In this document: piece by piece, positions 1 to 64,000 of the stretch
Numbering within the stretch: position 1 is the stretch's first letter
Layout: the number at the start of each line of letters is the position of its first letter
Source of the DNA: Bryopsis sp. KO-2023
Lineage: Eukaryota; Chlorophyta; Ulvophyceae; Bryopsidales; Bryopsidaceae
Assembly: GCA_030272585.1 (NCBI GenBank)
Contig: BSYQ01000008.1
Span: forward strand, 3,162,001 to 3,226,000
Direction of reading: 5' to 3'
DNA length: 64,000 nt
Translations under genes and position numbers: made by a program
Notes under the pieces: model-generated
Seen by the model: the letters and a program-made list of their open reading frames with translations, nothing else
Database searches by the model: none
Told to the model about the DNA's origin: nothing

Positions 1-3000
1 GGTGATTATTTGTCAATTATTTCGCAATATTGTTCGTTCTATTTATATCCTACTTTTACAACGGTGGTCAAAAGGAAAAAAAAAACTTCGTCAAGGATTT
101 CTTTTTTTTTTTTTCAAGGGAGAGGGGGGTGGGTGCTTTTTTCCTTTTTACCTTCCCCTTGGCCTTGTGTCAATGCCAACTTCCTGTCGGTGTCAGACTC
201 CATTTCCTGATCAATAAATAATAAAGAAAAAAAAACACATCTCAACATTCATTCAAAAACAAAACTGTGGGGGCACCCTTGACCGAGTTGATGAATATCC
301 AGGAAAACAACGGGAAAAAAAAATGTTTGTAAAAATAAAAGTGGGGGCTTCCTGACCCAGGTCCAAATCCTGATAGGTACGAATCTCCCTTCTGGAAGTC
401 AGCCAGCCCCACAAAAAAAAAAGCCTCCAAAATTTTCTGTCGAAAAAATTCAAAATGTTTCACACTCACTGCAGAATTCGCCGAGTGCTGCCCTTCTCAT
501 GTTCATGTGCCAAGCCGTTATTCGTTCATTATTGGTGGTGTATGTTTTGCTTTTCAACGATATCTCACCGCCAGTCGTTTCCTGTGCGCTTCCAAAGTGT
601 TTTTGAATCTCCAGGTTCTGAGATCGGCGCTGAAAGGGTTATATTCCAGCATGGCTTTCAGCAGCGTGATGGCAGCTTTCTGAACGGAGGCTGCCTTGTC
701 TGACAGGTGTCGATAGCCCGCCTCTGCCAGCGGAACGTAATGGTCTATCGGAATCACTTTGCTTTGCACCAGCATCGTCCACACTCCGAAAGTCCGAGCC
801 CTGTGTTGGGGGTTTCATGTTCACCCGTTAGCATGGTGCTTTCAAATCTTTTGGGGTGGAGGGGAAAACAAAAAGTAAATAAAAATAAACCAAAAAACAA
901 ACACAAACATAAACACAAAATGAACCAAAAATAAATAAATTTATAAACAAAAATAAATTAAAAAAAAAACAATTTACAAACAAAAAAAAATGAAAAATAA
1001 ACCGAAAAAAAAATAAAAAAAATCCAACAAAATGAAACAGAATGTTGCACGAGCGAACCCCTACCTTGTGTATGGGCTGACATCCAAGAACCTCTCCATC
1101 AGAATCCCTAGCGCCCTGTTCTGGAACCTCAAGCTGCGCTCATCATCCACCACCCCCTTTTCTGAACACCCCATGAGCCCGCTTTCCTTAAACACCACAT
1201 GGCCCAGCGCCGAAACCAGAGAACTCCTGATCGTGTGGACCGAGCACTCCCAATAAGGCGTCAAAAAAGACCAGTGGTTTTTCAAAGACACCGGGACGTG
1301 GTTGGCCAGAGCGTCGATCGTTTTTGCGATTCCTTTGACTAGCATGGATTTTCCGTCGGTGATGTCCCAATGGACCGACAGATCGTCGGCGGTGTTGGCA
1401 CTGATGGCTTTTACAATTTCTCTGGTCTTTTTTTTTGAATTAAAAAACATTTTTGGGGTAGGGGAGGGGATGGGAAGAACACACGGAAACACACACACAC
1501 ACCAAAATAAGAAAAATGGAAAAAAAAGATGATAAAAGTTGGGAAAATGTAGAAACACACCAAAAACCGTCTTTTGTTGGATGTAATTACCGAACAACGA
1601 TTTTACGTGAATGGTAAAAAAACCGTACATATTATTCGAAGAAAATGAACCTTTTTTTTCCATTGTTACAGTGAAAATACATGCGACCCTGTGAAAGATC
1701 CATATCACTGAAACTGGGCTCCAGCACCAAAACAAATTGCAGCACAGTAGCGTATCAACGTGAAAGGAGCCCAGTTGAATGATTGGACCAAAATATCTTT
1801 CCCTCACCCCAACGAAAACAAAATAAACAAAATAGAAAAAAATTCTCACCATATCATCCTTCCCTGAGCTTTCTGCCTTTGCTGCGATTTCGCCGATCAC
1901 TTCGGGAACGTGTTCGAATTTTTTCAGGAGATTTACCAATTCATTTGCGGTGCTCTCCCCCATCTGAAGGTTTCTGACACAACATGCACCCACCTTGACG
2001 ATTTCCTCACGGATCTTTGCAACTTTCAATGGCATTTCCCCCCTCAATGCAATCGACACCTGGCACAACATTGTCAAAAAAAAACGAAAATGAACAAATG
2101 AGAATTCCAGCCCATACCTTTTGGGGACCGAAATGGTGAGCTCAAGGGAATTTTTTTTTTCTTCTTTTTAACATCATCGATAAGATCCAATTCTATTTTT
2201 TCCCCTTGAGAATACAAAAAGAGAGGAGTTTTTTTCCGTCTATCTTCCAAATTTTTCTTCATCTTTTTTTTTCGTAAGCTCCCCCCCAAAATAAAAAAAA
2301 TAAAAAATCTTAAAAAAGAAAAAGATTGTTGTGTGTCTGGCTGCTCAGCTTTTTTTTTTTTTTTTTGGGGGGGGGGGTTGGACATTACTCACCATCTTGA
2401 TGCAAAGGTGGCCAACGGATTGCCCACTGCTTTCCCTTTCTCTGCTGCCAGCAAAATCACCCTCCAGTTTGTTCTCGATTCTGGTGACTCCAGCAAAATT
2501 TTGCAGGGATCTATGCAAATGATGCCTCCAGTCCCATCCCTTGCTGTCTTCCGATGCTCCACCTTTCCTTTTTCTCCCACCACCTTTTTTTTGCAGCGAA
2601 AAATCGTCCTTTCCCGTTTCGACATCCCATAACCAGTGCAAAAAGAAAAGGAACACCTTCAGGCTGAAAAAAAAAAAAAAAAAAAGCGATTAGAAAAAAA
2701 AAAACAACGAAAAACACTACGAAACAGAAAAATTTGGCTTCAGAAGATTGTTTAAAAAAATCAAAATGAAATGAAAAGAAAGGGGGGGTGGCGTGTTCAT
2801 GCATTTCCTGGTGTGCAAGTTCGAAATACTGCATGGAGACGGAACAAGATTGTCTTTCCACCATTTTATTTTTCCAAAAATAGATAGTCCTATCTAGGCT
2901 GAAAGCCCGCATCCAGCCCACACCGCTCCAAAAAAAACAAATCGAGTTCCCTGCATCCGGTCTTTGATTTCACCCCATCGCTCAGAAACAATCCTGCCCC

Positions 3001-4321
3001 ATATGGCTTGAAAATCAAGTATTCCAGGAAACCTCCAGTTTTTTTTTGTCTTTTTTTTTCAATATATGCTTTCAAGGACTCTCAAGCCTTAACGATATAA
3101 TCGGCTGTCACCCTATATTGTCAGCTCAAAACCTCACCACTGACGCTCCAGCATTTGGGGCTCCTTTTCCACTTCCACCTCCGACGCCATGATCAGGATA
3201 TTTTCGTTGAAAACATCGCAGAGGGCGCTCTTGAAATCCGGCTGGACGATTTCGAAATTTCTGCAGACATGAACCCAAACAGCAAATGCAGCTTCTCATT
3301 ATGTTAAGAAGAAAACAATCCCCCTCCCTCCCCCCTCTCTATTGCTGTTCCAAAGCCGCTGGCTTTGATTTTTTACATGTCCTTTTGCATTTAAATGCAT
3401 TCGCAGATTTGCTGTCTTTCCTTCCTATCCATTTTTGATTTTTGTTTCAATTTTTTTTTGTATCCAGATCGAAGCCTCATGGTGTCGATGCAAGGATTTG
3501 GCTCATCGTCCACACTACTTCAATTTTCTTAGGAGGAGGGGGGGGGGGGGATAGGATGAGGGTTGCGTTTTTTCTCCAGCATATCTCAGTTTTGCAAATA
3601 TGAAATCATCGCTTGTTGAAGAAGCTTTTGCCGGTAGTTTATTCTATGTATCACCAACATATATTTCTGGTGATATGCCAGCTCCAGGAGCATTTTAGAT
3701 GAATTGTTACGTAATACTGTCACTGGACCCGTATGTCTGACTGGGGGGTTCAGAGTTTCTGGATCGAGCACTACCTGAACACGGAAAAGAGGCCATCGAA
3801 AAAATCCTGCTCCACGATTCGAGAGGCCTCCTTGAAACGCAGGTCGTTAACGATGCCTGGCGAAAGACAACACCGACAACTCTAGAATATTAAAAAATAT
3901 CCCATGAAACTGACCGAGACAAACAATCAAGGGCCAGGGGAACTCAAGAAAGAGTTTGTGCGCGGCATGCGTCGCCTTTTCGATAGCTTTCACGGCGCGA
4001 CGAAGACAAAGGAAAACAGCTCCAGTCAATATTGTAGGTTTCTACAGACGCTGACGTCGTATTCTGTGCACTGAGAGAACGAGCGTCTCCGATATAAAAA
4101 ACAGCAACAACACGAGGACATTGGCGAGCGAGACGATCACTTTCGCTGCGCCAATCAGGTTTCGAAAGACAGGGACTGAGGATTTTCAGCAAGGATATGC
4201 GGGGGTACCCACTGTTCGCGAGACTGGAATCGTAGGGGACTTGCTCTTGGACGTGCAGGCCACGACGCTGCGGATTCAGCAGGTCCTCTGGACGTCGAGG
4301 GATATGGAACTCCAGCGCCAT
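1..4321 (-). CDS. NCAPD2: Condensin complex subunit 1 (CAP-D2), 5' two-fifths or so; 3' part lies beyond the left edge
   Basis: Non-SMC HEAT-repeat subunit of condensin, which binds the SMC2/SMC4 ring and compacts mitotic chromosomes. Translation starts at the ATG at 4321; the N-terminus MALEFHIPRRPEDLL followed by HVQEQV matches the family start (EFHLP..PEELL..VVQEV). Clear exons are 3138-3260, about 2393-2632, 1850-2059 (reads ELVNLLKKFEHVPEVI, the family's 'LLQHFEHL' helix), 1065-1426 and 569-800. The last reads HLSDKAASVQKAAITLL then EYNPF, matching the family segment 'DKS..V.KNAIQLL..FL.NNPF'. All have GT donors and AG acceptors on the minus strand. That segment lies roughly a third of the way into animal CAP-D2, so most of the C-terminal HEAT repeats are outside the window. 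Exons between 3300 and 4200, and left of 569, were not fully resolved. Identification is from remembered family motifs, with good confidence. Confidence 0.85.
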
Positions 4322-5636
4322 GGTAAAGTTGGCTGTCGGGCGAATGGGAGGGTTACTTGTTTCGTTGCTGAACCCCCCAAATAGAAAACCCCACAAGAAT
4401 TATCTAAACTTGAAAAAAAAAGCGTGACACGAACGTAACGCCCATTCGAATTTCAAACTCCCCAACCTTGCCTCCAATCGAAATCAGCCCAAGAGTTTTG
4501 CTCACGGACGATCTCGTCTCGACACACCTCATCCTTGTGATTGCAGTCGTCTGTAGGCGTTACATATAACGCATGCATTACTCGTCCGTTCAGTCGTCAC
4601 GCTTCCAACACTGGATGTAACGCTCTAGTATGATGTCAGAATGTATGGATTCAAGGAAATGGATGGGGGTGGTTCCAGGGGTTGTGTTGTTTTCAAAATT
4701 GCACCCAGATCAACTGACAATAAATAATTTAAATATTTGAAATTAAAAAAAAAAAAAAACAACTGGAGAAAGACCATGCTCCCTGCTACTGTCGTGAAAC
4801 TGTAAGCCCTCCATCTTCTGCTGAGGGGGGGGGGGGGGGGGGGAAGGCGGGCGCTTGCTCTATCTTCCCAAACTTTAATTCTTTTGTTCAGTTCACCACC
4901 CTGATTAGAGGTGATTAGGGTAATTGGCCTCCCCCCCCCCCTCCTCCCACCAAAAACAAAGGAAAACAAAAAAGAAAATCCTCGACTAAAAATCTAAGGC
5001 TACCGTGGTGACACAAAAATACGAAAGAAACAAATGTCAGAAACACTGCATTTTCTTTCCCTTGTTCGATTTGGTACGGAAAAAAAACACAAACTTGGAA
5101 AAACACACACACTAGGAAGCATTTTTTAGAAGATTTCGAATGTATAGAGATTTGTTGTCGACTCCAGCCAAGTGCAATATGAAATCCCCGTCTTTATATA
5201 GACCTGTCACATCCATCCACACAAGGGGTACATTCAACAAGAAGGTGAAAAAAAAAGAACCTAAAACGAAGAAAGAGCAACAGAATGTGTCTAAGTCTGT
5301 TTCTTTTTCCCTTTTTTTTGAGAGAGAAATATTATTAGCAAGGAGAAGGTGCCCTCCAAAAACGACTTGAAAAAACCCAACAAAAAAGAATGTCTCAAGT
5401 GCGTGTATGTAAACACCGTTTTACAGGCCAAATCAGCCCCATACCTACTATTTTTTTAATTCCATTTTCAAACAGCATGTGATATTGGAGGAAAATTAAA
5501 GAAATTATTTATTTGTTCAATATATCCAAACGCCAATCAGTTATTATACCAGAAAGTGTCGATCAATGGTGTTTTCACAGCACAGACAAACACTAGAAAT
5601 ATTATATTATAGCGGCATTTTGCATGAAACAAAATT
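4322..5636. other. Intergenic region between condensin and glycosyltransferase genes
   Basis: No supported exon. It contains the condensin 5' flank, a long poly-G run near 4825-4842, poly-C at 4931-4940 and AT-rich sequence. Short ORFs here are low-complexity. Confidence 0.6.
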
Positions 5637-7974
5637 TCAGGAAACAGGATTTCCACCTGTTTCGACAGTTCTTGGGTCCCTTAGAAACCTCAGCCAATTT
5701 CGCCCGCTGCCCTTCCAAATGTAAGAATTGAAAGCACACTGCGGTGCTATTCGAACATGGTTGGAATATTCAGCCCTTGAAAAATTTCAAGGAAAACACA
5801 CACATCCACACACACCAAATTCAAAAAATGGAAAAAAGTAAGAAGGTAAAAGTTTGGAAAATGTAGAAACACACCATTAATCCTCTTTTATTATATGCAA
5901 GTAAGTACCTAACAGCGTTTATACATGAACGGTACCCCCCCCCCCCCCCCACACACACACACATTCGAACAAAAATGAACCATTGATACCATGGAAACAT
6001 ACGTGGCTCAATGAAAGATCCATATCAAGCACTTCCTACCTTTCCACACAAACGAACAAAAAAACAACAACATTCTTCGTTCATTTTTATTTCCCCCCCC
6101 CCCCAATCTTTCCACACAACCGGAACCCAAAACAACACTCTTCGTTCGTTTCGATTATATTCTCACCTGTCCATTTCCCTGAGCAACGCTTTCATTGCAT
6201 CATTATCTCCGCTTTTGGTGTCTCCGGCTTTCCTGATGTAGCTGTCCATAGACCACCATTTCTCCAGAAACCCCACCGACCAAGCGCTGTTCTTCAAAAA
6301 CCAAACCCCTGCGTTTGCCCCCCCAGCATCTTCCGTCAGGATCAAATCTGGGCCCATGAATCCAGACATCGGCAGCAGAGTTTCCAACTCGGTTTCGTGG
6401 TTCATTATGACCGTGTCGGAATCCAGCCACAGGATCCAATCGTATTGAGAAAGGAAATGTCTGACCGCCAATATCTTGCTCCAAGCAGGGGGGCGCTCTC
6501 CTGAAAAGGCAACATCATAGTTTGGTTTAGAGCTTGGATGCATCTTGATCGAGTTTTTTTTTTTTGGTTTTTCTGGAGGAAAGCATGGAAAAATGTTTCC
6601 TTATTGTGTTATTGTGTTCGCATTTCTATAGGATATATTCCCCTTAATCAGGAATAACTTTTTCTAACTTTCCTTTTTTTCCCCACAGGCCAGGTCAGGA
6701 CACACATTGTTACAATTTCCATATTTTTTTTCAGTATTTGTGTTGAAAGTTTTTTCTTCGAGCTCAGCTTGGTTTGTACTTCCTGAAAATTGTCGAAAAT
6801 ATCAAAAACTGACGTGCAACAGGCCGCCCCCCTCCCTCTCCCCCCGCCCCCCCAAAAAAGAAATAATAATAATAATAATAATAAACTCGTGCTTAAAGAA
6901 AACATATAAATATTTTTGGCATCAACAAACGAAAAAACCGACTTACGGTCTAGAAGGTCGCTTGCATTGATATATTCATAATTGTGCAGTCTTGCATAGC
7001 TTTCCTTGTTTTCCCTGTTTGAAAAACCAAAAAAAAAAACCTCAGCAAAATTAAAACTTTCCTTCAGAAAATGCCATACGAAGAATGGTCGAAACAAAAT
7101 GCGTGTAACACAGATGCACGGAAAAACACACATACATAGTGGATTGAATGACGGATTTTTTTTTATGCAGTTATTCCTGAAACGACCAAACAATAGAATG
7201 CAGCATTTCTCCGCTGAATGCTGGAAAACTTTATGTGATTCAATCGTTGTCTCCTCCCCCAAAAAATAAAAAAAAAACAGCACAAAAAACATATGTCTAG
7301 ATGTCCCCTTCACGCATGGTCAAGATTTTGTTTTTTCTTGAGTTCAACAAGTATTGGTGTTGCTTTGTTTGTTTTTTTTTGTGTTTTTTTCCGTTTTGAT
7401 CAGTCGATTTCTCACCAAGTCAATTCGATCACTCCTCCAAAATCTCGCTGACCTTGCTGAGCGGCATTACTTCGGCTGCCTGCTAGAGTTACCTGCAATG
7501 AAAAAAGAGATCAAATTAAGAAAAAAACAATATATTCCTTGAATTGGCAGAAGTGCACCCCCACAACCCCCAAAAAAATATATATAATAACTTAAACAAA
7601 CAATTTCCAGTCAAACAAAGAAAACCTATAGCACATATGAAAACTGACACAAAATTTTTCTTCATCAATTCCGCATCAGAGAATAACAAATGAAAAACAC
7701 AACAACAAATACGAAACGAAAACAGAAAAACCTGCACAAAAAAAGAAAATACTTCAAACATTTTTCCTGAGAAGGAAAAAAAAAGGAGAACTTCTGATAA
7801 CCACCAAAACAGACTTACTATTCCGATTCTTATATTTCTATCAGTTGAGGAGCTGTGATCTTTAATGCACTCCCATGAAACTCGACACGAACGCAACCCC
7901 CCTAGTTGACTTCTGGTGTGAACTCCCCTCCATGTGACTAATACTACTGCAATCAAAGTCAGTAGCCATACCCC
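5637..7974 (-). CDS. GT34-family glycosyltransferase (GMA12/MNN10-like), type II membrane protein; first exon not found
   Basis: Golgi nucleotide-sugar transferase of the GMA12/MNN10/xylosyltransferase superfamily. Exons on the minus strand: 7819-7974 (hydrophobic VWLLTLIAVVLVTW, a signal anchor), 7416-7492, 6947-7014 (NKESYARLHNYEYI, the typical 'N...YA..HGY' strand), about 6167-6543 and 5637-5775. The large exon carries WILWLDSDTVIMN with the metal/UDP-binding DxD motif, then NAGVWFLKNSAWS and a DND/DNDAM segment. The last exon reads HVRIAPQCAFNSYIW and ends at TGA 5637-5639. Phase joins 6167-6543 to the last exon cleanly (AG|G). The phases of 6947-7014 and 6543 do not match, so a small exon between them is probably missing from this model. 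The initiator ATG lies upstream of 7974; candidates near 8265-8271 are unproven. Acceptor sugar and donor specificity cannot be read from sequence. Confidence 0.82.
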
Positions 7975-10117
7975 CTGCAGTATTACAAAAACAAATGATT
8001 GAGGATATTAAAAAAAAATTAAAGAAGTCAACCTCTAATGAGTGTTCTTCAACAGAGAATGAAGAAAAACTTATTATTTCAAAAAAACAACAAAGTTTAG
8101 AATATTTTATTTTATTATGACCCTCTTCGATCTTATACTTTTTACTGCCCGTCGAAAATGCATGTTTCCAGCCTTTGGTGATCAGATCTATTTTGTAGTT
8201 TTTTTAAATTGTTCTATTTTGAATTTGATGTTGCGGTCGAGCGACCCTAGCTGATTCTTTCTCATTTGCATTAACCCATTCGCCAATAAATGGAGTAGAA
8301 AATGCACTGAAAATATGCTCCCAAGTTTTTTGGAATATTATTGGGAGCTGATCCATACATATCTATATCTATATATATATATATATATATTTATTTTTTT
8401 AATCAGCGATCCAAAAAACAAGAAGCCAAACGACGCATTTTTTTTGATAAGTTTTTTTTTTCGCTCCCCTTCTTTTTTTTCAGCATTCCATGCCAATCGA
8501 TTTTGATAAAGAAAAAAAAAAAGACTGGAGGTTGCACCATGGCACCACACTAATTCCAAATTTTGGAAAAGACACAACCGTCGTAACCCTTTTCTTTTTT
8601 CCCCCACAACTGGAGCTTTTTTCCAACCTATTCAATTGTCTACTTATTCCCGGCTTGCACTGCCATCGGCTTGCACTGCCACTGATGCCATTCATTTTAT
8701 TTTTTCGGCTTTCCACGATTGAAAAATGGCCCTTTGCACTACAAAACATCGAAACACTATTTCCTTCCCTACCCTCCACCTTCCCAACGTTTTTTTTTAA
8801 TCTATACCATAATTTTTTTCCTCCAGAACGCACGTCCAAAGCCTCTCCTCTTCCTACTTCTCGACGAATTCCCCACCAGAGCTCGAAACCACGCCCCCAA
8901 CTTTCCTTTTCCCCGATATTTATCGTCCACGAACGGAGACAAACCGATTTCGCCATTTTCCTCGTAACCGTTATTCGTCCTCCTCCCCCACCGATACTTG
9001 CTCGTCCGCATTTTCTTTTATCGAGAGAAAAAATTACGGAAACCCCACACCCCCTCGCGCGAAACTCCACCTTCTTCGCAAAGCGATTGCTTCAAACCTT
9101 TCTAGTTTGGTCTTTTTTTTTTGGTTTCCAGGAATTTCCCCACCCCCACCACCAACCCCAACCGACTTCTCGTAGGTGGGCTTCTATCTTTCTTTGTTGT
9201 TCCAAGTTTTTACGTTTCTACGTGGCTTCCTTTTTTTTTTGGCCTTTGTTTTTTTTTTGGGGGGGGGAGCGTACCTCGCTGATTCTCCCCTTGTGCGATC
9301 TTGGTTTCCTGTGGAATGCACCAGCACCCCATTTTCTCATTTTCGGCAGCAGCGCAATTTTGTTCTCGTCCGGGTAAAAAGGTAAAAAGGAAAACCCCCC
9401 GATGGGGTGTGTTCGAATTTGTGTCGCGAATATATCGTTTCTTCTTTTGTTTCGATAGGAAAAAGTGGCTGGGGGGATGGTACCAAGTATGAAAGCGAAA
9501 ATATGGTGGAGGGGGTGTGAGTTGGTTTTTTTACCTCCACCCTTTGGGAGGGCTGGTTGAGATAATTTTTTTCAAGAATCGAGGCCATTTTTTTTAACCC
9601 GTTCCGACTGTAACGTACGCGCGTGTGTGTGGAATCAAGAAAAAAAAATGCGACTTGGAGGAAGAAAGACAGGCAATGCATTTTTTTCAATTACGTAATG
9701 CTGACACGGATGGGGTTTTTTTCTCATTTTTTAGTTTTTTCTTCCCAATGAGCAAAACCATTGAACCGTTGGCAGAATGCCCCCCCCCAAAAAAAAGCTG
9801 AATATAAAATATGGGCCCACAGTTTTGCCTGCTTTTGTAACTTCTAAACTTTGGTGCAAACATGCCTGCTGTTGTTTTTTCTCCCTGAACTAATTTTTCC
9901 CCTCGTGAAAAAAAAAAAAGGAAAAACCACCAGGATTCGCCAGTTTAAAAAAATAAACAAAAACATAGAACAGAAAACAAACATGTTCTCGAGAGTATAC
10001 CAAGCAAAAAAATGGAAAAAAAAAATTCAACAGAGGGGTAGAAAAAACAACAAAGGAATAGCTTAGCAAGAATAGCATGTTTGATGTGATGAGTTCCTGC
10101 ACTCATGACTAAAAAAA
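7975..10117. other. Long region without a supported gene
   Basis: AT repeats (8371-8391), a strongly pyrimidine-rich plus strand (about 8460-9330), poly-T/poly-G at 9247-9267 and poly-C/poly-A at 9781-9797. A 295-codon ORF at 8490-9377 exists only because of pyrimidine bias (runs of Phe/Pro/Leu/Ser). The 5' exon of the GT34 gene probably lies at its left end. Confidence 0.5.
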
Positions 10118-12413
10118 CTACTTTGGCAGTTTGGCAATGTCAGCACATTCGTCCCAAATTTCCTGAGCAACTTCATGCTTGAGCGCCTCTGGTGCAATGG
10201 ACACTCGACGTGTATCTTTGGAAAAGATACCACCAAGAGGTTTCGAGAAGAAAAAAGAAAAAACACACACGTAGACAGATCTGTCAACATCATGGCAAAC
10301 ATCCATATTCTATTTCTTGACATAAGGGATGCACTTCTTTCTTCACACATCTTTACAAATGTGTAATGATTTGGAACTTGTATAGGAAAAGTAACCCCAA
10401 ATAAGTCTTCTTTGAATCAATGTGAATGGCAAATTTCTGCAAATGCTAGACAGAAACGATACTTGCAATCTTACGGTGAGCAACATTTCTTCACACAGAG
10501 AACCCAAATATAAAACCCCAATCACGATTCCTCCCCCCCCCCAAAAAAAAAACACACACGCACACATGTCAAATTTCATGTACAAAAATGGCAAAAACTA
10601 AACTCTTGAACCCCAAAGCCAACCCCCCCCCCCACCCTTCCCAGAAAATTTGAAAAATCAAAAACAAAAATTAGAAATAACTAGCTATAGAATGCCCACT
10701 GACCTGCGAGAAAAGCTCCTCGAAGCGCCCATCGTAACCTCCAATCGACGAACGAGGCTATGGTGAATCCGATATTGAGCAAAATTCCTTGTGGTTTCGT
10801 CAACAGAAACGTGGAGAACAGACCTCGAGTGTAATAGCCACCAGGAGCAACATCCTCGCTAGCTGCTGCGTGCAAGTAAACCCCGATGCCATCTTCCGGC
10901 GGTTGGAAAAAGAATCGAAAGATGTCACTGTTTTGACAAAAAAAAAGAAAACAAAAACAAGAAAGATTGCTACCAGAAAAATTATCCCCCCTCCCTAATT
11001 CCTCTTTCCAAAAAAATAAAGAGAATTATCAATAAAGAAAGAAAAAAAAAACTTTCGATGCCAAGAAGGGGGGGGGGGAGGGAAACGGGAAGAAAGAAAA
11101 TGAAGTCATTTCAACTGAAAGAAAACAAAAATAATTAAAAAAAAAAAATCTGGGAAGGGAGATATTATTTTTTCCCTCTTGTTTTTCACGAATTTAAAAA
11201 ATATGTTGAATATGAGAATCAAGCAGTACATGGGCAAAAACCACAAGAAAAGATGATCTGCCAGCAAAATGTCTAAATAAATAATGAATTAATAATACAT
11301 CTATAATACACTATTGTTTATTCATTTTGGAAAAAAATAAGGCAAACAAAACCATTTAAGGAAAGCCAACCAATTCGTTTTTTTCTCTATTGCAAACAAC
11401 TTCCCTCTCACTATCTCAATCTAGAAAAAAAACGAGACTTGAAGTAAAAATAAAAAACGACTGTAGCTAAAATTGCAAAAACAGAAGAAAAAAAACAGCC
11501 GACTCACTTGACGGGGAACGAATTGGTTATTCTTGATGAATCCCAGATACGAGTGTAAACAGCACCAGGATCCAACGCCATGCAAATCTATTTTTATCCA
11601 CAACGCAGCCAACAAAACCTCGGATCACCAATGGTGGATGAAATTTTAAAAAAATAATTTTTATTTTTTTTATTTTTTTTGGAAGCTCCGATGTGTCGAC
11701 CAATAATGTTCCACAGAGCGAGAAAAACAATTTCGAACGATAAAAATAAATAAAAATAAATGACAGTCCCCTGAGTGTTGTTTATAACATGTTTTCGAAT
11801 GGGGAAAAACTGGGGAAAAAAACAAAAACAAAAGAAAACTCTTACCACTCCTTTGTCCATCCATTTTTCTTGAAGAAGTTTCATGAACATAACAAGAGCT
11901 AATTTACAGTTTGGGTACGACGCGCCCTCCCACTGTCTACCTTCACAAAAAAAACCCATAAAATTTACAAGAAATATTTTTTTTCCAGTTGAAAAGAAAA
12001 ACTCAATGTAAGGAATGTTTGATTTATTTTATTAATTCTATTTTCATCTTTCTTTTACTATGTTTCAATTCATTTCTCAGTTCTCTGTTTTTTTTTTCAA
12101 AAATTTATTTACAGCGTGTGATAACATTAAATGAGAACAACCCACCAAAAAAAAAAACACGAACTTACTATATTTAAATCACATATTTTTTACTGAAATT
12201 AAAAAACAGAGAAACTGAGTAAATGGGTTCGTTATGTGTCTTTTCACCCATGCAGTCCGCTCCAGGAAACACCGAAATCAGACGATCGAATTGACCTTCC
12301 AATGGTCAAAGAAGGGTAAAAAAAATGTTCATATCGCATTCATATGTGCCCAAACTCCAGTGTTTTTTGTCAAAAGCCTGGGGTATCGGGAATGCATCAA
12401 AAGTAAACAGCAA

Positions 12414-12446
<33 letters not shown>

Positions 12447-13866
12447 GACACAGCTTGTAGATGTCTTTGGTAAATTCCTTGTGACTGTTCTCCAATTTAT
12501 GTATTTATTCTACTTTTTCATTTATTTTCAGGGTTTTTTTTTCTATGTTTTTTTAACCTGAGTAAGATTTCCGGTGGCACTGCTGTTCCCTTTCTGTGGA
12601 AAACCGAAGCCACTGTGATGATTCGACATCCAGAACCGAAACGATCTTCTAAAAGTCGAGTCAAAACGTAGTGACCCAAGAAATTCACCTGCCAAAAAAA
12701 AAAATCCACAGCGAATCTGTACAAAGAATCAGAAGAGGGGAAGGTCGGATATCAACATCGGAGAAACGTTTCATTTTCATTTTTTTTTTTTTTAGAAATG
12801 AAATCTTAAAACACTTTGCATTGATTTTGCCCACAAAACTATGCTGGAATCCATGAAATGCCCATCGACACTAGTGCTTTTGGAAATGTCCAAAATGAAG
12901 ATTTTTTCTCCTCTGAATCCTAATTTTATTATTACTTTTGGCTTATTTTCAACACACTGCTGAGGTCGAAGATAAGTTAGTGTACCTGAGAAGTGCCCGG
13001 AATGCCATCAACAGTGTCGAAGGGTTCGTTGTCGACATATCCAGTCCCAGTGTTGTTTATCAAGATATCAAGTCGCTCCTCTTTGGTTTTGAACCAGTCC
13101 ACAAATTCCCGGATGACTGCCATGGAGTTCAAGTCCAGCTTCGGAGTTGAAATCACATCTGCCCTTTCCCCCCCATCAGTTCACACAGACACACTTACCC
13201 ACAATTCTCAACAAAAGGAAAGCAATACACAGAGAAATACATGTATGTATATATATGTATATATTTTCTCCATCTGTGCATTGCTTCCTTTCTTTAAATT
13301 TATTTCTGTCAAAAACCCTGTGAGCCTCATGCACTAAGATAGGATAAGATAAGATAAGATAAGATAAGATAAGATAAGATAAGATAAGATAAGATATCAG
13401 TTGCTGATTGTTTCCATTTTTTATATTTTTATATTTCATTTTTTTTGGCCTGGAAACGGGCGTTCCAGGCATTTCACACTCACCCTTCCACTTCTTCCCT
13501 TATTTTCGCTACCGCCGAGTCGGAGATCTCTTTTTCGTAATCGGTCACATACACACGCGCTCCCAGCTTGGCCAACTGCAACGAAGCCGCCAGCCCCAGG
13601 GAACCCTCACCCCCACCGCCGCTGATCAAAACGCATTTTCCTTTCAAAGAGGGATACAAAGTCGTCACGTCCTTCCCTGGAAACCAATTGACGATTTCCG
13701 GCTTCTCCATGGCGACCGCGCCCACTCGCGAAAGACGTCGAGAGAATCTGGATCTCGTGGTGTGCGATTCGCCGACAGGCGCAAGGGGTTTGAAAACGGG
13801 GGAGTCGATCAGTTGCCCGAACCGTTTATGTTTCGTTAAAGCCTGGTGAGAACGGAGGGCGATCAT
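10118..13866 (-). CDS. Short-chain dehydrogenase/reductase, WWOX/retinol-dehydrogenase-like
   Basis: NAD(P)-dependent oxidoreductase of the SDR family. Exons: 13484-13866 (start ATG 13866, with an alternative Met at resid. 53), 12986-13163, 12558-12688, probably 12451-12476 and 12248-12295, then 11846-11940, 11508-11587, 10704-10927 and 10118-10215 (stop TAG). The proposed chain is in phase throughout. Landmarks: cofactor loop LISGGGGEGSLGLAAS, LDILINNTG (NNAG position), QVNFLGHYVLT, IITVASVF, catalytic Y-x3-K in ASYPNCKLALV, and LDPGAVYTRIWDSS (the 'HPG.v.T' loop). The C-terminal exons read APGGYYTRG and APEALKHEVAQEIWDEC. The glycine-rich loop is one residue longer than the usual TGxxxGIG and starts with Ser. 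Substrate is unknown; retinoid- or lipid-type alcohols/ketones are typical of relatives. It is head to head with the FRRS1-like gene, 236 bp apart. Confidence 0.85.
13330..13396. repeat. Pentanucleotide microsatellite (AAGAT/ATAAG)n
   Basis: About 11 near-perfect copies of a 5-bp unit in the first intron of the SDR gene. Confidence 0.95.
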
Positions 13867-14102
13867 CTGAACTGGGCACCCTGTTGGTGATATCTGGTCA
13901 AAAAAATGAACATTTGGGCGTGCGTTTTACACTCCTGCGTTCTGTCTATTTATAGTTCGTTTGTTGGCAAGATATGACTCATCGAAAGTCTTTCACCGGA
14001 AACAAAACCTTCGCAGCGGAAACGACGACTAGGGGGAGCCTTTTTTTTAAAAGCGTGGACGTTTCACTGATCTCCAAGTTAAATTCCCTGGAATCTAGAG
14101 GA

Positions 14103-17100
14103 ATGAAAAGGCGTTCCTCTGCGATCGGTGTTTTGATACTGTCTCTATCGTTGTTTGGGCTGGTTGGTTCGTATCCCAACGGCGCCGGTTCATGCGATAG
14201 CCCGGAGAAGAGACATGGGGCGGGTACAAAAGGAGATGGAGGATATGTTTTGAAAGTCGTTTCTGATGAACCGATATTGCCCAACAAAGTGAGTCCAATT
14301 TCTGTGAGGCTCTGATTGGATCGTTCTGTTTTTATTGTGGGAGGGTTAGTATGGTATTAGTCAGCCTTCGGTGTTTTCGATTTGGGAAGACGGAAATATA
14401 TGGAACGAAAAAAAAAAACTAAAACTAAACTTCTAGGATTTCGGATAGTCGATGCAAACCGCTGAAAATTTTGATTTACAGAATGGGTGGGATAATTTTA
14501 GGAAAAAAAAATAATATATATATTTTCTTTCTATAATGTTCGGGGAAATCAAAATGAATCCTAAAAAATTCGGAATGCTACATTGAGACTTTTGAAAAAT
14601 GATAAAGAGTATGTATTAACATAATAGCATTTTTTATTTTTTCATTTGGGGGGGGGGGGGGGGGGGGAAGGTGAGAATTCTTCCAAAGAAAGGAAAGAAA
14701 CTAAAATAAAAAATGAGTTACAAACGTGTGCTTGTGTGTATCACAAAAAACTCTGTGATCATTTCCTGTGTGATGGTGCATTTGTTTTTATCACACCAGT
14801 ATTTACAAATGATTTTTTTTCCATTTCTTTTGGTAAAGAAAGTGGACCTTGTCTTGTCTGGAGAAGGCGGCAAAACTTTCAAAGGATTTCAAATCATTGC
14901 TGAGACGGGCTCGTTCGATGACTCCAAACTGCCGGATGGTGTGCAATTGAATACCGCAGATTGCATCTTGGATGGCAGAGTTACGCATACAACCAAGGTG
15001 ACTGTTCTGTATGAATGGCAGCGTGAAGTGGGGGGGGGGGGGCTTTTTTAAGGAAGAAAACAAAATCAGGGAAACTGGATGTGTGAAATAATTTAGAGCA
15101 AGTTAATTCAAAAAATACCAAAAAAGAAAAAAGAGTTGCTCATGGCACTCACCCCCAAAACAGAAGAAGAAGGAGGAAAAAACAAAGGAAATTAAGGGGT
15201 TTCGTGGTCCGAAGAATTGAAAGTGGGATTTGAAAAAGAAAAAACTATCTCTTTTTTTTTTTCTTTTTTTTTTTGAATTTCTTGATTTTTTAATTTTTTT
15301 TCAAATGCCAGACTTTTCTTTGAAATCAAAGATCTTTGGTGGGGTTTTTTCCAGGCTGACAAAGAATCTGTCACCGTCCCTTATAAAGTGCCCAAACTCC
15401 CAGGGACTGTGAAGATCACTTACTATGTTGTGGAAGAATTCAGTAAATGGTATGGTGACGCTGAAAAAGTTCTATCGTCAAATTTTCAGTTTTTTAGAGC
15501 ATGTGGGGTTATATTCAGTTGACCATAACCTTTTCCCCCAGAGTGCATGGATTTATAATCACCCCAAAAACTATTGGGCAAATCCCCCGCCCAAAAAGAA
15601 AAGAAATAATAATAATTAGCAATAAGAACTAAAAGAAAACCTCCCCCAGAAATATAAATTTTGTGACTTGAGAAAATAATTCTGCATGCAATATGTATCT
15701 TTTTTTCGACCTCGAGTTTGCTATACCCACCTGCATTAAAAAAATCGATGTTGCACCCTGTTTTTGTTAATTTAAAATATATGAATATTTTTTTTCTTTT
15801 CTTTTAAATTATTTGGCCTTTTGCAGGTATGGTCCACTGACACTCCAAATCCCCGTTTTGCTTCTGACATCGGATTCCACAGCTGAACCCGAAACTCCAC
15901 CTGCAAAAGCAGCCAAACCCTCCACAACAGAATTAGAGGAGGGAGGAGACCAAGCAGAAGGGCCCATGGCGGAGCAAGAGCAAAAAGAAGAAAACAAGGA
16001 AACCGTGACTAACGACGAGAAGAAAAAAACGCTTCAAAGGGTGAAGAAAAAGATCCTTTCGGTTTTCAATGGCCAGTGCACGGAGTCTCCGATTGAGGGC
16101 TACGATTGTGTGAAGGAGGTATAGATAAAACACACCAACAAGAAAAACAAAAAAGAAAAACACAGATGATCTGAAAATAACACCGAGCCTGTTTCGTTAT
16201 GGGTTATCCTTTATTGGTTTACGTTTGGAAATGTTTCCTCTTGTTTTTCAAATGAGGAATGATTTTCAATTTCTTTCATTATTTGTTTTAATTTTTTTTT
16301 TTGGGGGGGGATCCGTTTCGTTTAGTAGATCAAGCACATATATGTGGTTAAATAATATTTTTCACAAAAAAAAGCAAACTTGACAGTGCCCCCTTTCGAA
16401 GTTTCTGCTGATTATATGCCCCTTTGTTTTGTTTTTTTGTTTTTTTTCTCTTCTCCATGCGGCTGAATTTCCAGTTCACCGATTTTTTTTCGCTCCATTG
16501 GAGAGTGGGCGAGAAAACCCCCGGCGAGGGCCGAAGGAAACTCAGCCAAGCAGAAGAAGAAAATCCAGACAAGGTCCCAGCAAAGGGGGAGGTGTTGTTT
16601 GGATTGGAGGGTGAAACTGATGGCTGGGTTGCGATTGCTTTTCCTGAAGAGAAGGGGGAAATGGACCCTGCCGACTCCGTGATTGGATGGGTCGATGAGG
16701 ATGGGGAAGCTGTGGTGAAACCGTACAGAATTATGGTAAGATTCGCTGGAACACCTGAGCATTCCTTCACCCGTGTTTTCTTTGGATATCAAATTACCAA
16801 AGGAGTGGTCGTTTTTTCTTTTGCTGTAGTTTTGGTATTATTATTTATTAGTTTTTTCTTTAATGAAGGGTGAATAAGAGGAAGAATAGTGAGGATACAA
16901 GTGATAGTATCAATATTATAACAACCATTATTATTACTATCTTATGTTACTATTTTTTCTCGATTTAAAAAAAAAAAAAGCAACAGCTGGCAGTGTCATT
17001 TTGGAATGCGCCAGCGTCCCCGACCTCAGCAAGTAGGGAGATTTTTTTTTTTCATTTTTTTTTCCTAATTTATATATAATTTTTCTTGATGATTTTTGTT

Positions 17101-18599
17101 TACAGTGTAATGAAATCTTTCATAGCAAATTTTGATAGAATGTTTTCAAAAAATTATGAATTTACACAACAAAACAAATCGTTTTTTTTTTTATAGGACA
17201 AAAACGTTCGTTCCGATGATGTCGACGAAGGCCTCGGTGTCGAAGTGGTGGCAGCTTCGGAGGAAAACGGTGTCACTTTTATCGAATTCATTAAAGTTGC
17301 TGATGAGGGCAACGTCCCTTTCGACATCCAAAAAGATGTGCATTTGAACTACGCAATCGGGAAAGCGGACCGTCTGGAGGAGCACCCCTCCCACGGAAAA
17401 GGCTCCGTCACCTTGAATTTGCAATCCGGCCGATCGAGGAGGGTCAAATCAGATGCCGAGGTTTACTACATGGTGCACGGATCGTTGATGCTGATCGGAT
17501 GGATATTCTTCCTTCCACTCGGTGAGGATTCCCGCTTTTTTTTTTTTTGGGGGGGGGGGGGGTCTTTTTTCTCTTTCCCCTGTTGTGTTTTTTTCCCCAA
17601 AGGTTCGATGGTCCGAAACAGCGAACAGGACAGTTGAAAGAATATGTAACCTTACCATTTCGATCAATTTTAATAAAAAAATTTAAAATCCTCTCCCCAC
17701 CCAAGAGAATTTCCTTCAATTCCCGAATTTGTTGTCTCAACATCTGGAAATTTTTTGTGTAACATCCACAGGAATTTCAATAGCTCGTCACCGATGGACT
17801 TTGCCCATGTTGGGCGAATCTGGCTGGATCGACCTGCACAGATTTGTGCAGCTCTTTTCCGTCATTTGCATCATCACGGCCGTCATCATCGGCCTCAGCA
17901 GATTCGAAGACGTTCATTCCACCAGAGGGAAAGCTCACGTAACTCTGGCTGTCATCCTGCTGATTTGTCTGTTCGTTCAAGGGACCTTGGGCGTTTTTCG
18001 ACCGAAGCCGGACCACCCGAGGAGGGGCCTCTTCAACAACGTCCACGGATGGTTGGGGAGATTTCTGGCGGCTGGGGCGGTGTTGACGGTGCTCCTGGGA
18101 ATCGCAGCTTTGAAACAGAAACTGCGTGTGGATGTCACTGGATGGGTGAGTCGGCCACCCAATGTGCTGCTTCCTTGCTTCTCTTCTCAATTGTCCTCTG
18201 TTTTTGGTTCATCGCCCGATAGAATCAAAAAAAATAGGTATATACGTATTTATTACGAATGTTTCATTTACATTGGCAAACTTGCCCAATGAAGGCCGTC
18301 TACAACGAGGTGATTTAGCCCATATATATATATATATATGTATATGTATATGTATTTTCTCGGGATCAAAATGCACGCCTTGTTTACATCGTTTCTCTGT
18401 AAATTTGATGATTTTTTTTGTCTGTCAGGTCGCTTCCGTAATTTTGATATGTTTGTTTCATATCATATTGGCGTTCGCTGCGGAGCTCGCTCTCCAAAAG
18501 AAGAGAAGAGGTGGAAGTTCGAAGAGAATAGGGGAAGTGGATATGACAGACATGGGAACGAGAGTAGGATACACAAGGGGCCTGGATGAAGGCACTTGA
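14103..18599 (+). CDS. FRRS1: Reeler-DOMON-cytochrome b561 membrane protein, ferric-chelate reductase 1-like
   Basis: Predicted transmembrane haem reductase that passes electrons across a membrane, probably to ferric iron. Nine exons join in phase to 633 aa: 14103-14288, 14839-14997, 15355-15449, 15827-16118, 16475-16735, 16994-17032, 17197-17521, 17772-18145, 18429-18599. Order: signal peptide (start chosen at MKRRSSAIGVLILSLSLFGL), Reeler domain (YPNGAGSC; KTFKGFQIIAE), and a charged Glu/Lys-rich linker of about 70 residues. Then comes a DOMON domain (FSLHW; GWVAIAFPEE; DSVIGW) and a b561 core. The b561 core shows four candidate haem histidines: VHGSLMLIGW, DLHRF, GKAHVTL and VHGWLGR. The C-tail is short and basic. 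Human FRRS1 has the same order and similar length. The 39-nt exon 6 is the least certain. An earlier in-frame ATG at 13974 would bury the signal peptide. Confidence 0.9.
14648..14667 (+). repeat. 20-bp poly-G tract in intron 1 of the FRRS1-like gene
   Basis: Uninterrupted run of G directly after a T-rich stretch. Confidence 0.95.
18271..18322 (+). repeat. Short dispersed repeat, copy 1 (matches 38974-39028)
   Basis: About 52 bp beginning ATTTACATT and containing GGCAAACTTGCCCAA, followed by AAGGCCGT and GGTGATTT. The same blocks occur in the same order near 38974. It lies in the last intron of the FRRS1-like gene. Confidence 0.75.
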
Positions 18600-20549
18600 A
18601 ATATTTGCAGCGGGAATCGAAAAAAAAGCAAAAACAGAAAATAGGAGAGAGAGAAAAATAAATGGGTTTTTTTTTCTGATTTTCCAGAGAGGGCCAAAAG
18701 AGAAATATGGAGGTTTAGGCCAAGGAGCATTTTGAAAGCCCCTGGTTGCAGCATAGAGCTTTTTGTTATTCCTTTTTTGTGTGTTGGTCAAGCCATGGCT
18801 TTATGTTTTTGATCATTATTCTAGAGTGTGGTGGGGTGGAGCCTCTGGGATGGCGGAAATATGGTTGGTTTTTTTAGACAAGGATGAGTAAAAAAGAAGG
18901 ATTAGAGAGGGGGGGGCGGGGGGGGAAGGATAAGGGGCCCGGGGGGAAATTGGGGAATTGTGTTGCAAGAGTATGTGATATCTTGGGAAAGATATATATA
19001 CACACATATGTTTGAATTAAAATTTGTTCACACAAGGCCAAAAGGCCAAGTGCAGGCCGTTCACGGAAATGTGCTAATAGGCTGACTGTTAGGTTGAATC
19101 GCACCCTGGGAAAACCCCAAAACAGTCCCCTGCCCCTAAAGTAAGCACATCTGTTCCGTCACTGTGTAAATCCCGAAGCAAAGCCGCTGAAAATATATGT
19201 CTTTTGAATGTACAGGATTTCAGAAGCAACAACAACAGAAAGTTTTTTTTTCTATTTAAAAAAATAAAGGAAACAGATGCCGTCATGTCACAGGCTTATC
19301 TTGATCGCTTCACATCTGATGGATATGCAGATGGATTGTTATCGTTCAGGTTCAATTGGTGATATGCTATTCGGTATATTTTTTTTGTATGTTTCATATC
19401 GTTCCAATGGAGAGTTCCCTTTTTATGATCAAAGAGACCAGCAGAGGAGAAGAAAAAAAGCTGACAATAAAGTTCACTCCAGACACAAAAAAAGAAACAA
19501 GATCAAGATCGATTTCTTGAAAGCAAATTTGACATCGTTTAGTGGATTTTTTTTGGGGGGGGGGAAGGATATTTGTATTGTGAAAGAAAGAAAACTGGAA
19601 AAAGCATAAGAGGATAGCTATCCAAAATTTTTGGATCTGGACAGACATGTCCTAAATCTCTCCTCCACACGCTTGCAATTATTGAAATACGGCCAATCAA
19701 TTGTTTTTTCTTTTTGTTTTTTTGTGTGTGTGTTGCATGCAAAATGTCTTTTTTACCCAAGTTCGTTGATGAGCTGTGCGCTCACTTTGGCGGGCTTTTT
19801 TTCGTCGGTGTTTCTTCAGTTGTTTTTTTTTCCCCACTACCACTGAGAAAGTCCGCAAGTTGGCAATTGGGTTTTTTCACGAAACTTCTTGATATGAGAA
19901 TACGATCCAGATTCATCCACATGACAGATTATCATGAAGTTGATACAGCTATCGCTTGTCAATTTTGATCAATTCTCCCCTGCAAAAAAATGACCGTGAT
20001 TCCAACTCCAAAAAGAAGTGGGAGGCTTATGCACATGAAAATTATATTTAAATCTATGAACTATGCAAGGGCTTAACGCTGGTGATTTTTGTAAGGACTT
20101 TTGTTTAACCCACAGTGGCTGGAAAAATTAGAGCATTGTGTTGATCAATATTGCCGTTCACAGTTTTGCCCACTGTGGACAAAGTGATTTCAAAGTTTGG
20201 GGGAGTTTCAATTTTCTTTCTTTCACTACGGTAGACATTCAGTCTGCGCACCCAGTAGTTGATGCTCGGTGAACCAGAAATTTTAAGCTAAAAACTTGAG
20301 TGTGGAAGTGCAGTGGTACTTCAATATTTGTGATATTATTCTTCAGCAACAATCCAGAGAAAGGGAACTTGGTGTGTCAATCAGATGCATCCTGTTTGTG
20401 TTTTTGAATCTGAACCATGAACCACAACACCTCGGCTTTCCATCGCAAACACTCCTTGTGATTGCAGGGGCGACCTTCTGATGCTGTCGATCCACCCAAT
20501 GGCGAGTCGCCAAGTTTCCTTTTGTCCTGAAGGGAAGGCACCGCCAAAA
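18600..20549. other. Intergenic region, no supported gene
   Basis: An AATAAA near 18656 may serve the FRRS1-like gene. A 74-codon ORF starts at ATG 19744 (MSFLPKFVDELCAHFGG...) and ends at 19968, but nothing else supports it. T/G homopolymers occur at 19550-19564. Confidence 0.5.
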
Positions 20550-21868
20550 ATGTTTTCGCGTTTTAAGGCGCTAACGAAAATAAGCACGTTGTCCAAGATA
20601 GGCAACCGTCTCCGTTTTGAAACGATACCCAGCGTGCGTTGCTCTTGTCTCGCGCGCATCCCTCTTCTGCAAACTCGTTTTGAGCTCGTGCAACCGCCAT
20701 ATCAACAGCGAGACTCCTCAAAAATTTCGGACCAAGTCGTCCTCCAGTATCTGGATGTTCCTCTATCCCAGCGAGAATGTTCCAATTGCTGTCACATTAC
20801 AGAAACGGGTCAAACACAAGCAAGTATATGTTCTTCCACGAACCCCTGTCGAGCTACGCTTCTCTTGCGTTCTGAACACAACTGACTTCAGAGAAAAGTG
20901 AGTATTGCACCTGCGCAACTGACGAACCGAGGAAGATGGCAACCGAGGTCGTGAGATCGCGAAGGCGGCGGAACAGGAGCGGTACAGTGTGACGACCTTG
21001 CTCTTCTTAGACGTCTGCTGGCTCGTGAATCTCTGAGAGGGGAAAAACCTCTTGAACGACTTCCGTCGTCTTCGCTATAACTCTTCCTTTTCGAGGGACA
21101 TCATCGAAGAACAATCTTTGACACAGCTGTGCTTTCTGTGTTCCAGACTGGTTCGAGACCTATAGTCGGTCTCGAAACAGTTTCGTCTTCAGGAACGATT
21201 GGCGCGGGGAGACGTGGGCGGAGCCACCTGCCAACGGCAGAGTGGTTTACTATGGGGTCGGCCTCTGCCCAGATGTCGGCCCCATGAGCCACTTCTGGTG
21301 GCCGCACTCCGATGAGCCGGACTACGAGTTCACGGAGGGCGAGCCAAGCGAAGTGGCGGCCGTGCATGAAGAAGAGGAGTACATCTCCCCTGGTCCGCTT
21401 CCAAGGTAACGATGCAAAAGGGGAAAAAAAAAGGGACAAACAGACTGGTCGTGATTCCCCAAGTCAAATGATTGAATCGAGCTTCGTTTGGAATGGCCTA
21501 TCAGGAGCCCGAGTGTAGAGTCCCTTGCACAAGGCATGGGAAGCAACGAGGAGCTGTGCGGGGAGAGGGAGGTCGTGCAAGTCTTCCTCAGGCACATCCG
21601 TGGAGAAGACGAGGGAAACATCCCTGCTTGGATGGAAAGGACAGGAATCGACAAGGAGGAGGAAGAAGGAGCTGGCAGGCTGACGAGATCCAACAGCCTT
21701 GTGTCGATCGGAGACTGCATAACCGCCGTGGAAGTTCCCCCTGCTGATGTGGTGGACCTTGGCAAGAGGCCAGGAAAGAAAAGAGGTGCAAGGAAATGGC
21801 GGCGGCTGGCGGGTATCATTGGGATCGGAGCGGGAGTGGCTTGGGCTTTGTCCAAGCTGCGCAAATAG
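20550..21868 (+). CDS. Unrecognised protein, probably C-terminally tail-anchored
   Basis: Not recognised. A coherent 3' half can be built: an exon ending at 20897 (reads VYVLPRTPVELRFSCVLN), a 14-nt micro-exon 21011-21024, exon 21147-21405 (VGPMSHFWWPHSDEP, then an acidic stretch ending EEEEYISPGPLP) and exon 21505-21868. All introns are GT...AG and in phase. The last exon is rich in Glu and Arg and ends with basic residues, a hydrophobic helix (LAGIIGIGAGVAWAL) and SKLRK before TAG, the layout of a tail-anchored membrane protein. The 5' part is uncertain: MFSRFKALTKISTL from ATG 20550 is in another frame from the 20897 exon, so an unplaced intron is needed. Part of the first exons (20660-20884) is duplicated at 46353-46620. 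Confidence 0.5.
20660..20884 (+). repeat. Dispersed repeat/duplicated segment, copy 1
   Basis: Shares ordered blocks with 46353-46620 on the same strand: CCCTCTTCTGCAAACTCG then TTTTGAGCT, CAGACTCCTCAAAA or its variant, CTGGATGTT, ATCCCAGCG, and CGAGCTACGCTTCTCTTG followed by GTTCTGAA. Confidence 0.8.
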
Positions 21869-22174
21869 GTCACAGCGAGCAGTCCACGTGGTTTTTTTGT
21901 TTTTGTGCTTGTTTTTTGTTTTTTCCACGTGGCCAATCCTGCTATTCACCCCAAAAAAAAGAAATCAAACAACATCCTCCATTCCGAAATTTCATCGCCA
22001 CCTCAATCGCGCTTGATTCGATGCTGGGGGCGAGGGTGCCTTCGATCGCTGGAGCTCTTCCTGGACGGAAACCCCTTCGGTAATGGAACAGCCAACCATC
22101 GATGGCAATCGCACTCGTAAAACAAGCAAAGAAGTTTACTCGAGGCCAAATCAACGAAACCATGCCAATCGACA

Positions 22175-25100
22175 ATGGAGTGAGTTTCGCAGCACGAAAC
22201 AGAAACGAAACTAAATTCGGATTTATTCAGATTGCATGCTTCCGCGGTCCAAGTGGCGAATGAAACCAGAAGCGAACGCTTGGAGAGAGCCAAGGTGTGC
22301 CTCCCCCCCAAAAAAAATAAATAAAAATAAACTAGATTAAATTAAATGAATAAATTCTATATCTTTCAGTGGCATGTGAGATTTTTTATTTCTCAGAATC
22401 AGGGCAGGGTAATTGCTTCTATTCCTGTTAGGAAAAAATGAAAACATGATCTGCAATCAACAGAGACAAACCGCAGCAAAACCTCATGCAGCTCAATATA
22501 GATCAAAGATAGAAATGGAGGGGGTAAATACTTATGCATCGCAAATATCAAACTGCTGAATTTTCATGGCCATATATGTTTTTCCCCCAGGGTTACCCGT
22601 ATGTTCGGCCGTCATCCTCGTTCGTGTTCGTGAATGGCATAGCTGTAACTTTCGACGATTCTGCATGGAGGGGGGTCGAACACATGCGAGAAATAGCTAT
22701 CAAAGAGGAAAACAAGAAGCCATCGTGCAAAAAGTGAGTAGCAAAATGCATTCCATAAGAGACCAAACAGTCATTTATCAAGAGCACTTTAGAAAAATAA
22801 AATAAAGAAAAAATGATACCTTTTGGTTTGACAGAGGGGGGTTGTTTGGTTGATCATACTGAGTGTTGCTTTTTAGGGTTCAGTGTTTCTTTTTTCTCCT
22901 ATTGTTGATTGGAGGAAGAAAAAAAATGCAATGAAACATAGAGATGCATGTTGAAATGGCCAGCAGGCCTTGTCACGTAACTGTTATCCATATTATATGT
23001 GCAGGTTTATGTATGGATATATATATATATATACATATATATTTGTGTGGTTCAAAGCTTTGGCGAAACTGATGCTAAAAATTTAAGCTTGTCAATCGAT
23101 TGGTGGTTGCAGGCTGGGCGATCTTTTTGATTCGATGGGGGTATCTGAGGTTGTCCCAACAAACGAAAGCGAATATGTCAAAGTGTTGGCAATTGGAAGC
23201 AATGCAGGTCCAGAACAGCTCCACAGAAAATTTCCGGCAGATGTTTTCCCTGATGGTGTTGTGATACCTGTGAGTTGATTCTTGAAACTCGTTTTATATC
23301 ATTCCCCTAAAAAATAATAATATCATTTTTTGTCTCAGATTGAATTCTCTACCTCTGCTAGTTGGAATCGGGGTGAAAAACATGATAAGACTCCATTGAG
23401 TTTGAATAGTTATAGAGGTGTTTACTGGATTTTCATGTTTTTTTCTATTGTTTGGAACAAGGAATTCAAATTAAAACAGAAATTTCCTTGGCAAAAATGT
23501 AATCGAATTCTACCGACCAACGTCCAATTTTTTTTCCAATGCATATTTGAAATCGTTTTTTGAAACCAACACCAGGCAAAAAGCGCGTTTGTTTGGGATT
23601 CCTCCACTCCTGGTTTCCGACCGGAGCTTTCTGTTTTACTATTCAAGAATATATAAAAGAAAGCACTCCATCGACACACCTTTTTTCCTCTATGTTTTGT
23701 GATATCCATCACTTTTTTTATTTAAAAAAAAAAATTGATTTAGTTGACATTTCCTCCTTTTTTTTTGTTTTTTCGCTCTCGATCTCCGATGCGAAACAAG
23801 ACAGACGGTTCAAGGTGTGCTGCACGATTTCGACGTGGTATACGCTCCGTTGCTTTCTTCTTATGGATCTTGCACTGCCACTCTGGAGTATTCTCCCGGA
23901 GCCTCGGTAGGAATTTTCGTCACTTATTTGACCGACCCTCTGATGGAAAGAATGAACACCACCGAAGGGGCGTATGATCTGTGTGAGCTGTCCGATTTGG
24001 ATCTGGACTTGGGCATTTCGTTGGAATCTTGGAGGTGAATTGCTCTTCTCCAGGGGTTTTTTTAAATCGTTTTGTCTTTTCGTTTATGAAACATATTTAT
24101 GAAATACATTTCATCGTGGCAAAAAGTATTAGTTTTCTCCCTTTTTTTTTGGTTTCAAATCCCCTGGTTATTAGATCACCGGATCTGCATTCAAAGATCC
24201 CAGGAATCATTGTTTTTCTCTTTCTTAGGAGCAGTTCCATGATGACTTTCGTCTAACTTTCTATTTATTTTCTATTTATTTTTATTTTTGAAGGGTGGTG
24301 TGAGGGGTCAGACAAAATAATAATTGGTTAATATCGTATAACCAAATGACGATTCTCACATTCTCATTTATTCTTTCGACCAACCTGTCGACCCCCCAAC
24401 CCCCACCCCAAAAGGAAAAGAAAAACGTTTTTTGTGTTGACAGTTTTTTTTTTTTCTTCTTCAGGAATGGAGGAAAAGGAACAGAAAAATTGAACAGAAT
24501 TTACCAATACAATCACCAAAACGGAACGCTTCACATGCCTTCAACAGGTGCATTTATAAATTTATTTGTTTATTATTATTATCATTTTTTGCTTATGTGC
24601 TTTCTAGACTCTGTCAAGAATTTCCTTCTTTCGACATTCATATCTTTTGATCTGGGTTCTGGCTCCTTTTTCTTCTCCGAATCGTATCAGTAAAAAAAAA
24701 TTAATCGTCAAGAAAATATCACAATTTTTGTTCTCGTTGTCTGTTTTTTTTTATTGTTATTCAAGAAGGGAGGAAGAAGCATCTGGATAAGTTTTATTTT
24801 AAACAAATTATATGTTCTTGTGTTGATACTTCCAGGTTCCCCTGTAGCATTGAAAGCGATCGCAGCACACCACAGAGCATTTCCTGAATTGGACCAAGTC
24901 GAAATGCTTTCGTTGGTGAAAACCACTCTTTCAAAAGAAGCATCCAACGGTGAGTTTCCCCCCCACCACCTTTTTCCCCCCTGGAAAAAAAATAAAAAAA
25001 AATCATCCTTAATTGTGTGCATTATTTTGTCATCGTTTTTTTTGCCTTCTCAAGATCTCATCCCTTTTTTGTTTTACTTCTTGGATGTCTTTTTTTTAAA

Positions 25101-25484
25101 TAAAATTTCTGACAGACAGATCCCATCTAATGAAACGATATCGAACTGGCTACATGCATTTGAGAATGGCTCGAACACCACACACACCACAGACTTCCGA
25201 TCTTTTTTTTTTTTTTGGAAGAGGCCAGTCATGGCAATAGGAATGTTCACCCAAAAGTAGTTCTCGAAAGCAATATTTTTGGACTGAGCGGCGGGTGCTG
25301 GGTGATGTTTTCAGGCAGAGCTTCTCCTGTGGATTTGGACGACTGGATGCTGGAGTATTTGGAAAATGAACCCATCCGAATCGAGCTGGTGAAAAAACTC
25401 TCAAACCTTGCTCAGCCTTTCAAATACGAAAAGAGTGAGGTCCTCGCCACTCTGGGCGACGAGTTCTCCAAAAACACAAAATAG
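22175..25484 (+). CDS. Gamma-glutamylcyclotransferase-fold (AIG2/GGCT-like) protein
   Basis: Eight exons join in phase to 352 aa: 22175-22179, 22231-22294, 22591-22733, 23113-23269, 23805-24034, 24465-24547, 24836-24949, 25222-25484. The middle has the GGCT fold signature. A small glycine loop LAIGSNAGPEQL precedes a strand-rich core (GVLHDFDVVYAPLLSSYGSC, then GASVGIFVTYLTDPLMERM). The core ends in NTTEGAYDLCEL, where Glu of 'EG.Y' would be the catalytic acid. Relatives cyclise gamma-glutamyl amines or peptides to 5-oxoproline. Here the N-terminal extension (about 110 aa) and the C-terminal region (DLDDWMLEYLENEP...) are unlike simple GGCTs, so substrate is unknown. The only in-frame Met upstream gives a first coding exon of five bases (ATGGA). 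The gene starts about 300 bp after the preceding plus-strand gene. Confidence 0.65.
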
Positions 25485-26711
25485 GAGCCAGCCGAAATTG
25501 TTTTTGAGAAAAAAATGGGGTGGGGGGGGGAAGTGGGTTGGAAAGATGCCGTCTGGTATAAAACTGAAAAAAAAACGTGTGGAGACGTATGTATATATTT
25601 TTTTAGTATTTGTTCTTTTCGGGAAGAGGAAGGGTGGGTTGGTCCATGGTGTTTGAAAGGAGTCCATAATGATTCCTATTTTTTATTTTTTATTTTGGGG
25701 GGGGGGTTGGGATGGGGTGGGGTGGATGAGGACTCAAGTTTGTTGGTTATGTGTATTTTCTTTGTTACTCTGGATTGAATGTGTGTGTTTTTTACAAAAA
25801 AGCCAACGAATGAAAATGTGAGACGAGTCTAATTAAAACCTTCACTTGAAAAAGAAATAAGCGCTACCGATTGTTTGAATTGTTTTTCCGATATCTTTAT
25901 GTCGTCGTGTCCTTTTGAGAGATCGAGACTCTAAATTCAGAACCTCTTTATCTCTCTAAGTGTGTTGACTGCATTATTGTAAATGAATTGATGCCTAAAA
26001 AAAAAATGCTCCGGACATGCTCGCTTGCTTGAAAAACAAATTCGTACCACAGGGAAGACTTATGCATACTTAGAGAGGGAGTAGGATTCAAACCTATGAG
26101 TCATAGGCTATGACCTCGAGATATTGAGAAAAAAAATGAGGAAAAGTCAATCAATCAATCAAAGAGGAAAAGTCAATGTGAAGAAGAGAATCTCCTAATC
26201 AGATTCAATCTCAAAGTGGCCACCTTGCCTTTGGACCTTTGATGATGGGATTCAACAAAGCATTAAAAAAAAACCATGAAACAAACAAGAAACAAACACT
26301 TAAAAAATGATGTGAGGCTGTCATGGGGAAAAGATACCCCTCCAAGACTGTGTCGTTTTTTTGTGTGTGTGTTTTTTTGACAGAGTCTCCCATGCACGAA
26401 ATCAGAACTGAAATCAGAACAATACAACCCCCATTTTTCTCTAAGAAATTTGGAAGGAATCTTCCCATGAGTCTGATAAGACTTATTCCTTCTCCGAAAA
26501 AACTTTGTCAGACGAATCCCCAGAAAGTCCCCCTAGGTTTAGAAACCCCATTCCCAAACTTTTCAAAATTGTTGACCGAAGAAAAGAAAAAAGTACTTTT
26601 TTTTGGTGCAAAAAAGAAGTCCGAAAAAGCCAAGAATGTAACAGAATTAGCAGCAATGGGAGGTTTTACCTGTCCAGGCACCCTCTCCAAGAAATCATTC
26701 TCAGTGTGGGT
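25485..26711. other. Intergenic region between convergent genes
   Basis: T/G homopolymers near 25687-25720 and AT-rich sequence. Around 26085-26130 the minus strand has a T-loop-like GGTTTGAATCC, but no complete tRNA fold was found. No supported exon. Confidence 0.5.
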
Positions 26712-27566
26712 TCAAAACGCCTTCAAAAACCTCCAACTGAGCTCAAAAAATACGATCAAATTCACGATCCACATCAAGATTGCAACTGTGGGTGCTTTCC
26801 CCCCATTGAAGTTGGTGTATCCATAGGCAAGCATGGACCTTCTGACAAACACCAGCCTGGCCGCCCTTTCATCCAAATAAGCCGCCACCGAAGGCAATAC
26901 CCACCCAACCCACAAAACCGCGAACGACATCAGCCGTCGGCAAGGGTTTCTGGAAGGATTAGTCATTCTGTGGAAGGTCTGCTGATCATTGCTTTCACCC
27001 AGCCTCACTAGCGACGTCCCGAATTCATCCATTACTCGTTCCACTTTCCCGAAAAAGGTTTTCCATCCGCGGTCCACGAAGCAGCGATCGCACAGCGGAA
27101 GAACGAAAGCGGCGGCCGTCGACGCCGACAGCGCTTGAGCGAGCAAGTGAACTCTGAAAGAGACGGTGCACAGGAAAGGTTGGGCGACCAGGTTGACGAT
27201 CAACATCGCAAGAAGCGTCAGGTCGGCGCCAGCCGTGTGGCTACCAGCCAACTCTCCGAACTGCGATCCAACGTACGCGATTGTGATCGTCCCACCCACA
27301 CGACACGCGAACAGAGCCAAACCTCCACATCGCTTGTAGAAATCAGGCTTATTGCACAGAGCGAAATAAACGACGAGCTTTTCCACGCCGCAATAACCCA
27401 GCAGAAACAACGGCAGCGGTCGAAACCCCAGAACGCCCACGAACAAAGGTATGAGAATGATGAAAACAGGTCCAGCGACGACCGCTCCCGTTACCACCCT
27501 CCTCGACACAGTCGTCACCCACCACCATTTCCAAAACTCCTCTTCCAAGTGCTGCCTGTAATCCAT
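26712..27566 (-). CDS. Intronless multi-pass membrane protein, unrecognised
   Basis: A single uninterrupted reading frame of 284 aa from ATG 27566 (MDYRQHLEEEFWKWWW) to a stop at 26712. It has about six hydrophobic segments: VVAGPVFIILIPLFVGVLGF, LPLFLLGYCGVEKLVVYF, LTLLAMLIVNLVAQPFLC, ALSASTAAAFVLP, LMSFAVLWVGWVLPSVAAYL and PTVAILMWIVNLIVFF. A charged loop lies between the fourth and fifth. I do not recognise the family. It is richer in G+C than its surroundings and, unlike nearly all neighbours, has no intron, which could reflect recent retroposition or transfer. It is head to head with the phosphatase-HAD gene, 292 bp apart. The 27135-27956 plus-strand ORF is its antisense shadow. Confidence 0.65.
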   Translation of the reverse strand: MDYRQHLEEEFWKWWWVTTVSRRVVTGAVVAGPVFIILIPLFVGVLGFRPLPLFLLGYCGVEKLVVYFALCNKPDFYKRCGGLALFACRVGGTITIAYVGSQFGELAGSHTAGADLTLLAMLIVNLVAQPFLCTVSFRVHLLAQALSASTAAAFVLPLCDRCFVDRGWKTFFGKVERVMDEFGTSLVRLGESNDQQTFHRMTNPSRNPCRRLMSFAVLWVGWVLPSVAAYLDERAARLVFVRRSMLAYGYTNFNGGKAPTVAILMWIVNLIVFFELSWRFLKAF

Positions 27567-27858
27567 CGTAACCCGCGCGGCGTGCCTAGCCACGTTTCGT
27601 CCGAAAAGAGCGCGCAAGCATATTCATGCGAACTGTGGCAAAAGCACGTGAAAATACACGCCCCCTGTTACGTGGCTGAACAAAAAGGCCAATCCGCCCG
27701 CTGTTCTATCAGCAGCATTGTTTACGTCGCTGACCACGTGGTTTTCTACCAAAAAGGTTCCCGATTTCGGCACGAACGCCACCTCACTGTAGGAAAATCG
27801 ACATTTCAACCCCACCACCTAACGAGAAGACGAGTTCTTCGGCTCGTCGACGAGAAAA

Positions 27859-30800
27859 ATGAGAAGCGCCACCCAGGTTGTCCCCGGTATGAGTTTGCAA
27901 ATCCCAGAAGGAAAAAAAAAATCAGGGATTCGCCGTCTTTTTGGGAAGGCGGCTAATTTGCACTGGATGGCATCTGATTCTGAGTTTTCCACCCAATCAG
28001 CTGGCTTTTCATTTCCACTCATTAGTAAAGGGAATAAAGCAGATATTTTCAAATTCATTGAATAGTTACCAATCCGATCAGGCATTCGTCATGAGGTTCA
28101 GGTTTTTTTTTTTCGATTTGTGGATTTCATGCAGGGCTATTTATAGGCTGTGTGGAGACTGTTGTTGATTTTTGTGAAATCAAGAAGGGAACCCATGTGT
28201 TGGTAAGTTTCTTCCATACTGTACTTTTTTTCCATGAATGACTCGCACACATGTAAGATATATCGTTGATTTTCTTGCCTTCGCCTCTATGAGCATGGAA
28301 TTTTTACCACAGTTTGCAGCAAAAACTCCTTAATACATTATAGGAAAATATCTGAAATGGGTAGCACGTATATATGTATATGTGTATTCCTGTTTTTCCT
28401 TCAAAATATCTGTAATGGGTAGCATATATACACATACATATATTTTTTTCTATTTTCATTTCAATGCCAGCCTATCCCTCACAGAATTACCTCGTGCTTG
28501 GGTGCAGCATTTTTCATTTTGCTGGATCCGCACATAGACTGACATCAGTTTTTTCTTTCTGTTTGCGTGAAATTTTCCCAGACCATTTTGAACGAGGAGC
28601 TGGTCCCGGTGCTGGGCAATGACATTCGACACATGGTGGTGCATGCGTTGGACATGGAGGAAGCCATGCTGTTGAATCATCTGGACGATTGCATCACTTT
28701 CATCGAAAATGCCTTGTCGGAAAAAGCATTGGTTTTGGTGCATTGTTTTGCTGGAGTCTCGAGGAGCTCAACGGTGGGTTGGATGGATTAGGAAAACAAC
28801 CGATTGGGTTATTTTACCGTTAGGAAAAAATTGAAATAAAGTTGAAAAAAAAATATACTGGTCAACATGAATGTGTAAAAATAGATGTCTATATCTGTCC
28901 ATTGTATGCTGACCTTTTTATGGGCTCGCTTTCTTTTTTTTGGGCAAAAAAAAATCGGGGAAAAAAAGAGTTGATTCTGAAAAGGAGGTTGGGTTACGGT
29001 TTCGAAAAAATGAAAAAGAAAATCAACAACAAGAAACCGATCAAGATTATCGAAGAGTACCATCGCTTGCAAAGCAATCAAATTTTTTTTTCAAGTAGAA
29101 ATAAATGAAGTACTTGTTGGTGTGCAAACCACCAGGTGGTCATTGCTTACTTGATGAAAACGAAAGGCTGGACTTTCAACACCGCTTTCTCTTCTCTGAA
29201 AAAAACCTACTCCCCTGCCCACCCCAACAGTGGGTTCATCGAGCAATTGCAAATCTTCGAGAAAATGGGGTGTAGAATCGTGACATCGCATCCAGAGTAC
29301 AAAAGATGGAAATTGAAAGCGTTGGGCAACAAATTTTTATCAGGAGATTTGGTGGAAGCGTCTGACATTGAGAACGCCCCCAACGAGGAAGACGTCGCCC
29401 TGTCGCAAGTGAGGTTTTATCTTTTTTTTGTGTAATTTCCTGGTAGATAAACCGATTAATCAAGCAGATAAAAACACCGAAAACGATCGAGATTGTCCCT
29501 TTCAAAAAACAATTAAATAAAACAAAATACTGACCACCAGTTTGTTTTTCGAGATGTTTTTTTTTTTCCCTTTCCCCCAAAAAATATAAAATACACGGAC
29601 ACACATATATATATATGAAATCTTTTTTTATTTCAGGATTCTTTGTTCAGATGTCGAAAGTGTGGACGGTTGTTGGCAACTTACCAAAACCTGGCCCCTT
29701 TGAATCCCAGCGGAGACGAACCTCATAAGAGTGCATCGTCGGTTTTCGTGGAGCCTCTTAGCTGGATGAAAAATGTCACCGAAGGCGCTCTCGAAGGAAA
29801 AATATATTGTCCACAATGCAACACCAAATTGGGTTCATTCAATTGGTCAGGTGGGAAGAATATGTGAAAATTCCTGCCCCACTCCCCCCCCCAAAAAAAA
29901 AAAAGAAGAAAATAATTATTTAATTAAAACAAAATAAAAAATATATATTAACTTTCGCGAAAGCCAGCAAAGTGTAGTTCTTTGTTAGTGCACTCCGAAT
30001 CAGGAGAAAAAAAAGGAAAAAAGAAACGGTGATTTGTATTCAGGCGATGGGTTTATGGATTTCCATCCCTTGCTAAGTTCTTTTTGACTACGTTTCCTAT
30101 TTCCATGTGTGTGTTTTCTTTCTTTTCCCTTTTCTTTTCCCTTTTTTCCCTTATTTATATTTGTTTATGTTGGGTGGATGTGTCAGTTCAGGTATAAAGG
30201 ACGAATCTGGAATGTGGGTGACCCCGGCGTTTCAGCTCCATCTGAAGAATTTGGACGAAGTTTCGTCGAAGCCTGTAGAAAGCTTGAGCCATCGTGTCAG
30301 ACAACCCAGGTTTGGCTCCGCCCCAAAACAGCCAGAAAACCTTGCAAAACAAGGTAAAACTAAGGAAAATTATAATATTTATAAAAAAAACAAACAATGA
30401 ATTTAATTGAACAAGTATCTTTCGAACAATTTTTTTTTGCCAGTATTTTTTTTTCTTTAAACATGTGTACACTTCTTCTTGAAAACAGGGTGTTTTCTTT
30501 TCTTTTTGTTTTGTCATAATTTCCTTTTTTTTTATTTTTAGATTCTGGGTCACGAGGTTTCGACTATTTTATTTTCGACTGTGATGGGGTGTTGGTGGAT
30601 TCGGAGAGAGCGTCTTGCGAGGCTTTGAGGCTGGGCATTCTGGAAGCCACCGGGGTCGACATTCCGCATCAATTTCCTACAGATTTTAATGAAGTTTTTG
30701 GAATGGACATTCGAACTTGTCTGGAGCATTATGCACGAATCTATGAAAGGTGAACGGTCGCAAATTTCCACACAAGAAAAAATAATAATAATTCGGGCCT

Positions 30801-31788
30801 CGTTGACCCGTTTCATCAGATTCATCAGCTGATCAATTTCGTACGGGAAAAAATTGGAAAAAGTGTGTTCATTCCGGAAAAAAAAGTTTAAATATTCCCC
30901 CCCCCCCCCCCTTCGGCAGCAATCCACAGAAAGAACGATCCATTAAGAAAAAAGCAGGAATATCTTCCTTCTTGTTGTTTCTGTCCCCGATTTTTTCTAT
31001 TTGTTTTCAAATAAAGAGTCTTTTCAAGCTTGATTTTTCCTTGTTCTGTTTTTTTTTTTTTTTGCATTCGATGTGTGTCGTCTTTCCTATTTACAGAGCT
31101 GACTGGATGGAAGACATAGAAGCACTGCTGACTAAGGTCTCCATTGCCAAGGAGAAAGCATACAAAGAATTGACAGCGGCCGGAATTTCAGCGTTCCCTG
31201 GAGTATCCGAGTTGATCAAAAAATTGATGGCTTTTGGGGTGCCCTTTGGAGTTGGCTCCTCAGGGTCTCCGGAGAAAATCCATCACAATCTACAATCAGC
31301 AGGCCTGTCTGGTTTATTTCCTGACGATAAAATCGTGAGCGCTAAAATGGTAAGCCTTGCTTTTCTTTTCTCTTTTTGTTTTGTGTTTTTCTGCATTTTC
31401 CCGACACAAATTTGTTGAAAATCGAAATCAAAGTCGAAAACTGCACACTGGGTGGCTGTTTTCCCAATCTGAACAAGGATATGCAACAGTAGTAAGCTTC
31501 CCTGTTTTTTTTTTGGTTTATTTTTTTCATACACAGGTGGATAGAGGGAAGCCAGCGCCGGATGTCTATATTGAGGTGCTTCAGCGGCTGGAATGCACAA
31601 ACCCGACTCGGGCTCTTATTATTGAAGATTCGATAAATGGGTTGAAGGCTGGGGAAGCTGCTGGGGCCTACACTGTTGGGATAACCACCTCTTTGCCCAG
31701 AGAAAAATTGGAGCCTCATGCTGATAGAGTGATCGACATCATGAGCGAGCTAGAAATTTTTGTATCTACTGCAGATAAAAGAGGATGA
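27859..31788 (+). CDS. DUSP12: Fusion: YVH1/DUSP12-type dual-specificity phosphatase + zinc ribbon + HAD-superfamily hydrolase
   Basis: Nine exons join in phase to 549 aa: 27859-27886, 28135-28202, 28582-28773, 29136-29408, 29637-29850, 30192-30353, 30542-30749, 31097-31349, 31537-31788. Residues 1-190 form a dual-specificity phosphatase (VVPGLFIG start; P-loop VHCFAGVSRSST with catalytic Cys/Arg; PNSGFIEQLQIFEKMG). Residues about 190-300 form the YVH1 C-terminal zinc domain (RCRKCGRLLA; VEPLSWMKNV; GKIYCPQCNTKLGSFNWSG; WVTPAFQLH). In yeast and animals YVH1/DUSP12 acts in 60S ribosome maturation. The rest is a HAD hydrolase like phosphoglycolate or sugar-phosphate phosphatases. It has FDCDGVLVDSE (nucleophile Asp), GSSGSPEK (motif II), RGKPAPDVY (motif III Lys) and IIEDSINGLKAG (motif IV). 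The HAD part has no Met of its own before FDCDGVLVDSE, and the junction splice (30353/30542) is in phase. Reading through that intron would instead end the phosphatase at TGA near 30400. Confidence 0.85.
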
Positions 31789-32682
31789 GGTTGAAAACTG
31801 TGTGTGTAGAAAGATCAAAATTAGATCGATTGGCACTGATTCAGGAACATAGAATGATGGGCTCAATGCAGTTGATGAACTTTGTCTTATCATGAGAGAT
31901 GTTAATTTTTCACAACTTCTTTCTTCTCCAGAATATGTATGGTCACCTGCCTGTCTTTTTTTTCCAATCTACTGTCCCAAAAATGAGCATTTTACAGTGA
32001 GGGAATTTTGCAGTCAAATTTTTAGACAGACCCTATCAATTTGGGGTCCATATTCCGTTTGCTTAATGAAGAAAGGAGGCTGGCTATTTTTTTCCTTTTA
32101 AATGCATTTTCGTATGAAGGCTCTCAACAAATATAAAACAAACATGAACCACCCCTTCTTGAAAAAAATCCCTACTAAAATGTACTCAGAAAAAGATAGT
32201 GCTACAATTCAGCAAAATTCATCAGAAAATCTAACCTTCACTGTCATTTGAACCGGAAAGCAGTGTGTTGGAATGAATAAAATCAATACCAATGCAGCAA
32301 ATAGACAAGGTAAGATATTCTTCACAACAATATAGAAGCCACACACAATCGATTGAAATTCAAGCCTTGTTTTTTTTTATTCTTACATTGGCCAAATGTG
32401 TTTGACAAGAACCTTATTGCATCTGAACAATCAGATGCCTGCTGAAAGATCTGCCTTTTCCATAAAAAAAAGTTGGCAGCCCATCCTTTCGATTATTCGA
32501 AAGCTGTACATATCTAGTACAACCATTGCCAAGATATATGAATTCTCAAGTAAAAATTTCCAAAAACCATGATTTGAGACCATAAAACAAAATAAAAAAC
32601 AGCCTCTCTTCGCTCGCTGATTGATGCGCGAAGGTTTTATTCATGTGCAAGAAAAATCGTTCGTCTCGTAGTCGGCAAATAT
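31789..32682. other. Intergenic region between convergent genes
   Basis: AT-rich, no supported exon. It holds the 3' flanks of the phosphatase-HAD gene and of the secreted repeat protein. Confidence 0.6.
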
Positions 32683-34175
32683 CTATGGGTCGACGCTGGT
32701 GAGTGAGAAGTCAGACCTGACTCCACTGTTGTCAGTTCCTTCGGCGTTCGCGGTGCCCTTGAAGGTACCGGTCGACAAAGATGGAGTGGACAGGAAGGTT
32801 CCATCGCTGGTGGCCGCACCGCTACCGGCACCGCCGAACTGGAAGGCAGACGAACCATCCCCGACGCTGGTGCTGAACGAGCCTCCATCAACTGCGTCAA
32901 ACGTCCCAGGGATATGAGAAACACAACTCGACAGGGTCCGCACAGCAGCAAGCAAAAGATTCAAGTTGCATGACTGCCAGTTTTACAGTGGAGTTTAGTG
33001 GGATGTGGGAGGGTTGGTGTCAACTGATATCTGATGGGTGGATCATATTGCATGATATTACTCACGAGTTCGGACGTCCGCAAATCCTCCGAGAGTGGCC
33101 TGTCCGGCACCGGTGTTGCCCTGGGCGGCCACATTTTGGTTGCCTTGGGCAGCGGCGAGACCACCGTTGGTCTTGGTCGAGAGAGTGGAACCAGAGCCGT
33201 TGGAAGAAGTGGAGCCAGATCCTACTTGAGTGATTCCACTTCCAGTGATCCCGGAGCTTGAGATAATACCTGTTCAGAATCGACACAGAAGATTAGTTCG
33301 CAATGGTCCCACAGGTTAAATATACATCAGCAAAACAGCCGTTTCGCATCCGCCGTCCTTACCAGGAGTGACAGGACCAGGGATGCCAACAATAGGTCCA
33401 GGTCCGGGGATGATTGGGATTGGTACGCCGGGGACTGGAGTGGGAACTGGTGCAGGGATAGGTGCAGGGATAGGGGCAGGGATGGGAACGGGGACTGGTG
33501 CAGGGATTGGTGCAGGGATTGGTGCGGGAACAGGGACGGGAACTGGGGCAGGGATTGGTGCGGGGATTGGTGCGGGGACTGGTGCGGGAACTGGGGCGGG
33601 GACTGGGGCGGGGATTGGTGCAGGGATTGGTGCGGGAACTGGGGCGGGGACTGGGGCGGGGACTGGAACAGCGGGGACAGTGGGAACTGGCGTTCCGGGT
33701 CTCGTTGGCCTTCCGGAGCCACTGTTGCCGCTTCCTTTACCGTTTCCAGAACCGCTGCCTTTGCCGTTTCCAGAACCGCTGTCTTTGCCGTTTCCTGATC
33801 CGCTGTCTTTGCCGCTTCCTGAACCACCTGGGGCTCCGGGTCTTCCAGATCCACTGTTGCCGCTGCCTTTTCCGTTTCCTGAACCGCTGCCTTTACCGTT
33901 TCCTGAACCACCTGGGCCTCCGGGTCTTCCAGAACCACTGTCGTCGTCATCACCGTTGTCGCTGCCCTTGCCCAAAGGCCTCAAGAATTTCTTGCCTGAA
34001 AACAGAGACACCACTGAGTGTTCCACACCGAAAATAACTGCAAGACGACAGCGATTCCATAAGCAGAGCTTCCCACTGTGCAGTAACGCATCTTACCATA
34101 GGTAGACAGAGAGCGATCGGCATATGCGCAGCTGCACAAAGCCAAACACAACAGCACGCAAGCCCAGCGAGACAT
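32683..34175 (-). CDS. Secreted low-complexity protein: signal peptide, Gly/Ser-Lys/Asp region, Val-Pro-Ala-Pro repeats, Gly/Ser/Thr tail
   Basis: Four exons in phase: 34097-34175, 33363-33995, 33066-33269, 32683-32891 (about 374 aa, stop TAG). The first encodes a cleavable signal peptide, MSRWACVLLCLALCSCAYA, then DRSLSTYG. The second encodes GKKFLRPLGKG, an acidic patch, then roughly 90 residues of GSGNGKGSG-type repeats with GRPGGPGG/GRPGAPGG. This is followed by about 75 residues of alternating Pro with Val/Ile/Ala (PVPAPIPAP units). The last two encode Ser/Thr/Gly/Asn/Gln-rich sequence (GITGSGITQVGSGS; SVGDGSSAFQFGGAGS; TSVDP end). Composition fits an extracellular-matrix, cell-wall or mucilage structural protein, probably O-glycosylated. 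No enzymatic domain is visible. Codons favour C/G at third positions, as in highly expressed genes. Confidence 0.8.
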
Positions 34176-36027
34176 ATTTGCTTTCGACGAAGAAAACGTT
34201 TTTCTTGGTAGACTGTATGAGTTCTTGGCAAAACTTTTGCAAGGATACGTCCAGTGCCCCAGCGATTTATACTTACTCAGTGGCGGTACAAACGTACGTG
34301 CTCTGCACTTGCCGGGACCTCTCAATATCGGAGAGTAGCACATCTGAACGCACTACAGAATCAGCGGTGCATGACACAGTGATCGTGTGTCTCCGACAAT
34401 GCGCGGCTCGCGTCATCGGCACTCCTTGTACCTGTGTGCTTATCCGATCTCTTTTTCAATTTTTTTTTCCCCAAAATCATCAGCTGTGTACCTATGTGTC
34501 CGAGGGAGGCGACAGATAGGCGCTGGAGGATAACCGCTATAGGTCATACTCTCCCACATCCTCAAGCACAGACACCTTTTAGAACCCTTCCAGTTTTCCC
34601 ACCATAATGAGATCCGATGCGGCCACGACACCTATCGCGCTAGGCAAAAATAATGGTACTGCGCAATACTCTGAGCATGCTCTTGGGTGGAACACGCCAT
34701 CCAGTTGGGTGAAAATGATGAGGGACGAAGTACCTTTGGTGTTGGATGGGGTAGTACGGCTGTGCATTACATGTTGGATGCACAGAAGGTTGGCCAAGGT
34801 GATTGGGCCACCGTGGGTGGTGTAATTTATGCGTCGGGCTAATTTTTGCGATTGTGAAAAAATAGTGTCGCAGAAATTCAACCTACGCAAACGGAAAAAG
34901 CTACCAAGCTGTTGCGGAATCAATGCTCGAGCGTACGTGCTCCGCTAGCCGCCATTGCATCGACCACCTCCCCCCATACTCACTGAGAAAGTGCGAATCT
35001 TGCGCACTTGAAATCTTTCACGATAAAGAAAATAAGAAGTAATGGGTTGCGAATGGGTCGACTGGGGCACATAGGCTACAAAAGGGGACTCTTGCGGTGC
35101 ACTAGGAAATGAGCTAGGAAGAGACATGCACCCAGTTCAGATGCTGCACTGTTCAAAGCCTTGTTTCAAAGTTTTTTTTTTCCTCAAGTGACAAGGAACA
35201 CTTGCAATTAACTGCTAGTGAAGGGCTTGCATTGTGAAAAGGTGGCAGTTTCGAAAGGTTAGGGAAGTACTGGAACTCAGGAGCTGGGAGTAAGAGACGT
35301 CTTTGTAAAAAGTGTTGACTTCGCTGCATTAGCTATTCCAAATTTGTTCCAAATTCACTACAAGGCGAACCGCTCCATGCAGCCGGTCATGCAAATGAGT
35401 GATGCGCTTTTTGTTATTATTCTATGAATTCCACTATTTGGACAACGTCTCGACAGTATTTCTGAGTTTCTGAATTTCGAGCGTGTATCTCTGGTGTGTG
35501 GTGTCCAAAGCTGTGGATAAACACCCCATGTGTTCAAGTAGTTTTCGGAAAAACGTCGGTCTGTAAGCTTTGTCCTTGTCAAAGCTAGCTGGCTCCAGGG
35601 CTAATTTCTCAGAAAACGTATGCCACGATGGACAGAAACAAGCAGTCCTGAGAGTACCTCAGATCCTTCCATCACAAACTCTCAGACTTGCGAAAATAGC
35701 ATTCAGAGAATCATTGCTGCTGATGTATTTCAGATCCCTTTATATCCCCATTCATTCCCGTTCTGATTGTGGTGTTCAGCACTGCTGATGATGCCTGTAA
35801 AAAACAATTGCCATCAGGATCTTGCTGAAGAAGATGGCCCAACTCCATGCACATAGGAATTCCTTCTACCATCCCATTTGTCCAGTTTCTGAAGACGAAT
35901 CTGTTGGAAATTTCTCAACGTGCACGCAGGGGGGACTCGGACCGTGGCATCAGAAATCACAGAGAAACAATTGCCGCAGTTTCCTCAGCAACGGATGACT
36001 GTTTTCATTGCAAAGCTGGAGTAAAGA
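34176..36027. other. Region without a supported gene
   Basis: 5' flank of the secreted protein gene, then moderately GC-balanced sequence with several 60-115-codon ORFs on both strands (for example 34579-34923 minus, 35847-36146 plus). None is recognisable or joined by convincing splice sites. Confidence 0.45.
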
Positions 36028-36486
36028 TTGATCATTTTTTTTGGAGGGGGGTTTGCAGCAGTGTCGGACATCTGGGCAAATGCAAAAGCTTCCCCAAAAG
36101 TCCCTTTCTGTCGGGTCCATCACGTGCCTTTTGCAGCAGAAATTGACTGCAAAGGCTTGGTAAAAAGAACCCTGTTGAAAATCCCCCCCTCCCCAACACA
36201 CACACACACAGCACAAGATCCAACAGGCTTTGTTTCCTACGGCATGCCCTGGAAAGCAACCCCTCCTTTTTTTGGAATAAAAATGCACTTCAGCATCAAA
36301 ATCATTGTAACGCTGACTTTTCATTGGGAAGGGGGTCGACTTTTCCACAGTGTCAAAAAAAGGAAGGACTTGACACATGCCGAGATCCTCGATTACAAAG
36401 AGGGGTCCCTCTACAAAATCCGCCAAACGACAATGTCATGGTTCGACTGCCGCATCATCACCACCACCACCACACAGCACCAATAA
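36028..36486 (+). CDS. Possible 3' exons of an unrecognised plus-strand gene
   Basis: An open frame with acceptor-like sites at 36058 (TTTGCAG) and 36209 (ACACAG) reads SDIWANAKASPKVPF, then GFVSYGMPWKATPPFFGIKM and ends with a His/Thr-rich tail at TAA 36486. It would converge on the eL40 gene 86 bp away. The reverse strand is also open here, so this is a weak call with no family assignment. Confidence 0.25.
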   Translation: MIIFFGGGFAAVSDIWANAKASPKVPFCRVHHVPFAAEIDCKGLVKRTLLKIPPSPTHTHTAQDPTGFVSYGMPWKATPPFFGIKMHFSIKIIVTLTFHWEGGRLFHSVKKRKDLTHAEILDYKEGSLYKIRQTTMSWFDCRIITTTTTQHQ

Positions 36487-36571
36487 CCCGCCTCCCACCC
36501 CCACCCCGGCGCCCCCCCCTTTTTTTTTCTTTCCTTCCTCCATTTTCGCGATAAGCATCCTTGCCGATTCT

Positions 36572-38776
<2,205 letters not shown>

Positions 38777-38925
38777 TTATAATGATTACAGGCGGCGCGA
38801 CTTTCAATCCGGCTCCGATCGAATCCAGAAGCTCCGCTGTTGCACCTTGGACTGCATGTACGATTTGTATATCACGTGATCAACTCCAGCGAGATGAATG
38901 AGTGAATGAATGTTTGATTTACATT

Positions 38926-38952
38926 AACATAACATAACATAACATAACATAA
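38926..38952. repeat. (ACATA)n pentanucleotide microsatellite
   Basis: Five copies, about 240 bp upstream of the ubiquitin-eL40 start. Confidence 0.9.
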
Positions 38953-38973
38953 TTACACGCGAAGAAGCCACCC

Positions 38974-39028
38974 ATTGATTTACATTAGGCAAACTTGCCC
39001 AAGGAAGGCCGTTCAGAACGGGGTGATT
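38974..39028 (+). repeat. Short dispersed repeat, copy 2 (matches 18271-18322)
   Basis: Contains ATTTACATT, GGCAAACTTGCCCAA, AAGGCCGT and GGTGATTT in the same order and spacing (one or two base gaps) as copy 1. Confidence 0.75.
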
Positions 39029-39252
39029 TGGGCGTGACTCCAACGAAATCGAATGGTTTATTGTTTGGAAGGGTTGGAGAACACAACTATTGATTGATTA
39101 ATTGATCGAAGAAAACTCAGGCAGGAGCAGGATGCTCGTGGGTAGATCATGTTTGTTTGTTTCTTTCTTTGTCGTGGGTAGATAACCGATACCGAGACAG
39201 TGGTGCAACCAGTTTTTCCACTGGTTTTGAATATGTGAATCGAGTGTTGCAT

Positions 39253-39564
39253 ATGTTTTTTGTTTCGATCGTCGTCAGCGACTCGCCGTCAGACGGCGTT
39301 ATCCTGAAGGGCAAAGTCTTTCATGCAGTCATAGGGCAGGATTCAATCGAGGAGGCTCTGGACGAAATGGAGGAAGGGGGAACATTGACCCTGATATACG
39401 AGCGAGCAAGCACCCTTGAGACCGTTCTTGTCGACAAAGCAGTCACGATTGAAGGTCGAGGGAAACAAAGCCCCCTGCTGAGTTGCAGTGGCGGCGCCGC
39501 CGCCGTTTTCGACGTCTGTGATCGGAGTGCGACTGTTCGGGCTGTCAGTCATGCCAGTGAGTAA
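39253..39564 (+). CDS. Short beta-helix-like ORF upstream of serine racemase
   Basis: 104 codons from ATG 39253. A hydrophobic start (MFFVSIVVSD) is followed by DSIEEALDEMEEGGTLTLI, VDKAVTIEGRG and SPLLSC, the spacing seen at the start of parallel beta-helix (pectin-lyase-like) repeats: 'sI..Al..a..GGTI.l...Y.e...i.k.vtI.G'. It is too short for a full beta-helix. A good donor (GCCA|GTGAGT at 39557) and a good acceptor (TTTTTTCAG|TTT at 39697) would join it to the leader of the serine racemase gene. That join puts a stop just after the junction. It may be a separate gene, a remnant, or an upstream ORF in the racemase transcript. Confidence 0.4.
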   Translation: MFFVSIVVSDSPSDGVILKGKVFHAVIGQDSIEEALDEMEEGGTLTLIYERASTLETVLVDKAVTIEGRGKQSPLLSCSGGAAAVFDVCDRSATVRAVSHASE

Positions 39565-39724
39565 TTCTATTTATGTTTAGTTTATTTGAAATTCTGTCTC
39601 ACGACAGAATTACATTGTGTTCGGCGATGCACATACCCGTACTCGTTTGGGTGTTGGAAGAGACTGTGGTCGAAACTCAACGGTTTTTTTTTTTCAGTTT
39701 AAAGAGAATAAACTTGACTTCACC

Positions 39725-41809
39725 ATGAGCTCCTACGCCACCTCTTTGGAAGCAATCGAAAAAGCCAGAAAGACGATCGCCCCACATGCAGTCGTCACTC
39801 CCGTAAATCCAACATCAGGCAGTTCGACGGTGTTTTCTTTCTAAATCTGGCGACCCCACTCGTTTTTTTTTTCTTGCAGATTCTGACCAGTCCCTTCTTA
39901 GATGATCTTTCTAGTCGGCGGCTTTTCTTTAAGTGCGAAACTTTTCAAAGAGGGTACGTCGCAACTCGACACCAGTGGAAAAGCCAAACTACGGATTGAG
40001 CTCTCCAAATGCCTCATGCCAACTCAAATTGACCTCGAATGATAATCATGAAGGGGGGCATTCAAATTTCGTGGAGCCTGCAATGCTGTGTTTTCTCTTT
40101 CCGAAGAGGATGCTGCCAAAGGAGTCATAACTCACAGGTAGAAAAATTAGCTCTTCTCACTGCTCGATCTTCTTGGTCCTCAAAAAACCAGATGCATTTT
40201 CGAAACTGAACAAAAATGTTTTTTATTTTCCAGTTCTGGCAATCATGGGGGTGCTCTTGCTTTGGCTGCAAAACTTCGAAGAATTCCGGCATTTGTGATC
40301 GTCCCTAAAACCACTCCAAAATTCAAAGTCGATGCAATCAAATCTCATGGAGGTACCTTCTCTAACCCATTTGTTGACTTTCAGCTGATCGAGCAAATTT
40401 CTTGTGGTGTTTACTGATGTTTAAAAATATTCTATTTTTGTTCAAAATTGTAAAAAAAATAAAAAAATAGAAAAAAGAAAGAGTGCGGATATGACATGAG
40501 GCGATGCTGTGGGGAAAGCCGAAGACCCCCATAAATAGAAAGAAAAAATCAAACAGGGGTTTTTTTAGCTTGCGACTCTTCTTCCACTTACACATTTGAG
40601 CAGCGGACATATTGCTTGCATGTGAGAATCTAACCAAAAAAAGGAAAAAAAAAATTGGTGGGTTGTGTGTGTACTCTTCAGGACTGGTGACTTATGCGGA
40701 TCGCTCCATCGAATCTCGAACCGCAACATGCGAAAAAGTTCGGCAAGAAACGCAAGCCAATCTGATTCCCCCATACAATTTCGGGCCGGTCATGAGTGGA
40801 CAAGGCACCATTGGGCTGGAGATATTGGATCAGGTCAGAAATGCATTTCCTTTTTCTAATCAAGGCGGCCTGAAATCCTCATGCAGCCCTTGCACCACAC
40901 CACACCATGCGATCAAAAAATAATGTCAAATTGAAGTTGGTGGGTTGCTCAACCATAACCCCCGCTCCCCCAACCCCCCAGTTAATTTTTCTTTCGTGCA
41001 TTCATTAATTTTTCTTCTTTTGGGATGGATGGTTTCTTTAGATTCCCAGCGGGGTGGATGCTGTGGTGGTGCCAGTGTCTGGAGGTGGTTTGATTTCAGG
41101 AATTCTGCTTGCCATAAAATCCATCCATCCCGACATCAAAGTCATAGCAGCTGAGCCAACGGGGACGAACGATGCTGCTGATGTGGCCAAGAGCATGCAA
41201 GCAGGCAAATTGGTCGATTGTCCTTTTCCCAAAACAGCAGCCGATGGCTTAATGGGTGAGATTCCGTAAACCCTTTAATGGAACCCATCCACAATTTTGA
41301 GTTCAGGCTTCATTCTGATCGAGGGGAGTTAGAGTGCTGTGTTGTATAACATCAGGTAAACCTGGAGATTTGACCTGGCCAATCATCAGGGATCTGGTGG
41401 ATGGGGTTGTGATTGTCAGCGAGGAGGAAATTCTGCAGGCTGTTCGATTGTGCTACGAAAAACTCAAGGTGACATGCGGCCATTCTCCGTTTTGTCTTTT
41501 TCAGCCGTCTTTTTTTGATGAATTTCTGTGAAATATTAGGTAATGTACATGGACATCATGGGAATCAGCTCCGTCCCGTCGACTGGTTCAGTCAGACATC
41601 ATTTGCCTCACTGTGAAATTACTTTATTTGGAAATCAGGTTGCAGTGGAGCCAAGTGGAGCAGTGAGCCTGGCCGCGGTCCTGTCGAGAGAGTTCAAGGC
41701 GAATCCGGCCTATGCGTGTTGCTCCAGAATTTGCTTGGTGGTTTCAGGGGGAAATGTGGATTTGGAAGGAAAAGGGTTCTGGGATATGACCAAATGGCCT
41801 GCACTTTGA
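39725..41809 (+). CDS. SRR: Serine racemase / threonine dehydratase-like PLP enzyme
   Basis: Fold-type II PLP enzyme that racemises serine and/or deaminates serine/threonine. Eight exons in phase give 334 aa: 39725-39802, 39880-39953, 40054-40137, 40234-40352, 40682-40833, 41042-41255, 41356-41468, 41639-41809. Landmarks: FKCETFQRGGAFKFRGA with the Schiff-base Lys, SSGNHGGALALAAK, YADRSIESR, YNFGPVMSGQGTIGLEI, and PVSGGGLISGILLA (phosphate-binding glycine loop). Further C-terminal landmarks are DGVVIVSEEEI, AVEPSGAVSLAA and LVVSGGNVDL. There is no C-terminal ACT regulatory domain, and the length equals animal/plant serine racemase, which favours that over biosynthetic threonine deaminase. No organelle targeting sequence is evident, so it is probably cytosolic. 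Confidence 0.93.
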
Positions 41810-42657
41810 CAATGTGTGTTTGTTGTAGCATACAAGGGGATCGGAATCCGTTCACAGGCCCGACCCATGGCAACTTCACCCCATAAAGAAAATTAACAAA
41901 CTTAACAAACATACATAAATTACATTGTGGAGAAGAATCACCGTTCTCCTATAAAACTGCTCTATAGCCGCGAAAAAGATCATGAAGTCCAGAGAAGGTG
42001 AAATCTAAGCTTATAGGTTGCACGAATGACAACGTGTGTACTTTGCCAGAACAATCCTGTCGAGTGCCTCTGTGGAGACATCTGGCTACACCAAAAACGG
42101 TTTCTGAAGGATTCAGCAAACAGAGAAAGCATTCTTTAAGGGCACGATTGTTGATATCTTTCTACAGCAATTCTCTGTAACAATTGGTGAACCGTGTAAA
42201 CCGTGTTGGACCGCCCCCCCCCAAAAAATAAAAATTTGAGTGGGAAGTTAGTGCCTGCCTTCTTTCCTGGCTTGTATTTTTTTGGACTCCAATTTCGTTG
42301 TTTTTTTTTTGGGGGGGGGGGGGGAGGAGTCTATTCTACAGCATCTCACTTTTTTTTAGTTTGAGGAATGAAGAATGTTACTTACCTCGTTCAATAGAGC
42401 ATCACAAATCAAACCCCCTATCCAAAATATATATCAGAAACAATTTGCTGTAAAAACAACTGTTTGGACAATATATTCTCGATTTCCCTCTATCAACCCT
42501 CTTCCCCAAAAGAAAAAACTTGAAACCCAGGAGGAAAAAAAAACAAACAAAAACCCACAAAGAATAGACATCAACTCTGTTTTCCTTTTTTTTTTTAAGA
42601 AAAGAGACCTCGTGTGTGCGAGTATATACATATATGTATACGTGAGTGATTCCCTTC
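41810..42657. other. Intergenic region between convergent genes
   Basis: Contains C(n)A(n) near 42212-42227 and T(n)G(n) at 42301-42323. No supported exon. Confidence 0.65.
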
Positions 42658-45600
42658 TCAACTTTTTTTTAATGATAGAATCGCTTTGGCTTCTTCTGCT
42701 AATTTTTCTTTTATCATTAAAAGAAGGGCGGCTGCCAGAACACTGGCCAGCATTCGAGCGCCCATGCCCTTATAAAATCCAAAAAATCCCTCTTCACGGA
42801 AAATACAGCGTGCGGCATCGATCGTCCCTTCGTAGCGAAATTTCTCATCACCCGAATGGCCTCCAACCTACAATTCAGGAAGAAAAAAAAAATCGTGATT
42901 ACTCATCCTTTCTCAGCCTGTTTTGCTACATTCTTGAGAGTTGGTTATCGAAATCACCATACCCCCTCCCCAAAAAAATAAAAGAATAAAATAAATAAAT
43001 AACAAATATAAAAAAGACGAAATTGTTTCACGGAAATATATACATTTATATATATATATATATGTGTGTGTCAAAAAAAGATAATAGATACGAAGAAAAG
43101 ATCGGGGGGAAGAAAAGATAACAGCCTGTCCCCCTTTTTTCAAAATTATCGGAAAGATAATCCGAAAAAAAACACATAAATATACAAACCTGGAGTCGGT
43201 TTTTGATGAGGAGCAAAGGGTAGGTGACCAGAGTCGCTCCGATCTTGGCAGCAGCACTTGCTAAGAAGATTTCTGCAGCCGTTGCTGCTGTTTTCTTCGA
43301 TTGCTTTCTTTTGAGAGAGTTTTTTTGAATTCTTTTCATCAGCCACTCATAGATCGTGTATTGGACGGTGGGGTTGCTGACCATCACGAGCGCAGGAACT
43401 AGACCCTTTGATTTTTTTTTTTAATTGTTGTTATCGTTGTTGTATATAATGAGTTGTTTTTTTTTAAATCCCAGAAGGGAAGGGGTGAAAGGGGAAAAAA
43501 TGAAAAAAGAAAAAAAAAACAGCAGAAGGAAAAAAAATATCAGCATCCGAAAAACATGATATGATTGAAAAGCAAAAGAAGAAGAGAAAACAGAAAGGAA
43601 AAGAGAAGGCGATAAATTTTGGGAGAAAATTTTTTGCAAGTCATATTGGAATGGAATATTTTTTTTTTCGAAAGAAATCAAAATTAAAAAATATACAATC
43701 ACAGCCAGGCAATCAGTAATTCGAACAATCATTACAAGAGCGGCTGAACCCATATTAATTTTTTTGTACAGTGGGGCTGCATGGGGCTTTAAACCTCAAT
43801 GTATTAACTAATTTCAAAATAAAACAATCGAAACAATGCGAAATATATAAAAATATAAAAAACTAAAAAAGTTATGTTTTAAAGTTTTTATCATTTTTAA
43901 AATTTATTGCATCGAGGCATAAAGCCCCATGCAGCCCCACTGTACAAAAGAGTGATATGGGTTCTGCCGCTCTGCAGAAAATAAATCACGGATTTTTTTT
44001 TAGGAATTTTTCTTTTAAACTCATTTATTTATTTATTTTAATTTAATTTTTTTTTAAGAATCACCTTGAAAATCCATTTGGATCCTTCCGATCGGTACAG
44101 TTCTCTAACGGCTCCGAACACAGATTGTCGACCGGCACTCTTTGGCCCCGCTTGCATCCGGGTGGCCAAGATCCAAATCGGATTAGTCAGAATTACATTG
44201 ATGGATCCTGCCATCGAAGCCACTGCCAGAGAAGCTCCCACACCCAAGCTAGGCGTCGAAGGTAGAGAAATTGACGATTGAGGTTCAGGCGATTTCGAAT
44301 GCAACTTTTTGCACAAATGCGAGGAAAAAAAAAAGAAAAAGAAACGGGACAAAGGAAAGAATAGTCCATTAGATCAAGTGATCTCCCTCCCTTTTTCTGT
44401 TTGTGTGTGTGTTTTTTGTACCTCTCTCTTTTTTTTTTGTTGCTAAAGGGTTTTGTTTTGGCTAAAGGGGGGGATGGGAGAGTCTGGAAAAGTCTGGAAT
44501 TGACTGACAAGGTTAGAAAAAATGAAAAATGAGAAATGGTGGTCCAAGGGATTCGATTTTGTTCAGGCGTAAAAAAAAAAATCAAGGCACGTCTCATGGG
44601 GGGAAGCTCCATTGGAAGCTTTTTTTTTCATACTATATATCGAATTATCGATTCAATCGACACCAAAGGGGCCTGGATACGAAACAGAAAAAAAATTATA
44701 AAATGCACACCTTGGAAATTTGACCATAGAACATTTCGGACGAAATTCCAAGTGATAGATTGGGACAAGATTCTTAAAGCCAACCAAAATTTCATATTTT
44801 TGGAAGAAATTGATTTGAACTTGTTCCAAATTTAGAAATTATGAAGAGTTAAAAAATAAATAAAATCGGGGGAAGAGTGGTGGCGGTCGGGTTTGGATTT
44901 GGATTTGGGTTTTTCTTGCTTTTTTTTTTTTTGGAAAAAAAAAAATTATTCGACAGGATCAGGGACAGTGGACGAGTCGAAAAGTTGAAATTCACAGACA
45001 GTAATTTATTTATTTATTTTGTAAAAATGAATCTTGCACTGAGAATAATAATGGTCTTACCAACAATAGGTCTCGTAAAGCTGAGTAAAAGAAAAAATAG
45101 ACTCCCTGGGAAAGCGCTGCACCGATGATGGCTGGACGAATTCCATTGTAGAGACCCTTCAATCCTCGCTCATCGATAATCTTTAAAAATGAAAAAAATA
45201 AAATTTAAAATAAAGCATGAATGAGGTTGAACAGAAAGATATATATATATATCAATTGAAAAGAAAAAGAGAGACATATGACGGAAAGAAAAAGGTTACA
45301 AAACTAACAAAAAAAAACTGTTTCGGTTACAGGATAAACGGTATCAAGACAGGAAGAAAAATAATAAAAGAAGAATCACAACGAAAAAAATTGAGTAAAA
45401 CTAATTAACAAAATTTAATTGTTGAGTTTTCTTGAATTATTTCAAGTGTGAGCAAAATTAATCAAAATTAACCCCTCGACATATGTTTTAAAAAATACAA
45501 AAACATGAAAAATAACAAGTACCTGTCTAATTTCTTCCAATAAAATTTGCAACTTGGATTTGCTACCGTTATTATAATTGTTCGAGGGTCTGTCCCCAGT

Positions 45601-46143
45601 CACTGCTTGCACAGTTGAAATCTGGAAGGAAAAAAATCAAACAATTATAATGTATTTATCAGTATATATATCTACAAAAGCAAACAATTCATGCGGTGAG
45701 AAAGTCGCACATTTCACAAATAAAAATAAAAATAAATACAGACATGAATTCGATAGTTGTGTTATTCACAAGTAAAAACAAGCTGAGTGGAGCAGATGTC
45801 TGACATGCATTTTTTCCTCCCCCATATTTATATCAATATCTTTCTACAAAAAGCCGGATTTTTTCTCTCCTTATTTTCCTGCACACAAGATATAATATCC
45901 TCCAAGCAAATGCTTTTGTAACTCATAACCCTTTCACATTGGGGACAAAAATCTCTCCAGAATTGTTTTTCAAAACCTTTCAGAAAACTAAAAGGTTTTT
46001 CAGTTTTTGCTATGCTTCCAAAATTTTGCCAAATCGAGTCCATACACACGTCATGACAGACTCACTGTGTTCAGGGGATAAGTTACAACGGTCGCGATAA
46101 CCGCCCCGGCAGCGCCAGCCAATCCATCGGCAGCGGCGGACAT
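42658..46143 (-). CDS. Mitochondrial carrier family protein, peroxisomal PXN/PMP34-like
   Basis: Six-helix solute carrier, SLC25 family. Six exons, all separated by phase-0 introns, give 320 aa: 46066-46143, 45523-45621, 45061-45180, 44065-44304, 43190-43405, 42658-42867 (TGA). Each third of the protein carries a carrier signature: VVTYPLNTIST, TNPIWILATRMQ and VTYPLLLIKNRLQ. Other landmarks are GLKGLYNGIRPAIIGAALSQ, GLVPALVMVSNPTVQYTIYE and EGFFGFYKGMGARML. The NPIW and SNPTVQ segments are typical of the peroxisomal adenine-nucleotide/NAD/CoA carriers (PMP34/SLC25A17, plant PXN) rather than ADP/ATP translocase. The first signature lacks its usual basic residue (PLNTISTVQ). Peroxisomal location is inferred from family resemblance only. 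Confidence 0.9.
43737..43973. repeat. Inverted repeat with ~68-bp arms, MITE-like hairpin in a carrier intron
   Basis: Left arm 43737-43804 and right arm 43906-43973 are near-perfect reverse complements, including a 30-bp perfect core beginning TTTTGTACAGTGGGGCTGCA. They enclose about 100 bp of A/T-rich sequence. The element sits in the 43406-44064 intron of the carrier gene. No transposase or clear target-site duplication was seen. Confidence 0.85.
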
Positions 46144-46352
46144 CCTTTTTCAGATTCTTGTTTTTTTTTCTTTTGAACTCTCGGCAGAGGCGACGTCCCT
46201 TGATCGAAAAGAAGATATGCACAGAAAACGACAGAGAGCAGCAAATCGCTGCTCAGTTCGCCAGTGGAAATCGTCGCATTTCAGATTTTGATTGGTCTTG
46301 ATTCTCTCGATGAAGGTTCAAATTCCAGCAGTCAGACCCCCCTCCCCAGCAC

Positions 46353-46620
46353 CCCTCTTCTGCAAACTCGTTTTGAGCTGATGCAACCTGATCAACAGCC
46401 AGACTCCTCAAAACTTTTGGACTTTCGGACCAAGAACTGGATGTTTCTTGCAGAAGGGCTTATGGTTCCAAGATTTTTTTATGCATGTAATCATTGATTG
46501 ATTGATTGATCTGGATGTTTCTCCATCCCAGCGCGAATGCTCTGATTGCTGGGATCAACAAAGCGAATAAATGTTCTTTCATGAACCTCCTTCGAGCTAC
46601 GCTTCTCTTGGGTTCTGAAG
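46353..46620 (+). repeat. Dispersed repeat/duplicated segment, copy 2 (degenerate)
   Basis: Matches 20660-20884 in order. It has an internal insertion of about 75 bp flanked by two CTGGATGTTTCT copies and containing a short (GATT)n run. It also has deletions relative to copy 1. Reading frames are broken, so if copy 1 is coding this is a pseudogene fragment. Confidence 0.75.
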
Positions 46621-47890
46621 CAGTTGGAATCATGGCTCAAAAAAGAGAGGGACCGGTGTATTGATGGAAAAAAAGGGAAGAAAATTGATGTTTCTAATTT
46701 CTTTCAAGACCACCATCATCCCAGACCCGCACCTTGTTTTGATATCCTTACATTTATTGGAAAGCTTCATAGAGGAGAATAGTTTTAACTTTTAATGGGA
46801 AATGAACAAATCGTGAAGAGAGCCGGAGCAAATAAATGAGAAAAATAAAAATGCCATGCTGCAGTGGCAGCACAACACAACAGTCGATGGAGAAGCAAAA
46901 AAAAAAGAGAAAAAACATATATATCTATATATATGTATGTATATTTATTTTTTTCATAAAGTGAAGCGGAGGAGCCCAGGTCAGCAACTGTATAGGTTGA
47001 TTGAGCTGAAATCGATGACTAATCTGCAATCTCGTGACAGCCGCTGCTTTTCAAACAAGCAAACAAACATCCACAAATATCAAGACTTTCTCTACCCAGT
47101 TCTCCTTCCCAAATTCATCCATTTTCTGAAATGCCTCGCATCGCACATCTCCGCCACTGATAAAAAGGTTTGCAAAAGATAACGATAAAATCCACACTCC
47201 TCATTCTCAGTGATTCTGAACACAGGGAATAAAAGAATACAAAGCAGAGACAGAAGTTCCTTTTCATTTCTTCTTCATTCGAAAATCAACAAATGCAAAA
47301 ATATCTCTCTTTTGCCTCCATCAAATCCTCCCAAGTCTCCTGTCTGTAGAGGGGAAAAATCAACAAAATAGAAAACTAATTCTGCAGCACAGGATCTGTT
47401 GGCCATGAACAATGGTTGCAACAAGGAAAGATTCTCTGGTGAGCCCTTCGTTCGACGTCTTCTTTTTTTCAGCCACTGACGATAATCCTGGCATCAGCCC
47501 ACCGAAACGATCAAATCAATCCAGCAAGTTTTTAACATCCAAGACTTCAGTTAAAAAAAGTCACCCCAACATTGTGAAATATTTTTTTGGCATGAATCTG
47601 GTGGATAGATGCAGCGCTCCAGATCTCCATTCTCCGGTCCACTTCGTGCAAAATCATATGTGTGCAATTGTGAATCTCTTCTCTCCCCCACAATCCACTA
47701 TTTAATCAGAAAGGCTGGCTCGAACCTCATTCCCCCCCCACTTCCCCTGGAGCCAGCCCCACATCATCCACCATGGTGAATGCATGGAAAATGAAGGTTT
47801 CCAAACAGGTCCTTCAGTGGTTGCTTGTTAATGAATGCGTTTTCACTCAAAATAGACGTTGGTGTTGATGGCCTCGGAGGTTTCAATCAA

Positions 47891-47940
47891 AAGTCAGCAC
47901 GGACTCGAACCGTGGGTGCTCCCAGGATGAGCACTGACCT
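47891..47940 (-). other. 50-nt tRNA-like element (truncated tRNA or tRNA-derived remnant)
   Basis: On the minus strand: 7-bp acceptor-like stem AGGTCAG/CTGACTT (one G-U), a stem-loop TGCTC-ATCCTGG-GAGCA, and a textbook T arm CACGG-TTCGAGT-CCGTG containing an exact box B (GGTTCGAGTCC). One arm is missing. The middle hairpin resembles either a D arm (GCTC...GAGC) or a 5-bp/7-nt anticodon arm. It could be a decayed tRNA, a SINE head or a D-armless tRNA. Confidence 0.4.
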
Positions 47941-48189
47941 GACAGATCTTGCTGTGAAACAGATCTAACTCTCCCATCTTGAGTTTGAAATCAAAAAGGA
48001 AGAAAAAACCATTTTAGAATCTTTTTTTGGGGGGTCTTACTTGATCGTCCCCACCAACAGCGCCCACCGAAGCCCAAGTGCATCCTTTAAATCAGCCAGT
48101 CCCCTTGGAATGCTTTCCAAAAACCACTATGGATGTCACCCTCCATGATCCCAAATCAACACTCCAAATCAAATCAAATCTTCTCCTCG

Positions 48190-49085
48190 CCGGGAAGCCA
48201 CAGATGCAGGGTTATCAACCCCACCTCATTCCTTGGATCAGGATCGCAGCTCATCAGGATTTTTGCTGCCCTGTCCACCAACCAGATCATCACCTTCAGC
48301 CCCCAAGCCAGGCTCCAGGATTATGCTGCCCTGTCCATCAACCAGCTCATCGATTCTTCCTGGCCTGACCAAGGTATTTCCTGTTCTGTTCATGTCATGC
48401 ACTCCAAGACATATCGCCCCCACCTCATCCCTTGGATCAGGATAGCAGCCCATCTCTCTTCAGCCCCAAGCAAGGCTGCAGAAGCATTTTTGTTGCCCTG
48501 TCCATCAACCAGCTCATCGACCCTTCCTGGCCTGACCAAGGATTTTTCCTCTCCTGCTCATGTCATGCACATCAAGACACCACAGGTTCGGAGTTATCAC
48601 CCCCACCTCAGCCCTTCGGTCAGGATTGCAGCTCATTTCCCTTCAGCACCCAAGCCAGGCTGCAGGAGGATTTTGCTGCCCTGTCCATCAACCAGCTCAA
48701 CAACTCTTCCTTCCCTGACCAAGGCTTCTTCCTGTTCTGTTCATGTCATGCACTCCAAGACATATCACCCCCACCTCAGCCCTTTGATCAGGATTGCAGC
48801 TCATCTCCCTTCAGCCCCAAGCAAGGCTGCAGGAGGATTTTTTACTACCATACCATTGTTATTGATCTGGCCATCGGTTCCCTTTTGAAAAACCACCTCC
48901 TGGAAATCTGTAAACACTCCATTCCTTCTTCATGTTCAGTTTCTTCTTTTCCTTCCCTTTTTCTTGTTTTTTTTTTTCCAACTTTTTTTTTTCTCTTCCT
49001 TACCTTTTTTCACCAGCCAGCTGCTACTCATCGACTCTTTCTGGTCTGATCAAGACTTTTTCCTCTCCTGTTCATGTCACCCAAT
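48190..49085. repeat. Degenerate tandem array, about four to five units of 170-200 bp
   Basis: The block CCACCTCA...GGATCAGGAT recurs at 48221, 48419, 48603 and 48771. Each is followed by GCTGCCCTGTCCATCAACCA, CTTCCTGGCCTGACCAAGG and TGTTCATGTCATGCA or close variants. A fifth, partial unit (49005-49085) overlaps the 3' end of the coiled-coil ORF on the minus strand. Confidence 0.85.
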
Positions 49086-49837
49086 TCTGCCCTCATCTCT
49101 TTCAGGTCTCCCTCCCAGTTGCTCAGCTTCTGACCGATCTTTGCATTGTTGATGATCTCCACAACCCTCATGGCCTCCACAAGCTTCTTCTTCGCGCCCT
49201 TCAGGTCCCCCTCAGTCACTCCCAATGCCTTCTGCACATTCTCCAGTTCTGCTTTTGTATCCTCCAACTCCTCGCCAACCTTGCCAAGTTTTACTGTAGC
49301 CTCAACCAGCTGCTCACCTTTTTTCTTCAAAGCAAACCTGGCTGCCCCGATTTTTTTCTGAAGCTTTGGAAAGACATTTTTTTCCTGGTCGTTGATTGTT
49401 TTTTTCTGGTCGTCCATTGTTTTTTTCTGGTCGTCGATTGTTTTTTTCAGGTCGTTTTTTTCTTTCTTGCAGTCCTCGTTTCGCTTTTTTTCTTTCCTCA
49501 AGTCTTCTTCCAGCCCTTTATTTTTTTTCTTCAGCATCGAAATCTGTTTTTTAAGCTCGGAGACTTCCGACTCCTTTTTCGTCGCCCCCAAAGTCGCGTA
49601 GTAAGAAATATGCACGAAAAAAACGAGAAGAAGAAACAAAAAGTAAAAAACCCAAAAAACGCCGGCATCCGTAAGGATAGTAAAAACAGTTTTTTCAAAG
49701 TTCGTACCGGCCAAGCTCCCGAAAGGTTTTTGAAACACGCCTCCCAAAGGTGTTCTCGCAAAGGTGTCCGTAAATGTGATGAGAATGTTCGCCATTATCG
49801 CCAGGATATTCGCCATTGCCACGTAAATGCTCGCCAT
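49028..49837 (-). CDS. Membrane-anchored coiled-coil protein, unrecognised
   Basis: 269 codons from ATG 49837 (MASIYVAMANILAIMANILI) to a stop at 49028, no intron seen. Two hydrophobic segments lie near the N-terminus: residues 1-20 and VFWVFYFLFLLLVFFVHISYY. A long, highly charged coiled coil follows (KKKNKGLEEDLRKEKK; three DDQKKT/NDQEKN heptad-like repeats; KLGKVGEELEDTKAELENV). No family recognised; the layout suits a membrane tether or structural protein. The frame stays open upstream of the ATG to 49936 because the 5' region is made of TTGGCGAA-type repeats. The last codons (GDMNRRGKSLDQTRKSR) derive from the same sequence as the tandem array downstream. Confidence 0.55.
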   Translation of the reverse strand: MASIYVAMANILAIMANILITFTDTFARTPLGGVFQKPFGSLAGTNFEKTVFTILTDAGVFWVFYFLFLLLVFFVHISYYATLGATKKESEVSELKKQISMLKKKNKGLEEDLRKEKKRNEDCKKEKNDLKKTIDDQKKTMDDQKKTINDQEKNVFPKLQKKIGAARFALKKKGEQLVEATVKLGKVGEELEDTKAELENVQKALGVTEGDLKGAKKKLVEAMRVVEIINNAKIGQKLSNWEGDLKEMRAELGDMNRRGKSLDQTRKSR

Positions 49838-50065
49838 TTCAAAGAAAAAAACAGTATTCGCCAAAGTCAAAGAAAGAAACAATATTCGCCAAAGTGTTCG
49901 CCGTGCTTGTGTTTTGTATTTTCGCCAATTCGCCAAAGTGTTTCGCCAGTGTTTCGCCAGTGTTCGCCAGTGTTCGCCAGTGCTCGCTCCAGAGATAGAT
50001 ATTCGCCAAAGTACGCAAAAGTTTTCGCCAAGAGTACGCCAAAGTTCGCCGAGAGTAACGTTGCT
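49790..50065. repeat. Cluster of ~16 TTCGCCA motifs
   Basis: TTCGCCAAAG, TTCGCCAGTG, TTCGCCATT and close variants recur at irregular 9-40 bp spacing. Four are in direct tandem at 49938-49980. They cover the start and 5' flank of the coiled-coil ORF. Confidence 0.9.
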
Positions 50066-51574
50066 TCGAAAAAGTTTGTTTGCAGAGGAAGAAAAACCGT
50101 AGAACTCCGGAATTTAAGGTGCGGTTCACGGTTTCTGGCCGTCTGACATTCGAACACGTGACAGAATCATTCGAGGTAAATCCAGAAACTCGACATCGCG
50201 GCGGGCGATGTTCCCTTCCCTTCTGGGGCAAGCGCGATTGCGACTACCAGTTTAGTTTCGAAGAGTCGACAGAAAATCACTTCTCGCGGTTTTAGTAATA
50301 ACCATTAAAACTCGCGGTTTGCATCACAAACAGCGAGCCTGAAAAGAGTGAGATAGCGTGCGCGCGTGGTTCCATTCGATCTCCTTCTAGATAAACATGC
50401 ATAGATGGATGTGGATGCATCTAGTTGTCGATCATGGCAAATTCATGAATGAAATTTGATAGAAACCATGCACCACCAGCTCATGGCTTTGAAAAGTTTG
50501 GTATCAGATCCCAAAATTCATTGCTTGATTGTTGCTGTTGATAAGTGTAGGGGTGGTTTTTTATTTTATTTGGGGAAGGGGGTGTACTGGTGAAAATGAA
50601 AACTGTAGTAGCAGCAGCCACGGACCGGGGCACTGACATGAATAGTTCAGTCTGGATGTGATGCATTTTCTTAATAAGCAGCACGAATCTAAGTGAAATT
50701 TCACTCAAGGGAGGGCGCGTGTGGATGCATAATGTGCGCTATAATTTTGTAATTAAACACATGCCATACAAAACATAAGAAAATAGGTGAACTCGAGGCT
50801 GACAGACAAGTGGGACCATAACAGAGCCTCCAGTAAATTTTAACATTCTGACAATTACGGAACATCCGGAGCCCTGTTTGTAGCCTCAATACTTGGAAAT
50901 CAAGTGCTGCTTTCATATTCCTTCCTCGTGACGCTTTTGGTTGTGTCGAACACCACATGTTTAATTGTGGATTTTTCCAACATGTGAATTGCCTGGAATT
51001 TTGCTGCAAAGTCTTCCAACATCTTGCTTCCCATTTTTGCTTTTCACATATATATTTTTTTTCTTAAGATGCTTCAGAAAATTCCTGCTGAGTTACTTTT
51101 TGCAGCTCACTTTCTGACAGTAAAAAACAATTCAGCATTGGTGCTAGCACTGAGAAGCCAACAGACAGAGTCAAAAATGCAGGAAATATGATTCAGAAAA
51201 AGAAAAAAAAAGGAAAATTAGCAATTTCTTTCCTTTTTTTTTCTTTCTTTCTTTTTCAAGATTGATAAGAAGCATTACAGCACATTTTTGTTTTCACCAA
51301 CTCTTTCCATACGCTTTTTTTCCTCACTAACCTCAACAATCCAAACTGATTGTCGTTTCTTTGATTAAATTAATTAGTGTTTTTTTCTTTTTTTGGTCCA
51401 TAAAATAGGAGGGAAAAATAAACATCCCCAGGTCTCATAGCATCAACATGAAAACACAAAAATATAATATAAAGATGGAACAAGCAGGCTGTTTTATAAT
51501 TCAAGAAAGAAAAACGAAAGAAAAAAAAGACTGCCATGAAAGCGAGCGCTTTCCTTGTGTGCGTGTAGATATAT
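50066..51574. other. Intergenic region, no supported gene
   Basis: Short unsupported ORFs (50080-50295 plus, 50701-51009 minus) and AT-rich sequence. Nothing recognisable. Confidence 0.5.
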
Positions 51575-54356
51575 CTATTCTCTTCTAGCCATTTTGGCCT
51601 TTCTTTTTTTCAGCTTTGTTTTCCTGTTTAAAGAAAAAAACACACCAGTTTTTCAAAAAAGAAAAACACACAAGTTCATAAAAGCTTCGTTTCCTTTTTT
51701 TGTTTGATTCAAAACTAGGGGAAAAAAAAATACATTTAAATACATATATTCAAGCCCCATGTAGCCTGTTCCCCCAAAAAATAAATATAAATAAATTAAT
51801 TGAAAATTCATATTTGTATATATGATTCTACAACAATTTTTGAGATGGGTTAGAGAATTGGGCATCTTTTTCCGAAGTAATTCTCCAAAAAAAAATAAAA
51901 GAGTAAAATAGCCACCATCACTCATTTGCACAACAAACACAGGGCTTTCAGCCTCACTGAAATACATTCGAAGATTAAAAAAATATATATAACTAAAACA
52001 AACCAATGCACACGAAACAAAAACAAATATCGTACCTCTTTACACCAGTTTCCTTCAGCTTAACGATGGTATCCTGTATGTCTGCCATCAGCTCATCTTC
52101 CATGGTCACGTCCTCACCACAGCTCTCCTCTTTCCTTTTCGATTTTCCTCTTTTGCCCTTCCTTTCAGAGCTTCCTTCCGGATTCTCACTCTTTTCATTG
52201 TTCTTCTCACTCTTCGGCTTTCCCTCTCCCGTGGCCGGATCCACCGGGGCGAACAAATCGGTGCTGCTATCACTGGCTTCCTCTCGAAGTTGCTGTTAAA
52301 ATTCAAATTCAGACAAAATGAGAAGAAAAAAACACACAAACAACCCAGCAATTTCTGAAAAAAAAACAGCATTGCGATGCTAGTTGCCCCCCCCCCCCCC
52401 CCTTTTCGGAGGGTACTAATCGCTGAAAGTGATGCTATTGTAGCAATTTTCCTATTAAAATCTTTGTAACCCCCCCCCCCCATCATGGACCACAAGAATC
52501 TATGTCAGACCAATATCGGCTGAAAATACCTCAACATAGGGACGTCAAAAACTGATTTTACAACCCCCCCCTTTTCCCTTCTTTCGAAACATCATGGCAA
52601 CTCATTGATTTAAAATATTGTTTTTCTGAGAAAAGAAAAACAAAAGAAGATGCACATACACAGATTCTGTAATATTTTTTTCCTACCCTCTCAACATCGC
52701 TTAAATTGGGCTCATCTGTGAACTGAAAATTGTCTGGGTCAGCATCTAGCTTGGCTGAGGGGAAAATGAACCAAAAAAGCAAGTCAAGCAGTGTAAGAGA
52801 AGCAAACAATCAGGAGATAATCATACCTCTACAATCAAAACCCCAGTTTCTATTTGCTATATATTTATTTATATTTTTTCCCCTTTTCCTAAGAAGTCTT
52901 TTTGAGAGAGTTGCGATGGAACAACGTATTCCACAAACTAAAACACATTCGCTGCGTTTTCACAATGGCAATACAAAAACTTGGATAGTAAAAAGATTAA
53001 ACGTTGTTTTTTGTTTTTTTGTGAAAGCATTTTCCTTGCCCCCCTCCCCCTTGCATTGGCAATTCAAGAAACACCTGCTTGCTCATATCCAGAATCAATC
53101 AGGTTCCGCCTATTTTTCCAGGTTTTTTTTTCCTCCCAGTTGTACAGCGAAAAACCCTCACATGGCTTTACGACAGCTGAAAGATGTGGAGTTTTATCAG
53201 AAAGTTATTTCAAAAAAAGAAAAAGATCACCAACCTTTTCGCTTTTTGAATTTCTTGCCTTCCATATGTTTGATTGCCATTTTTGCATCGCAATCGATCA
53301 GGGAGCCCGTCAACTTGCAGTACATCTTGTCGCTGAAACAAACACCACCACTTCCCTTTTCCACGGGCAAAAAATAATTACGTCATTCCCCCTAAGTTCT
53401 TCGCTTCGCTTCACTTTATTTATTCTTCTATTAATAATTATAATTATAATTATTTTATATTTTTCGAATTAATTAATTATTTATTTATTTCTTGTTTGAA
53501 AAGAGAAAGTCCATTTCGTAAACTCGATAATAATGTTTTGATTTCGACACCCTTTAAAAAAGGAATTTTGAAACAAAAAAAAACATACTCGACAAACATT
53601 AAAAACTCGACATGTTTCCACAAAAAAAGAAATTATTTATTAATATAACTTAGGTCACATTCTATGACAATACAGCATACCAATTCTTTTTGTGACAAAT
53701 ATTTTTAAGAATTCTTTTTGTTTTATTTGTTTTGAGACAGGGAAAAGGTGGCGCTCATGACTGACCTGAAGTTTTTCGATGGGCCGATAAATCTGTTGGC
53801 TTTTTGAATCACGTCCATTCCAGCCTGCTTGACTTTCAACTGATGGAATTTCTTCCCTCTGAGAAATCCACCCAGAGAATTAAATAAATAATTAAAAAAA
53901 AAAAAAACATGCAGAGAATAACAGCATCTTTCTCTTTCATTTTTTTATAACATTTTATTTTATTTTTTCAGTAAAGACAAAATCTCCTATGTTCAAGTTC
54001 CACAACAAAAAAATTTCCCTTTTTGAATGCAACTTTTTTTTCCCTCTGTAGCTCTAATTTTCCCAACATGGAATCCTTTCGAGAACCTTTTTTCTTTTTT
54101 TTTTTCAATCCCTGTCAAAAAGAGAAATAAAGAATTCGGCAAAAAAACACACAAAACGCACATACAAAAAAAAAGCAACACCACGAAATCAAACGTTCGC
54201 AGACCTCGCGAAAGTGTTAAGCTGGTCGAGACGCGGCCTGAACTCGTGCCCATTGAGTTCGCATTTCACTTTCCCCTCCTTGGCCAGCCAACTGAAGTGA
54301 GGACGGTGCTCATCGATGAAACCTTTGATCTCCTCCGGAACCTCTTCCCCTTCCAT
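51575..54356 (-). CDS. SURF2: Surfeit locus protein 2 homologue
   Basis: Six exons in phase give 238 aa: 54205-54356, 53766-53858, 53235-53332, 52687-52754, 52036-52292, 51575-51623 (TAG). Matches to SURF2 are the N-terminal IKGFIDEHRPHFSWL and VKCELNGHEFRPRLDQLNTF, then GKKFHQLKVKQ. These are followed by DKMYCKLTGSLIDCDAKMAI and KHMEGKKFKKRK, corresponding to 'CKLT...IN......RH..GRRYQRAL' in animals. The C-terminal half is a low-complexity acidic/basic region (KPKSEKNNEKSENPEGSSE; KGKRGKSKRKEE) ending in a strongly basic tail (KTKLKKRKAKMARRE), which suits a nucleolar, ribosome-biogenesis role. It is head to head with an unrecognised gene, 375 bp apart. Confidence 0.85.
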
Positions 54357-54731
54357 CTTTCCGAAACCGAAAAAAAAAAGCTCCTCAAGCAACCCCTCCA
54401 AAAGACGGACAGTCGAAACAACAAACTGTATCTCCACACTCTCACTCGTTCACACTTGTAACGAACGTGACGATGGTGATGCGACTACAATTTGCAAAAA
54501 AAAAATCTTCTTTAACTGGAAAATTGGCGGCCAGTACATTAATTGCCGTGGTGGAATCTGGCGATTCGCCAGTTCTCAACTCAGTTCTCCATTCACGAAG
54601 CCATTGATATTTTCAGCGCAAAAAACACAACCAGCCGTTTTCTCTTTCCAACCCCCTCCCTCCTCCTTTCCCCGCGGGAGTGAAAAAACAAAAAGGAGAT
54701 TTTGAGAAACAGAGAAAAACGTTTCGAAGAA

Positions 54732-55985
54732 ATGGACCACGCGGACTTGTTCAAGGAGGCGATCGAAATGGATCCACACTTCGACGAGATGTGCCTGGTT
54801 CTGTCGCGTTTGGCGACGTTGAAGATCGATGCGCTGGAGAGGTCTGGGCTACGGGCGCCCATCGCCAGGGGAATCGCCGCCACCATGTCCTGTGTCGAAC
54901 GCGCGTTCGAGGAATCCGCGAAGAGCGTGATCTCTTCGATTTCGCCAGAATCGCTGGCGGCGCTTGATCGGGAATTGGAGACGAGAAACCGTCATGGTGG
55001 GATGATACGATCCAGTCGGTGGTGATGCATGGTGAAAACGCAACAGGATTTGTGTGATATCTTGGAGGCGGATATTTGCGAATCGTTCGATGCACGAAAA
55101 AGAGAAAAAAAGAAGAAGAAAAATCATACATCCTTCTCTTCTACTACAACCTTTTGCCAGGAGAAGCTATACGAATTCCTCTATTTTTTTTAATACTAGT
55201 GTATTGGCCCCCATCTCACCTTAAAATAAATGGGTGAGAGCTCTTATTTTGGAAAAGGGGCGGGGGAGTCGTACCATTTTTTTGCTTGAAATGGATTATT
55301 TTTTAACGAAACGGTTTCTGCCCCCTTAGATGCACCTCAAGAAAATCGTGGATTGCAAGAAAGTGGCGAATCTGATAGCTTTTCTTCGGAATGGGGTGGA
55401 GGACAGCCTTCCAAAGCAAAATCCCCTTCAGAAGGGGGAGAATCGATTTCAAACAAAAAGGATGAAAATTCTGCAATGGGGAGGGGTGCCAGGCTGGATT
55501 CGTTCAACGTAAGGGGCTTTTTTTTTCAACAAAAAAACAACTGAAATAGATTTTTCCACGTGGGTTTCAAATATCTTTTTTTGTTTTCTGAATTGAAAAC
55601 CAAGCAAAGAAAAATTGATCTGGATTCACAATGTGAAAACAAGGAACTAACAAATACATTGTATTTGATGTTATACTTTGTCATTATTTTTTCTTTTTAC
55701 GCTTTTTTTACTCCTCAAAACAAACAGGGCAAATCCAAAAACGAGGCACCGGATTCCGATATCGAATCTATTTTCGGAGATGTTACAAACATTATGGCCA
55801 TGGGCTGCTCCAATCCATCACCATACAATAGGGGGAGGAAAAAAAATGCATCAAAACTGAAAACCAGGGAAAATAGATCCACCTACCGCTTACGCTCGAG
55901 GAAATGTGGACCGTATCGAAGAGACGATTTTTTTACTGGAGAGGAGGCCATGAAGGCAATCGAAAAAGATTTGAGAAAGCCGTAG
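54732..55985 (+). CDS. Unrecognised protein, SURF2 head-to-head neighbour
   Basis: Three exons in phase give 233 aa: 54732-54996, 55330-55508, 55728-55985 (TAG). Residues 1-88 are predicted helical (MDHADLFKEAIEMDPHFDEM; LATLKIDALERSGL; AIARGIAATMSCVERAF). The middle exon is Ser/Glu/Gly-rich and probably disordered. The end is basic (KKNASKLKTRENRSTYRLRS, then GEEAMKAIEKDLRKP). No family recognised. Further plus-strand exons downstream (56084-56128, 56279-56326, 56427-56501) are all phase 0 and end in a stop. They fit a different frame of the third exon (IHLPLTLEEMW...WSQGYRK, donor at 56008), so the true 3' structure may be alternative or longer. Confidence 0.6.
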
Positions 55986-56083
55986 GATGGAGTCAAGGAT
56001 ACAGGAAGGTGAAAAGAAAACACGAAAGAGAACCTCATCCTGAGTTCCAAGGAGTGCATTGAATTTTTGGTTCTTTGATTCAG

Positions 56084-56501
56084 AAGAAACGGTGTTTAGC
56101 TGGACTGAAAAAGACTGTTCTCTGCACAGTACGACATCCAGCTGCCATGTTCGTTTACTTATTGATAATGTGTGTATGTGTGTGAAATATGTTTATCTAT
56201 ATATGTGTACATACACATTGACACCAGTGCGTGCAATTACCTAATCCAGGCCTTCTGATATTCTTTTTTAACTTCTAGGAAGCCCAGCATCATCCACTGT
56301 TCATGAATCAGATTGGGGAGTATCAAGTGTACCAAGTGCATTTTTGTTTTATATCCTTTTCACTCGAGTATGTGTTTATTTTTTTTTTTTGGTCCAATTT
56401 CTGATAATTGTGCTACCTTGATCAAGGTGCAGCAATATGGAGAGGGAGAACCCACAGCAGCAGAAAAAATACAGGGTTGGAAAGAACCTTTATCGACTTA
56501 G
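56084..56501 (+). CDS. Possible alternative or additional 3' exons of the preceding gene
   Basis: Three phase-0 exons with good splice borders (56084-56128, 56279-56326, 56427-56501). They read KKRCLAGLKKTVLCT, EAQHHPLFMNQIGEYQ and VQQYGEGEPTAAEKIQGWKE, and end in TAG. They link upstream to a frame ending WSQGYRK at 56008. The function is unknown. Confidence 0.4.
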
Positions 56502-57566
56502 TCTTAGATTAGTCAGGAATCGTATTTTTTTTTTCCTTCATATATTTCTATTTCTTTGTGGATAGAAAATAGAACCTTTCAATTTCTAAGTAGGGAGAGA
56601 AATCAAGCAAACTAAAAAAAACAAAAAACAAAGCGCAACTTCGCTGTCAAGAAAAGTTCAAAGGGGTTGATATGAAGACTTTTATTGATACATATGCATA
56701 CATGTATATATTTCTTTTTTTTTTCAGTGGTCATACATCAACAAAACTGACCATTTTTTTCATTTTTTTTTTAAGCAGAGAAAACCACTGGCGGTGTGTT
56801 TCCTTTACAATATATAGTCTGTGTCTTCCATTTCTTGTCTTTCCTTTTTCTCACTCTTTTTTTTTCCCCTTTTCACATTTTTTTTCTCCCTTCTAACTCA
56901 TTTGTACAAGCACTTGTCCGGAAAAATTATGAATATATGAGAGGAAAACCTCAAAAACAAAAATTTAAACAGAAATAAAAAAACCCCTACAACCAGCACC
57001 AACATAAATAGAACCAAAGCCAAACAAAACACAAACCGTATACAGATGTTGGCTTCTTTTTTTTTGAACCCCTCTCCTCTTCATATATTACATACACTCC
57101 ACATATCTAACAGAAAATCAAGAATAAAAAAAATTCCCCTTTTCCCCCCTCCCCACCCATTTTCTCATTTTCTCTTTTTTTTTTCTTTTTTTTTTGGAGG
57201 GGAGTGGGTGATTTTTCCCCCCATGGCAATCTCATATATTTTTTTTCCACTATTCATAAATAGGTGCATTGGTTTTTTTTCTTCTCAATCACCCAATTCC
57301 CCCCGCCATTCGTTTTCATATCACATTAAAAAAAGAAAAAAACACCCAAAACTTTAAATAGTAACACAGCCCCTGCCCCCCCAATAAAAAAAAAAGAAAA
57401 AAAAAATCCTTTTTCTTTCATCTTTTTCAGTTGGTTTTCATCAATTCAGGTTGATATTCTTTCTTTTCACTTTTGTGTCGAAACCATACTTTTTTTTTGG
57501 TGGTTGCATATTGCTTGGTTGTTTTTTTTTTTGTGTGTTTTTTTCAACTAAAAAGAAACGACACCG
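56502..57566. other. Intergenic, T-rich region
   Basis: Dominated by poly-T/poly-C tracts. No exon supported. Confidence 0.6.
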
Positions 57567-59950
57567 TTACTCGTTGAGATCTGGTCGAGGTTTTGCTGTG
57601 AATGCGAGGTTTACGGAATCCTTGATGTGGCCTCTTAAAACCTTTCAACAAGAAAAAAAGAAAAAAAATTGAATCAACATGACTAACCCCCTTAAAAAAA
57701 AAAATCCCTGCCAAGAAAAACTACATACGGACCCAAACAGCACAGCAGAAAGCAAAATATGAAACTGAAAATAAAAAACACCCATGAAAGATATCGAGTA
57801 TCAAAATTTTCCTTTTTTTCTCTTGTTTAGTTGGGATTGTAAAGGAAAAAACGCATAAATATGGATGGGCAAAATTATAAGCTGCTGAAAGTAAAGTATT
57901 TTTTTAGACTGAACTGTTTGTATTACTCACGTCGAGATTGGTGTCCCTCACATGCAACAGTATTTGCTCCCTCTGACTCGGCAATTGCTATCGATCGAAA
58001 AAAGAAATATAAATCAAAAACACAAAAAAGAAAGAACAAAAATAAGAAACAAATCTACCACTTTCATCGTTTGTCAGATATTTCAAATTACTTCACTTGT
58101 GTCTTTTAAAGGCATATTATTCCTTAACCTTTCAAAAAAACACCTCCAAAAAAAACACCTCCAAAAGAATTCAGGGAGTCATTGATGAAACGATTGATCC
58201 GTATTCAATGATTTTCAATCTCACCACTTTCTACTACCAAAAATTAAAAAAAAAATAAGGAAAAGCAACACAGTCTTTCTCTTGGCTTTTGTTTTTTTTT
58301 TTATTTTGTAAAATTTATTTTAAGATTAAAATCCAGTCAATTCCAGGGGGTTCGGATAACACTATTCTTCTTCTTATTATTATTACCCAAGGAATGAAAC
58401 CCCTCCGGAAATCATTACCATCATTAGATATCATTGTTGCTGTGCGTGTGTCTGTGTGTGGGGGGTTGCAAATAAATTAAATCAATAGATAAATAAATAA
58501 AAATGTCAAAATATGTACATCTATACATCCCGTACCTCCATCCACTGAGCGAGAAGAGCCAACCTTGCATCCAGCACTCGTCCGCCCAATTCGTAATTAT
58601 TCTGAATTAAAATAAACGTCGTTATCAAAAACTGCACCAGTTATTTTTTTTGTGAAATTACTAATATTACATGGTGGAGCGGTACACATACGTGAATAAT
58701 TTCCATAATACCCCCTCTAAACAGAAAGAGAGGAAAATCTGATCAACCCTAATTTGTCATTGTAGCATTCATTTTAGGGGGGGGGGGGGGGGGGGGGGGG
58801 TTGAAATTTTCGCGGCTGTCCACCAGTTGATTTGGCTCAAAATTTGATTCATTTTTCTCCAAGGGGTCGATTTTTTTAATTTTTTTTTAATTCTTTTTAT
58901 TTTACGAGTGATGCGTCTAGAATCAAGGAAAAAAATAAAGAAATCACATCAGTGTTTCCTTTTTATTTATTTTGAATGTTTTGCATCAAGGCCGGCAGAT
59001 TTATCTAACATATTTATTTACTCAATTATTTTTTCAGTGACCATCCTAATTTCCATTGTAAGACTTTGAAAAGGGGGAAAAGCCATTCGGTTTTTTTTCC
59101 AAACAAAACAAACGACAAATGTGGGTTCATATATATATATCAGGAATATATTGTTGAAGTTGTTGAAGTTAAGGGTCGATTTTTCTATGAAAAAGACCAG
59201 AAATGGAAAAAAAAAACACACACAAAAAAACCAGAACCCTTTTACCTTAACGAGAATTTTGCAATACTCGAAGCTGTTGGACGGTTTGTTTTCCACGGTG
59301 AATTCGTACAAATACCTGTACGGCAACCAACTTTTAAACATTATGACGACTTTACGGCTAGGGACGTCGAACCTCGCCACAACCTCCTATACACCACCAG
59401 AGCCAGGGAAGCTTCAACTTATCGCGGAATCGACCCACCGATATCCAACGGGATCCGTTTCCTTCAGCTGATCCAACACCCTCCGCACGGCTTTGTACGT
59501 GAATAGGTCCGTCAGGTGCTGCAGAACAAAACCAACCTCAACGACGACATTTTCCAACGTCAGCGTTGGCGATCGCCACCAACGGCTGAGCAACAACCCG
59601 TCGCATCCTCTTTCACCTAACACAGACAGAACTGCGGACACAACAACAGAATCGATAGTTTTCTTTCCCCACCCAAACCCCCGACAATAAAACCCTCGAT
59701 GTTTCGCGTGGCTTCTCACCTTCGATACGTCGTCGAACGTATCATCGTACTCCCCCCCCATTTCGCTCCGCGTTTGTAGTCGGATCCGTGGCCTGCGTGC
59801 CCTCGTCGACTGACGACAAGACCGCGGGACGCCCTCGCCGACGATCGCTTTCACGCTTGACAGATGGCTGGCTTCAACCGTCGACGCAGGTCGTCCGTTG
59901 TTCGGGTACCCGACGGTTCCGGCGTTCAGCATGCACACGCTCGCCTTCAT
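57567..59950 (-). CDS. Unrecognised multi-exon gene
   Basis: Likely start ATG 59950 (MKASVCMLNAGTVGYPN). Its long first open stretch reads DSVVVSAVLSVLGERG, FVLQHLTDLFTYKAVRRVL and then DQLKETDPVGYRW. Clear phase-0 exons follow: 59246-59386 (FDVPSRKVVIMFKSWLPYRY), 58536-58601 (NNYELGGRVLDARLALLAQW) and 57931-57987 (LPSQREQILLHVRDTNLD). A last exon near 57567-57635 is present, but its frame is ambiguous: one reading ends DLNE at TAA 57567. The join between the first stretch and 59386 needs an unusually short intron (about 48 bp) or a missed exon. The protein looks mainly helical; no family recognised. Confidence 0.55.
58777..58800 (+). repeat. 24-bp poly-G tract
   Basis: Longest uninterrupted G run in the window, in an intron of the 57567-59950 gene. 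Confidence 0.95.
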
Positions 59951-61129
59951 CGTATCGACCACGGAGTGTGTTGCGTTTCGTTTCACGTTTTCTTTCGAGC
60001 TGCAGAAAGACCCGTGACGAGTTTCCGATCATAGTTTCGTCGCCTTTTAAATATACCCTTAATCCGTCCTTGGATTTTTGTCCTGTCCTGCCGTACCATC
60101 AAAGAACCGTACGACAGATGTACGACAGATGTACGACACGATGCGATGCTTGGTCTCACTTCGGCTGTTTTGGTGGATCGTGGAGTAACTGGCGTGCGTG
60201 ACCATTTTCTGTATTCGTCCGCCTTGGTGCGTGGGTGGGGATTCGATACGACACATCGGGCTGTATTCGCGACGTAAAACGCGAAGCTTTTCGTATTGAG
60301 AACGTCTGGTTACGATGGCTGGGTTGCTGGGTCGGCGAGTGTTTGGTGCGCTCGCGCCAACCGTGTCGGCACTCTGTTCGACTGCCGCCAGGAGCGAGCC
60401 TGAGGCGTTGGGTCGATGCTTTCAGATCGCCGACTGGAGGTGGGATCCCGTGTGTTGCAAGCGCCACCACTCAGGACGACTTTGATCTGAAAACCGTTCT
60501 TTTCTTTTTCTTGGCGAAAAAAAGGAGGGCGTCTGTGAAAGACCCCCCCCCCCCCTTCCCAAAAAAAAAAAAATTATCAAATTTTATTTGGGAGGTTCAA
60601 TGTTGATTTTTCCTGGATGGCATGGAAATGTACAATTAAAACAACCTGGCCTGGAGGGCAGCAAAATGACGGCTTTCAACCTGGATGCGATGTGTTTGGA
60701 ATTGAACACTAGCTGATCTCTTACACATTTGTAATGTAGTGCAAGCAGGGATCCAAAGTCTGTTAAACAGCGTATATTCTCAACCATAATGGGTCTTCAA
60801 CTAACGATTCACAAATCAAATAATTTAGATAGAATCATGGACTTGAAAAAATAAAAATAAAAAGAAATCGCCCAACTAATGGCTTTTCTAGTTTCTCAAC
60901 TTGAGATTCGGGTAGCGATGGGCATGTCCGTCGTTTGATTATGTTCCATCGGCACAGATTGTGTATGTTATTTTAATTTGTATTTGCTTTTTTTTTCTGT
61001 CGGGTACGTTTTTTTTCTTTTTTCTTTTCTTTTTTGTCGAATTTTGAAAGTCGAGTGTTTTTGTTTTTTTTTGGTTTGAAAAATGAATCCAGGGGAGCAT
61101 GCGAAGTCGGAACGGCTCCTTTCATTTTC
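59951..61129. other. Region between divergent genes
   Basis: GC-richer sequence to about 60480 with a short tandem TACGACAGATG repeat (60109-60135), then C(n)...A(n) at 60542-60573 and AT-rich sequence. A transit-peptide exon of EF-Tu may be hidden here. No exon supported. Confidence 0.45.
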
Positions 61130-64000
61130 ATGAGGGGTTTGGCCTATGACATAAACAGTCGAACCAAACCTCATCTTAACATCGGAACGATCGGGCACGT
61201 GGATCACGGGAAAACCACGCTTACGGCAGCCATTACTAAAGTAAGAATCGAATTTAAAAAAAAATAAAAAGAATGGACGAAAAACGAAGCGGGAAAAGCT
61301 GCTGATAAAAGAAGAGAAGGAGGAGGAGGAGGGGGGGGGGGGGGTTGTTAGGCTTTTTTTTTTTTTATTTTTAGCCGAATAGAACAGAAATTAACGAAAG
61401 TGCAGCTGATGCTTTAATTAATTGATTTATTTATTTAATTAATTGATTTTACTATGTGGAATGTTTATCCCAGATTCTGGCAGAATCCGGTCAAGCTGAA
61501 GCAAGGGCATACGATCAAATCGATAAGGTGACAGAGCAGGGAAAATAGTATACCCACCCCCTCAATCAAAAATCTGTCATTTGTGTGGATACCCTCCATT
61601 TTTTATACTTGTTTCATCGAAAAGATAATTTTTATTTTTATTTTTTTTTATTCTGATGGAGAACAGGCCCCGGAAGAAAAAGCTAGAGGAATCACAATCG
61701 CCACAGCACATGGTAAGGATTCCGGTTCTGGGGTTAGCAAAGTTGCAATGGCGAAAACACATCCCTCATCACTTTCTCAACCTTTTCATCTCTTCCTATT
61801 CCCCCTTCCCCCCCCAAATAAAATAAAATAAAAAATTTACAAAATTCGAATCGCTCCTCTTGCAGATGTGCCTAGTTTTTGATCAAAACTGATGACTATT
61901 TCGTGTGGAATGGTACAGTCGAGTATGAAACCGACAAGAGGCATTATGCTCACGTGGATTGCCCGGGTCACGCCGATTATGTAAAGAACATGATTACGGG
62001 GGCTGCCCAGGTGATATTCCCAGTCTTTCGTTTTTCCAGTGGATCTTCATGGTGCATCAATCATCAGCCTTCACGGGGTTCTTTGCTACTGACGATGGAT
62101 TTGTGTTCATCTCACTGATCTTTGCTACCGGATGGGGTTTTTTCCCCTCTTTTTATTGTTTTATTTTTTTGTCTGTGCGAAAATGCTTTTATTCATCTTT
62201 TGCCCTGATGTCCGTGTCGAATGCAAAAATCACATCGAATAGATTTTTGCGAAGGTGTTTTTTTTTGTTCCGTCTGTGCGTTCCTTTCGGAATAATTGAA
62301 GGATGAAGTGGTGAACTGTTGTTTTTTTTTTGTGTTTTTTTTTCCGGTGTTTGTAGATGGATGGTGCCATCCTTGTGGTTTCTGGGGAGGATGGAATTAT
62401 GCCTCAAACTAGAGAGCACGTTTTGCTTGCTAAACAGGTGTGCATAGGGCAGAAATTTTGATAACCAAATCAAACGGGAAAAAAAATTGAAGAGGAAAGA
62501 AAAAATGCTCCTGTTTTGTAATTTGGAAAGATCTGAAATGAGCTGCTTTTTTTCGACAGAATATTAACTTATAGATATCAAGTGTCCTCGATGGCTTGAG
62601 TTTTTTTTGGGTTTTTTTTTCGAAATGTAAGGTTAAACATCAAGTATCATAGATGCATTGAGTTTGTTTTTTTTTGTGTGAAGGTTGGAGTCCCGTCGAT
62701 AGTTGTGTTTATGAACAAGTGCGATGTTGTGGATGATGAGGAAATTTTGGAGTTGGTGGAAATGGAAGTGAGGGAGCTGCTGTCTGTCTACAAGTAAGTC
62801 ATCTCTGTTTTTTTTTTTTTTGAAATATATTTTAATTAATTTTTTGAAAAAGGGAAAAAACTTGTGATAACCCTTTCAATCGCTGTGGATTGGGAGAAAG
62901 AGGGAAAGAAAAAAAAATATGATTTTGGAAATGGAGCTGTTCGATCGATGCAAAGCCCCTTCCCCAAAACTGTGTGTTTCATGCAACAATTAACGGTGGT
63001 TAATCGTTTGTTTTTTTCAGGTTTCCTGGGGATGATGTTCCTGTGATCAAGGGTTCAGCTCTATGTGCATTGAAGGATGAAAAACCAGAACTTGGAAGGT
63101 GACTTTGCCACATCCCTGGATTTTCTAAATTTTTTGAATATGGAAAGAATGCATTATTAGACTCATTTAAAGGTTTTTTAGCTTCCAAACGAAAACGTAC
63201 GCAATCTCCAGTACATGCATATCATGTGAATTTTTGAACAAGGAAAAAAATTAAATAATTAAAAAAATTATATATATATATATATATATATATTTTTTTT
63301 ATTATTTTTATTATTTTTCTTTTTTTTTATCGCATTGGTCGGTGGGTAGCAGATATTTGTGGGTTTTTTCTTCTTGTTCTTTTTTGGGGGTGAAAGAATT
63401 CCGACATTTTAATATTTTTGGTGGGGTCCTAGGAATGCCATCATGGAACTCATGAACGCCGTGGATGAGCACATCGCGGAGCCAGTCAGAGATTTGGACA
63501 AACCGTTTTTGATGCCCGTGGAAGATGTTTTCAGCATCGGTGGAAGAGGAACTGTTGCTACCGGAAGAATAGAAAAAGGTATAGTTTAAAATGTTTCAAA
63601 ATAGGAGACTAGAATGGAACAAAAAACAAAAAAACACTACTGTAATTTTGACTTTTTTTCGTGGGTGTCAATTTTCGCGGCCCACAGCGAAACTGCGAAA
63701 TTTTATATGGCGAAAATTATCACCAGCGAAAAAAAAAAATCAAAATCACAGCACCATGGTGCACACCTTTATGTAATAAATAAAGAGATGACATAAAGGG
63801 GGGAAAGAAGACAGATATTACGTATTCTGTGTAAGTTTCTTACAAAAGTCACACTTACAAATTAAAACAAAAAAATAGGGAAGAAAAAAAGATGGGTGTG
63901 GCATTTCATACGGAATCCCAAACACATTTCAGTGACTTTTTTTTTTTCTTTCCCCTTTCTTCAAATAACAAGGTCTCTTCTCACCAATAATGTGTTTCAA
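61130..64000 (+). CDS. TUFM: Organellar (probably mitochondrial) elongation factor Tu, N-terminal part
   Basis: GTPase that delivers aminoacyl-tRNA to organellar ribosomes; the gene runs off the right edge. Exons in phase: 61130-61240, 61474-61527, 61667-61712, 61919-62010, 62357-62437, 62684-62793, 63021-63098, 63433-63578. GTPase motifs: G1 [10 protein letters not shown], switch I with G2 [10 protein letters not shown]3 [19 protein letters not shown]4 NKCD ([14 protein letters not shown]) and G5 KGSAL. Domain 2 begins [20 protein letters not shown]. Sequence style ([15 protein letters not shown]) is bacterial/mitochondrial, not eEF1A. The first Met seen, [20 protein letters not shown], leaves no targeting peptide. 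In-frame codons upstream ([12 protein letters not shown]) after a possible acceptor at 61091 suggest an earlier exon carries it. Confidence 0.93.

Follow-up and report, generated by a model that had tools for sequence, protein, structure and literature searches.

The gene described here lies at positions 27859–31788 on the plus strand of a 64,000-nucleotide stretch of contig C8 from Bryopsis sp. KO-2023 (the window). The initial annotation had proposed nine exons of consistent phase, and this model stands: the coordinates are correct, the introns (187–379 bases) are bounded by GT and AG in 8/8 cases, and the predicted spliced product is an unbroken frame of 549 amino acid residues ending with a TGA at 31788. 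The predicted protein begins with a dual-specificity phosphatase (DSP) of the YVH1/DUSP12 type; next comes a YVH1 zinc domain, from which some 30 linker residues lead to a HAD hydrolase.

Exon 1 (27859–27886) carries the ATG start and encodes residues 1–9 plus one base, with which the DSP domain begins. The domain continues through exon 2 (28135–28202) and exon 3 (28582–28773), which holds the catalytic core, and is completed in exon 4 (29136–29408) together with a YVH1-type extension (HPEYKRWKLK). Exon 5 (29637–29850) encodes the YVH1 zinc domain. Exon 6 (30192–30353) encodes its end (DESGMWVTPAFQ, without the CxC of yeast YVH1) and then the interdomain linker. Beyond the junction intron, intron 6 (30354–30541), exon 7 (30542–30749) contains HAD motif I (D325-x-D327, 30577–30585), and exon 8 (31097–31349) contains the presumed cap region and motif II (GSSGS, with S436 at 31257–31259). 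Exon 9 (31537–31788) completes the gene with motif III (K471, 31549–31551), motif IV (E496-D497, 31624–31629) and the stop codon.

The initial annotation had placed a DSP P-loop first, the zinc domain second and a four-motif HAD hydrolase last, an order that was confirmed by motifs, Pfam matches and PDB matches. In a domain search of the 549-residue product, DSPc (PF00782, residues 15–139, E 1.9e-24) and HAD_2 (PF13419, residues 323–514, E 2.9e-24) both scored above their curated Pfam cut-offs. The Hydrolase model PF00702 (E 8.8e-24) overlaps the HAD region, and Tc-R-P, a DSP-like toxin-system model, overlaps the DSP with 27.7 bits against a cut-off of 27. No Pfam model exceeded its cut-off over the zinc domain. 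Residues 1–305 found their best PDB match in yeast YVH1 (6n8m_Y, 1.5e-33), in two stretches that cover the phosphatase and the zinc domain, and the next in human DUSP12 (4jnb, 3.8e-22). The P-loop of the DSP is intact (HCFAGVSRSS from residue 86, with C87 at 28744–28746 in exon 3), and the same exon encodes D56 (28651–28653), the putative general acid. The roles of D56 and C87 as catalytic residues, and those of the HAD motif residues, are putative assignments from general features of DSPs and HADs. The predicted YVH1/DUSP12 phosphatase domain is active-looking.

The HAD half possesses all of motifs I–IV (D325/D327, S436, K471 and E496/D497) and matches HADs of the beta-phosphoglucomutase type in the PDB (4eek, 7.6e-18; 2fdr, 3.8e-14). 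Among the 25 families shown, the only cut-off passed was that of the broad TIGR01509 (54.1 bits vs 29.4). The score for the beta-phosphoglucomutase family TIGR02009 (79.4 bits) fell below its cut-off of 153.35, and every equivalog among these 25 families was likewise missed, so the substrate cannot be named. The matches to HAD_2 and TIGR01509 suggest that motifs I and II are separated by a C1-type cap. The best explanation for the HAD half is a predicted class IA phosphatase nearest to the beta-phosphoglucomutase/sugar-phosphatase group.

As had been proposed from the first reading, the HAD half has no start codon of its own. Its frame is closed upstream by a TAA at 30517, and the next ATG (30703) lies downstream of catalytic motif I at 30577; between this stop and the motif the HAD reading frame contains no ATG. 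The HAD half thus depends on an exon further upstream, unless translation begins at a codon other than ATG. Exon 6 is such an upstream exon and is in phase with the HAD exon.

The zinc domain aligns with residues 276–344 of yeast YVH1 (phmmer, E 3.6e-14 for the sequence). Seven cysteines of this domain are common to yeast and human YVH1 (PMC9404827, available text), and two zinc centres are predicted for the yeast protein (PMC6393466, available text). Four of the seven are kept in Bryopsis according to the phmmer alignment: yeast C232, C235, C307 and C310 correspond to C193 (29652–29654), C196 (29661–29663), C245 (29808–29810) and C248 (29817–29819), all encoded on the plus strand in exon 5. 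The positions of yeast C280, C324 and C326 hold A, D and S, that of H248 holds leucine and that of F283 holds V, and Trp329 is kept. Yeast residue numbers were counted from the alignment and agree with the published Trp329 and F283. The cysteines that remain would make up one predicted zinc site, and the missing set would have belonged to the other; the pairing of the cysteines and the role of H248 as a zinc ligand are likewise putative. The initial annotation had named a YVH1 zinc ribbon, and the domain is indeed present; that description was silent on the loss of three of the seven cysteines. With four of seven conserved cysteines, the protein is, judging from the alignment, a degenerate YVH1 rather than a canonical member. 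Alternative exon 6 acceptors through which the cysteines could be regained were ruled out, and since NWSGIKDESGMW equals the yeast CxC stretch in length, the missing cysteines are not a product of mis-splicing.

YVH1/DUSP12 proteins share with the Bryopsis gene the HCxAGxSRS loop, the YVH1-type extension and a zinc domain with RCRKC, FVEPLSWM, CPQCNTKLGSFNW and GMWVTPAFQ. They differ in lacking the C-terminal HAD added here, and in retaining the three cysteines, the H248-aligned residue and the F283 that are replaced here. The yeast YVH1 chain ends about 20 residues past the aligned part, where the HAD sits in our protein. HADs of class IA variant 3 (4eek and 2fdr; TIGR01509 and TIGR02009) share the four HAD motifs, whereas here the HAD is the C-terminal domain of a YVH1. 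NF009025/PRK12361, a 546-position model with a DSP-type region, is also a phosphatase fusion but has a different partner, and MtlD (7ocn) joins a HAD to a mannitol-1-phosphate dehydrogenase, again another partner than here. In none of the matches listed was a HAD joined to a YVH1 zinc domain, and no description of the YVH1/DUSP12–HAD combination was found in the available text of the open-access literature. In Plasmodium, YVH1 and HADs are listed as separate proteins (PMC4256932, available text). Searches with six exact short peptide patterns taken from a single sequence, a weak probe, confirmed no relatives of the DSP–zinc half in viral_contigs; a search of the same kind and the same weakness confirmed none of the HAD half in genome_contigs. 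On searches whose eukaryotic coverage was this genome and the PDB, we regard the YVH1–HAD pairing as a novel domain combination in which the YVH1 part is degenerate.

A second copy of the fused locus lies inverted about 120 kb away on contig C8, with matches spanning C8:3067942–3070738. It shares the DSP–zinc–HAD order and the intron pattern of the window gene, and it also contains the ATG and donor of exon 1. It lacks 166 of the 273 bases of exon 4 together with the acceptor of intron 3, as well as 42 bases containing HAD motif I, and carries frame-shifting indels and an in-frame stop. Judging from these lesions, the second copy is a decayed pseudogene. Since the copy is a distinct locus that has diverged, an assembly artefact is an unlikely source of the DSP–zinc–HAD order, which predates the duplication. 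SASSVFVEP and IKDESGMW are found in the second copy too, so that the loss of the cysteines probably also came before the duplication.

Both copies form part of a segmental duplication (19263–34307, without strand assignment) that was matched in pieces, with its main partner inverted at about 3.065–3.076 Mb of C8. Between 24591 and 27678 no piece longer than 150 bases was found in this main partner; for the interval 25613–26451, a match of 70% lies at another place on C8. The stretch 31730–34307 matches a further copy at about C8:3085050–3087700, and the duplicated material on C8 extends over about 3065000–3088000.

A comparison of the window gene with its copy shows 84 differences over 1412 aligned bases in the exons and 296 over 1881 in the introns. 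If only the window copy were constrained, half of the intron divergence of 15.7% would be expected in the exons, that is 7.9%, and 5.9% was observed. The observed value is close to what a window copy under constraint and a partner that drifts would give. The changed codons comprise 47 non-silent and 27 silent ones, and the changes fall on codon positions 1, 2 and 3 at 28/471, 20/470 and 36/471, a weak bias (p = 0.07). Such codon changes and position bias fit a drift of the copy and, on their own, would show little constraint.

Exon 6 differs between the copies at two of 152 aligned bases, both silent, while its two flanking introns differ at 66 of 487; three indels also alter this exon in the copy, a deletion of 10 bases and insertions of 3 and of 2. 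The part of the exon that encodes the linker differs at 2/81 bases (p = 0.003 vs the full intron rate), which alone would be no more than weak support if the copy has evolved without constraint from the start, as about half of the neutral divergence is then expected in exons. Intron 6 itself differs at 36 of 187 aligned bases and keeps both splice sites in the second copy. Their retention is not special, since the copy preserves 15 of the gene's 16 splice dinucleotides and lacks only the acceptor of intron 3, which is deleted.

Retention of intron 6 had been proposed as a means to switch between a phosphatase-only form and the fused form. The reasoning on the product is correct: translation would continue for 15 further codons to a stop and yield a 327-residue protein ending in KQGKTKENYNIYKKNKQ. 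The switch itself found no such support. The retention tail, i.e. the first 48 bases of intron 6, differs between the copies at 17 positions, compared with 2/81 in the adjoining linker, and thus looks like plain intron; by eye from the alignment, the same-frame stop arrives earlier in the intron of the copy. The few changes in exon 6, set against those in its flanking introns and in the tail, speak for a single fused protein rather than for a conserved switch in splicing. Retention may still occur, and nothing marks the tail as a product.

The genome searched consists of 91,088,769 bases in 28 contigs. No other YVH1 zinc domain was detected at E values up to 10, the five matches falling in the gene (two) and its copy (three); this search proceeded exon by exon on the best candidates, and a very divergent domain could escape it. 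Five of the eight DSP matches lie outside the window gene and its copy. The HAD query gave seven matches at E up to 0.001, three in the gene and four in the copy, and nothing else. The window gene thus appears to be the sole YVH1 detected in this genome. A gene that we read as ribosomal P0 is located at C8:209093–209821, and the exons of a second RL10P_insert gene, at C1:10425069–10425503, are read as Mrt4. Both names are putative and rest on general features of these proteins. With genes read as P0 and Mrt4 present, this genome seems to contain the known partners of YVH1. A further L10-like match was found at C9:3923395 and a weak one at C3:6583054 (E 0.36).

In yeast, the zinc domain of YVH1 releases Mrt4 by itself and the phosphatase is dispensable (PMC9404827, available text). 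The available text of PMC6393466 gives the function of the phosphatase domain as unknown, and that of PMC9731860 gives no direct substrate as firmly established. By analogy, the zinc domain of the Bryopsis protein would dock on the cytoplasmic pre-60S subunit and displace Mrt4, which would let P0 and the stalk assemble. The HAD would ride at the C-terminus as a passenger enzyme, itself a phosphatase, putatively acting on a small phosphometabolite. Being encoded by the only YVH1 detected in the genome, the protein most likely does the job of YVH1. From the sequence we predict with considerable confidence that one gene makes one fused 549-residue protein; that this fused protein has also retained YVH1 function is a prediction we favour only moderately.

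Three other readings of the locus were weighed. Two adjacent genes could be present, namely a YVH1 gene (327 residues) terminating in intron 6 plus an independent HAD gene with a downstream start or an internal promoter. Such an arrangement would agree with the stop that follows 15 codons into the retained intron, and an internal promoter could allow a HAD product to begin at M266 of exon 6, which shares the HAD frame. M266, however, lies inside the zinc domain, so that the product would carry a fragment of it, and after the stop at 30517 the HAD frame offers no ATG before motif I is reached. The proposed YVH1 tail, moreover, is the stretch that differs at 17 of 48 bases between the copies, and we regard two genes as unlikely. 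It is extremely unlikely that the window locus is decaying like its duplicate and is merely less advanced. In favour of this reading, the duplicate has frame-shifting indels, an in-frame stop and no HAD motif I, but the window copy is intact over nine exons and holds every catalytic motif looked for, and its exons diverge from the copy at 84/1412 against 296/1881 for the introns.

More weight, although still that of a minority reading, is given to a real fusion in which the YVH1 half no longer matures ribosomes, the DSP and zinc domains now serving to target or regulate the HAD. With the counterparts of C280, C324 and C326 replaced and V at the position of F283, the release of Mrt4 may be weakened or lost; in yeast, the change of F283 to L yields a dominant-negative variant (PMC9404827, available text). 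Against such a loss of function stand the kept Trp329, which in yeast YVH1 stacks on rRNA G1242 (PMC6393466, available text), the finding of a sole YVH1 zinc domain in the genome, and the retention of the genes read as Mrt4 and P0. Yeast lacking YVH1 grows slowly (PMC9404827, available text), which gives a reason to keep the function. A fused protein that retains it is accordingly the reading we prefer.

The fusion of two domains can hint at a partner in a pathway (the Rosetta-stone argument). The initial annotation had raised a coupling of ribosome maturation to small-metabolite phosphatase activity; such functional coupling could exist and is rated as quite unlikely. The version that we considered, itself very unlikely, is that the zinc domain would bring the HAD onto the maturing 60S subunit, where catalysis or substrate binding by the HAD would tune the release of Mrt4 and make stalk assembly responsive to the level of a phosphorylated metabolite, the loss of the zinc site being part of this rewiring. 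The C-terminal end of yeast YVH1 reaches Tif6 (PMC6393466, available text). A YVH1 that lacks one predicted zinc site in a genome that keeps the genes read as Mrt4 and P0 would offer a natural test of how much of the zinc domain is required. Changes of the cysteines destabilised the yeast protein (PMC9404827, available text), so that point mutants could not provide such a test.

Elsewhere in the window, an unbroken open frame of 303 codons (26715–27623, minus strand) lies divergent from the fused gene and matched no Pfam model at E values up to 0.01. The GC content of the window ranges from 0.34 to 0.50 in 2-kb steps. Long open frames on both strands at 33316–34105 cover a short-period, G+C-rich repeat (VPAPIPAP... 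/ GTGAGIGAG...) with several matches on the same contig. The region 48091–50143 looks repetitive by eye and contains long overlapping open frames on both strands, with a GC skew of −0.297 at 48001–50000. At 16412–18289, open frames with a DOMON domain (PF03351, 1.7e-6) followed by a cytochrome b561-like domain (PF03188, 2.1e-4), both just below cut-off, are perhaps one DOMON–cytochrome b561 gene. The chlorophyll a/b-binding family gave 107 exon-level matches in the genome, each above the cut-off, and two of these loci resemble green LHC proteins by eye. An exon of glycosyltransferase family 34 (PF05637, 1.5e-15) is located on the minus strand at 6166–6600.
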